Assembly: GCA_026390695.1 (NCBI GenBank)
Contig: JAPLFL010000122.1
Span: 35,093 to 97,880, forward strand
Direction of reading: 5' to 3'
From: Candidatus Kapaibacterium sp.
Lineage (GTDB): Bacteria > Bacteroidota > Ignavibacteria > Kapaibacteriales > UBA2268
DNA: 62,788 nucleotides
How positions within the stretch are numbered: the first letter of the stretch is position 1; every line of letters starts with the position of its first letter. The notes under the pieces were generated by a model, which searched no databases, was not told where the DNA came from, and was given only the letters and a program-made list of their open reading frames with translations. Both the position numbers and the translations under genes were made by a program. Positions 1 through 62,788 of the stretch are shown one piece after another.

Positions 1-382
1 TAGAAGGTAGAAAGTAGAAGGTAGAAAGTAGAAGGTAGATTGCGAGGTTTACTTTTTTTGGATTTGGAACCTATTTTCAAATAACGCCTTGCTGATTCCG
101 CCACTCCTGCGGTTTTAGAAGGTAGAAAGTAGAAGGTAGAAGGTAGAAAGTAGAAGGTAGAATGCGAGGTTTACTTTTTTTGGATTTGGAACCTATTTTC
201 AAATAACGCCTTGCTGATTCCGCCACTCCTGCGGTTTTAGAAAGTAGAAGGTAGAAAGTAGAAGGTAGATTGCGAGGTTTATTTTTATTGAATTTTGTGC
301 AGATTTCAAAATAACTTATATTAAATAAAAATATACCTTATCCTCTACTTTCTTCTTTTCTATCTTCTACTTTCTACCTTCT
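1..382. repeat. TAGAARG heptamer tracts with a 122-bp higher-order repeat
   Basis: Positions 1-39, 116-164 and 238-272 are runs of a 7-bp unit alternating TAGAAGG and TAGAAAG. Between them lies a nearly identical unique block beginning TGCGAGGTTTAC at 41 and again at 163, so the whole pattern repeats at 122 bp. A third, diverging copy of the block starts at 271. At about 341-382 the heptamer reappears in inverted orientation, just before the tRNA gene. No gene is seen here. The role is unknown; the heptamer runs resemble short tandemly repeated repetitive (STRR) sequences. Confidence 0.9.
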
Positions 383-389
383 GTAACCG

Positions 390-464
390 TGGGCGGTGAG
401 GGATTTGAACCCCCGACTTCCTGCTTGTAAGGCAGGCGTTCTGAACCAGCTGAACTAACCGCCC
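390..464 (-). tRNA. tRNA-Val (anticodon UAC)
   Basis: Read on the minus strand, the segment folds as a full cloverleaf. The 7-bp acceptor stem is GGGCGGT with ACCGCCC, the D stem is GTTC/GAAC, and the anticodon stem is CCTGC/GCAGG around the loop CTTACAA. The T arm is GGGGG-TTCAAAT-CCCTC with one G-U pair. Loop positions 34-36 read TAC, which decodes valine. The discriminator base is A and CCA is not encoded. The phage-like regulatory genes lie on its 5' side, not the 3' side usually used for integration. Confidence 0.95.
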
Positions 465-519
465 AAAAATCCAGATCACAAAATTAAGGTTTATTTATGA
501 CATAAAAAAATAAATTATT

Positions 520-1179
520 TTAACTTACCTTTTTTATTATGTTCGTTACTTTTCCAAAAACTGAAAACATAATACCTTCACTTACTCTATACGGGCTGTA
601 GCTCTTGTTTTCAGAAATTAGCCAAACATCATGTCCTTCGTACTTTATTCTTTTGATAAATAAATTTCCATCTACGTTTGCAACTATAATATCTCCGCTA
701 TTAGCATTGTCCCTCTTCTGTACTACAACTCTGTCTCCATCGGCTATACCCGCATCAATCATCGAATTACCACTTACATTTGCTATGAAAAGTTCGTTAC
801 TTTTTAATCCGAATATTTCTGAAAAATGTGTGATTAATTCCTCTTTCTCTTGAACAAATGGGCTTTTCCGAGCTGCACCTAATGAATTTGTTAATACTCT
901 TATTAGCTCAGTTTCGGTCAAATGATCTATTCTTTTTATATTTATTATATCGGATTTTTCCATATAAAATTCCCTGCTATTTAATGAAAAAAGGGCATCT
1001 GATGATGCATCCGTGAATATTTTTTTGTTTCTTTTTGTACATTCGGACTCCAAAATATCTAATTTCCAACTTACAAACCGCTCTCCTGCTAACTCAAACA
1101 CTAACAATTCCTTTGCGGATTCATAAACTTCTTGATTGGAAGCCACTTTTATAAAATCATTAAATTGCGCTCTTCTCAT
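520..1179 (-). CDS. S24/LexA-like peptidase domain protein (phage repressor-type)
   Basis: The C-terminal half (about residues 125-219) is a LexA/UmuD/CI-type S24 domain. The serine lies in SGNSM followed by a DGD turn, and the general-base lysine is in the NLFIKR strand. The N-terminal ~120 residues match nothing I recognise and hold no clear helix-turn-helix. The start codon overlaps the stop of the upstream XRE gene (ATGA), so the two are translationally coupled. Together they look like a split CI-type repressor: DNA binding in one chain, autoprotease or oligomerisation in the other. No canonical Ala-Gly self-cleavage site is obvious upstream of the serine. UmuD-like or LexA-like stress functions are alternatives. 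Confidence 0.8.
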   Translation of the reverse strand: MRRAQFNDFIKVASNQEVYESAKELLVFELAGERFVSWKLDILESECTKRNKKIFTDASSDALFSLNSREFYMEKSDIINIKRIDHLTETELIRVLTNSLGAARKSPFVQEKEELITHFSEIFGLKSNELFIANVSGNSMIDAGIADGDRVVVQKRDNANSGDIIVANVDGNLFIKRIKYEGHDVWLISENKSYSPYRVSEGIMFSVFGKVTNIIKKVS

Positions 1180-1583
1180 TTTTTCTTTGACTTTATACTT
1201 GCTTTAATATCACCAGCGGCTGCATTTACTATTCTCACTGCTTTTCTGTCTGCTAATGAACTACCGTCAATTTTTACAAGATTTGTTATTAATCCCGCAT
1301 TCTTTGAAGTCTTGAAATCGCTGGCTAACTGCTTCCCTGCTTTATTTTCTGCAAACCAAGAGCCTTCTCCGGTCAGTAAAAAAATAGGATTTATCCCATG
1401 CCGGTAAAGTAGTATTAATAGCTCGATTGACACATTGGATCTTGCATTTTCATAATTGCGAATTTTATCTTCGCTTGTATCGAACATATCAGCAAACTGA
1501 GCCGCGGAAAGACGAATCCCCTTTACAATCAGATTCTCTCTGATAAAACGAAGTCTTTCGCTTATTTCTTGTTTGAGTTCCAT
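1176..1583 (-). CDS. XRE-family helix-turn-helix repressor
   Basis: A short protein (135 residues from this start). An N-terminal helical HTH domain covers about residues 1-70: a SAAQFADMF helix is followed by the recognition segment SEDKIRNYENAR, as in lambda-repressor-like folds. The ATG at 1583 is chosen because the in-frame upstream start at 1607 is a TTG with no added conserved sequence. Near the C-terminus is an AAAG tetrapeptide, like the Ala-Gly cleavage hinge of CI repressors, but the chain stops 12 residues later. The S24 domain is in the overlapping next gene. It diverges from the 1746 gene across a twin palindrome (1611-1647), so autoregulation is likely. Confidence 0.8.
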   Translation of the reverse strand: MELKQEISERLRFIRENLIVKGIRLSAAQFADMFDTSEDKIRNYENARSNVSIELLILLYRHGINPIFLLTGEGSWFAENKAGKQLASDFKTSKNAGLITNLVKIDGSSLADRKAVRIVNAAAGDIKASIKSKKK

Positions 1584-1610
1584 AATTAATTTTAAATTTA
1601 TTTTCAAATA

Positions 1611-1647
1611 ATGTATTTTTTACTTGCATTTCATGTATTTTTTACAT
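1611..1647. promoter_or_regulatory. Twin operator-like palindromes between divergent phage-like genes
   Basis: The second site, ATGTATTTTTTACAT at 1633-1647, is a perfect palindrome ATGTA-N5-TACAT. The first, at 1611-1625, is the same with one mismatch in the right half. Their centres are 22 bp apart, about two helical turns, which suits cooperative binding by a lambda-type repressor. They sit immediately upstream of the XRE repressor gene and in the shared region of the divergent 1746 gene. Binding by the adjacent repressor is inferred. Confidence 0.55.
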
Positions 1648-1745
1648 ATTTTTGCATTTAATTATTACATATTTTATTGGTAATAATTACGTTTCAAATT
1701 TAACTTATTTATTTTTCATTTCAAAATAATTTTTAAGGAGTTTTT

Positions 1746-2096
1746 ATGAAAAAAAATCTCAAGAACCAGAAATCTGCTACTGAAGCAGTTTGTGACGATT
1801 TCTCAATCACAATCAAAAAACCTGATTCCTTTATCACTGATAAATGTAAGATCAGCAAGGAAGATCCATTCAGGGATAGGATTTTTGCATCTGCATTTAT
1901 GTTAGAGCAATTACTGGATTGTTTTATTGATGAATGCTTGATGGAGCAAGATATAGCCGATGATTTGAGATTCATCATGCTTGATTTTCTCAATAGCGAT
2001 AGTCTCATCTCGGAGGAATCAATTGACGAATTTGTGGATGAGGGCGATATTATAGACTTTGATTACGATGATGATTTCTTAGATAACATTTATTAA
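1746..2096 (+). CDS. Small acidic protein, unknown function (phage-like module)
   Basis: 116 residues, not recognised. The start is supported by a strong AAGGAG at 5-bp spacing, unusually clear for this genome. The N-terminus is basic (MKKNLKNQK). The C-terminal ~25 residues are almost all acidic or hydrophobic, with a run of Asp around DYDDD. A motif DIADDLRFI in the middle closely resembles DLTDDLRLI near the N-terminus of the next protein, the Mor-like activator. First gene of the rightward arm facing the repressor, so probably repressed by it. An antirepressor, a DNA-mimic or a partner of the Mor-like protein are all possible; none is demonstrated. Confidence 0.6.
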   Translation: MKKNLKNQKSATEAVCDDFSITIKKPDSFITDKCKISKEDPFRDRIFASAFMLEQLLDCFIDECLMEQDIADDLRFIMLDFLNSDSLISEESIDEFVDEGDIIDFDYDDDFLDNIY

Positions 2097-2114
2097 TTTA
2101 GCAATGGGACTTGT

Positions 2115-2375
2115 ATGAGTGATATATATGAATTGATTGAAGAGAAAGATTTAACTGATGATCTTCGATTAATTGCCGAGGTAAGTGGGATAGAAGCCGT
2201 GAGGAACTTATTAAGAAATTTTGGTGGAGTTACATTTTATATTCCCAAACTGACCCGATTAGACCAGTTTTTAAAAAGATATATTATGGAAAATTCTAAT
2301 AAAAGTGTTAAAATATTAGCTCGTGACTTTTTTGTTTCGGAAACATATATTAGACAAATAATAAAAAAGAAGTAA
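2115..2375 (+). CDS. Mor/Mu-C-like transcription activator
   Basis: 86 residues. The N-terminal half has the Mor-family signature: an acidic DDLRLIAEVSG helix, then EAVRNLLRNFGG and a YIPK strand. The C-terminal ~30 residues form a helix-turn-helix (SVKILARDFFVSETYIRQI) ending in a lysine cluster. Mor and C activate middle and late operons of phage Mu and are also found in genomic islands. At 86 residues it is shorter than Mu Mor (129) but keeps both dimerisation and DNA-binding parts. It follows the acidic protein by 18 bp, and its stop overlaps the anmK start (TAATG). No Mu transposase or structural genes are present. Confidence 0.65.
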   Translation: MSDIYELIEEKDLTDDLRLIAEVSGIEAVRNLLRNFGGVTFYIPKLTRLDQFLKRYIMENSNKSVKILARDFFVSETYIRQIIKKK

Positions 2376-3520
2376 TGGAACCTACGGGAATATGGCTATC
2401 GGAGCCACGAAATATGATTGGTATTATGACCGGAACTTCGGTTGATGGCATTGATGTTTGTTTAGCAGAATTTTCTTTTTTGGAAAATAAGCAATTTTTC
2501 AAATTAAAACATTTTCGTACATTCGAGTTTTCTTCTAATACGAAGGAAGCTATATTTCATGCGTTAAATGGCCGGATTAGTGCTGCAGATCTGTCAAGAT
2601 TAAATTTCATACTTGCAAGTGAATTTACAGAGATAATTACTATTTTTTTAAATCTCTGCAATTGCAGCCTCATTTCCGTTGATGCTGTCGCTGTTCATGG
2701 ACAAACAATTTGGCATGAACCATCTGGTGAAATTATACCAAATACATTACAAGCTATTTCGGGACCGGCATTAGGAGCCATACTTGATAAGCCAGTGATA
2801 TATGATTTCCGTTCTGCGGATATAGCTTTAGGTGGTCAGGGAGCGCCACTTGTACCTATATTCGATTATGAATTTTTATCTTCGTCAGTAAATAGAATTG
2901 CTTTAAATATAGGTGGGATGTCTAATATAACTTTTCTGCCGTCAAGCAAGGATAAAAGCCAAGTTCTTGCTTTTGATACCGGACCGGGTAATGTACTGAT
3001 TGACATAGCAAGTAATTTACTTTTTTCAAAGGATTATGACGATCATGGCCATTTTGCCAGAAAAGGAGAAGTTTTAGAAATTATTTTCTCTGCATTAAAA
3101 TCGACAGAATACTGTCTCAGAGCCATTCCCAAGTCAACCGGCAGAGAGTTATTCAATATGTCATTTATAAATGATCATTTTAATCAGTTAAATAATTTTT
3201 CTCCAAACGATATTTTGGCAACCTTAACTGAATTTACTGCATGGTCAATTTTTTTTAATATTAAACACTATATTCCGAATTCAAAAGAACTAATAATATC
3301 GGGTGGTGGCTGCCATAACGATTTTTTAGTTGAAAGATTACAATTTTATTTGCCAGAGATAATTATTATAAAATCAAATGAACTTGGGATAAATTCAGAT
3401 GCAAAGGAAGCTTTATGTTTTGCTTATTTAGGATGGTTGTCATTGGGTGGTATCCCCGGAAACATACCCTCAGTGACAGGTGCAAAGCGCCATTGCGTTC
3501 TTGGAGCCAGAACTTTTTGA
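2375..3520 (+). CDS. anmK: Anhydro-N-acetylmuramic acid kinase
   Basis: Phosphorylates and opens 1,6-anhydro-MurNAc to MurNAc-6-phosphate in cytoplasmic peptidoglycan recycling. 381 residues, close to the family norm. Diagnostic motifs in order: GTSVDGID near the N-terminus (nucleotide loop), AVHGQTIWH, DFRSADIALGGQGAPLVP, LNIGGMSNI, AFDTGPGNVLID and a C-terminal SGGGCHN. The annotated ATG overlaps the stop of the Mor-like gene. An internal ATG at 2414, just before IGIMTGTS, would give a shorter chain and cannot be excluded. No murQ or anhydromuropeptide transporter is nearby. Confidence 0.95.
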   Translation: MEPTGIWLSEPRNMIGIMTGTSVDGIDVCLAEFSFLENKQFFKLKHFRTFEFSSNTKEAIFHALNGRISAADLSRLNFILASEFTEIITIFLNLCNCSLISVDAVAVHGQTIWHEPSGEIIPNTLQAISGPALGAILDKPVIYDFRSADIALGGQGAPLVPIFDYEFLSSSVNRIALNIGGMSNITFLPSSKDKSQVLAFDTGPGNVLIDIASNLLFSKDYDDHGHFARKGEVLEIIFSALKSTEYCLRAIPKSTGRELFNMSFINDHFNQLNNFSPNDILATLTEFTAWSIFFNIKHYIPNSKELIISGGGCHNDFLVERLQFYLPEIIIIKSNELGINSDAKEALCFAYLGWLSLGGIPGNIPSVTGAKRHCVLGARTF

Positions 3521-3608
3521 CATAAATGGTTATTGTTTTTACACTTTTTTGATTGATATTTAATGAGTATATTTGTTGTTGAAAATTTGTTAATCACTAA
3601 GAAGAAAT

Positions 3609-4253
3609 ATGGAAATAATCCACGTTGAAGCAGGTCCATTAGCAACTAATGCTTATGTTGTTTATGATAAATTAACGCATGGAGCTGTTTTGATTGATGC
3701 ACCACTCGAAGTATCATCAATTTTTGAATCAATAATTTCAGAGAATAAGTTAAATGTTCTTGGGATACTTCTTACCCATTCTCATTGGGATCATAGTGCT
3801 GAGGCTGCTCAGTTAAGAAGGTTGACAAATGCTCCCATTTATATTCATCCTGAGGATGCTTATCGTTTGTTAGACCCAAATAAACATACAATTTTCCAAT
3901 TACCTATCGATCTGGAGCCAGCAAAGCCCGATGTTTTAATGAAGCACGGAGATATAATCGAAATCGGAAATATCAAACTTGAAGTAAGACATACACCTGG
4001 TCACACTGAGGGCTGTGTTTGCTTTGTCAATGCAGAAAATTCACTTGTATTTTCCGGTGACACACTTTTTTCCGGTTCTGTTGGAAGGATTGATCTTCCC
4101 GGAGGCTCAAAAGAAAATTTAATAAATTCCATTAACAATAGTTTACTTACACTTGGAGATAATTTTAAAGTTTATCCCGGTCATGGAGATTCGACAAGTA
4201 TCGGGTCAGAGCGCAGAAACAATATATATATACTTAATTCCGATTATTTGTAA
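3609..4253 (+). CDS. MBL-fold metallo-hydrolase (glyoxalase II / YcbL-like)
   Basis: 214 residues with the complete metallo-beta-lactamase metal ligand set: THSHWDH (HxHxDH), HTPGHTEG, the bridging Asp in FSGDTLF, and the last His in YPGHGD. The segment SVGRIDLPGG is typical of the YcbL/glyoxalase-II-like group of small thiolesterases. It lacks the long C-terminal substrate domain of true GloB, so the substrate is uncertain. A cytoplasmic enzyme; no signal peptide. It lies 17 bp upstream of the LptE-like gene, so the two are probably cotranscribed. Confidence 0.88.
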   Translation: MEIIHVEAGPLATNAYVVYDKLTHGAVLIDAPLEVSSIFESIISENKLNVLGILLTHSHWDHSAEAAQLRRLTNAPIYIHPEDAYRLLDPNKHTIFQLPIDLEPAKPDVLMKHGDIIEIGNIKLEVRHTPGHTEGCVCFVNAENSLVFSGDTLFSGSVGRIDLPGGSKENLINSINNSLLTLGDNFKVYPGHGDSTSIGSERRNNIYILNSDYL

Positions 4254-4270
4254 TAGTTTTTAAGGATCGA

Positions 4271-4801
4271 ATGAAAATATATTCATTATTAAGTAATGGA
4301 TTATATAAAATAATTTCCGTAATTTGCATTCTTGTGTCATTCGAAATGAGCGGATGTTATTCTTTTACCGGCGGATCATTACCGGATCATTTGAAAACAT
4401 TGTACATCGCAAACGTAGTTGACAACAGCGGATATGGAGTTCCGCAGTACAGAGAGAATATGTCTCGGTTGCTCTTTGAGAAGTTCAGAAACGACAATTC
4501 ATTAAAAATAGTTGAAAGCAGTGCAGATTGCAGATTGACTGTAACTATTTCCTCTATTCGTGAGTCAGTCGCCAATATCAGACCCGGTGAAATTGAAAGC
4601 AGACGTAAAATTTCGGTAGTTTATGACGTGGAATTTTATGATAATGTCAAAAAGAAATTAATTCCGCTTTCACCAAGCAATTTCAGAAATGAAGAAGAGT
4701 ATGATTTGGCACAGATGCAGACTGGAAGGGATAATGCAGTTAATAAAATATCAGATAGAACTGCTCTTGAAATTTTAATGGCTGTTGTTTCCGGATGGTA
4801 A
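4271..4801 (+). CDS. LptE-like lipopolysaccharide assembly lipoprotein
   Basis: 176 residues. A hydrophobic N-terminal helix ends in a lipobox (MSGC), so it should be a lipoprotein. The mature start CYSFTGG and the following strand (LKTLYIANVVDN) resemble the Bacteroidota LptE family, which plugs the LptD barrel and helps insert LPS into the outer membrane. An AAGGAT motif precedes the ATG. It follows the hydrolase by 17 bp. The partner LptD is not in the window. The family call rests on N-terminal resemblance and fold length. Confidence 0.75.
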   Translation: MKIYSLLSNGLYKIISVICILVSFEMSGCYSFTGGSLPDHLKTLYIANVVDNSGYGVPQYRENMSRLLFEKFRNDNSLKIVESSADCRLTVTISSIRESVANIRPGEIESRRKISVVYDVEFYDNVKKKLIPLSPSNFRNEEEYDLAQMQTGRDNAVNKISDRTALEILMAVVSGW

Positions 4802-4848
4802 GATGTTTAAATAATAATTTTTATTTACAATTGGGGTAGCTATCCGAA

Positions 4849-6294
4849 ATGGAAAGTGCGATACTAATTACCTATTTTATTTCCTTGAGTATATTGTTTG
4901 GCTTCGGTCTTCATGGAATAATACTACTCTACTATTACAAAAAAACGGCTAACTACAAACATCCCGAATGTAGCATGCCAGACAATGCTCCCAAGGTTAC
5001 AATTCAGCTCCCGATGTTCAATGAAATGTTCGTCGTTGACAGATTGATCAAGGCAGTATGTGAGATTAATTATCCTATCGACAAGCTGGAAATTCAGGTT
5101 CTTGACGATTCTACGGATGAATCCCAAAGTATTGCCAAAGAAGCAGTCAAAGTCTTCAGCGAAAAAGGTTTTAACATTAAGTATATCCATAGGACAAATC
5201 GCTCAGGATACAAAGCAGGTGCACTGAAAGCCGGTCTCGAAACCGCAGAAGGTGAATTTGTAGCTATATTCGATGCAGACTTTGTTCCCAACAAAGACTT
5301 CTTAATTAAAACCATACCACATTTCTTTAATCCGAATATCGGAATGGTTCAAACCAGATGGGAACACTTAAATGAAGAAGATTCATTTTTAACAAAAGCT
5401 CAGGCATTAGCATTGGACGGACACTTTGTAATTGAGCAGCAAGTTAGAAACAAAGCAGGCTTTTTCATTAATTTCAACGGCACAGCCGGAATCTGGAGAA
5501 AATCAACTATACTCGATGCCGGTAACTGGCAACCAGACACACTTACTGAGGATCTTGATCTTAGTTATCGAGCTCAATTACGTGGATGGAAATTTGTTTA
5601 TTTAAATGATGTAACATCGCCGGCAGAGCTACCAGCGGACATTAACGCTTTAAAAACTCAGCAATTTCGTTGGACTAAAGGTGCAGTAGAAACTGCAAAG
5701 AAACTCCTTCCAATGGTGTTTAAATCCAAACTTTCTTTGAAAACAAAACTCGAATGCTTTGTCCATTTGACAAGCAATATCGTATTTCCATTTATTATAA
5801 TTGTTGCATTTTTAAATGTACCTGTAGTAATAATAAAAAATACGGTTGGCGGCTATGACACCTTCTATTCATTGATGTCAATATTTGTTTTAGCTTCAAT
5901 TTCTACATTTCTTTTCTATATGTTTGCTCAACGGGCAATACATCTTGATTGGCGGCGCAGATTGCTCCTATTCCCTGTTTTTCTTGCAGGAAGTATGGGA
6001 TTGGCAGTAAATAATACAAAAGCAGTCCTTGAGGCATTATTCAACAAAAAGACAGGCTTTGCACGTACTCCTAAAGCAGGTGACAACAAAACCGCATGGA
6101 AAAAAATGTCATACAAACAGCGCAGAGTCGGTTCAATGGTAATATTTGAAATGGTAATGACTTTTTATTTCTTGGTTGGGATAATCATTTCGGCAAGATT
6201 TATGGAGATAGCAGCCATTCCATTCCAATTTATGTTTTTGATGGGATTTGGCACTGTTGCCTATATGTCCTTAAAACATGCTTTAGCAAAATAG
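4849..6294 (+). CDS. Processive family 2 glycosyltransferase, membrane-bound
   Basis: 481 residues. A TM helix at about 5-27 is followed by a GT2 domain with the donor motif VLDDSTDES, the DxD motif in FDADFVP, the catalytic TED and the QxxRW signature (QQFRWTKGA). At least three further TM helices lie in the C-terminal 180 residues. This architecture matches cellulose-synthase-like and ceramide-glucosyltransferase-like enzymes that extend a chain or glycosylate a lipid at the inner membrane. No PilZ domain and no BcsB neighbour are present, so cellulose synthase is unlikely. It stands alone between the LptE-like gene and a terminator. Confidence 0.85.
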   Translation: MESAILITYFISLSILFGFGLHGIILLYYYKKTANYKHPECSMPDNAPKVTIQLPMFNEMFVVDRLIKAVCEINYPIDKLEIQVLDDSTDESQSIAKEAVKVFSEKGFNIKYIHRTNRSGYKAGALKAGLETAEGEFVAIFDADFVPNKDFLIKTIPHFFNPNIGMVQTRWEHLNEEDSFLTKAQALALDGHFVIEQQVRNKAGFFINFNGTAGIWRKSTILDAGNWQPDTLTEDLDLSYRAQLRGWKFVYLNDVTSPAELPADINALKTQQFRWTKGAVETAKKLLPMVFKSKLSLKTKLECFVHLTSNIVFPFIIIVAFLNVPVVIIKNTVGGYDTFYSLMSIFVLASISTFLFYMFAQRAIHLDWRRRLLLFPVFLAGSMGLAVNNTKAVLEALFNKKTGFARTPKAGDNKTAWKKMSYKQRRVGSMVIFEMVMTFYFLVGIIISARFMEIAAIPFQFMFLMGFGTVAYMSLKHALAK

Positions 6295-6314
6295 ATTAAT
6301 CGAAATATTTTATA

Positions 6315-6349
6315 ACGTCGGCTGATAAAATCAACCGGCGTTTTTTTTT
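6315..6349 (+). terminator. Rho-independent terminator after the GT2 gene
   Basis: CGTCGGCTGA and TCAACCGGCG pair with wobble pairs around a short A-rich loop, and nine T follow. It is placed about 20 bp after the stop of the glycosyltransferase and before grpE. Confidence 0.8.
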
Positions 6350-6408
6350 CACAATTTTTTTGGAATATTTCGTCAATACATTATTAATTTTTGTTGGATT
6401 ATAAATAG

Positions 6409-7116
6409 ATGAATATGGAAGATAAGTCAAGTAAAAATCCTCTTCGGCAGTCAACCAATAAGGCAAAAGACTTGTATAATGCATACTTTAAAAACGAAGG
6501 CACGAGAAATATTCCGATAAGTGACCATGAGGATAAAAAACAAAACGAAACAAATAAGGGAACTATGTTGAACGAAGAAGAGATCGAAAATATCATTAAA
6601 TCAGCAACAGATGAGCTGTCCGAAAATTATGAACAAAAAATAGCCGAACTCGAACTTAAAATAATGGATCTGGAAAAAGAACGAGATGACTTTAAAGAGC
6701 AAAACATTAGACGCACAGCGGAATTTGATAATTTCCGCAAAAGAACATTAAGAGAGAAAGAAGATTTAATAAATTATGCAAATGAGAAATTATTAAATAA
6801 ATTTCTTGTATTGTTGGATGATATTAATAGTGCTGTTGAAAGTGGCTCCAAGTCTGAGGATTATAGTTCATTATATACAGGAATAAATCTTATTTCACAG
6901 AAAGCAATTAAATTATTCGAAGAATCAGGAATTAAACGAATACAAACCGAAGCCGGAGATATTTTTGATGTAGAACTGCACGAAGCCTTGGTGAAGATTC
7001 CATCGGAGTTTGAAGAAGACCATATAGTGCAAATTATTCAATCCGGTTATACACTCAATGATAAAGTAATCAGGCATGCAAAAGTAATAACGTCCGCAGG
7101 CCCGGCAAATAATTAA
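6409..7116 (+). CDS. grpE: Nucleotide exchange factor GrpE
   Basis: 235 residues. A ~60-residue polar, charged N-terminus is followed by a long coiled coil (about 65-120) containing the GrpE signature region ENDFRKRT-like (EFDNFRKRT), then the C-terminal beta-wing with VELHEAL and the closing HAKVITS strand. It releases ADP from DnaK. It is 23 bp upstream of dnaJ, a common arrangement; dnaK is not in the window. The N-terminal tail is longer than in E. coli. No CIRCE element was seen upstream. Confidence 0.96.
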   Translation: MNMEDKSSKNPLRQSTNKAKDLYNAYFKNEGTRNIPISDHEDKKQNETNKGTMLNEEEIENIIKSATDELSENYEQKIAELELKIMDLEKERDDFKEQNIRRTAEFDNFRKRTLREKEDLINYANEKLLNKFLVLLDDINSAVESGSKSEDYSSLYTGINLISQKAIKLFEESGIKRIQTEAGDIFDVELHEALVKIPSEFEEDHIVQIIQSGYTLNDKVIRHAKVITSAGPANN

Positions 7117-7139
7117 TAAAAAATATCGGAAAAATATAA

Positions 7140-8321
7140 ATGGATAAACGTGATTATTATGAAGTACTGGAAATAGGTAAAAATGCCTCAAGTGATGAAA
7201 TAAAATCTCAGTACAGAAAAATGGCAATGAAATTCCATCCGGATAGAAATCCTGATGACAATGATGCTGAGAATAAATTTAAAGAAGCAACCGAAGCTTA
7301 TGAAGTACTCAGTGATAACGATAAGCGAGCCCGCTACGACCAGTATGGCTTTGCAGGTTTGCGGGGCAATGATTATTCTCAGTATAGCAATGCTAATGAT
7401 ATTTTTTCGCATTTCAGTGATATTTTCAGCAATTTTGGCTTCAGTGGCGGTGGTGGCAGTATATTTGATGATTTTTTCGGTGGAAGTTCTTCAGGTCGCC
7501 GCGGTTCGCGCCGCCAGCAAGGTGAGCGTGGCTCCGATATACGAATTAAATTACCTCTTACACTTGAAGAAATAGCAAAGAGTGTTGAAAAAACTTTAAA
7601 AATTAAAAGATTAACATCCTGTGAATCATGCCACGGCAGCGGAGCTAAGAGTGGATCTGATTCCAAGACATGTCCTACATGTAACGGAATGGGTGAAGTT
7701 CGTCAAGTTCGATCTACAGGATTTATGCAAATTTCAAATGTAACTGTATGTCCCAGTTGCAGCGGACGTGGACAGGTTATCAAGGACAAATGTTTGTCCT
7801 GTAATGGCGAAGGAAGAATAAGTGCCGAAGATACAGTTAAAGTTAATATACCTGCCGGTGTGGAACAAGGAAATTATCTTCCAGTAAGAACAAAAGGCAA
7901 TGCCGGCCGCTACGGTGGCGAATCAGGTGATTTAATAGTTGTGATAGAAGAAAAAGAACACGAATATTTCAAAAGAGAAGGCACAACAGTTATTTATGAT
8001 GCCGTAATAAGCTATCCTGAGGCTGCTTTAGGATGCGAACTTGAAATACCGACTCTTTTTGGGACAGATAGAATCAGAATTGATGCAGGCTCACAGCCCG
8101 GTTCGGTGATTCGGCTTAACGGTCGCGGTATTCCGCATCTCAATTCGGGAGCAAAAGGAGATTTACTTGTTTATTTAGATGTTTATGTACCTACAAGTTT
8201 AAATTCTAAAGAAAAAACTTTATTGAAGGAATTATCACAAAGTGATAATATATATCCAAAGAAGCGCCATAGCACAAAGTCAAAGGATTTTTTTGATAAA
8301 CTGAAGGATGCTTTGTTTTAA
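7140..8321 (+). CDS. dnaJ: Chaperone DnaJ (Hsp40)
   Basis: 393 residues with the full type I layout. The J domain at 1-70 contains HPD in KFHPDRNP. A Gly/Phe-rich stretch covers about 75-130. Four CxxCxGxG zinc-binding repeats lie at about 155-225 (CESCHGSG, CPTCNGMG, CPSCSGRG, CLSCNGEG), followed by the C-terminal substrate-binding beta domains. Partner of DnaK and GrpE in protein folding. Follows grpE by 23 bp and closes the pair before a long gene-free stretch. Confidence 0.98.
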   Translation: MDKRDYYEVLEIGKNASSDEIKSQYRKMAMKFHPDRNPDDNDAENKFKEATEAYEVLSDNDKRARYDQYGFAGLRGNDYSQYSNANDIFSHFSDIFSNFGFSGGGGSIFDDFFGGSSSGRRGSRRQQGERGSDIRIKLPLTLEEIAKSVEKTLKIKRLTSCESCHGSGAKSGSDSKTCPTCNGMGEVRQVRSTGFMQISNVTVCPSCSGRGQVIKDKCLSCNGEGRISAEDTVKVNIPAGVEQGNYLPVRTKGNAGRYGGESGDLIVVIEEKEHEYFKREGTTVIYDAVISYPEAALGCELEIPTLFGTDRIRIDAGSQPGSVIRLNGRGIPHLNSGAKGDLLVYLDVYVPTSLNSKEKTLLKELSQSDNIYPKKRHSTKSKDFFDKLKDALF

Positions 8322-8895
8322 ATTTTATTGTTTATATTAGAAATCCATTTTAGTCAAAAATTATTATTCATTTATTTAGGAATTTTATCGATATTTTTTT
8401 TCAACATTTTTAATCCGGTTTATTTGACAAATGCTCTCCCAAAGCATCTTTTGGAAGATTATTCGTGTTTCAATCAAAGTTCATCCTAATCAAAAGCGAT
8501 GATAATTGATGTGGTTGTTTTTTCATTTATTTAATCATTTTAAACATTTATTAGCTCATGATTAACATTATCACTAATTTAATTTTAAATAATAACTGCT
8601 ATTTCTTAAAAACCACTGCTTGAGATAGATTCAGCATTAGTTTTCAGCTTCAATTGTAAAAATAATATTAAATTAAAGTGATTATTTGTTAATTGGTATC
8701 ATTGTTGATAAGTAAATAATGGAAATAAGATAAGAAACGGATTTTTTTTCTTGCGTAATCTTTAAAATTAATATATATTGGATTTTTGTTTGAGAGTATT
8801 TTGAAAATTAAGTTAAAAGTCATGTTAAATATGAGAGAATTTTTAAAATACCGAAACAATGAGAAGTAGTAGTAGCTAAAATAAAGGGAAAAAAT
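8322..8895. other. Gene-free AT-rich stretch upstream of the GldM-like gene
   Basis: 574 bp of very AT-rich sequence with no convincing ORF, tRNA or strong terminator. Only short weak hairpins were noticed (for example CCAAA with TTTTGG near 8440-8464). It probably holds the promoter of the 8896-16034 cluster; no -10/-35 could be fixed by eye. Confidence 0.5.
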
Positions 8896-11193
8896 ATGTC
8901 AAAAGGCGGAGGAGCCGGTAAAGTATATTTTGTGCTTTATCTCGCAGTTGTTCTCGAATTATTAATCATTATTGTCGAGCGCGACGAAGCCGAAGAAGGC
9001 TTGCTTAGGAAACAAAGAGAATCGATGAAAATCGTCGAAAGTATTCTCTCTCAACTTCAGTCCGGTGCAGGAACAGAAGGAATTAACACCAGACCACAAG
9101 ACGAAATCACTGTACCTGAACCGGGTGTTCCATTAGAACAATTAGGTCTGCAGGGATTAAAAGATTATCGTACCTATTTGGTGGAAGTAGGTGTGACTGA
9201 TGTTAGCGAGGGCATAACCCGAAGGGAAGAGGACGATAAGGAATATAACCAAAAAATTAAGGACATGCTACAATTAGCCAATGTTCGTGATATTCAGTAT
9301 CAGCTCTTCTTCTATCCTATTCCGGGTACAACGGATAAAGATCCGTCTGCTCCGGGATTCCCATCTGATGAAGAATTAAAAAAGAATTTCAAGAATATCG
9401 AAAGCATTAGCATCGGTACAAAAATCCCATCTACTACTCTTAGTGGTGAATGGGAATTTTTAGGTTTACGAAAGCTTATGCTCGACACAGTTGAAACATA
9501 TAAAAATACTGTCAAAAATGCAGAAACCAGAAAAACTGACAAGCTTAGAGTTGCTGCCAATGATATTCTTCCTTTTTATACCGATGCTGCTTTAAATAAT
9601 TCATTAGACATTAAATATGCACCTAAAGATAGTACCATTTTTAAATATTCTGATGAAAAAAGCAAAGAAGATGTTGGTAAAATAGCTGGAGCCACACTGA
9701 AAAAAAGAACTTTTGTTGTGAATTTCAGACCAGAAAGAAAACAGGGCTGGTATAAACTCCGCTTCTTCTCTCAATCAAACAGGATTCTCGGTGTTCGTGG
9801 CGGAGAAAAAGTTGATCAGGTTAGTGATGAAACAACTGTCAATATCGGAACAGTTAAATTAACAGTGCGTGACTTACGTAAGGTTCAAAAAGAATTAACT
9901 TCCAAGTTAGAAAAATATACCTTACCACAACCTGAAGATTTTGATAAAGTTGGAATTGAAGGCGTAGAGAAAATGCTTAACGAAGCCACTGCTAAAGTAC
10001 GTGCTTCTAAAGATGATGATGCAAGAGAAACAATAGGTAAAATCGAACTTTACGGTTATATTCTTCAGTTATTATCACCTGGTCAATCAACAAACTTCAA
10101 ACAGAACAAGGGCTCAATCGAGTTTAACGTTCACGTATTGACTCCTACTCCACCTCCATCAGATCCTACGATTGATGTTCTTTATGAAAAAGAAATCTGC
10201 CGGCTTGATGCAACAAATATTTCCTTCAAAGTAAAAATTGGTAATTATAAAGCCGGTTCAAGCAGACTTACAGGCACTCTAACCGATAAAACCGGTAAAC
10301 AATATGAAGTAAAATTATCACCCGATCCTGCGGTTCAAAATGATCCGAATGCTCCTACTCAGTATTTCATCGGACAGGTTGATTATATTAAAGTCGAAAC
10401 TATACGCGAATATACTCTTAAACTGGAACACACCTTAAATGGTAAAGTTGGCCCGCTCTCGGAACGTGATGTATTTTTATGCCCATCTTTGGATAAAAGT
10501 AATATTGAAAATCTTAGCGACGCTATAGATCTATATTATGGTCAATCTTACGGCTTTAAGTTTACTCCACCATCCGGAACAAAGATTGGTGCAGATAAAT
10601 TTAAAATTACTATAACTCCTTATCAAAGTGGTAGTAATAACCAGAGTACGCCAATTACTTATCAAGGCTATAACCTTGACGAAACCGCTGTTTCCAAAAT
10701 ACCTTGTTCATGGTCTGATGCGGATATTGAAATTACTTGGGAAGACCCTGTATCTCAAAAATCCTTCCCTGTTTATCCAAGGAAGAAGTTTGAAGTGAAA
10801 CAAGAAGCTGTAAAAGTAAATGCAATTTCTAAAAATGCACCTGCTACAGGTTCCGAAGACAGATTGGTCTGCAAGTTCAGTGGCTCAATCGCAGAACTCA
10901 AAGATGTTCCGACGGGTAGTGATAAATTGCCAATTGTTAATATTTCAGCAGTAGTTTCAGGATCAAGTGTAAAAGGCTATTCGGCTTCTACTCCTCAAGT
11001 TGATTACAAAGGCGGAAGAGATTACACCGTTACTTTCTTCTTAACCGGAACAATGGGTGATGAAGATGCAATACGCGGAACAGTCGATATTAAGGTAACT
11101 TGCGAGACTACCAATCCTTGTCAGGAAGGGAAAAAAGAGAAACTAACCAAAACTATTAAATATAATGTAAGTTATACTCCCGGACAGGATTAA
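8896..11193 (+). CDS. GldM/PorM-like inner-membrane protein with long periplasmic part
   Basis: 765 residues. After a short Gly-rich cytoplasmic start comes one TM helix (about 10-27) with an embedded Glu, then an acidic/basic coiled segment (EAEEGLLRKQRE). About 700 periplasmic residues follow: helical up to roughly 230, then beta-rich repeats that look Ig-like. This one-TM plus helical bundle plus beta-domain layout resembles GldM/PorM, the T9SS motor subunit. It is about 250 residues longer, and the usual GldL/PorL partner is not adjacent. GGGAAAA precedes the ATG. First gene of a four-gene envelope cluster; the family call is inference from topology. Confidence 0.5.
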   Translation: MSKGGGAGKVYFVLYLAVVLELLIIIVERDEAEEGLLRKQRESMKIVESILSQLQSGAGTEGINTRPQDEITVPEPGVPLEQLGLQGLKDYRTYLVEVGVTDVSEGITRREEDDKEYNQKIKDMLQLANVRDIQYQLFFYPIPGTTDKDPSAPGFPSDEELKKNFKNIESISIGTKIPSTTLSGEWEFLGLRKLMLDTVETYKNTVKNAETRKTDKLRVAANDILPFYTDAALNNSLDIKYAPKDSTIFKYSDEKSKEDVGKIAGATLKKRTFVVNFRPERKQGWYKLRFFSQSNRILGVRGGEKVDQVSDETTVNIGTVKLTVRDLRKVQKELTSKLEKYTLPQPEDFDKVGIEGVEKMLNEATAKVRASKDDDARETIGKIELYGYILQLLSPGQSTNFKQNKGSIEFNVHVLTPTPPPSDPTIDVLYEKEICRLDATNISFKVKIGNYKAGSSRLTGTLTDKTGKQYEVKLSPDPAVQNDPNAPTQYFIGQVDYIKVETIREYTLKLEHTLNGKVGPLSERDVFLCPSLDKSNIENLSDAIDLYYGQSYGFKFTPPSGTKIGADKFKITITPYQSGSNNQSTPITYQGYNLDETAVSKIPCSWSDADIEITWEDPVSQKSFPVYPRKKFEVKQEAVKVNAISKNAPATGSEDRLVCKFSGSIAELKDVPTGSDKLPIVNISAVVSGSSVKGYSASTPQVDYKGGRDYTVTFFLTGTMGDEDAIRGTVDIKVTCETTNPCQEGKKEKLTKTIKYNVSYTPGQD

Positions 11194-11232
11194 TTAATTT
11201 ATTAGAGAAAAATTTTAGAAAGAGGCATAAAT

Positions 11233-13095
11233 ATGAGAAAAAAACTATATTTCGGATTGATAGGTTTACTGTTTCTAATCCCTTATGTTAAATCAACCGC
11301 ACAAGTTGAAATTCAAAATGATGAAATTGCTAATATTCTTAAGCAAAGTCGAAATTATAGGTATGGCGATATTTCAGTGTTAAGATTAGTTTCTTCGGCT
11401 GAAAAACTTAAACCAATTCTTCAAAAAAGCACTAAAACAGCCGGTCCGGGTAATTCAATTGATGATTGCTTTAAAACTGCAACTCCAGAAGAAATTGCCG
11501 CTGCAGAACAAATTAAATATCAGGCTCGCGAGTTCTTGAAAAATGAAGAACTTGATGTAAAGGGCTTTATGACCGGTCTCAGAAAGAAAAAAATGAAACC
11601 GCTCCCAACTGATGCTTTGGCCAAGTGCTTACTTGACTTTATCAGCGATTCAATGAATACCAAACCACAGGAATTCAACGGTTATATAATTACCAACCGA
11701 ATCAATCCTAAAGCTACTTCTTTCAAGGTTAATATTATTGGCTTCATTGCCGCTTATACCCAAGAAGGAGAAACTGCCAACCTAATAACCGATCTTAAAA
11801 ACGTTGATCCTAATAACGTTTTTTCTCATAGCAGACTTGAATCTTATTATATAAAAATGGATGGCAAAGATTCTTTACTCAAAGGATTTCTTGAAGACGC
11901 CGTTATCAGGCAGTGGGATGTTGTCGATGTAACTCAGAAGTTACAGAATATTGACGATATGGCTCCATTAGTACCCAAAAAATACGGTGTAACTACCTGG
12001 CTTGTTGACCGTCCGGGACCATATCTTGATGCCGAAGATATTCCGAAATTTACAAGAATCACCGAAGGTTTACCTGAAGATTACAAGCCAAACCTTCCTG
12101 CAGTAGCAGCAGGTGTAGCTATTGATACAATTAATTCAATGAATGAAATTACAGTCGGTAATGACATCATTCGTTGGAGAAATTATGAAATCGGGTATTT
12201 GCGCGATAAATCAGGCAATATAAGAATTGATCCTAAAACCAATCAGCCTATGGTTGATCCTAACAGATCTATCCTAAATGATTTCTTCCCAAAATTCGGT
12301 TTTGAATTAAAATACGGCAATGAAAATATCAACATGCCTTCTCTCTGGAGCCAGAGACTTGCTCTCAGCGGTTACCTTGAAGGATGGAAATTAGGAGTAA
12401 TACTTCCACCGACCGATTATGCCAATTCAATGTCAAAATCATTTGGTGATGGCTCTAAACTCGCTTATACAAATTTTGGAATAGTTGGCTCGGTTGACTT
12501 CCCAATTAAAATGTTCAATAGCAAAAGTATTTTTAATCTTTCAGCATCCGGAGCTTTCGGTGAACCAAAAGATTTTGTGAACAAACAGGCAAGAGCCACC
12601 GGAATACGTACTGATAAATACAATATTTATGCCGACTACATTCCACGTTTTGATGCCAGACTGCTTTATACATTTGGTGTTAAAATAGGCGAAAACACTT
12701 CTAATCCTGATGATTATCAATTACGTTTCGGTATCGGTGGCGCAGTATATAGTGTGGATACATATTCAAAAAGACTTGACAGCACTGTTATTGATCCAAA
12801 AACAAGAAAACCAGTTGAATATACAACTTTCTGGAAAGAAACCGATAAATTTATTGGCGGAATCACAGCAAAAATCGACTTTCTTGCCAAAAGCAAGAAT
12901 TTACCACTCGGAATAACCATGCAATATTTTGATGAATCTATTTTATCTGATATATGGGCACAAAAAACCTTAATTGATGATGCACTATTCTTAAGATTCG
13001 ATTTGAATTTTTATTATAATTTAAAAATTAATCCGAGAGCATGGGAAAATACAAGTTTAATCCAGCCAGCTCTCAGATTGATTATTTTGTATTAA
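11233..13095 (+). CDS. Secreted/outer-membrane protein with barrel-like C-terminal half
   Basis: 620 residues; no family recognised. A clear signal peptide occupies residues 1-23 (ends KSTA-Q). The first ~330 residues are mixed helical and polar. From about 350 on, alternating strands rich in Tyr, Gly and aromatic ends (LEGWKLGVILPP, RFGIGGAVYSV) suggest an outer-membrane barrel. The chain ends LIQPALRLIILY, with a terminal aromatic as in barrel proteins. It lies 39 bp after the GldM-like gene with an AGAGG motif before the ATG, so the two are probably cotranscribed and may contact each other across the periplasm. Confidence 0.6.
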   Translation: MRKKLYFGLIGLLFLIPYVKSTAQVEIQNDEIANILKQSRNYRYGDISVLRLVSSAEKLKPILQKSTKTAGPGNSIDDCFKTATPEEIAAAEQIKYQAREFLKNEELDVKGFMTGLRKKKMKPLPTDALAKCLLDFISDSMNTKPQEFNGYIITNRINPKATSFKVNIIGFIAAYTQEGETANLITDLKNVDPNNVFSHSRLESYYIKMDGKDSLLKGFLEDAVIRQWDVVDVTQKLQNIDDMAPLVPKKYGVTTWLVDRPGPYLDAEDIPKFTRITEGLPEDYKPNLPAVAAGVAIDTINSMNEITVGNDIIRWRNYEIGYLRDKSGNIRIDPKTNQPMVDPNRSILNDFFPKFGFELKYGNENINMPSLWSQRLALSGYLEGWKLGVILPPTDYANSMSKSFGDGSKLAYTNFGIVGSVDFPIKMFNSKSIFNLSASGAFGEPKDFVNKQARATGIRTDKYNIYADYIPRFDARLLYTFGVKIGENTSNPDDYQLRFGIGGAVYSVDTYSKRLDSTVIDPKTRKPVEYTTFWKETDKFIGGITAKIDFLAKSKNLPLGITMQYFDESILSDIWAQKTLIDDALFLRFDLNFYYNLKINPRAWENTSLIQPALRLIILY

Positions 13096-13165
13096 TTAAG
13101 AAGTATCATTTATTAAACATTTAATATCAATGATTCATTTTTTAAAAATAAAAGAAGAATTAAAC

Positions 13166-14629
13166 ATGAAAAGAAAATTATTTTTGATTATAGCTTTCAC
13201 AGTATTCTCAGTACTTTCAGTATTTGCCAAAACCAAAGAAGAAGATGAGATGATTAAAAGTTTGAGAAGGATCAACCCTGACGTCGTTAAATATTTCCCA
13301 CGTTGGAAACTTACCGAACCAGACCTTCAGATAAAAGTTTATTTATCACTTCTGACATCCGGTTTTGCAGAGCATCAACTTGATCCTCAGAATATTGTGA
13401 TCATTGCAATACCTCCGACCAAGAAGGATAAATCCTTTGAAATTCTATCCATCACATGCGGAGAAATAACTGTTTCATCGGCAGATATTGAAAGATCTTT
13501 CGGAGGATTAAACTCAAATTTGATAAAGATACTTAATGGTGCCAATACATTTGGCGGAGTCAAATCCGGTGGTGGAAAAACTGGTGGTAAAGCAGGTAAA
13601 AAACAATTAGATGATTATCCACCAAGAGATTATGATTACGAAGATATTCCAATCGAAAGAGAAATTAAACCTGACGAGGCAAAAGTTATTATCAGCTTTC
13701 TCCAACCATCTTTAAAGAAATATAATCAGGCAATTTCTGTCTCTTTGTTCGATCAGTTCTTGCTTTTCGGAGAATCTGGATATTCGATTTTATCATCAAC
13801 CGGTACAGATAATATTGGTTATCCATTTACATATTCCGGAGAATCTCACGTATATGCTACAGTTCCTGTCTTGGAAAATAAGAATATGGAGCTAAAGAAT
13901 AATTTCCCAATATTACTCAATATGCGCCTTGGCGGCTCATACCGAGTTAATTCGGATGCTAATAACGGATTTCTTCAATCAGTTTTACCTTCAAGAGTTT
14001 TAAATGCAGGTCCAGGTGGAAAAATCGGAGCAGGATTTGACTTCTATTATCCTGATATGCCAGAATTAGGAATATCTGTAAATGCAGAATTTCCAATGAA
14101 AAAGTTCGCTGATTTTCATGCAGATGATACTTACGGTTCATATACCGATACAAAACGAGTTAAATTTGTCGATCCTTTAAGAAGAGACACTTTAAGAGTT
14201 TCTCCATTACTCAGAACAACCGGAAACGTGAGCTTGTTCTATAATTTATGGATAGATGAGAAAAATCCAATACATTACTTTAGATTTGATTTAGGATTTA
14301 ATTACTTTGAAATCAAAGAAGGCGGACTTTATCAGGACAACGGCTGGAGTTTTAATCCTAATCCCGGAGTAGTTAAAGGTCTTGCAACTTATAAACCTAA
14401 TGAATTAGGTGACTGGGCATTCTTTAAAGTAGAATACCGCAATCAATCAGCACATCCATTTGGATTAAGCTTTCAATATGCAAATCAAATCGGCTTGGCA
14501 AGAATATATATTCCGGTTTTCAATTGGTTATATCTTGAAGCAAAATATGCAACACCACTCAGAGGTTTAAGACCTTATGAAATAAGAAATTACTTTATGT
14601 TATCGCCTGTTTTAAGATTTGCTATGTAA
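13166..14629 (+). CDS. Outer-membrane barrel-like protein, unknown
   Basis: 487 residues from the ATG at 13166, chosen because it directly opens a signal peptide (MKRKLFLIIAF ... SVFA). An in-frame ATG at 13130 would add 12 polar residues before it. A Gly/Lys-rich linker (GGGKTGGKAGKK) near residues 140-155 separates an N-terminal globular part from a beta-strand-rich C-terminal half. The protein ends MLSPVLRFAM, similar to the QPALRLIILY end of the preceding protein, so the two may be distant relatives. Third gene of the envelope cluster. Function unknown. Confidence 0.6.
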   Translation: MKRKLFLIIAFTVFSVLSVFAKTKEEDEMIKSLRRINPDVVKYFPRWKLTEPDLQIKVYLSLLTSGFAEHQLDPQNIVIIAIPPTKKDKSFEILSITCGEITVSSADIERSFGGLNSNLIKILNGANTFGGVKSGGGKTGGKAGKKQLDDYPPRDYDYEDIPIEREIKPDEAKVIISFLQPSLKKYNQAISVSLFDQFLLFGESGYSILSSTGTDNIGYPFTYSGESHVYATVPVLENKNMELKNNFPILLNMRLGGSYRVNSDANNGFLQSVLPSRVLNAGPGGKIGAGFDFYYPDMPELGISVNAEFPMKKFADFHADDTYGSYTDTKRVKFVDPLRRDTLRVSPLLRTTGNVSLFYNLWIDEKNPIHYFRFDLGFNYFEIKEGGLYQDNGWSFNPNPGVVKGLATYKPNELGDWAFFKVEYRNQSAHPFGLSFQYANQIGLARIYIPVFNWLYLEAKYATPLRGLRPYEIRNYFMLSPVLRFAM

Positions 14630-14687
14630 TTTTATAAAACAATTATTGTAGAAATTAGTTAAATTATTTAAAAAAACCGGAACCACA

Positions 14688-16034
14688 ATGCAGCATAAGG
14701 GGGCATGTAAATTAATCATTTACATATTTATAGTTATTTTTTTAACGAGTAGCAAATTATTTTCAATAAATGAAAAACAAGTAGCCGATTCCGTACAAAA
14801 AGCAAAAGAATTGTTAGAAGATGCTACTGTAAAGTCAGCACAAAAAGAAATTGAAATAACCATCAGAAACGTTGATATTACCAAGTTTCCTGATATTAGT
14901 ATAATCGTAGAAGCCTTCAATATTTTCGGACAGCCTCTTGACACTTTATTACCCGAAAAACTGACAATCGTCGAAAATGGAGTCGAGAAAAAAGTAATTT
15001 CTGTCAAAAAAATCTCTGTCCATGAGCGTGTACCGGTTGATTTTGTCTTTATTATTGATAAAACCGGATCAATGCAGAAATATATAGATGCCGTTAAATC
15101 AAATGTTCAGGTTCTGATGTCATCGCTTGTTAAAAGAGGAATTGATTATCGGCTTGGTTTGGTTCTTTTCTCTGATGCAGTTGAAAAACGATTTCCTTTG
15201 ACAGATAATGTAAACACATTCCTAAGTTGGATAAATCCGGTTGTTGCAGAACGCGGTGGCGATGAACCTGAAAATGCTCTCGAGGCAATCAGAACAGCCG
15301 CAGAATTCAAATTCAGACCCTCAGCCAATAAAGTTGGAATAATTTTAACTGATGCACCTTATCATCAGGCTGGTGAAAAAGGTGACGGTACTACTGATTT
15401 CACAACGGAATCAATGATTAAATTTCTCAAGGAAAAAGAATTTCGTTTGTTTACCATCACTCCCCCACGCCTGAATAATTATCGAAAAATAGCATCCAAA
15501 ACACGCGGGAATACTTATGATATAGAATACCCGTTTTCAAATATTCTTGATAATTTTTCGAATCAATTAACAAATTTATTTGCTCTGAAATATATGACAA
15601 ATCAGCCGGCAATACCGGATTCGATAAATATTGCTCTTCTAAACGAAAAAAAGCAGGAATTAGTTCATAAGGTCATACCGATAGTTGAATTAGGAAGAAA
15701 ATTAATCATTGAAAATTTGTTATATAAAACCAATAGCGCAGAGCTTTCTATGGCTGTACCGGAACTTGAAGTTTTAACTGAGTTTTTAACTAATAAACAG
15801 AATGTTAGAATCATGGTTGAAGGCCATACTGATGATCGTGGTTCAGACAAATTAAACGACAGGCTCTCACTCCTTCGGGCTGAGAGTGTTAAAAGATATT
15901 TAATTAAAAAGAATATAGCTGCTACCAGAATTAAAACAACCGGATTTGGAAAACGCCGTCCCATTGCCGATAACACTACGGATTTTGGCAGGAGTATCAA
16001 CCGAAGAACTGAGATAGTTATTTTATCGAAATAA
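14688..16034 (+). CDS. VWA-OmpA fusion protein (peptidoglycan-anchored)
   Basis: 448 residues. A signal peptide/anchor (about 1-27) is followed by a von Willebrand A domain at about 118-300. Its MIDAS motif DKTGS lies in FIIDKTGSM, with a later T and the LTDAP loop. An OmpA-like peptidoglycan-binding domain at about 335-448 carries VEGHTDDRG, the LSLLRAESVKRYL helix, and NRRTEI. The protein would bind cell wall in the periplasm and offer a metal-dependent adhesion face. Last gene of the 8896-16034 cluster, followed by a terminator. In T9SS the OmpA-like PorE plays an analogous anchoring role, but it lacks VWA. Confidence 0.85.
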   Translation: MQHKGACKLIIYIFIVIFLTSSKLFSINEKQVADSVQKAKELLEDATVKSAQKEIEITIRNVDITKFPDISIIVEAFNIFGQPLDTLLPEKLTIVENGVEKKVISVKKISVHERVPVDFVFIIDKTGSMQKYIDAVKSNVQVLMSSLVKRGIDYRLGLVLFSDAVEKRFPLTDNVNTFLSWINPVVAERGGDEPENALEAIRTAAEFKFRPSANKVGIILTDAPYHQAGEKGDGTTDFTTESMIKFLKEKEFRLFTITPPRLNNYRKIASKTRGNTYDIEYPFSNILDNFSNQLTNLFALKYMTNQPAIPDSINIALLNEKKQELVHKVIPIVELGRKLIIENLLYKTNSAELSMAVPELEVLTEFLTNKQNVRIMVEGHTDDRGSDKLNDRLSLLRAESVKRYLIKKNIAATRIKTTGFGKRRPIADNTTDFGRSINRRTEIVILSK

Positions 16035-16056
16035 TTCTCAATTTTAAAAGTATTAA

Positions 16057-16088
16057 AAAGGTCAGGTAATTATCTGACCTTTTTTTTA
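16057..16088 (+). terminator. Rho-independent terminator closing the envelope cluster
   Basis: AGGTCAG and CTGACCT form a perfect 7-bp stem around GTAATTAT, followed by eight T. It lies just after the VWA-OmpA stop. Confidence 0.9.
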
Positions 16089-16141
16089 TAAAAAATAATT
16101 CCGTGTTTAAATCGTTTATACTTTTTTAATATGGTGAATAA

Positions 16142-16759
16142 ATGGAAAATGTGCAAATTGACACCGCAGGTCTAACTTTCGACAAAGTCTGGCTTATGTT
16201 TCAAGAAACAAAAGAAATGTTTAAAGAAACTGATAAAAAGTTTCAGGATACTGATAAAAAGTTTCAGGATACTGATAAAAAGTTTCAGGATACTGATAAA
16301 AAGTTTCAGGATACTGATAAAAAACTCAAGAAGCTCGAAGGGCTTTTTACCAGCCAATGGGGGAAATTAATTGAATCATTGGTAGAGGGCGATTTAGTAA
16401 AAATTCTCAATCAAAAGGGTATTAAGGTGAACAATACTCAGGAAAGAGTTAAAGGATTTCGTTCTGGCAGACAGTTTGAATTTGATATTATTGCTGAAAA
16501 TGGTGAAGAAATAGTCGTTGTTGAAGTAAAGACCACTCTAAGCAACACTGATGTAAAGGAATTTTTAGAAGAATTAAATTATTTCAAAGAAGTTTTACCA
16601 AGATATAAGGAAAATAAAGTTTTCGGAGCAGTTGCCTATTTACGTATTGATGGGAACTGTGATCGTTTTGCAGAGCGTAAAGGTTTATTTGTTATCCGAG
16701 CAACTGGAAACAGTGCTTCTATAATTAATTCTGATAATTTTATACCTAAAGCTTTTTAA
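16142..16759 (+). CDS. Coiled-coil repeat protein with PD-(D/E)XK nuclease-like domain
   Basis: 205 residues. Residues about 29-60 are a tandem heptad TDKKFQD encoded by an exact 21-bp repeat (16229-16312, four copies plus a part). Residues 90-205 resemble the DUF3782/PD-(D/E)XK family: a GRQFEFDIIAENG strand with Asp, then VVVEVKTT (ExK core motif). The nuclease-like core could bind or cut DNA, but activity is not shown. The repeat number could change by slippage in steps of seven residues, keeping frame and heptad register. Stands alone, convergent with glnS. Confidence 0.7.
   Translation: MENVQIDTAGLTFDKVWLMFQETKEMFKETDKKFQDTDKKFQDTDKKFQDTDKKFQDTDKKLKKLEGLFTSQWGKLIESLVEGDLVKILNQKGIKVNNTQERVKGFRSGRQFEFDIIAENGEEIVVVEVKTTLSNTDVKEFLEELNYFKEVLPRYKENKVFGAVAYLRIDGNCDRFAERKGLFVIRATGNSASIINSDNFIPKAF
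16229..16324 (+). repeat. 21-bp in-frame tandem repeat
   Basis: Four identical 21-bp units start at 16229, 16250, 16271 and 16292, each beginning ACTGATAAAAAG. A fifth, partial unit follows at 16313. Each unit encodes TDKKFQD. The exact identity at DNA level implies recent expansion or ongoing homogenisation. Confidence 0.97.
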
Positions 16760-16896
16760 ATAATTGTCAGTTATGAGTTATCAGTATAAATGATAATAAA
16801 TACAAAATAATTCTTTTAGCAATTAAATATTTAAAGTAATCATGAAATTTGAAGGATTACGATACACTTTAACAAAGACAATTTAATCAGTCAATT

Positions 16897-16935
16897 CATT
16901 CTACATTCTACATTCTACATTCTACATTCTACATT
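16897..16935. repeat. CATTCTA heptamer tract
   Basis: Five perfect copies of CATTCTA plus CATT, between the stop codons of the 205-residue gene and glnS. Reverse-complemented, the unit is TAGAATG, one base from the TAGAARG units at 1-272. Confidence 0.95.
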
Positions 16936-16937
16936 AA

Positions 16938-18653
16938 CTACTCAGCTTTTCGCTGTATCTTTGCCCAAGAATCACGAAGCCCTACAATTCGGTTATAAAC
17001 AGGCTTATTTTCACTTGAATCCTTGCTATCCACACAGAAGTAGCCTAATCGTTCAAATTGGAATCTATCCCCGGCTTTTGCGTTTTTCAGCATTGGTTCG
17101 GCATAAATATTTACAAGCTGCATAGATTCAGGATTTAAATAATCTTTGTAATCCTTTCCTTCTTCAATATTCGATAAATCTTCCTTTGTGAATAACTGGT
17201 TATAAAGCCGAGTTTCGATTTTTTCAGAATGAGTAGCAGATACCCAGTGAATTGTGCCCTGTACTTTCCTGCCATCCGGTGAAGAGCCACCACGGCTCGC
17301 AGGATCATAGTTGCAGATCAGAGCGGTAATTTCACCATTTTCATCCTTAATAACATCTTTGCAGCTAATAAAATAAGCATAACGTAGCCGTACTTCTCGA
17401 CCAGGAGCTAATCTATAAAACTTTTTAGGTGGATTTTCCATAAAATCATCTCTTTCGATGTAGATTTCCTTTGAAAATTTTATCTTACGTGTTCCTGCTT
17501 CAAGATTTTCGGGATTATTTGTTGCATCAAGTTCATCGTCTATAGAATCATCATAGTTTTCAATTATCACTTTTAGTGGATTAATAACAGCCATAGCTCT
17601 ATTTGCACGCTTATTCAAATCCTCGCGTATGCAATATTCGAGAACCCCGATATCGACCATACTTTCTTTTTTTGAAACACCGATCATTTCAGCAAACTGC
17701 CTTATTGCTTCGGGTGTGTAACCTCGCCGTCTTAAACCACATATTGTAGGCATACGCGGATCGTCCCAACCGCTTACAATGCCGAGATTGACCAATTCCA
17801 ATAGTTTTCTCTTGCTCATCATGGTGTAAGTCAGGTTTAATCTTGCAAATTCAATTTGCTGCGGATGATAGGCATTAAGTTCATCTAAAAACCAGTCATA
17901 GAGCGGCCTGTGGTCTTCAAATTCGAGTGTACAGATTGAATGTGTTATTCTCTCAATTGAATCAGAAACACAATGTGTAAAGTCATACATGGGATAAATG
18001 CACCATTTATCTCCTGTCTGGTGGTGGGAAACATGTTTGATCCTGTATATAGCAGGATCGCGCATATTAATATTCGGAGATGTCATGTCAATTTTAGCAC
18101 GAAGTGTTTTACTTCCATCAGGAAATTCACCGGCTTTCATTCTGCGGAACAGATCAAGATTTTCTTCGATTGTTCTGCATCTGTAAGGACTGTTTATTCC
18201 CGACTGAGTGAGTGATCCTCTGTATTTCCGGACTTCTTCACTGCTTAATTCACATACGTAAGCCTTCCCCATTCTAACTAATTGTTCGGCATATTCATAA
18301 AGCTGATCAAAATAGTCAGAGGCATAATACATTCTGTTATCCCAATCAAAACCGAGCCAACGGACGTCTTCTTCAATTGATTCTACATATTCAATATCCT
18401 CTTTTGCTGGATTGGAATCATCAAAACGAAGGTTGCAAAGACCGTTATTTTCTGCTGCCATACCGAAATTTAAACAAATTGACTTTGCGTGTCCGATGTG
18501 CAGGTAGCCATTTGGTTCTGGTGGAAATCGTGTATGAACTCTTTTTTCCCATTTACCACTGAGATTATCATCGGAGATAATTTGTCTAATAAAGTGGCTT
18601 GGAATATTTTTTTCTGAGCTTTTATTTTCAGGTGAACTATTAATTTCTGACAT
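16938..18653 (-). CDS. glnS: Glutaminyl-tRNA synthetase
   Basis: 571 residues. Class I catalytic core with the HIGH box in [12 protein letters not shown] and the KMSKS-type loop as MMSKRKL. The anticodon-binding beta-barrel domains fill the C-terminal ~220 residues. The [10 protein letters not shown] context and length distinguish it from GluRS. Having GlnRS means this organism charges tRNA-Gln directly, at least in part; no gatCAB is in the window. Monocistronic, with a heptamer tract downstream. Confidence 0.97.
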
Positions 18654-18703
18654 ATAAATATTTTATGTGTGTAACAAACTTCAAAATTACGAAAAATCGC
18701 TGA

Positions 18704-18769
18704 CAATAAAAAACCTGCTCCCATTTGACTGGAAGCAGGTTTATTATTTTGATAAAGTCAGACTTTATC
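18704..18769 (-). terminator. Terminator region of the large T9SS protein gene
   Basis: Read on the minus strand, AAACCTGCT and AGCAGGTTT pair and run into six T (plus coordinates 18704-18742). Closer to the stop codon is a perfect 9-bp inverted repeat GATAAAGTC-A-GACTTTATC at 18751-18769, which would form a second hairpin. Confidence 0.8.
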
Positions 18770-18781
18770 TAATGTTCATTA

Positions 18782-21700
18782 TTACTTCACAACATTAAAT
18801 TTGCGGGTAATAACCGTATTGCCTGATCTCAACACAAGAGTATAAACTCCATTTGCATAATCCTGAACATTGATTGCAAGTGGATTTGTACCTTCGTGAA
18901 TTGAATTAGCAGAAATAACTTCAACTTGTTTGCCACTCATTTCGTAAACTACTAATTCACATTGAGTATTCTGTGGTACTTCTAATGTAAAGTTAGCTGT
19001 GCTTACTGCCGGATTTGGCTGTGCTTCGGTTAGGGTCAAACCTGAAATCGGGTTCTCAAATACAACGGTAATCTTGTCAGAGTATTCTGATTGTCCATCA
19101 AGATCAACCATCTTTAAGCGATAGATATAAGTTTCACCGTAGTTAACATCATAATCATTAACCGGACCGTATTCGATAGTTGTATTGCTCTTACCAGCGG
19201 CTTTAACTTCAGAAATATTCTTAAAGGTCAGAATTTCGTTATCTGATTTAATAGCGCGTTCGATAATGAATTTATCAGTATTATCTTCACTCATTGTTTT
19301 CCAGTTCAGATTAACTTTTTTACCTGCTTTAACGGCTGTAAAATCTGATAATTCTACTGGGGTTACGCGTCCACCATTTTTAATAACATAGTCTAATGAA
19401 GCACGTAAAATCTGATCAACGTTTGTAAAGTGGCGCCAATCCAAACCGAAGTAAAGAATGTTCTTTGTGATTGAAGAAGTGGCAACACCCATTAAACTGT
19501 CAGTTCCGGTATCGGTTTTCTTGTAGTTCTTATAGTAAAGTCCAGCACGTGTAAGACCATCACCTGAATTGAGAATTTTAAGAACAGAACCATAAGGAAC
19601 TTCGTCAGCAGCAGGAGGATTATTGAATTTTGAAGCGTCGATTTTCAGAGTCTCATTGGCTCCGACTTGAATACCTGCTACGAAATTGCCTTGATAGGAA
19701 GTTTTTGAAGGTAAGTTATATACATAATTAACCCAAGTTGATCTGAGAACGTTTGCACAGAATGTAGGATCAAATGCTTGGTTTTCTCTCAACATTTCTT
19801 CACTTGCAATAATTAAGTTTTTCTTATCATTGCCTGCTGTTGCACTATTTAAGTATGTATTAAGATCACTTCTCATATATCTTAAATTAAGACCTTTTGC
19901 AACACCATCTGACCAGAACATCGTTCTGTAAGGTACATAATTGACTGAACGTGGTTCCCAGCTATTACGTTCGAACATATCGACGTCGTAACGAGCTGCT
20001 GCAATGTCTGTAAACCAGCCAAATTTCTTTAATGTTAATCTTACTGAATCAGAGTTCAAACTACCTGCAATCTGATCTTGTGTTGATGCATTTGTTAAAG
20101 TTACATAAGAGTTCTCACTTGAAATCATCATTTGGATAGTTGATTTTGGAATATAGAATCTTACGATTTTAGCTTGTTGTAATTTGTTATTATTCAGATT
20201 TTGATCCGAAGCAACTGATATATCAATTTTGTATGGTGGTGTAACGTTTGCTTCCATAGTTGAGAACATAGTAGGTAATGTATATCCCTGGCCACGTAAA
20301 TCACCATAAGATTTTGGATAGAAATCTTTTAGTTTATCACCTGAAGCAAGATTGAATGATAATTCAACGCTTTCACCTGATGGAATACTAACTGTTGTTT
20401 CAACATGTTTTTCAACTGAGTATGTTGAACCATCTGTATTTTGACGGGATATATCAAGATATACTTTAACATCAGATAACTGAAGATTTCCGTTATTGCG
20501 GAGATTTGCAGTTACGTTGATTGGTGCAGGAGCCATGATATATTCTGCATCGGAGAATTGACCAACACCGGCTTGGTATGCTCTTGGTTGATTGATGCTA
20601 AGAACTTCAAGATCGTTTACATAATTTCTACCAACAAATTCACTGGCACCAACATCGGGGCGTTGACCTGCATCTTGACGTGAATTACCATCGATATCTG
20701 TTGTAACGATTGAGTTTTTATCACCGCGATTTGAAAGCAATGAACCCAATGGTGGCTGAGGAATGAGGTTTACTCTTAATTTTGAAGGATAATTATTATC
20801 ATAAATCAAATCTTGAGTAAAATCTCCTTCGATAGAGCTCATATCCTGTCCAGTCCATGACTGCCAGCGATATAGAGTAAAATATTCATTTCTGTATCCA
20901 GGTTCCAGAATATTGTTATTATTATCTGTTTCGACAAAACGGAATGCTGAAGCAACATCAGATGTTTTTGCTGCCCAATAAATGTTTCTGTCAAATGTAG
21001 CACCGCCATTAGATGGACGAACACCGCTATAAAGCACCAATGCGGCGATGCTTGGATCAGGATTTGATCCCGATGAAGGTAATTTCTGAGCATCGTAAGC
21101 AATAGCATTGTTTTTAATTATTGCGCCTTTTGTTTGTAATACTTCTAAAGCTGCTGTATTTCCTGTGTTGGATGCTTGACCATTATCGCTCATGCGAATT
21201 GTATTATTCAATAAATAGTCATTATTTCTGAAATATACATAGTTAGGAGTTAAAGTATTTGCAATAGCATTACGTTCAGTGAATACACCGATACCAAATC
21301 TCTGTGCTGTTGCAGTTCCGCCCAAGCCCCATACAGAGTTATTCATGATTGTTGTATTTTCGGGAACATTCGGGAAATTAACATCTTGACTCTGAGCATT
21401 CTTATAGGTACGACGTGATTGTTCGTCACGAATACCATGAACTACTGTAGGTGAACTTACTTCGCTGATTTCGTTTCCATCGATTTTTACGCCGATATTG
21501 TTATATCCGGGATAAATCGTAGAACCGTAAACAGGTGTACCACCAAGGTAAATACCGGCTGCATCAGTTACACCGTTACCAACTTTGTAAATTCTGTTGG
21601 CTTTGATTGTTGAGTTTTCTTCAAAACCAGCATAGATACCGGCTTTTGCAACATTGTAAATTAAGTTACCGCTGATGAGGTTGTTTGTATTGTAGAATCT

Positions 21701-24469
21701 ACGATAAAGAGCTTCATTGGACATATAAATAGGACCTAAACCTATGCTTACGATTCCATATCCGAAGTTACTGATTTCGTTATTCAAAAATACGTTGTTG
21801 CTGTTTGGAACAGTATCTGCAGGAGGTGCGATTCCACCATTTGGACCGGTTGGGATAACATATATAAGGCATCTTGATTCAATACCTGCTGATAAACCAT
21901 ACCATGAACCGCTTAAATTAGTTGAATCGGCTGAGAATTTAAATCCGTTTGATAAATCCCAAGATACATAAGGAAGAGTAACGTTGTTATTATTTGCAGG
22001 ATTTGTATTATCAATCAAACAGTTTTTAATTGTAATGTTCTTTGATCCGCGATCCAAATAGAAAGCAGCGGCATGAGCATTTGCTTTTGATTGGCTAATG
22101 AATTTTAATGATTTTTGATCGCCACCGTCAAATATGATATAACCATCGGAATTGACATAGCTCTTGTCCGAAGGATACTGGTTGCTAATTGCATAAGAAT
22201 TGGTGTTCATATTGTTTTGACCAAAACGAATACCATTACCGCTTCTGTTCAATAAGTTCACAGTTACACTTGCGCGGGTAAGTGATTTGCGTGGACTTGG
22301 AGCCCATGTAATTGTATTATAAATACCTTTTGATTGATCATAACCAACATTTAGTATTTTTGTTGACATATCTAAGGACTGATCTGAGTTTGCTGAACCT
22401 AAATTGTATGTAGCATCAGTCATATAAAATGTAACCGGTCCTGCTAATCCATAGAGATAAAGTGCATTCATAGCTGAATCTACTGATGGGAAGTTTGGAT
22501 AGTTAAGGCCTGGCTCAACAGTTGTTCCGACTGTATAATATCCTGTTAAACCACCCTTGACGCTGAATGATGAATGAAGTGTATCATTTCCATGCAACGG
22601 ATCATCGGGATGAGATATGATTAGTTCACAATCATAGTTTCCGGTTTCTCTGAGGATACAGTTTTTAAAGCTGTAACGAGCGGTGTTGTATGTTCCTTGA
22701 GAAATATCCTGAAGAACAGTATTTCCACAATCTGAGTAAACCGGCGTTGTCTGTCCGACTTTTCTGATATTCAAACAAATTGGAATCAAGGATACGTCAA
22801 CTGCACCATTGTTTTTAAATTGTCCGATTGGTGTAAACTGACGATTTCCGATAACTGAGGCTCCTGTTGCAGGATAAATCATTTTGTCTGCAGAAAGTTC
22901 GTATTGATAAGCTACTTCGAATGTCCAGTCAGGTGAACCTAATCTTGGAATACTATCGTTATAGCGCTCATTATCAGGATTACTGGTTACATTACATACC
23001 ATTCTTACATGATAAACACCGACGGTCATTGTCTGGAAAGTACCGTAATTTACAAGGATAGCGTCATTGGAATTTGAATTACCGCCCCTTAATACTGCCT
23101 GTGGTGGCGAGTCATAAACATAAGGTAAGCTGTCAATTCTTCTGTTAGAGGCATCATAAATAATAGCATAAGAATAGAAATTAGTAATATCGTTCATACC
23201 TGTATTTTTAACATATCCGGAAACGGTGATTGAATTACCTTGCAAATATTTATTAAAATAAGGTGCTGAATTGGTTTTTGGTGTTTCGATAGATGTTGTA
23301 GCCAAGTCATTTGGCCATGCAACTGTAAAGGATTGTGCAAGTGGAGTTGGTTTACCAATAATGTGAGCGAGAATTTTATATTCACCACCTTTATTAGCAA
23401 CAAAAGTACCATTACCAACCTGAGGAGCTGCAGGATAAGCATAAGCGCCTTTGCTACCGCCCATTGTAACAACTGCACCCATACCACCTACATCGAATGG
23501 CTCATTGAAAGTGCCGGGAGTTGTTCCCCAATATACAGTATCAATTGCTGGAGATGGTCCTACAATTTTAAGATAGCACTGTGTTCCGGCTGGTTGTGAT
23601 GAAGAGAAAATAATCTGTGGCTTGTCGAAAGTTCTCCAATTGCCATTTTGATCATTTCTTGCAACACCGTTGTACATTTCACCGGCAAGAAGTACACTGT
23701 TCTGTGTAGGATAAGTGTCTTTTACTCCACCTTCAATGGTAACTACGAAATCAAAGCAACCACCATAAGGGAAACATTGATAATTAGTCATACCACCGCA
23801 AGGATAAGTGTACCATGGGTGACCTTTGCAAGCATTCATAGGATCGCCGTTTGCATAAACACCGGTACATAAATCATAAGGATTGTAATACAACATATAA
23901 TAGTAATATTCCCAGTCAACGCGCATACGGGTCAAACCAGCAGAGGCTGTTCCGGGACATGTGAAATTACAATTATTAACGCCTGTATTCGTATAATTAG
24001 GATAGAAGCCAGTTTGGGAGACGTTATTGTAATAAGAAATTTGTTCTGTTGTTTGGAATACACCGTCACGGTTAATATCCAAGAACACTCTGGCATACAT
24101 TGTTAAAGAGCCATAGTAGCCATTTGACATGGTCACTTGAACTACCGAAGGAGCTCCCTGAGTAAATTTTCCACCGACAGAAAGTTTCTGATAAGGTGTT
24201 CTGGTGTAGTTAAACGGATATAATCCGTTTGGATAAGTACATGGCCAGTTCATGGTTGTAATTCCGTTTGTTACGATTGCAACGTTAGTGCAATAGGTGT
24301 AACAGCCGCAGTAGTAGTAGGGATAGTTAAACACATAAGCCGGATCGAAAGGCGGTGCATAGCAATAGCCTGTTGGTTCCGGTTGTGCTTTTGCTGTCTG
24401 CATGAAGACTATCATAATCATAGCCACAGCAGCAAGGATTGAGCTTAAATAAGCTCTTGAGTTTTTCAT
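18782..24469 (-). CDS. Giant T9SS cargo: GEVED plus parallel beta-helix protein
   Basis: 1895 residues. Signal peptide 1-28 (ends AKA-Q). Residues about 30-250 are strikingly rich in Tyr and Cys and contain a GEVED-type domain (YARVFLDINRDGVF). CARDB/Ig-like segments follow. Repeated short strands with Asn ladders (about 650-1280) suggest a right-handed beta-helix. A late domain is followed by a type A T9SS sorting tail with PNP, ANGVYTL and a final RKFNVVK. It should be exported, cut and attached at the cell surface. AAGGATT precedes the ATG. The gene stands alone. Substrate unknown; adhesin or surface polysaccharide contact are plausible. Confidence 0.88.
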   Translation of the reverse strand: MKNSRAYLSSILAAVAMIMIVFMQTAKAQPEPTGYCYAPPFDPAYVFNYPYYYCGCYTYCTNVAIVTNGITTMNWPCTYPNGLYPFNYTRTPYQKLSVGGKFTQGAPSVVQVTMSNGYYGSLTMYARVFLDINRDGVFQTTEQISYYNNVSQTGFYPNYTNTGVNNCNFTCPGTASAGLTRMRVDWEYYYYMLYYNPYDLCTGVYANGDPMNACKGHPWYTYPCGGMTNYQCFPYGGCFDFVVTIEGGVKDTYPTQNSVLLAGEMYNGVARNDQNGNWRTFDKPQIIFSSSQPAGTQCYLKIVGPSPAIDTVYWGTTPGTFNEPFDVGGMGAVVTMGGSKGAYAYPAAPQVGNGTFVANKGGEYKILAHIIGKPTPLAQSFTVAWPNDLATTSIETPKTNSAPYFNKYLQGNSITVSGYVKNTGMNDITNFYSYAIIYDASNRRIDSLPYVYDSPPQAVLRGGNSNSNDAILVNYGTFQTMTVGVYHVRMVCNVTSNPDNERYNDSIPRLGSPDWTFEVAYQYELSADKMIYPATGASVIGNRQFTPIGQFKNNGAVDVSLIPICLNIRKVGQTTPVYSDCGNTVLQDISQGTYNTARYSFKNCILRETGNYDCELIISHPDDPLHGNDTLHSSFSVKGGLTGYYTVGTTVEPGLNYPNFPSVDSAMNALYLYGLAGPVTFYMTDATYNLGSANSDQSLDMSTKILNVGYDQSKGIYNTITWAPSPRKSLTRASVTVNLLNRSGNGIRFGQNNMNTNSYAISNQYPSDKSYVNSDGYIIFDGGDQKSLKFISQSKANAHAAAFYLDRGSKNITIKNCLIDNTNPANNNNVTLPYVSWDLSNGFKFSADSTNLSGSWYGLSAGIESRCLIYVIPTGPNGGIAPPADTVPNSNNVFLNNEISNFGYGIVSIGLGPIYMSNEALYRRFYNTNNLISGNLIYNVAKAGIYAGFEENSTIKANRIYKVGNGVTDAAGIYLGGTPVYGSTIYPGYNNIGVKIDGNEISEVSSPTVVHGIRDEQSRRTYKNAQSQDVNFPNVPENTTIMNNSVWGLGGTATAQRFGIGVFTERNAIANTLTPNYVYFRNNDYLLNNTIRMSDNGQASNTGNTAALEVLQTKGAIIKNNAIAYDAQKLPSSGSNPDPSIAALVLYSGVRPSNGGATFDRNIYWAAKTSDVASAFRFVETDNNNNILEPGYRNEYFTLYRWQSWTGQDMSSIEGDFTQDLIYDNNYPSKLRVNLIPQPPLGSLLSNRGDKNSIVTTDIDGNSRQDAGQRPDVGASEFVGRNYVNDLEVLSINQPRAYQAGVGQFSDAEYIMAPAPINVTANLRNNGNLQLSDVKVYLDISRQNTDGSTYSVEKHVETTVSIPSGESVELSFNLASGDKLKDFYPKSYGDLRGQGYTLPTMFSTMEANVTPPYKIDISVASDQNLNNNKLQQAKIVRFYIPKSTIQMMISSENSYVTLTNASTQDQIAGSLNSDSVRLTLKKFGWFTDIAAARYDVDMFERNSWEPRSVNYVPYRTMFWSDGVAKGLNLRYMRSDLNTYLNSATAGNDKKNLIIASEEMLRENQAFDPTFCANVLRSTWVNYVYNLPSKTSYQGNFVAGIQVGANETLKIDASKFNNPPAADEVPYGSVLKILNSGDGLTRAGLYYKNYKKTDTGTDSLMGVATSSITKNILYFGLDWRHFTNVDQILRASLDYVIKNGGRVTPVELSDFTAVKAGKKVNLNWKTMSEDNTDKFIIERAIKSDNEILTFKNISEVKAAGKSNTTIEYGPVNDYDVNYGETYIYRLKMVDLDGQSEYSDKITVVFENPISGLTLTEAQPNPAVSTANFTLEVPQNTQCELVVYEMSGKQVEVISANSIHEGTNPLAINVQDYANGVYTLVLRSGNTVITRKFNVVK

Positions 24470-25353
24470 AGTGAATCCTTAAAAAGTAAAACAAAAAACA
24501 TATATTAAAAATCAAAATATTCTACATCACAGAATCAATAACCACAGAAATCAACTTTTGTTACAAAAATCTGAAAACTTTTTTTTTGGGGCATATTTTA
24601 AACATTACAAATTCAATATTTTTCATAAAAATTATCATCGTAAATCAAATCAACAGCTGTCATTTGTGCGCATGCAGGAATCCCCTTCTTCATCTGTCAT
24701 TCCTGCGAATGCAGGAATCCCCTTCATTTACCTGTCATTGCAGCGCATGCAGGAATCCCCTTCGTTCTTCATAATAATCTTCCATCACTTACTTTGGAAA
24801 ACATAAAATAAAACTCAGAAACTATATTCCAAAATAAGTTCATCAATGCAAATAAGCAATTTATCTGCCACAATCCTTAATTTTAAGTCTAACTTCAAAA
24901 ATATATTACAAAATTTAACAATTAATAAAAAAACTTCATATTATAGAGCAAACAAATTTAAAATCTTTTTATCAATTATTTCATTAATTGTTATTAATAA
25001 TAAGAAATAATTATCAACAATCAAATTATGAAGTTTAATATTAGCCATCTGCTTTTTTTTTCTTAATTTTTGAACATTATTCCTCAACTGATCACTTTTT
25101 TAAACTTAAATATTTTGAAGATTAAATGAATCACTTTAATTCGTAATTTTTTCTAAAAGTGAACAAACACATTATTTATCAATTTTTTAAATAATTTTTA
25201 ATTCAAAGTTTGAAATTATAAGTTCTTATTCTGAGGCTTTGGCACAATTTTATATATGTTTGAAATGAAATTTTACTGCGGTAAGTAATTATTTCGATTT
25301 TTTTTCGTTAATTCGGAGTGTTAATTGATGTCAAATATAAAAAAGGATGAATA
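24470..25353. other. Long AT-rich intergenic region between T9SS gene and fliL
   Basis: 884 bp with no supported gene. 24658-24762 holds three palindromic repeat copies, listed separately. The remainder is AT-rich; a distant 10-bp inverted pair AAACTTCATA/TATGAAGTTT (24931 and 25027) is the only other structure noticed. The divergent promoters of the T9SS gene and fliL must lie here. A TTGGCAC near 25240 lacks the GC of a sigma-54 -12 element. Confidence 0.5.
24658..24762. repeat. Three CCTGCGNATGCAGG-type palindromic repeats
   Basis: Three 30-bp copies start at 24658, 24695 and 24733. All begin TGTCATT and end GCAGGAATCCCCTT. The middle copy is a near-perfect palindrome around CCTGCGAATGCAGG; the flanking copies have decayed left arms. 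The 7-8 bp spacers rule out a CRISPR. Related copies occur at 40978 and 62589. Confidence 0.9.
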
Positions 25354-25947
25354 ATGTCAGAAGATTTCGATAGACAAGAACCAGAGCGTCCTGCGAAGAA
25401 ATCAAGCGGTGGTATGGGATTAACGAAAATTTTAATTATAATTTTTGTTGTAATTCTGCTTCAGGGAGGATTATTTTTTATCCTCTTTAAATTTGTTCTA
25501 AATCCCTCTGGGCCTACTGATCCATTAGAAAAGGAAAAGTCTGAGCAAGTAAAAAGATTGGAAGAGGAGAAGAAAAAACTTAACGGTAAAGAGAATGAAG
25601 AAGAAGCTGCTATGGCTCCGGAGAAAGAGCTTCATTACGGTAAAACCGGACGTATTACAACTAATCCCAAAGGTTCCGATCGTTTTGTGGTTATAAACCT
25701 TGGAATAGAATTTCGTTCAAAGGAACCACTCGAAGGTGGCACCAAAGAAAATCCTTTTTCGGAAAAAATGTTTGGAAGAATTCAAAGTGTCGTCAATGGG
25801 GTTTTAGGTTCAATGAGTATTGATGAACTCCAGTCCAAGCGGGACTCTTTGCATTTTGTTTTTAAAGATAAATTAAAACCGGTTATTCAGGCTCAAAAGG
25901 AGTGCTTCCTGCGCGGAGTTGATGTAATTGAATTTATTCTTCAGTAG
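25354..25947 (+). CDS. fliL: Flagellar basal-body-associated protein FliL
   Basis: 197 residues. A ~30-residue cytoplasmic tail, one TM helix (about 25-49), a charged Glu/Lys linker (65-90), then the periplasmic FliL domain ending FILQ. FliL surrounds stator units and supports torque. An AAAGGATG element precedes the ATG. It heads a fliL-fliM-fliN-fliO run, which supports the call; the FliL domain itself is divergent. Confidence 0.8.
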   Translation: MSEDFDRQEPERPAKKSSGGMGLTKILIIIFVVILLQGGLFFILFKFVLNPSGPTDPLEKEKSEQVKRLEEEKKKLNGKENEEEAAMAPEKELHYGKTGRITTNPKGSDRFVVINLGIEFRSKEPLEGGTKENPFSEKMFGRIQSVVNGVLGSMSIDELQSKRDSLHFVFKDKLKPVIQAQKECFLRGVDVIEFILQ

Positions 25948-26102
25948 ATTTTGGATATTAATTATTGGACTAAGCAAATCATGGATGATAAAAGCTGCCA
26001 TATAAAAAGAGCATTAAATCTTTTGGTTTTCAGAGCCGATAAAGAGTATAGATTGATTTAATTTATAATTTTTTGTTTGCGAACATAACTAAAAAATAAA
26101 AT

Positions 26103-27140
26103 ATGGCGGACGTACTTTCGCAATATGAAATAGACAGCCTGCTCTCTGAGATGACGAGCGGTAGAGTTGATGTTGATGATCTGGTTGAAGGAAGACTTTA
26201 TAAAACCGATGTATCTAACTATGACTTTCGCCGTCCGAACAGAATCTCAAAGAATCAGGTTAGAACTTTACAAACTGTTCATGAGAGTTTTGCTGAGGTT
26301 TTCGGATATTATCTCGTATCTAAGCTTCAGACGGTGGTTTCAATCACTGTGACATCAGTTGATCAGCTTTTTTATTCTGAGTTTATTTTATCGGTTTCCA
26401 ATCCAAGCTGTCTTTATGTTTTTGATCTTGAAGGCAGCGATGGTAGTGGAATTCTCGAAATCAGCCCTAATCTTGCCTTAACAATTGTTGAAAGACTTCT
26501 TGGTGGATCTGCAGAAGCTCCCATTCACTCTCGCTCAATCACTCCTATCGAACAGGCTGTTGTGAGGAATATTGTCGAGCATGGGCTATCTGATTTGCGG
26601 GAAGCTTGGAGATCAATTGCCGATATTAAGTTTAAATACCAGCGTCTGGAAATGGAAGCGGATTTCGTACAGATTGCTCCTTCTTCAGAAATTGTTGTTG
26701 TTGTCTCTTTCGATGTTAATATAGGTACACACACATATTTGATGAATCTCTGTTTTCCTACTTTTGCTTTGGAAGAAGTTTTAGCAAGATTGAACCGTCA
26801 GCATGTGACATCCACGGCAGTTAAACAGACAGCAGCAAGATTAAAAGAAAATATTGAAGTGATGAAACAGCAGATGTCAACCACTTATTTGAATGTGGTT
26901 GCCGAACTGGGAAAAACCTCTTTGACGGTTTCGGAAATTATGGAATTAAAGCCTGGGGATGTGATAAAACTTAAGAAAAGAGTTAATCAGGAAATCGAAA
27001 TAATTATTGCCGGTAAACGGAAACTGGCAGCCCGTCCTGGAAGTGTTGATTTAAAAAAGGCAGTAAGAGTTACTCGTCCACTTACCGAAGATGATTTAGT
27101 AGAACAAGATATTTCATATAAAGAAAAGGAAAACAAATGA
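26103..27140 (+). CDS. fliM: Flagellar motor switch protein FliM
   Basis: 345 residues. The N-terminal LSQYEIDSLLSEM motif is the CheY-P docking helix. The CheC-like middle domain (about 45-230) includes YDFRRPNRISKNQ and the LLGG turn, and the C-terminal FliN-like SpoA domain (about 250-330) has LKPGDVIKL. It forms the C-ring that sets rotation direction. Its stop overlaps the fliN start (ATGA). The preserved CheY-docking helix fits the CheY gene 2.7 kb away. Confidence 0.97.
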   Translation: MADVLSQYEIDSLLSEMTSGRVDVDDLVEGRLYKTDVSNYDFRRPNRISKNQVRTLQTVHESFAEVFGYYLVSKLQTVVSITVTSVDQLFYSEFILSVSNPSCLYVFDLEGSDGSGILEISPNLALTIVERLLGGSAEAPIHSRSITPIEQAVVRNIVEHGLSDLREAWRSIADIKFKYQRLEMEADFVQIAPSSEIVVVVSFDVNIGTHTYLMNLCFPTFALEEVLARLNRQHVTSTAVKQTAARLKENIEVMKQQMSTTYLNVVAELGKTSLTVSEIMELKPGDVIKLKKRVNQEIEIIIAGKRKLAARPGSVDLKKAVRVTRPLTEDDLVEQDISYKEKENK

Positions 27141-27544
27141 CACAAGAAGAAATAGATGCCCTGATATCCGGTGCCGGAATGGAGACAAAGACCTCCGACA
27201 CGGCTAAGGGTGTAGCTATTGATACTCCGAATTTTCCGAAAATGGAATTTGGCGGGGAATCAACTCTGTATTCTCCTCTTGACCCGAAACTTGAACTGCT
27301 CTTTGATTTGCAACTTCCAGTATCTATTGAACTGGGAAGAACAAATATGTTAATCAGAGAGATTCTCAGACTCGGCCGAGGCTCGGTTATTGAATTCGAC
27401 AAACTTGTTAGCGAACCTGTTGATGTGTTAATCAATGGTAAAAAAGTTGCCGAGGGTGAAGTTGTAGTTATTGATAAGCATTTTGGTATTCGTATAACCA
27501 CTCTGGTTGATCCTTCCGACAGATTACGTTCGATGAAAAGATAG
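27137..27544 (+). CDS. fliN: Flagellar motor switch protein FliN
   Basis: 135 residues. An N-terminal TQEEIDALISG helix resembles the CheY-binding helix of FliM/FliY, then a short linker, then a SpoA domain (about 55-130) with VSIELGRT, ILRLGRGSVIEF and the DKHFGIRIT end. It is a C-ring component. It overlaps fliM by 4 bp. FliN usually lacks the EIDALISG helix; its presence is FliY-like, but no CheC domain is present. Confidence 0.95.
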   Translation: MTQEEIDALISGAGMETKTSDTAKGVAIDTPNFPKMEFGGESTLYSPLDPKLELLFDLQLPVSIELGRTNMLIREILRLGRGSVIEFDKLVSEPVDVLINGKKVAEGEVVVIDKHFGIRITTLVDPSDRLRSMKR

Positions 27545-27613
27545 AGTGAGTTGAAAGTTATAAAGTGATAAAGTTAATTGTTAGATTTTATTTGTTAAAT
27601 TAGGAAACTCGAT

Positions 27614-28027
27614 ATGGATATCCCGATGTTTAAAGCATTTCTTACTCTGATCATTTCTGTGGCAGCCATTGCCGGTCTCCTTTATGCAATTAAAAAATTT
27701 GCAAAGAAGGCAAGAAAAACTGAAAACTCTATCGAATTATCAGTAATTTCAAAAATATCTTTAAATTCTAAATCTCATATCTATGCGGTGAAAGCCGGTC
27801 ATAAGACTCTGCTAATTGGGGCGACAGATCATAATATTAACATTCTCTCTGAAATAAATCCTGATAGACGATCAACTAATATTTCATCTCTTGGTGAAAA
27901 TTCGGAAGTTGTTACTTTTGATAAAGTTTTAAAAAATAAAGTTAAAAAACTTGATAAAATTATCATTTCACAACCTAATGTCAATTTCGGATCTTTTCTG
28001 AAAGCGATGATTAAGAAAACAGCCTGA
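27614..28027 (+). CDS. fliO: Flagellar biosynthesis protein FliO
   Basis: 137 residues. A TM helix (about 8-24) followed by a basic stretch (KKFAKKARK) and a small beta domain (HKTLLIGATDHNINIL), the FliO layout. FliO helps assemble the FliP ring of the export gate. It follows fliN by 69 bp. fliP, fliQ and fliR do not follow; instead the next genes converge from the minus strand, so the flagellar set is split. Confidence 0.8.
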   Translation: MDIPMFKAFLTLIISVAAIAGLLYAIKKFAKKARKTENSIELSVISKISLNSKSHIYAVKAGHKTLLIGATDHNINILSEINPDRRSTNISSLGENSEVVTFDKVLKNKVKKLDKIIISQPNVNFGSFLKAMIKKTA

Positions 28028-28076
28028 GTTAATTACACTCAATGAAATTTGTGTGATCTGACAACTTTCAACTTAT

Positions 28077-29267
28077 TCAAGTAACTTTGACTAAATTTTT
28101 GGGTAATCTGAAAATAAATTCCGAACCTTCCCCTAATGTACTTTCAGCCCAGATTTTGCCTTGATGTTTATCAATAAAGTCTTTACACATGATGAGTCCT
28201 AATCCTGTACCTTTTTCTTCGCCCGTTCCGATTGTTGTATGACTAACATCCAAACGAAATAATTTGGCAATATCTTCGGGACTCAAACCAACTCCACTGT
28301 CTCTTATTCCAATTTCAATAAAATCATCGCCGGAAACAGCCTTAATTTCGATCCTGCCTCCCCGTGGTGTAAACTTTACTGCATTTGAAGTTAAGTTCCT
28401 TACTACGGTTGTTATCATGTTATTATCGGCATATACAAAAGTATTTGCAGGAATTGAAGAGAACAAATTTATATTTTTATCCTCGGCATTCATTTTTAGC
28501 AGGTCAATTGTTGTTTGTCCAACAGTTGAAAGATCCATTAAATCAGGCTGAAAGGGAATATTCCCTCTTTGAGAGCGAGCCCAGGTGAGTAAATTTTCTA
28601 ATAAATTATAGAGTTGTTTTGCTGATTTATTCAAATCAAAAACAAATTCCTTAATTTCTTCCTGACTTAAATCATCCCAGATAGATTTGAGAAAATCGGT
28701 TACAGTCAAAAGAACCGAAAGAGGATTCTTCAGGTCGTGTGCTATTATGGAAAAGAATTTATCTTTTGTTGCATTTAGTTCTTTAAGTTTTGTTTCGGAT
28801 TCACGGAGAGTCATTTCGGCTTTTTTCCTCAATTCGACTTCCTCTAAAGCCAATTCTTTAGCCATTCTGTGTTCGCGGATTCGATTTGATAATTCCGATA
28901 CATCTTCAATGGAAAAAATCGCAAAATACTGTCCAGCTTTTTGAGCAGGCAATGCTGAAACAGTAGTCTGATGAATTTGTCTTTTAGCACCCTTTTTAAA
29001 AGATGGAAATAAAGAACCGTGAATCTGAGAAGAAAACACAGTCGGAGGGCCACCTTGAAAAATTTCATCTATTCTTGATTTATATTTGAACTCACTAATT
29101 CTTGGATTATATTCAAGTATGGAATTATTTAAAATATCTTTTTGTTTGATATTTGTCCAGATTTCAAGTTGAGTATTCCAGAAAATCACTTCGTAATTTG
29201 AATCGATGACACATATACCTACTGGTACAAAATTATATAGAGAGAAATAATTTGCCTGATGTTCCAT
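28077..29267 (-). CDS. PAS-domain sensor histidine kinase
   Basis: 396 residues, no TM helix. An N-terminal PAS domain (about 8-125; LYNFVPVGICVIDSN, VIFWN) is followed by a coiled linker and a HisKA domain with the phospho-acceptor in SIIAHDLKNPL. The HATPase domain carries an N box with NLTSNAVKFTP, the G1 motif DSGVGL and the G2 motif GTGLGL. A cytoplasmic sensor kinase. It is last in a cheY-cheC-kinase operon, 6 bp after cheC, with no output regulator of its own fused. Confidence 0.93.
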   Translation of the reverse strand: MEHQANYFSLYNFVPVGICVIDSNYEVIFWNTQLEIWTNIKQKDILNNSILEYNPRISEFKYKSRIDEIFQGGPPTVFSSQIHGSLFPSFKKGAKRQIHQTTVSALPAQKAGQYFAIFSIEDVSELSNRIREHRMAKELALEEVELRKKAEMTLRESETKLKELNATKDKFFSIIAHDLKNPLSVLLTVTDFLKSIWDDLSQEEIKEFVFDLNKSAKQLYNLLENLLTWARSQRGNIPFQPDLMDLSTVGQTTIDLLKMNAEDKNINLFSSIPANTFVYADNNMITTVVRNLTSNAVKFTPRGGRIEIKAVSGDDFIEIGIRDSGVGLSPEDIAKLFRLDVSHTTIGTGEEKGTGLGLIMCKDFIDKHQGKIWAESTLGEGSEFIFRLPKNLVKVT

Positions 29268-29273
29268 AATTAA

Positions 29274-29873
29274 TTACAGCTCCCCAACATATTTATCGAT
29301 TAAATCTTTAAAAAGCTGCAGAGAGCCGAGTTCAACAATAAGAACAAAATCGCCACTAATATTTATTTCTTCAATAATAAAAGTTGTCCCGGCTAAGATT
29401 AAGATAGAATTATCTTCCGGTGAAGATGTTTCGAACAACTCTTTCACAAATCCTTCTTTGTAAGTAGGAACAGTAAAAGAAAGATTTACTTTTAACTGAT
29501 TACAAAGAGTGCCAATCAGAGAATTGAGAACAATATTTCCGATTTCCGATAATGTCCCCACCCTTATTGCATCGAAATCTTCCAAATCGGATTCTTCGTT
29601 TGTAAATAACGAGACTAATTTACTGGCTGATCCAGTAGGGAAAATTAATTTGCAAGCACCGTTAATAAACCCATTGAAAGCCAGATTTACGGCAGAAAGA
29701 TTTACATTTGTACCATAAAAATTCTCATCAAGATTCTCATTTTTAATTATCCTGAGATTCGGAACATTAAGATGAATATGGTGGCCTATAATTGTGTTAA
29801 GTAGATTTGCAGCTTTTCCAACCCCCATATTGACGATTTCACGAAAAGCATCACGTTGAATTTCATTAAACAT
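29274..29873 (-). CDS. cheC: CheC-type CheY-P phosphatase
   Basis: 199 residues with both CheC active-site helices: REIVNMGVGKAANLLN (ExxN) near the N-terminus and LSEIGNIVLNSLIG (ExxN) at about 110. CheC dephosphorylates CheY-P and can bind CheD. Two intact sites argue for CheC over the single-site CheX. It follows the CheY-like gene by 15 bp and precedes the histidine kinase by 6 bp, so all three are likely one transcript acting on the same phosphoryl flow. Confidence 0.88.
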   Translation of the reverse strand: MFNEIQRDAFREIVNMGVGKAANLLNTIIGHHIHLNVPNLRIIKNENLDENFYGTNVNLSAVNLAFNGFINGACKLIFPTGSASKLVSLFTNEESDLEDFDAIRVGTLSEIGNIVLNSLIGTLCNQLKVNLSFTVPTYKEGFVKELFETSSPEDNSILILAGTTFIIEEINISGDFVLIVELGSLQLFKDLIDKYVGEL

Positions 29874-29888
29874 TATTTCTCTCGAATT

Positions 29889-30254
29889 TTAGTTCATATT
29901 AAGAGCCAATTTAATTACATTTATTAAATGATCCGGTAAAGGTGGTTTATTAATAAAATCAATAGCACCAAGATTAAGGCATTGCGTGCGGGTTGTTTCC
30001 TGAATATCAGCAGAAAGAACGATGGTCGGAATTTTAATTCCTCGATCTCTCATTTGTTCAAGAACTTCCTGCCCCTCAACTTCAGGCATTAATAAATCGA
30101 GTAAAATGCAATCAAATGGTTGCTCGAATATAAGTTCCAATGCCTGTCTTCCATTAACGGCTTCAGTAATTTCAAAAAATTGTGGTAATAACATTCCCCT
30201 GATTTTTTTCCTCGATATAATTGAGTCATCGACTATAAGAATTCTCTTTTTCAT
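29889..30254 (-). CDS. CheY-like single-domain response regulator
   Basis: About 121 residues of receiver domain only. The acidic pair is in LIVDD, the phospho-acceptor Asp in ILLDLLMPE, Thr/Ser in IVLSAD and the Lys in FINKPP. The ATG at 30254 is used; the longer frame begins with TTG at 30284. It may be the motor CheY or the partner of the adjacent kinase. The adjacent cheC and nearby fliM favour a motility role. Confidence 0.9.
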   Translation of the reverse strand: MKKRILIVDDSIISRKKIRGMLLPQFFEITEAVNGRQALELIFEQPFDCILLDLLMPEVEGQEVLEQMRDRGIKIPTIVLSADIQETTRTQCLNLGAIDFINKPPLPDHLINVIKLALNMN

Positions 30255-30387
30255 AAAATACGATATTGTTAATAAATAGATCAAAATTATCCGTACAATT
30301 TAAGAAATCCCGCATTCAATGTCAAATGTATTTTTTATATTGATAAAAAATATATAATTTTGTTCTTTTCTCAAAGAGATAGTATAT

Positions 30388-31224
30388 ATGGGTGAATTTA
30401 AAGATATGTTTAGTAGTTTTGAAGAACTTGATTCATTCCCTCCAAAAAATGAGAATGATTCCAATACAAGCTCTCAAAGTCAAGTTCCAAGCGAGGACGA
30501 GTTGAAAATAAATCCATTTGCTGAAGTATTTAACCGAGATGATGTGATCAATACTCCTGAAGATAAATGGAGAACAGCAATTGTTAAACAATTTCTGTCA
30601 AAAGGGAAAATGACAAAAGAGAGTGAACTTAGATTGAAACTCAATCTCGTAAAAGATATCGATATTGATATTTTAATTGATAGTGTTGTAAAATTCAGTG
30701 AGGAAAACTGGAAAACACGAAAATTTGAGACACAAAATGTATTTGATGAGAGTGAAGATATACCGGATGAAGAACGTCTTGGTAAATTTTTTAAAGATTA
30801 TCTTGTTGCACCAAAGATTTCCGGAACACTTAGCGGGATACCTGACACACATTTCATACCATCCGAAAAAACAGTAGAAACAGGGAAAAGAGTTGAGATT
30901 TCTGACCATCACGACAAAGAGGATATTGATAGATTATCAGCCACAGTTGTCATCAACCGTCAGGATTCAGGCCAAATAGATTCGATTGAAGTTATATGTA
31001 CCTGCGGAGAACGAACGATGATAAATTTTGATTTAGTTGAAACAGAAGGAGAAGAGCAGATAATTGAAATCAACCGTCACAACCATGATTTTATTGCCAA
31101 TATAGAGAATGAAAGTCAATTTCAGGAGTCCGAAGATAAAAATCAGGAAAGTTCTATTGAAAATTCAGAAAATCACTCAACTAATAATTTTTCAAAAGAT
31201 GAATTCGAAAAATTTATTTTTTAA
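30388..31224 (+). CDS. Acidic protein of unknown function with CxC motif
   Basis: 278 residues, not recognised. An acidic, Ser/Asn-rich start (EELDSFPPKNENDSN) is followed by a helical segment (about 65-120). A compact beta region at about 190-235 contains IEVICTCGERTMINF, a CTCG that could bind metal. The last ~40 residues are again low-complexity and acidic. No signal peptide or TM. It lies divergent from the cheY operon, close to the flagellar block, so a motility or signalling role is possible but unsupported. Confidence 0.6.
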   Translation: MGEFKDMFSSFEELDSFPPKNENDSNTSSQSQVPSEDELKINPFAEVFNRDDVINTPEDKWRTAIVKQFLSKGKMTKESELRLKLNLVKDIDIDILIDSVVKFSEENWKTRKFETQNVFDESEDIPDEERLGKFFKDYLVAPKISGTLSGIPDTHFIPSEKTVETGKRVEISDHHDKEDIDRLSATVVINRQDSGQIDSIEVICTCGERTMINFDLVETEGEEQIIEINRHNHDFIANIENESQFQESEDKNQESSIENSENHSTNNFSKDEFEKFIF

Positions 31225-31328
31225 GACATCGTCAACTTACACTAATCCTTAATCTCATATATAATTTTTATACCATTCATTCGTTTATTATGAATCGTAT
31301 TTTATTTTTTTACTTTTTATAAGGAATT

Positions 31329-31946
31329 ATGGCTGAAACGATAGTACAGTATATACAATCAGTGCCATGGTACTGGGTTTTAGTTTTTTCCTTCATAGTT
31401 ACGTTTACTGAAAACATATTCCCTCCGGCTCCATGTGATTCGATACTTGTATTCATGGGAACCTTGGTCGGAATCGGAGTAGTTGGCTATATTCCTATTC
31501 TAATCACTTCAACTTTAGGTTCATGGTTGGGATTTGTATTAATGTTTTGGTTAGGAAAGGAATTTGGATTAAAAATAATAGATTCCGGAAAATTCAAATT
31601 TATTACGAGAGAGTCATTAAAAAAGCCTGAACAATGGTTTCAGAAGTACGGAATGTATGTAATTGCAGTAAATCGTTTCATGTCAGGGACACGGGCAGTT
31701 ATATCATTTTTTGCAGGACTAATGGAATTATCAACTTGGAAAACATCTGCACTATCTGCTTTAAGTGCGCTTTTATGGAATATAATACTTCTTTCTTTGG
31801 GATTATTTTTAGGGAGCAACTGGAAATTAGCAGACAAATATATGAAACTTTATGGCGAAATTATTTTGCCGATTATACTAATAATCACCCTATATTTCGT
31901 TATAAGATGGATACTGCAAAGAAAAAAACAAGCAGCAAATTCTTAA
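31329..31946 (+). CDS. DedA-family membrane protein
   Basis: 205 residues with four to five hydrophobic segments. DedA signatures are present: FTENIFPPAPCDSIL near the N-terminus and NRFMSGTRAVISFFAG with the conserved Arg in the middle. DedA proteins act in membrane homeostasis and undecaprenyl-phosphate or lipid recycling across the inner membrane. AAGGAATT precedes the ATG. Convergent with the following glycosyltransferase with a 6-bp gap. Confidence 0.9.
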   Translation: MAETIVQYIQSVPWYWVLVFSFIVTFTENIFPPAPCDSILVFMGTLVGIGVVGYIPILITSTLGSWLGFVLMFWLGKEFGLKIIDSGKFKFITRESLKKPEQWFQKYGMYVIAVNRFMSGTRAVISFFAGLMELSTWKTSALSALSALLWNIILLSLGLFLGSNWKLADKYMKLYGEIILPIILIITLYFVIRWILQRKKQAANS

Positions 31947-31952
31947 AATAAT

Positions 31953-32669
31953 CTATGCATATTTTCGGGTAAGTTTATAGAAAAGAAGCTTCCAGACAAG
32001 AAATATCGCTTCATAGATAATTTTTTTATTCATCTTGGAGACTCCACTTTGTCTATCAGTAAAAATGATTGGAATTTCCTTAATCACAGCTCCAGTCTGC
32101 CATATCCTAAAATTCATTTCAATTTGAAAGCTATAACCATTTGATCTGATAGATTTCAAGTCTATTTTTCTTAATGTGTCGGCACGGAAACATTTGAAGC
32201 CACCTGTGCCGTCCATTATCGGTAAACCAGTCACTATGCGAGTATAAAGATTTGCGCCATAGCTAAGGATAAGGCGTGATAGCGGCCAGTTAATAACGTT
32301 TACACCTACAATATATCTGGAACCAATCACCAGATCGGAATTTTCCAAAGCTTCCAAAAAACGGGGTAGATCTTTAGGATCGTGTGAAAAATCCGCATCC
32401 ATTTCATAAATTGCTTCGAAGCCTCTGTCTAAAGCATAAGCAAATCCATCGCAATAAGCAGTACCAAGCCCCATTTTACCGGAACGTACCATTAAATGGA
32501 TTTTTGAGTTTGACAATTGTTTTTCTCTCACGATATTGGCAGTACCATCGGGAGAATTATCATCAACAATCAAGACATCGCCATCAGGGAGGTTAGTCAA
32601 AACAGCATCAATAATGCTGCTAATATTATCTTTTTCATTATAAGTTGGTATTACTACAATTGCTTTCAT
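31953..32669 (-). CDS. Polyprenol/dolichol-phosphate mannosyltransferase-like GT2
   Basis: 238 residues. GT2 fold with VVIPTYNEKDNI, LIVDDNSPDGT, the metal-binding EMDADFSHDP and GSRYIVG. This is the catalytic domain of dolichol-phosphate mannose synthases, without the C-terminal TM domain. It would load a sugar, often mannose, onto polyprenyl phosphate. It is on the same strand as the exopolysaccharide genes but 155 bp downstream, across a heptamer tract, so it may be transcribed separately. Confidence 0.88.
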   Translation of the reverse strand: MKAIVVIPTYNEKDNISSIIDAVLTNLPDGDVLIVDDNSPDGTANIVREKQLSNSKIHLMVRSGKMGLGTAYCDGFAYALDRGFEAIYEMDADFSHDPKDLPRFLEALENSDLVIGSRYIVGVNVINWPLSRLILSYGANLYTRIVTGLPIMDGTGGFKCFRADTLRKIDLKSIRSNGYSFQIEMNFRIWQTGAVIKEIPIIFTDRQSGVSKMNKKIIYEAIFLVWKLLFYKLTRKYA

Positions 32670-32779
32670 TATTTCTTCATTATTCTTAATTTAATCTTTA
32701 ATAACAATTCAATTTTATTTTAGTTACAAAATATATTAATCAATCACTCCATTCCAAATTCTAAATTCAATCCCTAATT

Positions 32780-32815
32780 CTCAATTAACCATTAACCATT
32801 AACCATTTACCATTA
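32780..32815. repeat. AACCATT heptamer tract
   Basis: Between the priming transferase and the mannosyltransferase-like gene the sequence runs TTAACCATTAACCATT and decays into TTACCATTAATAAT. The unit is 7 bp. The flanking TCTAAATTC and CCCTAATTC also resemble it. It belongs to the same class of intergenic heptamer tracts as 1-272 and 16897. Confidence 0.75.
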
Positions 32816-32824
32816 ATAATTAAT

Positions 32825-34291
32825 TTAAGCTTGTCCATGACCCTTAATAACACACCACAGCGTGCGGATAATGATTTCAATATCGAACCTCAGAGACATA
32901 TTTTCGATATAATAAAAATCATCAAGCAGCCGGTTTTCAACTTCCTGATAACTAAATTCAAATTTTGTATATTTAACCTGCCACCAGCCTGTAATTCCCG
33001 GTCTGACAATCAATCTGCGAATATAATACGGGATTTCAGCCGTAAACATTTCAACAAGATTAATAACTTCAGGTCTTGGTCCAACGATACTCATATCCCC
33101 ACGCAAAACATTGAAGAACTGAGGAATTTCATCAAAATGTGTTTTTCTAATAAATCTACCGATAAAGGTAACCCTTGGATCATTAACTTGAGTCCAAATC
33201 ACATTCTCTTTATCTGAGTTTTGCCTCATTGACCTGAATTTGAACATTAAAAATTGCTTTCCACCCTTCCCTACTCTGAATTGTTTATACAAAACCGGCC
33301 CACGCGATTCTAATTTAATTGCAATAGCCAAAAGCCCCCATAATGGGAATGAGCATAAAATCACAAAAGAGCTAAAAACAATATCAAATAATCTTTTTGT
33401 AGTTTCTTCCCAAGGTTTAAGAAGTTGCGAATTAACTTCAATTAATGGTATCCCGTAAATATGACTGGCACGAGTCTGTCCGGTAAAAATAACATAAAGA
33501 TCAGGTTGGATTTTAACACGTAAATTTGCTGAGGAACAAATAGCAACCAAATTTAATAAATCCTTGTGATTATTAGTGTCAGTGGCTATCAAAGCTTCAT
33601 CCGGTCGATTAATATTGATTATTTTTTCAAGGTCTTCGATTGCACCCAAATTTTGAATTTTTGGATTAAGATCAGCAATTTTTTCTATTTCTTCAAAAAT
33701 AATCGCTCCAATAGGCTGGTAGCCCCAATCCTTAGACTCAATTAAATCGTTATATAATTGATTAATCTTTCTGACCGATCCAATCAACATTGCTTTTGTA
33801 GTGATTAACTTTCTGATTCTTAAATTCCGATGGAACCAACGGGCTAACATCCGTCCGAGACAAACAATGCTTGTAAAAATAATAAAATAGACCAGAAACA
33901 TCATCCGTGGCCGACTTGTTTCATTTATTTGAACTACAAACACACTAATTACCGTACCAATAAAAGAAGTTTTAAAAACTAAAAAGAGTTCTTCCATGGG
34001 CGATCGTTCATACCAATTTTTATAAAGCCCTGCAAATAAGAATAAAAAAAGCCAGTAAATAATCAATAAAATTAATCCTATTACAAATACAATTACAATA
34101 TCAGCATCAATGCCACCATTGAGTAATCGCTTATGATAACGAGCAAAAAATTGAATAATCACAGAAATTGTAATTGAGAGAATATCTACACAAATTAATG
34201 TAAAGAAATAAGAGTATTTATCTTTTGTTAAAAAAGAAAAAAGTAGTTCCTTGGATTTTTTTTCTTTTATTTGCTCAGTGCTACTGCTCAT
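32825..34291 (-). CDS. Polyprenyl glycosylphosphotransferase (WbaP/CpsE-like)
   Basis: 488 residues. Four to five TM helices in the N-terminal ~150, a CoA-binding-like middle domain, then the catalytic domain after KRLFDIVFSS. Catalytic motifs are FRVGKGG, FKFRSMR, RKTHFDEIPQFFNVLRGDMS and VGPRPE. It transfers the first sugar-1-phosphate to undecaprenyl phosphate, starting repeat-unit assembly at the inner membrane. Overlaps the upstream GT2 gene by 11 bp, so the two are coupled. Confidence 0.95.
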   Translation of the reverse strand: MSSSTEQIKEKKSKELLFSFLTKDKYSYFFTLICVDILSITISVIIQFFARYHKRLLNGGIDADIVIVFVIGLILLIIYWLFLFLFAGLYKNWYERSPMEELFLVFKTSFIGTVISVFVVQINETSRPRMMFLVYFIIFTSIVCLGRMLARWFHRNLRIRKLITTKAMLIGSVRKINQLYNDLIESKDWGYQPIGAIIFEEIEKIADLNPKIQNLGAIEDLEKIININRPDEALIATDTNNHKDLLNLVAICSSANLRVKIQPDLYVIFTGQTRASHIYGIPLIEVNSQLLKPWEETTKRLFDIVFSSFVILCSFPLWGLLAIAIKLESRGPVLYKQFRVGKGGKQFLMFKFRSMRQNSDKENVIWTQVNDPRVTFIGRFIRKTHFDEIPQFFNVLRGDMSIVGPRPEVINLVEMFTAEIPYYIRRLIVRPGITGWWQVKYTKFEFSYQEVENRLLDDFYYIENMSLRFDIEIIIRTLWCVIKGHGQA

Positions 34292-35447
34292 TTTGCCTAT
34301 ATTTTAATTCATTATCTGACCACTGTGAGACTTGCTTACTCCTGAAATAAACTTTTTTAAAACCTGCAAAAAATACAAAATTCATCATTAGAATAAAAGA
34401 AAATATTTTAAGAATATTGTTCCCACGATTAATTTTATCTAATAGGATACCAGATATACCCAGTATGATTCCAATTAATTCCAATCCAGCAAGATAAAAA
34501 GAAAAATTATTAAAAGATACCAACATTAAAATATTCATAAAAATCAGAAAAATTGTAGCGTGTAATCTGAATATTTTATGTGACCAGAGAAAGAAAGCAC
34601 TGAAACCATATTTTGGCGAAAGCAATTGTTTCAGACTAAAAACGGTCTCAAGGCTACAGGCCATGGTTCTGACATGGCGGTGAAATTCTTGTTTAATGTT
34701 GGACGGGCGGATATGATAAAAAACAGCCTTTTCATCGTAAATGGCACGCATATTTTTTGTGATGACATAAATTTGTGCGTACATATCATCGCATACTCTG
34801 TCGTTAGGTATATTGGATTTTACGCTGCTTCTGATACAATAGTTGCCAAGACCGTTCACCGTAGAACTAATCTGGCTCTCATTAATTCTTATTTTACTCT
34901 CATAACGCTGATAAAATGTCTCACCAAAATGACTACTATCATGAATATTTTGCGGGTTATAATTTTTAAGATTGCCTATCACAGCCCCGACTTTAGGATC
35001 AGCAAAATTGGCAATTATCTCTTTTAAAGCATCCGTTTCACAGATTATATCTGCATCAATCACAAAAAACAAATCCTCCCGAATCTCTTTTTTTATATAA
35101 TTAATCATATTATTCTTGCCTGAATGCTTGAAATCCTTAATAATTAAATTCGGAATTATTTGATTAAACTTAGACGCTTCGGCAACTGTTGCGTCACTTG
35201 AACCATCTGACAAGACATATACAAATAATTTATCATTGGGATAATCCGAATCAGCAATTGCTTGCAAACATCTGCCAATGTATTTCTCTTCATTATAAGC
35301 AGGAATTAATATTGCAAGTGAAGGATAAATTTCATAAATTTTATTAATCTTATTGCTTGAAATTATCCTCAAGACATACAATAGCAGCGGATAAATACCA
35401 AAAGGATATAAATATAAGATCAGACATATTACAATAAAATTTTCCAT
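34281..35447 (-). CDS. Family 2 glycosyltransferase, membrane-associated
   Basis: 388 residues. An N-terminal TM helix is followed by a GT2 domain with LIPAYNEEKYIG, VLSDGSSD and FVIDADI. A middle DDMYAQ acidic motif and three to four C-terminal TM helices follow. Layout is that of processive or lipid-linked GT2 enzymes. It lies 3 bp downstream of the Wzi-like gene and overlaps the priming transferase; probably elongates the exopolysaccharide. Confidence 0.88.
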   Translation of the reverse strand: MENFIVICLILYLYPFGIYPLLLYVLRIISSNKINKIYEIYPSLAILIPAYNEEKYIGRCLQAIADSDYPNDKLFVYVLSDGSSDATVAEASKFNQIIPNLIIKDFKHSGKNNMINYIKKEIREDLFFVIDADIICETDALKEIIANFADPKVGAVIGNLKNYNPQNIHDSSHFGETFYQRYESKIRINESQISSTVNGLGNYCIRSSVKSNIPNDRVCDDMYAQIYVITKNMRAIYDEKAVFYHIRPSNIKQEFHRHVRTMACSLETVFSLKQLLSPKYGFSAFFLWSHKIFRLHATIFLIFMNILMLVSFNNFSFYLAGLELIGIILGISGILLDKINRGNNILKIFSFILMMNFVFFAGFKKVYFRSKQVSQWSDNELKYRQNEQ

Positions 35448-35450
35448 GAT

Positions 35451-37136
35451 TTAAAAATCCTCAAATTTTAAAATCATATTAAAAGCATGAATTTTTTGTT
35501 CGTCAATCAATGAAAATTTATAAATACCGGATAAACTGAATCCACGCCACAGTTCTATGCCAGTTTGAATATCAAGCGAAACTTCATTTCTTCTTCGACC
35601 GTCCAAAAACTTTAAATACTGTGCATCAGTAGCCAATTGATCAGGATTAGCGGTTCTTCTTGTCTGGAAAATATCCGATCCAACATTATAGACCAAAGAA
35701 TCATTGGCACCATATACATTCATTCCCTGCCTGACGTAAGATAAATTAAAAGTTATCGGATAGCGACTTCCCCACCAGTAGCGGAACATCATAGATGTCA
35801 TATCTGCATTTGCAGGAATAATTGACGCAAAACGCCGATAATCATTGGTCATATTATTACTCGGATTAAAATGAGAATAAGTATAAGGTTCAACTCTTGC
35901 ATATTCAATACCCATATCAAGAGACTTGATAAGCTCACCCATAGCCGCTATGTTCCATGACCACTTATTAGTCCAGTTGCCTTTTCCGATCTCCTCGAAC
36001 CAAAGATCATCCACAAAAAAACTTCCTTTTAATTGTAATCCTCTAATTGGACGGGCAGTGAAATCCAGTCCCATACCGGAATTATCTCTATCATGTAAAG
36101 CATGTTCAACAGATTTTAAAAAGCTGAACGGGTTCAAATAACCAATGTCAATGCCTCTTTCCGAATATACAATATTCTCCCAATAAGCTATTTCACCCCA
36201 ATTAAATTTAAAAGCCGCACGATGAATTACTAAATACTTACTCGGTATGACAGTGCCTACGCCAACATCATTGCCAGTGCCCTTAGAAAGTAAACTTGCA
36301 TGAGTGAATTTATATTCAAAATTATCAAACTTCACTCCCATATCAAATTCATCAAAAGGAGGAGCATTTGTTGAAATCAGAACCCTTTGATTCAGACCGG
36401 CTCCGAAAAGCTGTGTCTCGCGTCCCATTCCGGCATAGAACCAATCTTTCTGAAAAATAACATGTGATTCAGTGAAATCAATATCGCTTGATAGCTTAGT
36501 AAATTTAACATTTAATTGTATTTTACCATCATCAAGTGCTAAATCCCTTTTTCCGGCTACCACTCTGCCATTTGTTGCCTGCAAATAAAATCCTAACATT
36601 CCGGCTATAGTTCCTGAAACCCGGAATCCAGCAGTAGCCAAGCCTAATTTATTAAATACCGAATCATTTTTAGCATAGACTTCTGCCGAAGCGAGGGGTG
36701 AAACCTGTGAATGATACAAGCTATCCTTGTAATAAAAAATAAATTTCTCACAATCGGAAAACATTTTACCGGATATAACTTGCTGGGAATGAGTCCCACT
36801 CGGAATTAGCACAGCAATATCGGATTGCATCATTCCAAATTCGCGTTTATATTTCTCAAGAAGTTCAATATCGGCTTCACTAAGCACTGGCTTATGTGTA
36901 TCAGCCGCTTCCAGAGCTCTTATTATTTCCTTTTTCTGAAGTGGAAGACAAGATAATGAGAATTTTTCAAGAATCCCTTTATTTTCAAGATGCAGCAAAT
37001 ACATATAAATCGGATGAACAACCGGAACATGCTCTACCTGTGCTTTTAAGGTATTTATACCAAAAATACTGCAAATTAAAAAAAGCAGCAAGTAACAATT
37101 TACTTTATTTGTAATTTTAATTATTTCTTGCCCCAT
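35451..37136 (-). CDS. Wzi-like capsule assembly outer-membrane protein
   Basis: 561 residues. A signal peptide (about 1-32, ends LKA-Q) is followed by a short helical domain (EKFSLSCLPLQKKEI) and then a long run of amphipathic strands rich in Trp, Tyr and Gly. The DRDNSGMGLDFTARP and FVDDLW segments are like the Wzi family. Wzi holds capsule at the cell surface. The gene start overlaps the end of the Wza-type exporter by 16 bp, which supports the role. The assignment is family-level. Confidence 0.72.
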   Translation of the reverse strand: MGQEIIKITNKVNCYLLLFLICSIFGINTLKAQVEHVPVVHPIYMYLLHLENKGILEKFSLSCLPLQKKEIIRALEAADTHKPVLSEADIELLEKYKREFGMMQSDIAVLIPSGTHSQQVISGKMFSDCEKFIFYYKDSLYHSQVSPLASAEVYAKNDSVFNKLGLATAGFRVSGTIAGMLGFYLQATNGRVVAGKRDLALDDGKIQLNVKFTKLSSDIDFTESHVIFQKDWFYAGMGRETQLFGAGLNQRVLISTNAPPFDEFDMGVKFDNFEYKFTHASLLSKGTGNDVGVGTVIPSKYLVIHRAAFKFNWGEIAYWENIVYSERGIDIGYLNPFSFLKSVEHALHDRDNSGMGLDFTARPIRGLQLKGSFFVDDLWFEEIGKGNWTNKWSWNIAAMGELIKSLDMGIEYARVEPYTYSHFNPSNNMTNDYRRFASIIPANADMTSMMFRYWWGSRYPITFNLSYVRQGMNVYGANDSLVYNVGSDIFQTRRTANPDQLATDAQYLKFLDGRRRNEVSLDIQTGIELWRGFSLSGIYKFSLIDEQKIHAFNMILKFEDF

Positions 37137-38860
37137 ATACTTATAATGAGATAGGATAGTGTTGCAAGGACGCTAACTCCAGCTGTAATATAGTTTACAT
37201 AACTGGCTCTTGCTTGTTGTTTGGTTGTTTCAGGCACATCCGGTGTGGTAGGAACATAAATTTCATCTCCGGCATAGACATAAATATTTTCTTTACTTTC
37301 TATCCAAGCCTTAGTCTTTCCACGAATGATTCTTGATCTTTCCTTTTCTGCTCCGGGGCCATAGCCACCGGCTCTATCTATATAATAACTTAATGTTTTT
37401 CCTTCGACAAATTCAACATATCCCGGATTATTGACTTGACCGAATACAAAAACTTTTTTGGGATTTGCAGGAATAACAATAAAATCGCCATCCTCAAGTT
37501 TCACATTATCATTTGAACTATTCTTATTAAATGCAGCAACAAAATCACAGGCTAAGTAAGGTTTCCTAAGATTAATATGTATATCATAACGCATTGTATC
37601 TTCAAGTAAAAGATCACTATATTGAAAACTCTTTAATCTTTCATAATATTCATTTTTTTTCTCATTAACATCCTTTCTGAGTATATATGCAAGAGGAAGG
37701 TAAGCATCATCGGTAAAACCACCTGCCAGACCGATTAAATCCTTTAAATGTAAATTATTATTTTCACTTATATAGGCTCCTGGGTTTGCCACACAGCCAA
37801 CAACCGAAATTACTCCATTTGATGATGTTTTTGATTTAACTTTTTGTCCGACACTAATCAAAGAACCAGGCTGTAGGTCATAGTCTTCAGCTAATATTCC
37901 ACTTTTATCAACAGAAAGTTTTTTTCGTTCATTAGTTCCAGGTGAAACTAAGTAAATATTTTCAAGATCGGCATCTTCACTTAATCCTGCGCACAAACCC
38001 AACATGAAAGATGCTTTGTCTCCGGCTTTGAAGGCAGAGATACAACTTCTACGTACTGCTCCGCTTATAGAAACAGTTGGATATTGGTTTTTATCAAAAG
38101 GAACAAAAATTTCGTCACCTTCCCTTAAATAAGGATTGCTTTCATTATCAGATAAAGAATAATATTTGTCTATATCAGCTACTGCACCTGTTTTATCTAA
38201 ATGTCTTATAAAAATATTTCTTCTTGAATAATTTAACAAGTTCTCAAATCCGCTTTCAGTCAGAAATTTAAATTTTTCATCCTTCATTTCCTGATTTCTT
38301 GCAATCTGAGCAGATAATGCCTGATTTGATTCAACACCGGTTTTTGGTTGATTTGCAATTTTCAATAAAGTTGAAACACAATAGGAGGCCGGTACAATAT
38401 ATGAACCAGGAAAAAAAACATTACCGTCTATATTCACTAATACTGATCTGGACTGTTTCAATCCAACGATTGATTTAGCATTTGAAATATTTGAACTTAT
38501 GGTATCAGAAATCATTTTTTTTACTTCAGCTAAGGTTTTTCCCTTCAAATTCATTTCCCAGTTTCTATTTACGATTATGGTATTTTCCGGGCTAACAACC
38601 AGCATCTGTTCAAGGGTGTATGATGGGATGATCTGAAGCGACAATACATCACCCGGGCCAACGTAATAATAATTGTCATTAACGATAGAAGCAACCGGAG
38701 TATTCTCGGTCTTCGATATTTTATCTATAGCAGAACTTTGTTCAATCGTTTGTTGGAACATACTTTTAGAATCAAGAGACGATGCCCCCTTCAATTGAGC
38801 CAGAGCACTACTATAACAAAATATAAGAATCAGAGAGCTTAACAGGGTGTATGACTTCAT
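37121..38860 (-). CDS. Wza-type polysaccharide export protein (SLBB)
   Basis: 579 residues. Signal peptide 1-21 (ends ALA-Q). A Poly_export domain begins VGPGDVLSLQI at about 68, followed by at least three SLBB domains (VSISGAVRRS, VVGCVANPGAY, VFGQVNNPGYVEF). A C-terminal TM helix (about 555-575) ends in GKK, matching the Wza helix that crosses the outer membrane. It lacks a clear lipobox and is about 200 residues longer than E. coli Wza, through extra SLBB copies. First gene of the operon. No Wzc kinase follows. Confidence 0.92.
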   Translation of the reverse strand: MKSYTLLSSLILIFCYSSALAQLKGASSLDSKSMFQQTIEQSSAIDKISKTENTPVASIVNDNYYYVGPGDVLSLQIIPSYTLEQMLVVSPENTIIVNRNWEMNLKGKTLAEVKKMISDTISSNISNAKSIVGLKQSRSVLVNIDGNVFFPGSYIVPASYCVSTLLKIANQPKTGVESNQALSAQIARNQEMKDEKFKFLTESGFENLLNYSRRNIFIRHLDKTGAVADIDKYYSLSDNESNPYLREGDEIFVPFDKNQYPTVSISGAVRRSCISAFKAGDKASFMLGLCAGLSEDADLENIYLVSPGTNERKKLSVDKSGILAEDYDLQPGSLISVGQKVKSKTSSNGVISVVGCVANPGAYISENNNLHLKDLIGLAGGFTDDAYLPLAYILRKDVNEKKNEYYERLKSFQYSDLLLEDTMRYDIHINLRKPYLACDFVAAFNKNSSNDNVKLEDGDFIVIPANPKKVFVFGQVNNPGYVEFVEGKTLSYYIDRAGGYGPGAEKERSRIIRGKTKAWIESKENIYVYAGDEIYVPTTPDVPETTKQQARASYVNYITAGVSVLATLSYLIISIWGKK

Positions 38861-39070
38861 TTAAAATAACGATAAAGTAAAACAAATTAACTTCAAAAAT
38901 ACGAAAAATCAAGGTTTTATTTTCATTTTATTCTATGACGATTCAAGAATTGATTTAGTCAGTTCCTGATATACATATTTTTAAGAATCAGAATAATAAA
39001 AAATAATTGTAAATTTGTTGTTAACAAAATTTGAAAATAATTATTATGTTTAATTAATATAAAGCTAAAA

Positions 39071-40909
39071 ATGAAAAAGCACATTAATATTATCCGAATT
39101 TTTTTTATTCTCGGATTAATAATAAATCTAAGCATGATTGCTTCTGCAGAAGGTGATAAAAGCAAGATTCAAGTCAATATGTATGACTTGTACGATTCAC
39201 AGCCGGATTATAACAGTTGCAGCCCCGGAGCTCTCAAGGCAACTGAGAAACAAGCAATACTTGATTATATCAACCTCATTCGCTCATATCACGGTCTAAA
39301 AGCTGTAACTTATGATGAGACTAATCAAATAAAGGCTATGAAAGCAGCTATGCTGATTTCTATTAATAACAATATGACCCATACTCCTGCCTCAAATGAA
39401 ATTTGTTATTCACAGGACGCTTATGACGGTAGCAACCAATCCAATTTGTTTTATCAGACAGGGTCTGGATTGGGCGATCTGGTGCCATCATTAAATTCCG
39501 TAATTATGTGGATGTGGGACGACGGCCAAGCATCATTAGGCCATAGACAAGCTATTATAAATCCTTTTTTAACAAAAATTGCATTCGGACGCAGTGATGG
39601 AACCCCAAAAGTAAATTTTAACGGAACTATTACATCAATGACCTTGTTTTATCAGCCAAATGTTACCGGAAGTATAAATGTTGACTTTGTTGCATGCCCA
39701 CAAAATGATTACAATACTGATCTTTTCAAAAAGAATTGGCTTTTAAATTTCTCAGCTTTTTATGATAAAAATCAATGGTTCAATAATAAAAATATCGACT
39801 ATTCAGCAGTTTCAATCACAGTGAGCGATCCGGATGGAAATAGATTAAATGTGCACGGTATTCAATACGATTTTGATGGCTGGGGATCTATTCCTAACGA
39901 TTTAAAATGGTACGCCGACGGTTTGATGGATAATGTAAAATACACAGTTGAAATCAAGAATGCCAAGGTTAACGGATCTGTTAAAAATTATACTTATACT
40001 TTCACTTTGGGAAAAGGCGGTTCATCCTCGAATCCTCCAAGTGTGCCTGCTAATCTGAGTCCTGTAGATTTAACCACTAATTTTGATCCGGCAGGAACAT
40101 TATCATGGGCAAATGTGAGTGGCGCTGATTCTTATAAAATTCAAATTTCGACGGATAATCAATTCAATTCAACACAAGTGGATGAGCCTACTTTATTAAC
40201 AAACTATTATAATCTGCAGCCAGCTTTAAGTCCAAGCACGACTTATTTCTGGCGTGTTGCCGCTGTTAATACCAAGGGCACAAGCAACTGGACAAATACT
40301 ATAAAATTCACAACTTCCGCACCAGCACCGGGAGTAATCAAACTTTACAAACCAGTGAATTATGCAAAAAATCTGGGACTCACTCCTAATTTCACCTGGG
40401 CTAAAGACGCATCAGCTTTGAAATATAACCTCCAGATTACAAGTGTTCCTGATGATTTTAGTAGTTCTTATATAGTGCTCGAACTTACATCACTGACAGA
40501 TACTTCATACAATTGTCCTAAAAATAGGTTGTTGAAAAACATGACTTATTACTGGCGCCTTAGAATGACTACCAGTGGAGGAACCGGCCCATGGTCAGAG
40601 GTTAGGTCTTTCGAAACCGGAGATCCTTCCATTGTTAATGAACAAGAACCAGAGCATTTTTCTGTCGCTTTCAGTAAACAAGAAAATTCGGAACACTATA
40701 ATTTAATGATAAATTCAAATTCTCAGAATTCTTTAGATGTGCAAATTATTGATTTAACCGGAAATCTTCTTTTTGAAAAACGTAGTATTGAGATTACAAG
40801 CGGAGCTTCAACGATTCCTATGAATATAACAAATATTTCAAATGGAGTTTATATTTATCGCATAATTACCCCAAAATCAATACTGACAGGCAAGTTTGTT
40901 AAGTTATAA
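39071..40909 (+). CDS. CAP-domain protein with FN3 repeats and T9SS tail
   Basis: 612 residues. A signal peptide (about 1-27) is followed by a CAP/SCP-PR1 domain (about 50-185) with ILDYINLIRSYHGL, an MTHTP strand and GHRQAIINP, holding the conserved His residues. A linker and two fibronectin III domains follow (about 325-420 and 425-520; each with YYWRL or YFWRVAAVN). A type A T9SS tail ends NGVYIYRI and FVKL. Exported to the surface; CAP domains bind lipids or act as toxins or adhesins. No operon partner. Confidence 0.88.
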   Translation: MKKHINIIRIFFILGLIINLSMIASAEGDKSKIQVNMYDLYDSQPDYNSCSPGALKATEKQAILDYINLIRSYHGLKAVTYDETNQIKAMKAAMLISINNNMTHTPASNEICYSQDAYDGSNQSNLFYQTGSGLGDLVPSLNSVIMWMWDDGQASLGHRQAIINPFLTKIAFGRSDGTPKVNFNGTITSMTLFYQPNVTGSINVDFVACPQNDYNTDLFKKNWLLNFSAFYDKNQWFNNKNIDYSAVSITVSDPDGNRLNVHGIQYDFDGWGSIPNDLKWYADGLMDNVKYTVEIKNAKVNGSVKNYTYTFTLGKGGSSSNPPSVPANLSPVDLTTNFDPAGTLSWANVSGADSYKIQISTDNQFNSTQVDEPTLLTNYYNLQPALSPSTTYFWRVAAVNTKGTSNWTNTIKFTTSAPAPGVIKLYKPVNYAKNLGLTPNFTWAKDASALKYNLQITSVPDDFSSSYIVLELTSLTDTSYNCPKNRLLKNMTYYWRLRMTTSGGTGPWSEVRSFETGDPSIVNEQEPEHFSVAFSKQENSEHYNLMINSNSQNSLDVQIIDLTGNLLFEKRSIEITSGASTIPMNITNISNGVYIYRIITPKSILTGKFVKL

Positions 40910-40977
40910 ATTTTTAAAGTTAAATAAGTATTAATTTAGATGACTTTCCTATATATGAAGTAATTACTAAGATTATC

Positions 40978-41044
40978 TTTCCTGCGAATGCAGTAATTCA
41001 CATCCAGTGCCAAGATTTGGGATTACGCTTTCGCAGGAATGACT
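40978..41044. repeat. CCTGCGNATGCAGG-type inverted repeat
   Basis: TTTCCTGCGAATGCAG begins the element, and GCTTTCGCAGGAATGACTT closes it in inverted orientation, 67 bp in all. It is a decayed member of the family at 24658 and 62589. It lies between the CAP gene and pdxH. Confidence 0.75.
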
Positions 41045-41102
41045 TGAAAATAAATCATCAGTCAGCCTTCAATCACGTTATTCGATTAATAGTAAAAATA
41101 AA

Positions 41103-41738
41103 ATGAAGTTTAAATCCGATAGTCACAATGATTATGGAAAATTCAAACTTGATCTGAAGTCAATTGAGAAAAATCCATTCGAACAATTTAATAGATGGTT
41201 AAGTGATGCACAAAAGGCAGACTTTATCGATGCTAATGCTATGTCAATTTCAACTGTCAATGCTGATGGAAAGCCATCTTCACGAATTGTTCTGCTCAAG
41301 CAATTTGATGAAAATGGCTTTGTTTTCTTTACTAATTATCAGAGTCGTAAAGGAAAAGATATTGAAGTGAATCCAAATATTTGTGCATTATTTTTCTGGG
41401 ATAAACTTGAACGCCAAATAAGGATTGAAGGTACAATTGAAAAAATTAGTCTTTTAGAATCTGAGCAGTATTACCACTCGCGTCCCTACCAGAGCAGGAT
41501 TGGAGCATGGGCTTCGGAGCAGAGTCAAATATTGGAATCGAGGTTTACTTTGATTCGCAAAGTTGCAAAATACATTACTAAATATCCGATTAATCCGCCA
41601 CTACCGCCTTTTTGGGGAGGTTACAGGCTAATTCCTGAGTATTTTGAATTTTGGCAAGGCCGTGAAAGCCGCTTACACGATAGATTTTCATATCAAAAAG
41701 GAGATAGGAACTGGGAAATTCAGCGTCTATACCCTTAA
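41103..41738 (+). CDS. pdxH: Pyridoxine/pyridoxamine 5'-phosphate oxidase
   Basis: 211 residues. FMN enzyme oxidising PNP/PMP to pyridoxal 5'-phosphate in vitamin B6 salvage. Motifs: NPFEQFNRWL, SSRIVLLK (FMN), FFTNYQSRKGKDI, the SRIGAWAS segment, and the C-terminal FWQGRESRLHDR followed by NWEIQRLYP. Length and both FMN-binding ends are intact. Monocistronic; converges with ruvA. Confidence 0.97.
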   Translation: MKFKSDSHNDYGKFKLDLKSIEKNPFEQFNRWLSDAQKADFIDANAMSISTVNADGKPSSRIVLLKQFDENGFVFFTNYQSRKGKDIEVNPNICALFFWDKLERQIRIEGTIEKISLLESEQYYHSRPYQSRIGAWASEQSQILESRFTLIRKVAKYITKYPINPPLPPFWGGYRLIPEYFEFWQGRESRLHDRFSYQKGDRNWEIQRLYP

Positions 41739-41765
41739 TTAGTTAAAAATTAATAAACTGAAACT

Positions 41766-42362
41766 CTACTGCATAGCTATTCTTAAAGCTTTTTTAATTA
41801 CAAGTTCAGCCGTATATTTATCAGAATCCGGTTCGGAAAATACCTGTCTTACAGCCTTTTCTGCTAATAATCTGTTATATCCCAATGTTTGAAGTGCCGA
41901 AAGTGCTTCCTGTTTTATAAGATTTGTTTCTGCGCCAAGCTCAGAACCGCCGAGACTGCCAAGTTTCAATATTTTATCCTTGAGTTCAAGAATAATTCTT
42001 TCAGCGGTTTTTTTTCCAACACCCGGAAGTTTGGTCAAAGCAATAATATTTCCCGATAAAATAATATTTTGGAAATCCGCTAATGGCACAGATAGTATCC
42101 CAAGAGCGCTCTTGGGGCCAATTCCACTAATAGAGATTAATAGCTTAAAAGCTTCTCTTTCAACCACAGTTGAGAAACCATACAGAGAAATTGAATCTTC
42201 CTTTGGAATTAATATTGTATATATATGAGTCTGTGAGCCCTTTTCAGGAATTTTTTCTGAAGTATTAAGCGATATACCAACCGAATATTCCAAACCGTTA
42301 CATTCGATAATTAGTTCATTTGTACTTTTATCAATTACAGTACCCTTTATGCCGACAATCAT
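41766..42362 (-). CDS. ruvA: Holliday junction helicase subunit RuvA
   Basis: 198 residues. N-terminal OB fold (MIVGIKGTVIDK), a double helix-hairpin-helix domain with GIGPKSALGIL and LPGVGKKTAERII, a flexible linker and the C-terminal RuvB-binding domain (ALQTLGYN). It binds four-way junctions and loads RuvB. ruvB and ruvC are not adjacent. Confidence 0.97.
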   Translation of the reverse strand: MIVGIKGTVIDKSTNELIIECNGLEYSVGISLNTSEKIPEKGSQTHIYTILIPKEDSISLYGFSTVVEREAFKLLISISGIGPKSALGILSVPLADFQNIILSGNIIALTKLPGVGKKTAERIILELKDKILKLGSLGGSELGAETNLIKQEALSALQTLGYNRLLAEKAVRQVFSEPDSDKYTAELVIKKALRIAMQ

Positions 42363-42494
42363 GTTCCTCCATTAAATTTTTGACAAATTTAAGATATTTT
42401 TTATTATTTTATTAAACTTTTTTTGCATTTGTCCTATCTAATTATTAAATTGTATAACAAGAAACAAAATAATTATTTTTTTTACAGGTGATTT

Positions 42495-43121
42495 ATGAAA
42501 AAACAAACTATCCAATTGTTATTAGCATTGATAGTTGCTTTTATTGGCTTCTATTCTTGCTCAAATCAATCTCAGATTTCCAATCCAGTACCAGCAAACA
42601 CAACAAGCACCATTCAGACTGATGCTTTGGGTGGGCAGTTGAATGAAGCTACATTAGAAAATGACATGCAGTACACTCCTACTGCGGTTGAAACAGGGAT
42701 TCAAACCGATCCTCAAATTATTCCTCTTGATAGAATACTAAAACAATTAAATTTGACTGAAGAGCAAACTGCAAAAATCAAAGGATTACTTGGAAGATAC
42801 CGCGAATGCGCTGCCGGTGCAATCAGAGAATTACGTGCATCAGAACGTGAAATTATGCAACATGCAAATGAAGCCCGCCGTGCTATTATTGAGAAATTCA
42901 AAAAAGGTGAAATCACTCGTGAAGAAGCTGCTGCAGCCATGGAAAGATTAAATCAAAGAGTTCGCGAAGCATTACAAAATAATCCTGCAAAAGCCGCAGC
43001 TAAAGCAGCAATTAAAAATTGTCTCGATAGAGTCTTTGCTGCTATAGATTCAGTTCTTGAAGGTGATCAAATACGTCAGTGGCGTGCTTGGGTAATTAAT
43101 TTCTGGAAAAATTTCAGATAA
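42495..43121 (+). CDS. Spy/CpxP-like lipoprotein (LTxxQ)
   Basis: 208 residues. Hydrophobic leader with Cys22 in a weak lipobox (FYSC), so likely a lipoprotein. A Ser/Thr/Asn-rich linker spans about 25-70. A helical domain with the LTEEQ motif (LNLTEEQTAKIKGLL) is like periplasmic chaperone Spy/CpxP. It is rich in Glu, Arg and Ala, and the helices at about 120-180 look coiled. Monocistronic with its own terminator. Role in envelope stress is inferred. Confidence 0.7.
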   Translation: MKKQTIQLLLALIVAFIGFYSCSNQSQISNPVPANTTSTIQTDALGGQLNEATLENDMQYTPTAVETGIQTDPQIIPLDRILKQLNLTEEQTAKIKGLLGRYRECAAGAIRELRASEREIMQHANEARRAIIEKFKKGEITREEAAAAMERLNQRVREALQNNPAKAAAKAAIKNCLDRVFAAIDSVLEGDQIRQWRAWVINFWKNFR

Positions 43122-43157
43122 GTATTCGTTAATTATTTTATTATCATAATTTTAGAG

Positions 43158-43187
43158 AAATCCATCTACTTAAGATGGATTTTTTTA
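43158..43187 (+). terminator. Rho-independent terminator
   Basis: AAATCCATCT and AGATGGATTT pair around a short loop, followed by seven T. It lies after the Spy-like gene and just before the HisA-like gene. Confidence 0.85.
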
Positions 43188-43219
43188 TATTTGAACTTGT
43201 TTAATGTAAATTTTTCATA

Positions 43220-43957
43220 ATGGAAAAAAGATTCGCGATAATACCTTCGGTTGAAATTAAAGATGAACGATGTCCAATGTGCATTCAGGGCGCTCATGGC
43301 ACCGAAACATTTTATTATGGTTTATCCGAACATCCACTTGATATATGTCGTCTATTGAGGCTTGAAAACGCTAAAACGATGTTGATAGATGCACAGGACT
43401 TAGATTTTTCATCAAAATCGGAATATTACCACGATTTAATCAATCAAATCTTTAATGCAACTCGAATTGCTATTCAATTCAAAGCGAATTTTGAAAATAT
43501 CGGGCAAATCGAAGAATTCATTGATCGTCATTTAGCTCTCAGAGTAATTGTTAATGCTAATTCATTCCCAGATTACCATGTTCTTCAAAACATTATTGAA
43601 GACAAAGGAGCCTCATTTATTTGTATGTATGCAAAATTCAAAAAAGGGATTGCTTCTTTACCTGATAGAAAATTATCAAATGTTGAATTAATGAAGGAAT
43701 TTGCAAACATAGGTGTAGATAGGGTTCTTTATCATGAACTTGACTTTGAAACAGGGACTGATTACGCCTCTATCGCTGCTCTTGCAAGTGAAACAAATCT
43801 GAAGATTACCCTTTTTGATAATGTCGATAGCCCGGAAGAACTTTGGAGAGTAAGTAAATATAAAGATTTAGGAATTGATTCTGCAGTAATCGGTTTGCCA
43901 CTTTACGAAAATTCTTTTCCTTGTCAACAGCTCTGGCGGCTTGCTGAGTGCGGTTAG
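43220..43957 (+). CDS. HisA-like TIM-barrel protein with altered active site
   Basis: 245 residues. The start IIPSVEIKDERCPMCIQG matches the first strand and loop of HisA (IPA-x-D-L), and ESW-like strands and a final IGLPLYENSF match its GRALYEG end. Both catalytic Asp appear as Glu: E12 in SVEI, and HEL instead of TDI in the seventh-strand region (RVLYHELDFETG). The second phosphate-binding GG is replaced (LFDNVDS). It is not in a his operon and converges with an FAD oxidase with a 2-bp gap. Probably a HisA-related protein with another substrate; true ProFAR isomerase activity is doubtful. Confidence 0.75.
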   Translation: MEKRFAIIPSVEIKDERCPMCIQGAHGTETFYYGLSEHPLDICRLLRLENAKTMLIDAQDLDFSSKSEYYHDLINQIFNATRIAIQFKANFENIGQIEEFIDRHLALRVIVNANSFPDYHVLQNIIEDKGASFICMYAKFKKGIASLPDRKLSNVELMKEFANIGVDRVLYHELDFETGTDYASIAALASETNLKITLFDNVDSPEELWRVSKYKDLGIDSAVIGLPLYENSFPCQQLWRLAECG

Positions 43958-43959
43958 AT

Positions 43960-45435
43960 TTAATCGAACAAATTCCCCTGATTTATTAACATTTTTGGAT
44001 CTAATGCTCTTTTAATAGCTTTCATAGCCTGAATAGCTTCATCGCCATACATTTGCTTCAGATAGTTCTTCTTTAATTTCCCGATCCCATGCTCTGCTGA
44101 GACTGTTCCCTGCAATTCCAATGTTAAATCAATGATCTTCTGGTACGCTGTCAGTGCGACTTTACGCTCATCTTCATTGATTACAAAAAAATTTGCATGT
44201 AGGTGATTATTACCAACATGTCCGAATACACAGGTGTTGATGCCAGTTTCACTCAATATTTCATGTATTTTATAGAATAATTTTTCAAAATTTTCCATCG
44301 GAACTGCAGTATCAGTCGCTATTTTGGTTTGAATATTCTTCGATGTAAGTTCATTAATTGTTAATGGCAATTTATGCCGGAATTCTCTAAACTTTCTGTG
44401 CTCAGTCTCATTGAGAGCAAACCATGAGCCATCTGCCAAATCCGAATATTTAGTAATTAATTCATACCATTGAACTAAAATAATATTTTCAAATTCATAA
44501 TAATATTCTTGTTCGAACCAAACAGCCCCTATTGCATCATGCGGAATCTGCGAATAAAATGTTTTTAAAAATTCAAGCGAATTGTTATCAAAATACTCAA
44601 TCAGCCTTGCACAAGGTTTATCATTTAAATTAATATCTATTTTATTTCTTTCATTGCTGAAATCACGGGACTGAACGATAAATTCCAGCATTTTATTAAA
44701 TTCATTAAAGAAGATAATTCCCGCCATTATATTATCCGGCATTGGCAGAACTGACAGTTCGATCTCAGCTACCGCGGCCAAAGTTCCTTCACTGCCGATA
44801 AAAAGATCAATTGCATCCATATCAGGTTTGATGTAATAACCGGAAGCATTTTTACAATTCGGCATTTTAATCGAAGGAAGAACCAAAGCTGTTTCAGAAC
44901 CATCATCAGCATATAAAATTAAATTTACATCAGTTGCTAAATTTTGTCCTCGCCTCAATTCCAACATTTTACCATTTGCTAAGATCAGTTTCAGATAACG
45001 AACAAAATTCCTTGACATTCCATACTTGAATGTTCTTGCTCCTGAGGCATTGGTGGCTATATTTCCACCTATAAAACTTAACTTCTCGGTAGGATTGGGT
45101 GGATAGAAGAAATTTTGAGTTTCCAGAAAATCTTGAATATCCTCAAGCCTGACTCCTGATTGGACTTTCAGGTATTTTTTATCAGCATTAAATTCTATGA
45201 ATGAATTTAATAACTCCATTGAAATAACAACACCTTTTTCAGCTACTGCAGATCCGGTTAGACCTGTACCAGCAGCATAAATCGAGAATGGTATATCCGA
45301 ATGATAAAGTTTTTTTATCTGTTTCTGGAGTTCGGCAACAGTCTCAGGTAAGTAAACTGCATTAGCAGAGCCTTTCAAATTAGAAGCATCTCGCAGATAA
45401 CTTTCAATTTCATCATTATTTTTTTTTATTTTCAT
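43960..45435 (-). CDS. FAD-linked oxidase (GlcD/D-lactate dehydrogenase-like)
   Basis: 491 residues. A PCMH-type FAD domain (about 25-205) has YAAGTGLTGS, the pyrophosphate loop SFIGGNIATNASGARTFKYG, and a C-terminal FAD-oxidase domain with GHVGNNHLHANF and SAEHGIGKLKK. It oxidises a 2-hydroxy acid such as glycolate or D-lactate and passes electrons on. No iron-sulfur partner (GlcF-like) is adjacent. Follows rpsP by 69 bp with a terminator between, so it is probably a separate unit. Confidence 0.9.
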   Translation of the reverse strand: MKIKKNNDEIESYLRDASNLKGSANAVYLPETVAELQKQIKKLYHSDIPFSIYAAGTGLTGSAVAEKGVVISMELLNSFIEFNADKKYLKVQSGVRLEDIQDFLETQNFFYPPNPTEKLSFIGGNIATNASGARTFKYGMSRNFVRYLKLILANGKMLELRRGQNLATDVNLILYADDGSETALVLPSIKMPNCKNASGYYIKPDMDAIDLFIGSEGTLAAVAEIELSVLPMPDNIMAGIIFFNEFNKMLEFIVQSRDFSNERNKIDINLNDKPCARLIEYFDNNSLEFLKTFYSQIPHDAIGAVWFEQEYYYEFENIILVQWYELITKYSDLADGSWFALNETEHRKFREFRHKLPLTINELTSKNIQTKIATDTAVPMENFEKLFYKIHEILSETGINTCVFGHVGNNHLHANFFVINEDERKVALTAYQKIIDLTLELQGTVSAEHGIGKLKKNYLKQMYGDEAIQAMKAIKRALDPKMLINQGNLFD

Positions 45436-45450
45436 ATAGGATAAAATAAT

Positions 45451-45484
45451 AAAAAATCCCGATAAAACAGATTCATCGGGATTA
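45451..45484 (-). terminator. Terminator after rpsP
   Basis: Read on the minus strand, AATCCCGAT and ATCGGGATT form a 9-bp stem with a ~10-nt loop, followed by six T. It separates the ffh-rpsP pair from the FAD oxidase gene. Confidence 0.85.
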
Positions 45485-45504
45485 TTTTTTGTTAAAAAGT
45501 TGAT

Positions 45505-45912
45505 TTAGCTTTTTTCTTTATCGGCTTCAGCTTTAGCTTTTGCTTTTTCTGCTTCACGTTTTTTGCGAAGGTCATGACGGCGATTATAGCGAGCTAAAGA
45601 TACGGCTTTATGTTTTTCAACTTCAGCAGCGATTTCTACTTCATCTTTACCTTTAAGTTTCAAAAAACGACGTAATAAAACGCCTTCGTAACTTAATAAA
45701 TGTTTAACAACATCAGTAGGCTGAGCGCCATTATCGAGCCAATAAGCTGCTCTATCGGCATCAATAGAAACTTTTGACGGAAAAATATGCGGGTCATAAT
45801 AACCGAGTCTCTCAATAAAAGCACCGTCGCGACGGGCACGTCCGTCAATGGCAATAATATCATACACTGGATGATGAATTCTGCCTTTTCTTCTTAATCT
45901 TAATTTTACCAT
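45505..45912 (-). CDS. rpsP: 30S ribosomal protein S16
   Basis: 135 residues. The S16 core occupies the first ~80 (VKLRLRRKGRIHHPVYDI, IERLGYYDPH). A charged Lys/Glu/Ala-rich helical extension of ~50 residues follows (KKREAEKAKAKAEA). Such tails are usual in Bacteroidota S16. It lies 30 bp after ffh and ends at a terminator; the common rimM-trmD-rplS neighbours are absent. Confidence 0.97.
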   Translation of the reverse strand: MVKLRLRRKGRIHHPVYDIIAIDGRARRDGAFIERLGYYDPHIFPSKVSIDADRAAYWLDNGAQPTDVVKHLLSYEGVLLRRFLKLKGKDEVEIAAEVEKHKAVSLARYNRRHDLRKKREAEKAKAKAEADKEKS

Positions 45913-45942
45913 TTTAAAAAACCTAACTATATTAAATAAAAA

Positions 45943-47283
45943 TTATTTCATTCCACCTAACCCGGGCAATCCGAAATTAGCCATCATCCTGCTTTTTCCG
46001 CCCCGGGATATATTTTTCATCATTTTTGTCATGTCATCGAATTGTTTGAGTAATCTGTTGACATCCTGAACAGTTGTACCTGAACCATGAGCAATCCTCT
46101 GACGGCGGGATCCGTTAAGAATCTTGGGATTTTCACGTTCTTTTAAGGTCATTGAGAGAATAATAGCTTCTATTCTTGCAAATGCTTTATCATCGAAAGT
46201 GACATTTTTCATGGCTTTATCCATACCTGGAATCATTCCAATCAAATCGCGCAATGAGCCCATCTTTTTGATGGTTTTCATCTGTTCTAAAAAATCTTCA
46301 AAAGTAAATTGATTTTTACGAATTTTGTCTTCTAATTTTTTAGCCTGAGTATGATCAAACTCCTGTTCAGTCTTCTCAACCAGGGTTATAATATCTCCCA
46401 TCCCCAAAATTCTGGAAGCAATACGCTCAGGATGGAATGGCTCTAATGCATCAAGCTTTTCGCCTGTACCGATATATTTAATTGGTTTTCCAACAACATG
46501 CAGTACTGAAAGTGCAGCACCACCGCGAGTATCGCCGTCAAGTTTTGTTAGAACAACTCCAGTCAGACTAAGCTGCTCATGGAATGCTTTTGCAGTATTG
46601 ACAGCATCCTGACCTATCATTGCATCGCATACAAAGAGGGTTTCGGTTGGTTTCACAGCTCCGGCAATATCGACAACTTCTTTCATCATCAGTTCGTCAA
46701 TTGTCAAACGACCGGCAGTATCGATGATTACAAGATCACGTGCAAATTTTTTGGCATAAGAAACGGCATTCTTAGCTATTGTGATTGCATCTTTATTATC
46801 TTCTGAATACACAGGGATTTTTAATTGATCACCTAACTGTTTCAACTGTAGAATAGCAGCAGGTCGATGAATATCGCAGGCGACCAATAATGGTTGTTTT
46901 CCTTTCTTACGCAAACTTTTAGCTAATTTCCCGCAGAAAGTAGTTTTTCCGGATCCTTGCAAACCAGCTACCATTATAACTGTCGGAGGGCTTGGCGAGA
47001 AACTTATGTCTGCTCGGTGAGTACCCATCAAATCAATTAATTCATCGCGCACTAATTTGACAATAAGCTGCTCAGGAAGCAACGATCCCTTAACTTCTTT
47101 ACCGATTGATTTATCTCTGACCCTATCAACGAAACTACGGGCTACATCTAAATTAACATCAGCCTCAAGAAGAGCACGCCTGATTTCACGCATAGCTTCG
47201 CTAATATTCTCTTCAGAAATTGTCGCTTGTCCGCGAAAACGCTTAAGGGCTAATTCTAATTTTTCTTGTAAATTTTCAAACAT
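45943..47283 (-). CDS. ffh: Signal recognition particle protein Ffh
   Basis: 446 residues. N domain (about 1-85), G domain with P-loop GLQGSGKTTFCGKL, DTAGR, TKLDGD and GTGEK, then the methionine-rich M domain (about 300-446) ending GLPGLGGMK. It binds signal peptides and 4.5S RNA and delivers ribosomes to FtsY. Cotranscribed with rpsP. Confidence 0.98.
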   Translation of the reverse strand: MFENLQEKLELALKRFRGQATISEENISEAMREIRRALLEADVNLDVARSFVDRVRDKSIGKEVKGSLLPEQLIVKLVRDELIDLMGTHRADISFSPSPPTVIMVAGLQGSGKTTFCGKLAKSLRKKGKQPLLVACDIHRPAAILQLKQLGDQLKIPVYSEDNKDAITIAKNAVSYAKKFARDLVIIDTAGRLTIDELMMKEVVDIAGAVKPTETLFVCDAMIGQDAVNTAKAFHEQLSLTGVVLTKLDGDTRGGAALSVLHVVGKPIKYIGTGEKLDALEPFHPERIASRILGMGDIITLVEKTEQEFDHTQAKKLEDKIRKNQFTFEDFLEQMKTIKKMGSLRDLIGMIPGMDKAMKNVTFDDKAFARIEAIILSMTLKERENPKILNGSRRQRIAHGSGTTVQDVNRLLKQFDDMTKMMKNISRGGKSRMMANFGLPGLGGMK

Positions 47284-47514
47284 TATTCATTATGTCATTT
47301 TTATAGAACATCAAAATTACGACTATTTTGTGATATTTACAACTTGAATATTAATTATTTACAATAAAAATTTATCAAGAAGCGGAGCTCAATCGAAGAA
47401 ACAATTTAAACAATTATTTTTATCATTTAGTCGTTGTTAATAACTAATTACATAAAATTCGATTTTTTTGCTTAATTTTAATGTTTTTATTATTTAACTA
47501 GTTGGAAAATACAA

Positions 47515-48012
47515 ATGAGCAAGCTGGAAAATTCGGAAGAGAACAGAACGATAGTCATTAAAACCGGTAATGTTTCAAAAGTTGTTGATAATTTCCGGAC
47601 AGCACTACTGGCATTATTGCCTATTTTTGATAATGCTGGCATATCATGGGGTGACGAAGACCAATTTGAGGATTTCGAAGCTATAGCAGAAAATTTATAT
47701 AGGTGGATGGTAAATTATAAACTTGAGAATTTTGTGAACGATAACTTCGATTTTATGCCTACCAGTGCAAATTATGGCTTTTATTATAAAGATTATACTA
47801 AGTATAGTTTTGTGGAAATCAACACTGATTCTGATTATCATTATCCCGTTGTACAACTTAAATCTAAAGATTCTGCCTTTGATACTATTTTGTGTAATGA
47901 AATTGATGCAAATGGTCAGATTGTCAACGAAGGTGTCGAATTCACTTGGGATGAGGTACAGTTCAGGTTCTTACTTAAAAAAGCCGACAATACTGCCGTT
48001 GCGTTCGTTTGA
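47515..48012 (+). CDS. Small acidic protein, unknown function
   Basis: 165 residues, not recognised. No signal peptide or TM. It is acidic with many aromatic residues (NYGFYYKDYTKY) and several short strands after about residue 80. The N-terminal ~60 residues look helical, with WGDEDQFEDFEAIAENLY. It lies 53 bp upstream of purF and may be cotranscribed with it. No function is proposed. Confidence 0.6.
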   Translation: MSKLENSEENRTIVIKTGNVSKVVDNFRTALLALLPIFDNAGISWGDEDQFEDFEAIAENLYRWMVNYKLENFVNDNFDFMPTSANYGFYYKDYTKYSFVEINTDSDYHYPVVQLKSKDSAFDTILCNEIDANGQIVNEGVEFTWDEVQFRFLLKKADNTAVAFV

Positions 48013-48065
48013 TAAAATTAACTTTAAAAAGCACACATTCTAACAAATTTGAAGAAAAATCATAG

Positions 48066-49559
48066 ATGATCAAACATAAATTTGATGAAGATAAAGCTCA
48101 TCCGAATTGCGCTGTTGTCGGTGTTTTCGGGCATGAGAAGGCTTCACTTGTTACTTATTATGCATTACACGCACTTCAGCACAGGGGGCAGGAAGCTGCT
48201 GGAATTGTTTCAATTTACGATGAGATCGAAAAAAATCGTAAGAGATATGCCTATACACGTGATGAAGGGCTTGTACTTGATGTTTTCTCCGATCCTAAAC
48301 TATTTGATGAAGTTTTAATCGGTGATTCCGCAATCGGTCATAACAGATATTCAACAACAGGATCATCTTCTAAAGCAAATATTCAGCCTTTTCCAATGAT
48401 TTATCATAATGGAATTTTGGCTGTGGCACACAACGGAAATTTAACCAATACAATTTCTTTAAGAAAAAAGCTTCAAGAAGAAGGAGCTATCTTTCAAACC
48501 ACGACCGACACTGAACTTTTTCTACATTTAATAGCAAGAAGTAAAGAGCCAAATAAAATTGATCAGATTAAAGAAGCTCTAAGAATTGCACGTGGCGCGT
48601 ATTCTCTGTGTATGCTTATTGAAGATGCTCTGATAATTGCACGTGATCCTCATGGTGTAAGGCCAATGAATATAGGCAGAATCAAATTAGAGAATGGGAA
48701 ATACGCATATATAGCTGCTTCCGAGACATGTGCTTTTGATATTGTTGACGCAGAATATGTTCGATCTGTCAAGCATAACGAAATCGTTGTTATTGATAGG
48801 AACACTCTTGAAACCGGTGAAATGCAGTCTTTTAATATTATTGCCGATACACCGATTGCAAGGCATTGCATTTTTGAATATATTTACTTTTCTCGCCCTG
48901 ACAGCTATATTTTTGGACATTCAGTGGATAAAGTCCGCAGAAAACTCGGTAAAAATCTTGGCATTGAAAGTCCGGTTATACCAAGTGATGGCAATAAGGC
49001 AACTGTCATATCAGTCCCGGACAGTGGGAATACAGCTACTCTCGGTTTTGCACGAAAAAATGCAGATTCACATCCTACCGTATTTGAAATCGGATTGATC
49101 AGAAGCCATTATATTGGCAGAACTTTTATCGCACCGGGTCAGGAATCCAGAAATTTTAAAGTGAAAGCCAAATTCAATCCCGTACGCGGGATTATTGAAG
49201 GCAGAAACGTGGTTATTGTGGATGATTCTATAGTTCGCGGAACCACGACAAAATCATTGATAAAAATTATTCGTGCATGTAATCCCAAAGAAATTCATTG
49301 TCGTATAACTTCGCCACCAATCAAGTTCCCTTGCTTTTATGGAATGGATTTCCCAAGTAAAAAGGAACTAATAGCCAATGATTATAACGATGAGTTTGGA
49401 ATTGGACAAGCTATAGGCGTGGATTCTTTACATTACTTATCTGAAGAAGCCCTGCTGGAGTCCGTTCCACATGATGAAGGGATAGATTATTGCACTGCTT
49501 GTTTTACCGGAAATTATCCTATTCCTGTAGAACAAATTTCTAAAACCGATACTGAATAA
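48066..49559 (+). CDS. purF: Amidophosphoribosyltransferase
   Basis: 497 residues. First step of de novo purine synthesis, making phosphoribosylamine from PRPP and glutamine. The class II amidotransferase nucleophile is Cys15, after a 14-residue propeptide ending HPN. An HRGQEAAGI segment and the PRPP site VIVDDSIVRGTT follow. Four cysteines in ARHCIF, KFPCFY and YCTAC match the 4Fe-4S type of Bacillus PurF. No other pur gene is adjacent. Confidence 0.97.
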   Translation: MIKHKFDEDKAHPNCAVVGVFGHEKASLVTYYALHALQHRGQEAAGIVSIYDEIEKNRKRYAYTRDEGLVLDVFSDPKLFDEVLIGDSAIGHNRYSTTGSSSKANIQPFPMIYHNGILAVAHNGNLTNTISLRKKLQEEGAIFQTTTDTELFLHLIARSKEPNKIDQIKEALRIARGAYSLCMLIEDALIIARDPHGVRPMNIGRIKLENGKYAYIAASETCAFDIVDAEYVRSVKHNEIVVIDRNTLETGEMQSFNIIADTPIARHCIFEYIYFSRPDSYIFGHSVDKVRRKLGKNLGIESPVIPSDGNKATVISVPDSGNTATLGFARKNADSHPTVFEIGLIRSHYIGRTFIAPGQESRNFKVKAKFNPVRGIIEGRNVVIVDDSIVRGTTTKSLIKIIRACNPKEIHCRITSPPIKFPCFYGMDFPSKKELIANDYNDEFGIGQAIGVDSLHYLSEEALLESVPHDEGIDYCTACFTGNYPIPVEQISKTDTE

Positions 49560-49577
49560 TAATTCAAAAATTGAAAT

Positions 49578-50591
49578 ATGAAAATAAGTGTTATAACATT
49601 TTTTCTTACTATTTTTATAAGTAATTTCTATCTTTCCCATGCAGAAGATAGTACTACGGCTTTTAATAAGAATTTCAAAAAAGAAAAAATCCTTATTGCA
49701 AACGTTCAGATAAACCGAACTTCTAAGGATGTCACAGTTGGTAAGGTTAATGCTTCGATGCTCCTGATCAATGCTTTGACAGGTAAATATGATATATTGC
49801 CGACTTACAAACGTGATTCGGTTGCTCGGTATCTTGACAGTATTAAAATTGAGGCAAATGTTCAGAACATAGCACGCAATCTGGGTATTAAGAAATTGTG
49901 TTTTATATCTGTAAACCGTCTTTGCAACCTGATTCGTGCTGATATTATAATGAAACTGATTGATACAGTGCCATTAGAAGTGCATTCATCAGGATTTGCA
50001 AGCATTCATTTCAAAAAGGAAGGCATTGATTCTTCAATAACTGACCCTGCCATTTTCGATGCTATCAGAAGAGCCTTTGCAATTGCCGAAAGAGATTCTT
50101 CGATGTTTATGAATCTTACTGTTAATTTAAAGATAATTCCTGCTCGTACTGTGGCTGTAGGAGGATTGGCTTATCATAATAATGAAAATATCTATCCGTC
50201 ATGGGATTTATTTGCTTCAAATGTTATTTCTTCTTATGATGCAGTTGAAACTATTACAGGCGCTGCTATTCTGGATTCCTCTACTGTTGCGGTTGATACT
50301 GAAACCCGCGACAGTATCTATGCCCTCTATAATCTTTATTTGATAGAAAATAATAATCAGCCGACAACTTTGGAGATAACTGCATTACAGAACTTATCAA
50401 TTGATTATTATATAAGTGGCAATTTCACTCGAGTGGCAGAGGGTGCAGATATCGAGCTTTATCTTGTCGATATCAGACATCGTCAGGTAAAGATTGAGCG
50501 ATCGGTAACGGGTAAACTTTTTAATGATAACATTGATGAATTTCGAGCGCTACTTAAAGACCTGTCATGGCGCGTGTTAGGGCTTTATTAG
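49578..50591 (+). CDS. Exported protein with two similar halves, unknown
   Basis: 337 residues. Signal peptide about 1-22. Two similar patterns occur: IKKLCFISVNRLCNLIRADIIMKLID near 100-130 and IDYYISGNFTRVAEGADIELYLVDI near 270-300. Each is a strand, a short turn, then strand and LVDI/LIDT. This resembles the TolB-N/FlgO/CsgG-like fold in which a protein of this type occurs twice. No lipobox. It follows purF by 18 bp and converges with the FAD-subunit gene (4-bp overlap). Envelope function is likely, details unknown. Confidence 0.55.
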   Translation: MKISVITFFLTIFISNFYLSHAEDSTTAFNKNFKKEKILIANVQINRTSKDVTVGKVNASMLLINALTGKYDILPTYKRDSVARYLDSIKIEANVQNIARNLGIKKLCFISVNRLCNLIRADIIMKLIDTVPLEVHSSGFASIHFKKEGIDSSITDPAIFDAIRRAFAIAERDSSMFMNLTVNLKIIPARTVAVGGLAYHNNENIYPSWDLFASNVISSYDAVETITGAAILDSSTVAVDTETRDSIYALYNLYLIENNNQPTTLEITALQNLSIDYYISGNFTRVAEGADIELYLVDIRHRQVKIERSVTGKLFNDNIDEFRALLKDLSWRVLGLY

Positions 50592-51457
50592 ATTAACATG
50601 CAGCGTTCTATGGCTGATTTAGTCAATACTTTCACAAGATGTTTCCTATAATCAGCTGTTCCCCGAATATCATCAATTGGCTTTGTATCTGCGCTTGTAG
50701 CCTCACAAACTGCATTAATCAGTTCTGCCCCTTTTATTTCGTCTTTAGTTTTATTAATTAGCATATCACTTGAAGTTTCGCACCATTTTGGGGTTGCACT
50801 GCAAGCACCTACTACTATTCTTGCATTTTTACAGAAATTATCATCAAAGTAAAGAGCCACACTCACTGATGCTACTGAAATTGAAGCTGCATCTCGTAAC
50901 CCGAATTTTTCAAAAGCTGCATTGACAGCCCATTCCGATTTCGGAATTATTACACGCATCATTAATTCATTTTCCTGAATAGCCGTTTTATGATGAGAAA
51001 TAAAAAAATCATTTAATGGTAAGGTTCTGACTGAATCGACCGAATGAAGTTCAACCAATCCATTGAGTGCTATAAGGATCGGCGCTGTATCGGCACAGGA
51101 TGCGGCAGTACATAAATTCCCACCAAGCGTTGCAGTATTTCTTATTTGATGCGATGCAATCTTCTTTGCCGTATCAGCTAAGGATGGGATATTCTTTTTA
51201 ACCATATCAGAAGATGCTAAATCGGCAATAGTTGCGCCTGCACCTATTGAATAGTAATGATCATATTCTTTGATTTCTTTAAGTTCGACCAAAGCAGAGA
51301 GTGATACCAGATTATCGACTTTTTTAATTCCCTTTTTCATTTCAACAAATAGATCAGTGCCACCAGCCAATGCAACCGGAGATTTTACCGTGTTTAATGT
51401 GATTAGTGCCTCATCAATTGATTCTGGTTTATGATAATTAAAATTTGTGATATACAT
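50588..51457 (-). CDS. Molybdenum hydroxylase FAD-binding subunit (CoxM/XdhB-like)
   Basis: 289 residues. FAD-binding domain with VALAGGTDLFVEMKKG and the TLGGNLCTAASCAD loop, then a C-terminal CO-dehydrogenase-flavoprotein domain. In xanthine/CO/aldehyde dehydrogenases it moves electrons from the 2Fe-2S subunit to the acceptor. Neither the molybdopterin large subunit nor the 2Fe-2S small subunit is in the window. It is the last gene of a minus-strand run, 15 bp after xdhC. Confidence 0.9.
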   Translation of the reverse strand: MYITNFNYHKPESIDEALITLNTVKSPVALAGGTDLFVEMKKGIKKVDNLVSLSALVELKEIKEYDHYYSIGAGATIADLASSDMVKKNIPSLADTAKKIASHQIRNTATLGGNLCTAASCADTAPILIALNGLVELHSVDSVRTLPLNDFFISHHKTAIQENELMMRVIIPKSEWAVNAAFEKFGLRDAASISVASVSVALYFDDNFCKNARIVVGACSATPKWCETSSDMLINKTKDEIKGAELINAVCEATSADTKPIDDIRGTADYRKHLVKVLTKSAIERCMLI

Positions 51458-51472
51458 ATTCGCCTTTATTTA

Positions 51473-52231
51473 TTATTGATTTTTCATTTTTATCAGACCG
51501 GAAGCTATACTAATGGCTATTTCGTGTGGTCCGATTGCACCTATATCAAGTCCGAGAGGAATATCAATTTTATTAAACTGCTCTTCGGTAGCTTCAGAGC
51601 CATTTATCAGCACTTTCTTCATTTCTTCTGCTTTACGCCGCGATCCGATAACACCAAAATAAGCAAATTTTTGATGAATACATAGTCTGATAATATCCAG
51701 ATCAGCGGCATGACTGCGGGTTACTGAGACAATGTAAGTCGAATCGTCGAAATCACGTTTACTTATAAATTCGTGATAATCTTCATTTACTAATTTTAAT
51801 TTTTTTGTAATCCAACCATCAAAGATATTTTTACGATCATCGATTATATATGTATCAAAATCAAGATTCTCAACTAACCGTGCCAGCGCTGCTCCTATAT
51901 GACCCGCTCCGAAAATATATAATTTATTTTTTGAAGATATGGATTCAATAAATATTTCCATTTGACCACCGCATTGCATTCCTAAATCTCGTACCAGATT
52001 GTATTTCAACAGCTCCGATCCTGATGTTTTGATGAGTTCCAAACACTTTTTTATTACAGCATTTTCGACTGCTCCTCCACCAACTGTTCCTACTGTGCTT
52101 CCACCTGCGGTAACTAACATTTTAAAGCCAATTTTACCCGGCGTGGAACCGCTACAAGCTACTACTGTGGCTATTACTGCAGATTGTCGATTATTTATTA
52201 TTTCAGTTATTTTTGAAAAGATTTCCGTCAT
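51473..52231 (-). CDS. XdhC-family molybdenum cofactor insertion protein
   Basis: 252 residues. N-terminal XdhC domain with VACSGSTPGKIG and GGGAVENAV; C-terminal Rossmann domain with LYIFGAGHIGAALA, FGVIGSRRKAEEM and GLDIGAIGPHEIA. It sulfurates or delivers the molybdenum cofactor to xanthine-dehydrogenase-type enzymes. Overlaps the MocA-like gene by 4 bp. Confidence 0.92.
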   Translation of the reverse strand: MTEIFSKITEIINNRQSAVIATVVACSGSTPGKIGFKMLVTAGGSTVGTVGGGAVENAVIKKCLELIKTSGSELLKYNLVRDLGMQCGGQMEIFIESISSKNKLYIFGAGHIGAALARLVENLDFDTYIIDDRKNIFDGWITKKLKLVNEDYHEFISKRDFDDSTYIVSVTRSHAADLDIIRLCIHQKFAYFGVIGSRRKAEEMKKVLINGSEATEEQFNKIDIPLGLDIGAIGPHEIAISIASGLIKMKNQ

Positions 52232-52836
52232 TGGTTGAAATATTTTTTATATTCATTATTATTATTGATATTAATGAGAATCGAATCATCGTCAAATTCA
52301 ATATTCTTTTTTTTAAATTCTGCTAATAAAAGTCTAAAATCCAGATCATCCTCGCTGTGGGTCATTATTTTTGAAATAATTTTTGAATTTATCAATGCAG
52401 GATGCCCTCCCCTACCTTGATATACTGGCACGATATAATCGGCTTCTGCCGCAGAGTTTGAGAGCATTTGCAAAATTCCCCGATTAACAAAAGGATTATC
52501 ACAATTCTGAATAAAGCAATAATTATTTTCTTTAAGTGCTGCTACTCCGATTTTAATGCTTCCGAAACGTCCATTCTCAGGATATTTATTAATAGCAATC
52601 TTAACTCGATTATCGTTGTAAATGGCTTTCCATCTATCTCTCTGACTTAATTTATCCAAGACAGTATGATTAAGAACAATGATAATTTCATCGCAATTAA
52701 AATTTTGATATTCAGATATTATTTTTTCAATGAACAATATATTTTCATTATAATTCAGTAATGGCTTTGGATAGAGCATTCGCTCTGATAGACCTGCTGC
52801 AAGAATTATTGAACTGATTTGTTTTGTATGAATCAT
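52228..52836 (-). CDS. MocA/MobA-like nucleotidyltransferase
   Basis: About 202 residues from ATG at 52836; the longer frame to 52863 begins with TTG and overlaps the upstream stop. Signature IILAAGLSERM, a KPLL lysine, VLNHTV, then IQNCDNPF with the metal Asp, and YQGRGGHPALI. It resembles MocA (molybdopterin-cytosine dinucleotide synthesis) and its position beside xdhC supports a cofactor role. Confidence 0.85.
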   Translation of the reverse strand: MIHTKQISSIILAAGLSERMLYPKPLLNYNENILFIEKIISEYQNFNCDEIIIVLNHTVLDKLSQRDRWKAIYNDNRVKIAINKYPENGRFGSIKIGVAALKENNYCFIQNCDNPFVNRGILQMLSNSAAEADYIVPVYQGRGGHPALINSKIISKIMTHSEDDLDFRLLLAEFKKKNIEFDDDSILININNNNEYKKYFNQ

Positions 52837-52859
52837 ATTTAAAATTAAACAGCCAGAGG

Positions 52860-53816
52860 TCAATATTTATTCAAATTCTTTTCGGTTATTGCCCTAACCA
52901 GGTTAGTAAATGTAAGATTCAAAGGAGTGCGTATATAATGTTTTTTTCCGAATTCAACGATTTTGCCATTCATAAAATTTATTTCTGTATTGCTCTTGTT
53001 CATTAGATCCACAGCCAGTGACGGGAAATGATCTCCTGCATTTTTTAAATATCGGATACATAATTTAACAAAGTTGTCCGGCAATTTTATTTCCTCGGCA
53101 TTTGCTACCAGAGTTGCTTCCATTATTAATTTCTCAACAATTTCGTGAGTATCAGGATTGGCCATTGCTTCACGCATCGTTAGTTTGGCAATAGCGCAAA
53201 GTGGGCTTAGAGCCGCATTTAGAATTGTCTTTTCCCAAATTTTGTTTCTCAATTCAAACGAATCAAGGCTAACAGTATTCAATTTTACTGAACTAAGAAT
53301 TTCAGCAATCCAATCGGCAACTTCAGGCTGAGAGTCATCGCGGGATGCAAGGTAATTCGGTGGATTAAAGAAAGTCACATTCACAGCATTCGGTGCATTT
53401 AAATTCCCTGCAAAATTCACAACCATACGAAAGATATTTTTTTCCTCAAAATGTTTAGCATACATCTGTGCTACACCAATTCCATTTTGGGCACTAAGAA
53501 CAAAGAAATCCTTCTGTGGCCGAATTTGAAGTATAGTATCAAGAATGCTATTTACATGATAGGCTTTGGATGCACAAATCAAAATATCAATATTATCTCG
53601 CAGGAGTTCATCAAGTGAATAATAAGAATAATTTACAAAACAGGTTTTTTCAACTTTTCCTACCAAATGTATCCCGGAAGAACGGATTAAATTTATTTTA
53701 TCGCGAAGAACATCACATATTGCAATATCACAGCCTGCTTCACGTAGATGTGCTGCTATAGTTAATCCAACAGGACCGAGACCGATAATTCCTATTTTGT
53801 ACTTATTTGCATCCAT
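52860..53816 (-). CDS. Ketopantoate reductase-like oxidoreductase (PanE family)
   Basis: 318 residues. N-terminal NADP Rossmann fold IGIIGLGPVGLTIAAHL. The central ASKAYH motif carries the Lys of ApbA/PanE, and the C-terminal helical domain has WEKTILNAALSPLCAI. It may reduce 2-dehydropantoate or another 2-oxo compound. Placed between hpnD (42 bp) and the MocA-like gene, away from panB/panC. The neighbourhood makes a non-pantothenate substrate possible. Confidence 0.78.
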   Translation of the reverse strand: MDANKYKIGIIGLGPVGLTIAAHLREAGCDIAICDVLRDKINLIRSSGIHLVGKVEKTCFVNYSYYSLDELLRDNIDILICASKAYHVNSILDTILQIRPQKDFFVLSAQNGIGVAQMYAKHFEEKNIFRMVVNFAGNLNAPNAVNVTFFNPPNYLASRDDSQPEVADWIAEILSSVKLNTVSLDSFELRNKIWEKTILNAALSPLCAIAKLTMREAMANPDTHEIVEKLIMEATLVANAEEIKLPDNFVKLCIRYLKNAGDHFPSLAVDLMNKSNTEINFMNGKIVEFGKKHYIRTPLNLTFTNLVRAITEKNLNKY

Positions 53817-53858
53817 AGATATTTATTTGGGTTTATAAATTTTATATTTTAACATACT

Positions 53859-54755
53859 TTAATCTTTAAGTCTTTTTACGAAAACACGCATTGAAAGCCA
53901 ATGTTTTGTAGCTATCATAAATTTATGAAGATTATTTACTCTTATTTTTTTCTTGAAAACATTAAAATCATTCAACTCAATTTTCTCGAGTAACCTATAA
54001 TAGATTGAGTCCATAATTTCTGCTGGAATCACTGTCATCTTCTCATCTGGATGGAGCATGGTTCTGGCTTTGTGATAATACTGCCTGCAACGTTGCACCT
54101 CGAAGCGCATCAGATCAATAAATCTGTCATCATATACCTCATTTATCAAGTCCTGCTCAGTATATTTGAACCTTTCCAAATCTTCTTGAGGTAAATAAAT
54201 AAATCCTCTGTCTTTATCGGCTTTAATATCTCGCAAAATATTTGTCAGTTGGAGAGCATAGCCAAGGTTGATAGCATAGTTCTGCGTTTCTTCGTAACGA
54301 TAACCGAATATTTCAATGCTGATCAATCCAACGACAGATGCTACGGAATAGAGATATTCTTTTAATTCCTCAAATGTATTATATCTCTGCTGTAACAAAT
54401 CCCGACGGCAGCCATCAATCAGTGTTAAGAAATATTGTTTCGGGATATTGAATCTATTAATTACATTTATAAAAGGTGAGATTAAAGGATTTTTTAATGT
54501 TCCCGAATAAATTTTCTCAATTTCATTTTCCCACCAAGCAAGTCTTTGTTTCTTCTTCTGGCGCACCAGATCATCAAGATTAGGGATTCCGTCAACAATA
54601 TCATCTATATAACTACAAAAAGCATAAATCACGTTTATAGCTGAACGCTCTTCTTTTGGCAAAAAAGAAAAAGAATATGCAAAATTCGACCGCTCATATC
54701 TTGAGGGTTGAATATTTTCATAAATCGCAAATTCAGCCTGAGTAATCGAATCCAT
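53859..54755 (-). CDS. hpnD: HpnD-like presqualene diphosphate synthase
   Basis: 298 residues of the squalene/phytoene synthase family. First Asp-rich motif in YAFCSYIDDIVDG, second in QLTNILRDIKADKDRGFIYLP, both intact. NILRD with the RGFIYLP continuation fits HpnD over HpnC. Joins two FPP to presqualene diphosphate. Immediately follows hpnC with zero gap. Phytoene or diapophytoene synthase is an alternative. Confidence 0.82.
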   Translation of the reverse strand: MDSITQAEFAIYENIQPSRYERSNFAYSFSFLPKEERSAINVIYAFCSYIDDIVDGIPNLDDLVRQKKKQRLAWWENEIEKIYSGTLKNPLISPFINVINRFNIPKQYFLTLIDGCRRDLLQQRYNTFEELKEYLYSVASVVGLISIEIFGYRYEETQNYAINLGYALQLTNILRDIKADKDRGFIYLPQEDLERFKYTEQDLINEVYDDRFIDLMRFEVQRCRQYYHKARTMLHPDEKMTVIPAEIMDSIYYRLLEKIELNDFNVFKKKIRVNNLHKFMIATKHWLSMRVFVKRLKD

Positions 54756-55667
54756 TTACAATATTGAATGTTTTAATGCTTTTAATATAATTTTAATATA
54801 ATCCCTTTTTCTCAGTGCAGGTCTTTGAGATAAAATACCTGTCCCAAGTTCGCTTATCTTATTCAAAATAGCTAATCCTCCTTCAAGAGTCGCTGCTATC
54901 TCTAATCTCAACCGGAAGGGTTTTAATTTTCTAACTAATTGAGTACCAACTTTAAATAATTCCTCTGTGCTTAATAACAAATAATCTAATAATTTTATAA
55001 AATTATGACTTTTATCGTAGGATTCCAAGCTATTTTTTTGAATTTCATACTTTTTTAGTAATTCCACAGGAATATAGAAACGTTTACGACTTATATCTAT
55101 TGATAAATCCTGCCAGAAGTTTGCAAGTTGCAGAGCAGTACATATTTTATCTGATAGCTTTATGCTCTCTTCATCATTGATAGCAAATATTCTCAAAATA
55201 AGCTCTCCGACCGGATTAGCAGAACTATTGCAATAATTATATATATCAAATAATGTCTCAGGTTGTTGAAAATTTATATCCGACTTGAAAGCGCTAATTA
55301 ATCTTCCAAAAACTGATGCATCTATATTATATTCTCTCATAGTAGCTTTCACAGCCATGATAATTGGATTACCAGCACCTTCTTCCCTGATCAAATTCAG
55401 GAATCTATCAAGAGCATTAAGCCGTAATGTTTTATCAATATTATCGAATTCATCGGCTATATCATCGGCTATGCGTGCGAATGCATAAACAGAATATATA
55501 TACTTCCGCCTCTGTCGTGGCAATAGCAGTGATGCTACAGGAAAATTCTCATAATGACCTAATGCAATTGATTTGCAAAAGTTGAAAGCATCTGTTTCTT
55601 TAACTACTCTAAATTGGCAGCCATCCTTACTTGTCAGCGCTAATAATTCTTCAAATGTAAATTTCAT
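54756..55667 (-). CDS. hpnC: HpnC-like squalene synthase
   Basis: 303 residues, same superfamily. FPVASLLLPRQRRKYI, then YAFARIADDIADE (first Asp motif) and QLANFWQDLSIDISRKRFYIP (second). The NFWQD and FPVASLLLP strings are typical of HpnC, which turns presqualene diphosphate into hydroxysqualene. The start overlaps the ATP-grasp stop by 1 bp. HpnE, which gives squalene, and Shc are not in the window. Confidence 0.85.
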   Translation of the reverse strand: MKFTFEELLALTSKDGCQFRVVKETDAFNFCKSIALGHYENFPVASLLLPRQRRKYIYSVYAFARIADDIADEFDNIDKTLRLNALDRFLNLIREEGAGNPIIMAVKATMREYNIDASVFGRLISAFKSDINFQQPETLFDIYNYCNSSANPVGELILRIFAINDEESIKLSDKICTALQLANFWQDLSIDISRKRFYIPVELLKKYEIQKNSLESYDKSHNFIKLLDYLLLSTEELFKVGTQLVRKLKPFRLRLEIAATLEGGLAILNKISELGTGILSQRPALRKRDYIKIILKALKHSIL

Positions 55668-56599
55668 CAGCTTCCAAAAAATTTACTCCAAGTGTAATCA
55701 CCCGGTACTTTTCTGACTGCTAATGCGTGATCAATCAACATTTCAGCTGTATTTGCGACCAGCCATTCGAAATTTTCATCATGTAGATAAGATTTTTCTG
55801 CTGTTGGCTGAATATTTAAAAAATCTGTAGTATAAAGGTTATCATCCTTCAGAGAAAATTCTATTACATGGAAATCAAAATCAATTAATTGGCACAATTT
55901 AAAAGAGATTTCCTCAATTTTCTTGACAAGTTTTTCGTTTAATTCAAGATGTTTTTCGTCATAGCGCATGTACTGCGGCATTCGGGGATCATAGCGCATG
56001 ATTCTTATTTTCTTTTTTCCTAAAACATAAGTACGAAAATAATCATCAAATTCGATATTTTCCTGTAAAATCATAACTGAAGTATCAGTCAAATCATAAG
56101 CAGAGAAGAATTCTTGGGAATTATATATCTTATAAGCGTGATAGTCCCCGTTTTTGGAATTTTGCTTCAGTAGAGCCGGAAATTTAATGAAATCAAAAAT
56201 ACTCTCCCATTCTAAGGGATAGATCAGATTTCTCATTGTTGAGGAGGTTGTTCCGTGCGGGAGATGCTTACTTGGCAAAATGATCGCTCTTGGAACTTTA
56301 ATCCCGACTTTTTCAGCTAATGAAGAATTGAAAAAATTATCATCGGCACAACTCCAGAATGGGTTATTAACCACAATAGTACCACTCAATACGGCATTTT
56401 TCAGGTAAGATCTGTAAAATGGTACTTCATGCGAAACTCTATCAAAAATGACGTCATACGGGCATTTCTCATCCATACGCACTCCGCCGATTTTAATTAA
56501 TTCTGCTACCACAGTGCCATTTGCAGTCTCATTAATTCTACCAATCAGTGCAGGTGGAAAGCTTTGCTCTAATCCGTATAAAATTCCAATTTTTTTCAT
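55667..56599 (-). CDS. RimK-like ATP-grasp protein
   Basis: 310 residues. An N-terminal domain opening KKIGILYGLEQSFPP, then an ATP-grasp core with FPALLKQN (ATP-binding Lys), an acidic VMILQENIEFDDYFR segment, and DFHVIEFSLKDDNLYTTDFLNIQPT at the metal site. Such enzymes join a carboxylate to an amine or thiol through an acyl-phosphate. First gene of the hpnC-hpnD run, 71 bp after the T9SS gene. Its substrate is unknown. Confidence 0.75.
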   Translation of the reverse strand: MKKIGILYGLEQSFPPALIGRINETANGTVVAELIKIGGVRMDEKCPYDVIFDRVSHEVPFYRSYLKNAVLSGTIVVNNPFWSCADDNFFNSSLAEKVGIKVPRAIILPSKHLPHGTTSSTMRNLIYPLEWESIFDFIKFPALLKQNSKNGDYHAYKIYNSQEFFSAYDLTDTSVMILQENIEFDDYFRTYVLGKKKIRIMRYDPRMPQYMRYDEKHLELNEKLVKKIEEISFKLCQLIDFDFHVIEFSLKDDNLYTTDFLNIQPTAEKSYLHDENFEWLVANTAEMLIDHALAVRKVPGDYTWSKFFGS

Positions 56600-56670
56600 T
56601 TAATTCTTTCATTTTAATTAATATCGGATTAATTATATACTTTTATGGATAAAATCCCGTTTCACAGCCA

Positions 56671-59600
56671 CTATTTAAGGATAACGAACTGCTGATTCTG
56701 GACTATATTACTATGCCTGATATTTAAAAAATAAACTCCGTCATTCATTTCACTTACTTTAATTAAATATTTGTGCAAACCGGGAGCCACACTGCCTTCA
56801 ACAAGTGTTGAAACCGACTGCCCCAATGAATTAAATATCTCAATTTTAGTATAATCATCAACAACGGACTTGAATTCGAGATATGTATCGGAACACAATG
56901 GCAGCGATGATGCAATTTGATAATTAAATATATTTCCAAAATCTATGGAATGGTCGCTCAAATCACAACCCGTATTAACTGAAAGTACAGAAATATTTGG
57001 TGGTACATCTAATTTTCTGCTTGCACCGATTTTAATACTATCTAAGGTAATATATGTCTGAGTGGCATTTCCAAAGAGTGCCATACCAATTATTTCAAAC
57101 CAGATGCCGGTTTTGAGCTTTGTCCCGTCAATCGGTGTATATTTGATTTCTGCAAGTCCGGGTTTGATTTCATTTATTGAAAGAACAGTTGTTCCCGCAG
57201 CCAAAGCCGCTGATCCAATGTGAATGCTGTCTTTGAATGGAAAAAATATGGTCGGATTATATGTCATTTGTGCACTAAAGCCATTCACAGCAGTTGTCAG
57301 ATATGAGAAATTATCATAAGCGATAAAATTATAAGTTACTCTAACTTTTTCTCCGGGTTTGGCTACCAAATAATTCGGCATATAAACTTTTAAATTTCCC
57401 GATGGTGGCGCAGAAAGTCCGCGTCCCACAAGTGAGAATAATACTCTATCTTTACATGGAGAAGATATTTCAAAAGCAGCCATGATACTATCATAAGTGA
57501 CCTTTGTCTGTACATAATCGAAATATAGAACAACTGAATCTCCTTGTTTCAGATAATAATTTTTAGGTACCGTTGTTCCGTTCTTAAAGCTGAATGGCGG
57601 CTTGATCCCGGAGATGCTATCTATAATAATATCAGCTTCGCCCGTATTTTTCAGTAAGATGCTATCGCTTATGCTAATGGGTACCTGAAGCGAGCCAAAG
57701 TTCACCGATGTTTTGGTTGATTTGTACATAGGATTAACTCTACGGCCATTCAATGATAATGTATGCTTGATATTCCCAGGCTGAATGGTGAATCCGAGTG
57801 ATCCTATATAATTTCCTATTTGAGCGGGAGGGAATGTTATATTAATAATTGTTGTATCTTTAGCAATTGTACTATCTTTAAGTGATGTTTTAAAATTTCC
57901 GTTGATTTTAATATCTGTGATGAACAATGTCTTTTTAGATTTCTCTTGCATGATGAAACGCACTGAATCTGTCTTATTGAGGTTTGTATCACATTGTACC
58001 AATTTACCGAAGTCTAATGTTGGACTTGTAAAGTGGAACTGCTGCGGCCGATTTTCGACCATTACGCTAAACTTAACAGGGAATGAACAGGATCCGTTTA
58101 TAGTTACTGCAATTGTCGAATCATTAAAATTAATAAAACCCTTCAAGCTTGGTTTTATACTCAGTAGTAAATCAGTACTTGCATCAGGAGCAAGGCTAAC
58201 AGGTAAATTTAAAATTCTGATGGATGGATCGGATGGTTGTTTATCAAAGATAATGGCTACCTTGCAGGTATTATGAACTTTAACTATTGTTTCTGCTGAA
58301 TCATCAACGTCAATCATAGTTTTAAAATCAACGACCGAGGGCTCAAATTGTGCCTGCGGATCAACAACCGATCCTTTTAAATTTATATCAACTTTATCGC
58401 TTTTACCCGCACTTATGAAGGGGATTGTCAGAACTCCCGAATAATTATTAATAGCTTTATTCACTAATTTAACTCGAACCGAATCTCGTCTTTTGGGATT
58501 TAAATTGATCTGTGAAGTCGGATAGGTAACAATAAAATCGCTTGAATTAACAGTTGGTGGATCGATTATAATCGGATCAGTGCCAGAATTGGTAAGTAAA
58601 ATGACTGAATCTTTTGGAATAGCACAAGTAGGATTAAACTGATAATCAAGTTCAGTTGCTGAGGCAGTCAAAGTAGAAATAGCTTTGAACGCATCTATTG
58701 TAACTGTATGACGATTCTTGCACTGATTTACAAATTGAATTTTCTCGGTATAATTTCCCGGTTTAGTTGGCGTGTATCGAATTACAATTTGAATCTTTGT
58801 TCCGGGAATCAGATTAATGGGCAGAACCGGGCTAATTATCGTATATTCTGGTCCTAGAATAATATCAGTTACCGAAAATGAAACAGGTTCCGACCCGATA
58901 TTTTCAAGATCAAATGAGTCATCAGCAAAAGTTTTATTTTGATCCAAATAGTAAGAGAGCGGATCTTTACTATTTTTTAAACGGATATCATAATATTTCA
59001 CTTGAATTTTCACAGATGTATCATTGCAAAAATTCTTATTTGATATTAATGTTTGATAAATACCGGGAATGGTTGCTTTATATTCAATATCGTTCTGATT
59101 CTGGATTTCTTTTCCATCACGCATCCACTTTGGATATTCTCCATAATCGCCATTAGAGCTACGAAATGACAAAGTATCTCCTTGACAAATTTTTATTATC
59201 GTATCTTTTAAAAAAGTATTATATTTTAAACCTATGGTTGCCTTCGGGATGTTAACGACCATGATATTAAGTGAATCGGAAGCGAATGCCGGGCACTCGG
59301 TAGTCGAAATTTTTACATAATAAATACCTGTTTTCTTAACTGTGAGATTGGGAGTTGTTTCGCCGTTAATTGGCTGATCATACCAATACCATTGAAAGGA
59401 AAATGGGCCACCAATCGCAATAGCTTTTAATTTAATGCTGTCTCCTTCGCAAATCATAGGCTGAGCCTTGTCCATTTGAAGAGTTGGTTTGGCAGGCCCA
59501 GGATTAATGGCATTTGCAACAGCATAATTAGTTTCATTATAAGCACGACCACGGCCATTTTCAGGTATATCATCCTTATTATCATCATCTTTGCCGAAAC

Positions 59601-60633
59601 GATAAGCATAAACCCTGTATTGATAACCAGTCATGCAGGCTACTTTAATCATATCAGTATAAGTTATTATCTGCGAATTCGTAATAACCGCAACTACTGT
59701 GGCTGGAGCTATCAAATCACCTGCATTATATATTTTTCCGTCAACCGGTTGAACGAATGCCATTGTGTCTGTGGTATTCATTCTGACTATAAGATATCCT
59801 TGAGTGCCATCGGCAGAGTATTGATCTGCTGCTGAGTTCCACTGAAGTTCCACACGATCTGGTTTAACAGTTGTTTTAAGTTGAGGAGAACCCCAGAGCG
59901 GTTGACGTAATTCGCGCCAGAATAACTGATTCTCATTCTTGGAAGCAAAACTATTGTTTGGTAAACCTTTTGTTTGAGTACTGTTCGCCATTGTGTTCTG
60001 GTGCAAGGCATCATAGCCACATAAATAGCCATAAATATCTTTGCCCGGCACAACCTGATTATTCGCTCCATTATTTAATGTTCCTTTGTAGCAAGCGTTT
60101 GGCAAACTATTACTTACAATTACCTGATAATCCTGTTGGACAGTAGGCATGTGGCCAAGGCAATGCACGTGCTGGTCATTTTTATCTAATATCTGAATAA
60201 TGTCCGAAGATTCGGCAATGCTAAGTACCTGTCCCCAATTTCCTGCAACTGTACAGCCTGAACACCAAACACGGGGAATAAAATAGCTGGCATTATCGGC
60301 ATCTATTTCTATATAGCCATCGGCAGGATTAACATCATAAGCACCTCCACCGCGATGATTGATCACAATAACCGTTCCTGCTCGCACATTCCGCCACAAA
60401 GGAATATCTTTAAATTCAACACCGCCCTGCCAATCATTACATGCAGTATTATTATCCCGCATCTTATAACCCACCATGTTTAGATTATCCTGAATCACAA
60501 GCAGTTCAGTCCACTCCCCCGTCGGAAATGCCTGAACATCTTTGTATTCACTAACCACAACAGTTGGAATCTGGGCACTAAGCCAATTTGATGAAATAAA
60601 AATTATAGTTATAATAAGAAATATTTTCTTCAT
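56671..60633 (-). CDS. Large T9SS cargo: lamin-tail-like, Ig and anchor-D repeats
   Basis: 1320 residues. Signal peptide 1-20 (ends SAQ). Residues about 25-115 look like a lamin-tail domain (VVVSEY, EWTELLVI). A fibronectin-type segment and two Ig/PKD-like domains follow (CEGDSI, CQGDTLSF), then repeated choice-of-anchor-D-type domains (about 580-1100; DFGKLVQCD, VNFGSLQVP). A dockerin/cohesin-like region precedes the type A T9SS tail (SLGQSVSTL, NDGVYFLNI, QFVILK). Secreted to the cell surface; probably adhesive or structural. It lies 71 bp upstream of the ATP-grasp gene on the same strand. Confidence 0.85.
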   Translation of the reverse strand: MKKIFLIITIIFISSNWLSAQIPTVVVSEYKDVQAFPTGEWTELLVIQDNLNMVGYKMRDNNTACNDWQGGVEFKDIPLWRNVRAGTVIVINHRGGGAYDVNPADGYIEIDADNASYFIPRVWCSGCTVAGNWGQVLSIAESSDIIQILDKNDQHVHCLGHMPTVQQDYQVIVSNSLPNACYKGTLNNGANNQVVPGKDIYGYLCGYDALHQNTMANSTQTKGLPNNSFASKNENQLFWRELRQPLWGSPQLKTTVKPDRVELQWNSAADQYSADGTQGYLIVRMNTTDTMAFVQPVDGKIYNAGDLIAPATVVAVITNSQIITYTDMIKVACMTGYQYRVYAYRFGKDDDNKDDIPENGRGRAYNETNYAVANAINPGPAKPTLQMDKAQPMICEGDSIKLKAIAIGGPFSFQWYWYDQPINGETTPNLTVKKTGIYYVKISTTECPAFASDSLNIMVVNIPKATIGLKYNTFLKDTIIKICQGDTLSFRSSNGDYGEYPKWMRDGKEIQNQNDIEYKATIPGIYQTLISNKNFCNDTSVKIQVKYYDIRLKNSKDPLSYYLDQNKTFADDSFDLENIGSEPVSFSVTDIILGPEYTIISPVLPINLIPGTKIQIVIRYTPTKPGNYTEKIQFVNQCKNRHTVTIDAFKAISTLTASATELDYQFNPTCAIPKDSVILLTNSGTDPIIIDPPTVNSSDFIVTYPTSQINLNPKRRDSVRVKLVNKAINNYSGVLTIPFISAGKSDKVDINLKGSVVDPQAQFEPSVVDFKTMIDVDDSAETIVKVHNTCKVAIIFDKQPSDPSIRILNLPVSLAPDASTDLLLSIKPSLKGFINFNDSTIAVTINGSCSFPVKFSVMVENRPQQFHFTSPTLDFGKLVQCDTNLNKTDSVRFIMQEKSKKTLFITDIKINGNFKTSLKDSTIAKDTTIINITFPPAQIGNYIGSLGFTIQPGNIKHTLSLNGRRVNPMYKSTKTSVNFGSLQVPISISDSILLKNTGEADIIIDSISGIKPPFSFKNGTTVPKNYYLKQGDSVVLYFDYVQTKVTYDSIMAAFEISSPCKDRVLFSLVGRGLSAPPSGNLKVYMPNYLVAKPGEKVRVTYNFIAYDNFSYLTTAVNGFSAQMTYNPTIFFPFKDSIHIGSAALAAGTTVLSINEIKPGLAEIKYTPIDGTKLKTGIWFEIIGMALFGNATQTYITLDSIKIGASRKLDVPPNISVLSVNTGCDLSDHSIDFGNIFNYQIASSLPLCSDTYLEFKSVVDDYTKIEIFNSLGQSVSTLVEGSVAPGLHKYLIKVSEMNDGVYFLNIRHSNIVQNQQFVILK

Positions 60634-60762
60634 AAAATCTGGATTAATTATTCAAACTAACAACATCTAAATTCCGACTATTTTCGGTTTTAGCATTCAA
60701 ATTTAACATTTTTTTTTAATTTACTTACGATATGTTTGATATTAATTATTATTATATAAAAA

Positions 60763-61341
60763 ATGAATAAAACAATAACCGTTTACTGTGCTTCAAGTGA
60801 AAAAATTGATCAGAAATATTTTAATTTAGCCGATAATGTCGGCCGGCTTTTAGCTGAACATTCCTTCGATATAATTTATGGTGGCGGCAGGGTCGGGATG
60901 ATGGGTCGGGTTGCTGATGCTGCAAAAAAAGCTAATGGAATCGTCAAAGGAGTTATTCCCGATTTTATGATTTCACTCGAATTAGCGCATGAAGGTTTGG
61001 ATGAATTGCACGTTGTAGAAGATATGCACAAACGTCAATTTAAAATGATGACCGATACAGATTACATTTTAGTTTTGCCCGGAGGTTGCGGTACGATTCT
61101 TGAATTTATTGAAGCGATAACTTGGAAGAGACTTGGATTAATCCATAAGCCGGTCATCATTTTAAATATTGATGGCTATTATGATGAATTACTTGCTATG
61201 CTTGAAAAAACAATTTCTTCGAGGTTTATGCCACCGGCAATGCGTTGTGCATGGATTGAAGCTAAAAGTGTTGAAAAAGCTATGGAGATTTTTAATAAGG
61301 GATTTGATGAATCGGAGAGTGATAGAAAGATTCAGTATTAA
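60763..61341 (+). CDS. LOG-family nucleoside 5'-monophosphate phosphoribohydrolase
   Basis: 192 residues. Rossmann-like LOG/TIGR00730 protein with TVYCASSEKID, IYGGGRVGMMG and the signature PGGCGTILEFIEAITWKRLG. Family members split cytokinin or AMP/NMP nucleotides into base and ribose-phosphate. Monocistronic and divergent from the large T9SS gene. Confidence 0.93.
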   Translation: MNKTITVYCASSEKIDQKYFNLADNVGRLLAEHSFDIIYGGGRVGMMGRVADAAKKANGIVKGVIPDFMISLELAHEGLDELHVVEDMHKRQFKMMTDTDYILVLPGGCGTILEFIEAITWKRLGLIHKPVIILNIDGYYDELLAMLEKTISSRFMPPAMRCAWIEAKSVEKAMEIFNKGFDESESDRKIQY

Positions 61342-61690
61342 TTGGGAGTTAGGAGTAGGAGTTAGGAAGTATAATTCGAATATGAAGATTTGAAATCTTG
61401 AATATAAACTGACTTATAAGTTTATTCTGCTATTGATGTGAAAGAGCCTGTGTCAAAACCAACAACATCCTTGGACTGTCATCCTGAACGAAGCGAAGGG
61501 AATCTCATATAATAAAAAATTGAATATTTGCAAAATGCTGTGAAAATTTATCAATCATTGATAATATAGAGAAAAATCTTTTCAGAGTATCTAATCTTAA
61601 CACAATCTTAACAATTCCTTTGAATTCTCTTCATATTGGCAACGTAATTTTGTATCTGTGAATTTGTCAAATTTTTTATATGGAGCATTT
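61342..61690. other. Intergenic region with short repeats upstream of pstS
   Basis: About 350 bp without a gene. 61342-61372 is a purine-rich tract of GGAGTTA units. 61477-61508 carries a dispersed-repeat sequence TCCTGAACGAAGCGAAGG often found between genes in this group. AT-rich sequence up to the start of pstS probably holds its promoter; no Pho box was recognised. Confidence 0.5.
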
Positions 61691-62548
61691 ATGATAACGA
61701 GATTACTTTTCTCAGCAAAACAAAGAATCAACTCAATTACGAAAATATCTGTAATGGCTTTTGCAGCTATTGGCTTATTAGGATTTTTCGGCTTTATGAG
61801 TCAGGAAAAAATCACCGTCAAAGGATCGGATACAATGGTAATTTTAGCCCAACGCTGGGCTGAAAAATATATGTCAAATCATCAGGAAGTTTCGATTCAA
61901 GTTACCGGGGGCGGCTCTGGAACTGGTATTTCTGCTTTAATAAACGGAACAACTGATATTTGCAATTCCTCCAGAGCAATGAAATCCTCTGAAATTGGTA
62001 AATTAAAAGAAAGATTCGGCAGCCTTGGTGTTGAGATTCCATGTGCTAAAGATGGAATCACAATTTATCTGAATCCTTCAAATCCTGTTTCCAGTCTAAC
62101 AATTGCGCAATTGAAACAAATTTATACAGGTCAAATTACCAATTGGAATCAGGTTGGCGGCAGCGATTCTAAAATCATAATGTATTCCCGTGAAAATAAT
62201 TCGGGCACTTATGTTTTCTTCAAAGAAAATGTTTTAGGAAATAAAGATTATTCTCCTTCATGCCAAAACTTACCCGGAACTGCCGCTGTTGTTAATGCAG
62301 TTGCAAAGGACAAAAGCGGGATCGGTTACGGTGGCCATGGGTATAGTTCAGGAGTTAAGATTTGCAAAGTTAATGGTATTGACCCAACAAAAGAAAATAT
62401 TGCCAGTGGTTCATATCCTATAACCAGATTTTTATATATGTATCTCAGAAACAGACCAAGCGGAGAATTAAAGAAATACATTGACTGGATATTAAGTGCA
62501 GAAGGTCAAAAAGTAGTTGTAAATGAAGGTTATTTTCCAGTAAAATAA
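61691..62548 (+). CDS. pstS: Phosphate ABC transporter substrate-binding protein
   Basis: About 285 residues from ATG at 61691. A longer frame starts at GTG 61658 but adds 11 residues before the signal anchor. A membrane/signal segment (about 18-38) is followed by the PBP-like-2 fold: KGSDTM, TGGGSGTG, the NSSRAM loop, IYTGQITNW and SRENNSGTYVFF. It binds phosphate in the periplasm and feeds PstC/A/B. The remaining pst genes would lie beyond the right edge. Confidence 0.93.
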   Translation: MITRLLFSAKQRINSITKISVMAFAAIGLLGFFGFMSQEKITVKGSDTMVILAQRWAEKYMSNHQEVSIQVTGGGSGTGISALINGTTDICNSSRAMKSSEIGKLKERFGSLGVEIPCAKDGITIYLNPSNPVSSLTIAQLKQIYTGQITNWNQVGGSDSKIIMYSRENNSGTYVFFKENVLGNKDYSPSCQNLPGTAAVVNAVAKDKSGIGYGGHGYSSGVKICKVNGIDPTKENIASGSYPITRFLYMYLRNRPSGELKKYIDWILSAEGQKVVVNEGYFPVK

Positions 62549-62588
62549 AATAAATTCCACCAGCAGGCTGTCTCAAAAGTCTCATTTC

Positions 62589-62660
62589 TGTCATTCCTGC
62601 GCATGCAGGAATCCCCTAAAGTGGCACTGGAAGGAGATTCCTGCATACGCAGGAATGACA
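62589..62660. repeat. Inverted pair of CCTGCGCATGCAGG-type palindromes
   Basis: Two ~28-bp arms, 62589-62616 and 62633-62660, are inverted relative to each other. Each arm is itself a palindrome around CCTGC..GCAGG. TGTCATTCC opens and GGAATGACA closes the element. It is the best-preserved copy of the family also seen at 24658-24762 and 40978-41044. A MITE-like or REP-like element is the simplest view. Confidence 0.9.
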
Positions 62661-62775
62661 TTTTTGTTAAATATGTGGCTTTTGAGTTTGTATGTTTGAA
62701 AAGCAGGCTTAACCAAAAATTGATTAATTTAGTTTTTGGTAAAAATAAAATTTATAAACAATTAATGGAGAAGCC

Positions 62776-62788
62776 ATGCTTAGAATGC
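62776..62788 (+). CDS. Possible start of a further gene, cut by the window edge
   Basis: An ATG at 62776 (ATGCTTAGAATGC) follows GGAG by a suitable distance and stays open to the edge. Only four codons are visible. By position after pstS it could be pstC, but nothing in the sequence supports that. Confidence 0.2.

Follow-up and report, generated by a model that had tools for sequence, protein, structure and literature searches.

Four consecutive genes in the 62,788-nucleotide stretch of Candidatus Kapaibacterium sp. DNA that was analysed (the window) form a conserved unit, A-B-C-D. On balance, we favor the view that they encode the shaft, the barrels and the anchor of an ion-driven trans-envelope motor of a derived GldLM type, which probably serves the type IX secretion system (T9SS). 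The genes, their order and their co-occurrence are established by direct observation. The features are as follows, with domain boundaries of A and B taken from AF2 models and those of D from Pfam.

8896-11193, + strand: gene A, ORF of 765 aa; predicted N-terminal transmembrane (TM) helix, alpha/beta region (residues ~60-415) and three Ig-like domains (~420-765)
11233-13095, + strand: gene B, ORF of 620 aa; poorly modelled N-terminal region (~30-270) and predicted C-terminal beta-barrel (~270-620) with a FadL-like fold
13130-14629, + strand: gene C, ORF of 499 aa, likely start at 13166; N-terminal region of ~180 residues and a predicted C-terminal barrel paralogous to that of B
14688-16034, + strand: gene D, ORF of 448 aa; VWA domain (118-277, Pfam 1.6e-13) and OmpA domain (346-439, Pfam 1.4e-19)
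16055-16084, no strand assigned: symmetrical stem-loop with T runs, a likely (bidirectional) terminator judged from the sequence
Host contig G000:C121: La, GldL-like protein of 463 aa, unlinked to A

The four ORFs proposed in the earlier note are real, and all lie on the + strand with gaps of 39, 34 and 58 bp; a further 574 bp separate A from dnaJ, which ends upstream at 8321. Of 80 named Kapabacteria/Ignavibacteria-type loci, 64 have the genes in the order A-B-C-D on the same strand, and 12 of the 16 loci without the full order sit at contig ends. This conservation is far beyond chance, and the four genes do stay together as the single unit that had been proposed. A-B-C with B-like and C-like barrels is also found in the taxon families f7/f15 (protein family f28, E down to 4.7e-91) and f14/f17/f24 (protein families f36 and f37, E of 1.1e-9 and 7.4e-13). 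As for the closing terminator claimed earlier, the stem and T run are present 3' of D, but a terminator scan lists the site on the - strand only, and such sites are no more frequent in the region than in shuffled sequence (6 versus 5.3).

In GldM proteins, a single TM helix at the N-terminus precedes a periplasmic chain that includes several Ig-like domains. The AF2 model of A (mean pLDDT 85.4) shows the same architecture, in line with the single-TM inner-membrane protein and long periplasmic chain described in the earlier note: one highly conserved N-terminal TM helix (residues 6-55 in the model) leads into a periplasmic chain with predicted Ig-like folds, and no cleavable signal peptide was seen by eye. 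Glu21, inside the TM helix, is present in 101 of 102 A-type proteins, with a gap in the remaining one, and an ERD motif lies at residues 28-30. At 765 aa, A is indeed much longer than 14 canonical GldM proteins (510-590 aa). Foldseek/VIA searches returned only generic Ig-like matches to residues 420-762, with no GldM/PorM chain among the matches listed, and A has no Pfam and no meaningful NCBIfam match.

Profile comparison of A with canonical GldM directly was not significant in three runs (E of 0.14, 0.038 and 0.016). When canonical GldM was compared to 61 profiles, the first rank went to X, a paralogue of A (E of 2e-4), followed by the A family of f15 (0.017) and a control (0.022). X from the host order and f9 alone, without X of f7/f22, reached an E of 0.0021. 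X is in turn linked to A over 83-98 columns of one Ig domain (96-98% probability, E of 2.2e-12 and 3.7e-9), and X and A of f7/f22 are related by BLAST, down to an E of 1.7e-27. Since the direct comparison is not significant, A is best described as a putative remote member of the GldM superfamily, reached only via X; the GldM-like label given earlier survives in this remote sense and not in direct comparison.

GldL had been thought missing, but the host genome carries GldL-like genes at G000:C121 (La), C73 and C108, the last forming an Lc-X pair. Canonical GldL ranks Lc first among the 61 profiles (E of 1.5e-5) and the L superset next (4e-5), two ranks that are not independent because profile A9 contains Lc, in addition to own-family copies. 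Several of the 61 profiles are copies or parts of our own families (f1 and f28, C-like; f2 and f29, B-like; f3 and f30, A; f33, A and X mixed; f35, the same five Lc proteins as A10; f36/f37, barrels), leaving fewer than 53 unrelated controls. The best GldL E value shifted from 1.6e-7 (12 rows) to 1.5e-5 (14 rows) with the canonical set, and the weaker value is used here. L alone matches canonical GldL with an E of 1.6e-3 over only 23 columns, with a control family at 0.004; L and its paralogue Lc retrieve each other by HMM search. These results point to a remote link, at profile level, between Lc and GldL and between X and GldM.

When aligned to GldL, L contains the GldL-type helix pair with a conserved glutamate in the second helix. 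The residue equivalent to GldL E49, which F. johnsoniae is reported to require for secretion (PMC8986121), is glutamate in 45/45 L and 23/24 Lc proteins, and is the invariant membrane glutamate Glu352 in La. La has about four hydrophobic segments versus two in canonical GldL. L and A are adjacent on the same strand in all 10 loci of f7, f22, f24, f17 and f14, as well as in one second copy in the host order (L050), and coordinates place La apart from A in the host order, f9 and f15. In locus L052, A is cut by the contig end; in L064, A and L were placed from coordinates (A was lost to the ORF filter); and in L272, Lc was lost to the ORF filter, with X present beside its place. In f22/f7 the genes form the row Lc-X-L-A-B. 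Because Lc-X shares one gene row with L-A-B-C-D in sister families, Lc-X and La-A are probably parts of a single machine.

Among 118 phylum genomes, the 16 that carry L are also the 16 that carry A (E below 1e-15 for L and below 1e-6 for A), with weak matches at E 0.02-0.1 left out (7 genomes for A, 1 for L). Fisher tests, which ignore kinship, gave 4e-20 over the 118 genomes and 3.7e-5 for the 19 genomes of the class that do not belong to the order, both with counts read off the match lists. Both this co-occurrence and the adjacency of L and A in other families argue against a static scaffold, in which the four proteins link the two membranes and the wall without a motor, as do the membrane-helix glutamates conserved in L as well as in A. 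Such a scaffold would suit the host order, where A is unlinked to any motor gene and could act as a tether, but we regard it as very improbable.

B, C and D each have a signal-peptide-like start by eye; for C the start is likely 13166, because the second Met there precedes a better signal peptide. The AF2 model of B has a mean pLDDT of 67.2, with the barrel part mostly above 70. In VIA comparisons, the predicted barrel of B aligns to the FadL-family structure 3bry_A (Z 14.5, rmsd 4.5, 243 aligned) and to the type 9 translocon chain 6h3i_F, which we take to be PorV (Z 11.7, rmsd 4.2, 199 aligned). B and C are paralogous, as judged from an hhalign match spanning both barrel halves (99.25% probability, E of 5.5e-20, 248 columns). 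Their terminal strings, QPALRLIILY and SPVLRFAM, are present as described, and given this profile-profile link their likeness is not due to chance. The earlier description of B and C as exported proteins with similar, barrel-like ends is thereby upheld.

The proposed PorP identity was not: the barrel of B is FadL-like, and neither B nor C has a significant link to canonical PorP, GldN or GldK profiles or any NCBIfam match. Canonical PorP ranks B first, but the match spans only 28-31 columns and lies at the signal-peptide end (E of 0.001-0.002). None of GldN, GldK and PorP found support as an identity of B or C, the best weak matches falling on signal-peptide ends or short stretches. Length and locus criteria brought the canonical PorP set down from 13 proteins to 7, and all seven pass TIGR03519; one GldK and one GldN were confirmed by family scan and the others assigned from gene position.

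D is the closing VWA-OmpA gene that had been announced, and is predicted to be an exported, peptidoglycan-binding protein. Residues D124 and T126 of its MIDAS-like DxTGS/T motif, and D382 and R397 of its OmpA domain, are each present in 76/76 D-type proteins. Profile comparison links D significantly to neither GldK nor GldN. Its assignment to PorE was rejected, as only the OmpA part matches the PorE model NF052230, scoring 65.8 bits where the cut-off is 600. The OmpA-type anchor, the FadL-like barrel of B and an LptG-like permease gene that precedes Lc in five loci (by eye; L269, L270, L286, L288, L118) would all fit an energizer of envelope stabilization or outer-membrane maintenance with a Tol-Pal/TonB-like role, in which D is a Pal-like anchor and B and C are channels for small molecules or lipids. 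We consider this improbable in view of the PorU-like neighbor of La and the SprA and CTD context described below; in addition, La, Lb and one Lc gave no hit to Pfam MotA/ExbB at E 0.1.

SprA, listed as missing in the earlier note, is encoded at G000:C99 and in 20/20 class genomes. Sorting domains (CTD cargo) were detected in all 22 genomes searched; the same family also matches in 3 of 14 control genomes, one over cut-off. The host thus has both the SprA translocon and CTD cargo. The absence of GldN did hold, with TIGR03523 matching 0/20 class genomes at E 0.1 and 2/2 Bacteroidia controls. TIGR03517 (GldM) has no match in the host at E 1 and none over cut-off in the 20 class genomes, with one below it at E 0.1. 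TIGR03513 (GldL) has no match in the host; 28 of 118 genomes score over cut-off, none in the class, and matches in three class genomes (G009, G019 and G007) were set aside because they score under the cut-off and do not cover the helix pair. A-B-C-D is not a gldKLMN locus and contains no GldL, and the suggested search for a canonical set elsewhere in the host returned no canonical GldL, GldM or GldN, GldL-like genes being present. Searching PDB sequences with the A, B, C and L profiles gave chance-level matches only. At the thresholds above, 13 of the 29 SprA-positive class genomes in the phylum sample have neither L nor A, implying that T9SS is not strictly dependent on the module or that the motor is still more diverged there.

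A PorU/PorU2-like protease gene, scoring under the PorU cut-offs, lies directly 3' of La in 16 of 22 order genomes; it is absent in five, the site falls at a contig edge in one more, and it is absent in 4/4 f9 loci. This adjacency, together with the single row that holds both pairs and the barrels in f7/f22, weighs against a PMF-driven gliding or adhesion machine in which La-A moves surface proteins held by B and C, and T9SS is energized by Lc-X or otherwise. That alternative draws on the presence of Lc-X, the pair nearest canonical GldLM, beside La-A in the host genome, on the patchy occurrence of L-A within f14, where all sampled genomes have SprA, and on the VWA domain of D, a domain common in adhesive contacts. 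We rate it as possible but unlikely.

In the preferred T9SS motor, the unlinked La would be the stator, A the moving shaft, B and C two periplasm-facing outer-membrane barrels and D the peptidoglycan anchor. Protons would cross at La Glu352, an A dimer would turn or flex within a La ring, and the Ig-like shaft would transmit this motion to the parts of B and C that lie in the periplasm, with D fixing the assembly to the cell wall. Lc-X, a second and less derived pair, is probably part of the same machine. Most likely, the motor powers secretion through T9SS or moves the surface proteins that T9SS exports, replacing GldLM and the KN ring; its stoichiometry, ion flow, contacts and T9SS service are inferred. 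A more specific proposal, which we put forward tentatively and with some doubt, is a two-engine T9SS of Kapabacteria and relatives, with Lc-X and La-A acting together, shaft A reaching directly into two dedicated, VWA-OmpA-anchored outer-membrane barrels, and the KN ring replaced.

To our knowledge, work on the T9SS motor has been limited to Bacteroidia, and our literature searches found no description of an A-B-C-D module. T9SS itself is said to belong to the Fibrobacteres-Chlorobi-Bacteroidetes group (PMC8754138, PMC11205867, PMC12421860). A conserved candidate replacement can now be named for a group with SprA, a large CTD cargo set and no canonical GldL, GldM or GldN, so that the minimal needs of the motor become testable, as do its coupling to the outer membrane when GldN is missing and the diversification of such rotary motors.

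Compared to known systems, D resembles PorE in its C-terminal OmpA-type domain and differs in the VWA domain N-terminal to it and in its score, far under the PorE cut-off. B and C resemble PorP/SprF and PorV as predicted barrels, B aligning to 6h3i_F and better to the FadL family, but have a large N-terminal region and no significant profile link to the seven canonical PorP. Unlike in GldLM/PorLM systems, the host has no TIGR03517, TIGR03513 or TIGR03523 match, La is unlinked and has extra N-terminal hydrophobic segments, a Glu lies inside the A helix, there are two L-M pairs, and the operon holds barrels and a VWA-OmpA protein where K and N would be. Similar to GldLM/PorLM are the single-TM shaft with predicted Ig-like periplasmic domains in A, the L helix pair with its conserved glutamate, and a host genome that also encodes SprA, CTD cargo and a PorU-like protease.

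The four ORFs described between positions 8896 and 16034 are present as the earlier note had them, all on the forward strand, with intergenic gaps of 39 (A/B), 34 (B/C), and 58 bp (C/D).

8896-11193, forward strand: A, ORF for a shaft-like protein with one transmembrane (TM) segment
11233-13095, forward strand: B, ORF for a predicted barrel protein
13130-14629, forward strand: C, ORF for a predicted barrel protein
14688-16034, forward strand: D, ORF with VWA and OmpA domains

Scanning Pfam and NCBIfam identified the VWA and OmpA domains of D and gave no meaningful match for A, B, or C. The barrel halves of B and C are related (hhalign, 99.25%; E = 5.5e-20; 248 columns), and the similar strings at the ends of both proteins, also recorded in the note, therefore reflect paralogy. 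The AF2 model of A, built on a 36-row alignment (pLDDT 85.4; pTM 0.59), shows a helix of 50 residues at the N terminus, followed by an alpha/beta region and then three Ig-like domains. Conservation of its TM motif is very strong: Tyr11, Phe12, Tyr15, Glu21, Arg29, and Asp30 are present in 101 of the 102 A-type proteins, the remaining one having a gap. In the AF2 model of B (mean pLDDT 67.2), the N-terminal half is poorly predicted. The barrel aligns to channels of the FadL family (Z 14.5; rmsd 4.5; 243 aligned), with lower scores for Bacteroidota BAM complex barrels (Z 12.4) and for chain 6h3i_F of the type 9 translocon (Z 11.7).

Directly 3' of the operon lies a nuclease-like ORF (16142-16759, forward strand; Hjc, E = 5e-5) with approximately five in-frame 21-bp repeats encoding KKFQDTD (16215-16323). 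Short tandem arrays also occupy the window start (1-269; 122-bp unit rich in TAGAAGG) and positions 24657-24767 (38-bp unit containing palindrome-like CTGTCATTCCTGCGCATGCAGGAATCC). A FliM flagellar switch gene (26103-27140, forward strand) suggests that the host may have a flagellum besides the A-B-C-D envelope machine; response regulator, CheX/CheC-like, and kinase genes occupy 28077-30284.

Relatives of A were sought in a named genome collection (84,980 species), and the best 80 of 145 stretches were kept. By title, these belong mainly to Kapabacteria, Ignavibacteria(e/ota), Chlorobiota, unclassified Bacteroidetes, and bacterium MAGs, with a few from Chloroherpeton, Melioribacter, Desulfobulbaceae, and Bradyrhizobiaceae, the last two of which we take for misnamed bins. 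The four genes do stay together in other genomes, as 64 of these 80 loci carry A-B-C-D in the same order on one strand. Among the other 16, six have A alone with 0.4 to 1.4 kb of contig remaining, and in four the contig ends within A. L160 shows a split A, B, and C before its contig ends, and L191 carries A-B-C close to the end of its contig. No C was called in L184, and three loci (L174, L177, and L192) have A-B-C although space for D remains. Outside the host's order, Kapaibacteriales, A-B-C-D recurs in family f9 (L051, L053, and L054) and also in f7 (L063 and L065), where the barrels are weaker; f15 (L056-L060) has A-B-C without D. The row in f14/f24 (L067, L069, and L125) consists of L (a GldL-like gene), a two-part split A, and B-like, C-like, B-like, and C-like genes; that of f17 (L068) has a single B-like and a single C-like gene. 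The barrel families of f14/f24/f17 link to B (E = 1.1e-9) and C (E = 7.4e-13). Our literature search found no paper on the A-B-C-D module.

SprA (TIGR04189) was detected in 20/20 genomes of the class Ignavibacteria and in 91 of a 118-genome phylum sample, including 29/29 of the class. The CTD sorting domain (TIGR04183) occurs in all 22 genomes searched, 20 of which belong to the class, with at least 150 matches in the host (150/150 of scored candidates, out of 286). Canonical GldM was over cut-off in 0/20 class genomes (one match below it), canonical GldN was found in 0/20 (2/2 Bacteroidia controls positive), and canonical GldL was over cut-off in 28/118 phylum-sample genomes, all outside the class, with matches under the cut-off in three class genomes. 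The host thus has translocon and cargo, and searches for the textbook motor proteins GldL, GldM, and GldN found none of them. SprA-type partners, which the earlier note considered missing, are therefore present, and the search agrees with its missing GldN. T9SS is assigned to the superphylum in passages of PMC8754138, PMC11205867, and PMC12421860, and one of PMC8857248 reports sorting-domain xylanases from related bacteria.

The window encodes three proteins that are likely T9SS cargo, each with a Por_Secre_tail-type end, at 18782-24469 (reverse; also GEVED), 39071-40909 (forward), and 56671-60633 (reverse; also HYDIN/ASH-like). Their PF18962 matches are 2.2e-8 (over cut-off), 4e-5, and 9.5e-6 (both just below), respectively.

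GldL is not missing either, at least as a remote relative: profile searches of the host recovered three noncanonical GldL-like genes, La (contig C121) and Lb (C73) with profile A1 and Lc (C108) with profile A10. Lb (L108:9554-10516; 320 aa) has no A-type neighbor. At five loci (L269:2665-3747, L270, L286, L288, and L118), Lc comes after a gene identified by eye as an LptG-like permease. In f7, f22, f24, f17, and f14, a GldL-like gene adjoins A on the same strand in 10/10 fetched loci; at L061, the two are ~0.5 kb apart. In the order, f9, and f15 it lies away from A by coordinates, except for one second copy (L050). L (E < 1e-15) and A (E < 1e-6) co-occur in the same 16/118 phylum-sample genomes, with seven further genomes for A and one for L matched only at E 0.02 to 0.1. 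In the class sample, L is present in 57/58 A-carrying genomes, the exception (G107) being 67% complete.

Neither L nor A was found in 13/29 SprA-positive class genomes, which may have a more diverged motor or a T9SS working otherwise, and the L-A pair is patchy inside f14. These absences keep in play a reading of La-A as an added movement machine, not a secretion motor.

We read La-A as a candidate GldLM-type motor, probably serving the T9SS. In 16/22 order genomes, La is directly followed on the same strand by a gene for a PorU-like protein (1,740 to 1,942 aa) BLAST-related to the host's; this gene is absent in five, and one more case lies at a contig edge. The host protein combines a C25 peptidase domain (1.3e-62) with a match to the sorting domain that stays below cut-offs. 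For the three copies scanned, the best-matching models were PorU and PorU2, none of them reaching its cut-off (255 of 420 and 234 of 450 bits, respectively, for the host copy). None of four f9 loci has a PorU-like neighbor of La. Genome G148 has the row Lc-X-La-PorU-like, where X is a one-TM paralogue of A, and f22/f7 have Lc-X-L-A-B, then C, with D after C in f7. Lc-X-L, common to these rows, connects the PorU-like gene with the A-B-C-D half.

X adjoins Lc in 20/22 order genomes, including the host (C108), and is absent beside it in G143 and G071. Canonical proteins were compared with 61 profiles, 53 of which were derived by clustering from the loci analyzed here and 8 of which were our own, with some overlap. 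For GldM, X ranked top (E = 2e-4; 161 columns), followed by an A family of f15 (0.017) and then a control profile (0.022); X restricted to the order and f9 gave 0.0021. X matches A over one Ig domain (E = 2.2e-12 and 3.7e-9 in two comparisons) and over the TM motif (E = 1e-4; 15 to 16 columns), and in f7/f22 the two are related by BLAST. Direct profile comparison of A with canonical GldM was not significant. The description of A as GldM-like consequently stands as a remote relation via X, tied to both, and profile evidence places A in the GldM superfamily by chain, not by direct test.

For canonical GldL, Lc ranked top (E = 1.5e-5; listed twice, with identical five proteins), ahead of an L superset (4e-5). 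L alone gave 1.6e-3 over 23 columns, the next being a control (0.004) and the sixth 0.15. HMM searches tie L to Lc (E = 7.5e-13 to 1.3e-8), and the Lc profile finds host La at 7e-8. Position 352 of La is Glu in 45/45 L-type proteins, and its Lc counterpart is Glu in 23/24. In the profile alignments, La Glu352 is the counterpart of GldL E49, which a passage of PMC8986121 describes as essential for secretion in F. johnsoniae.
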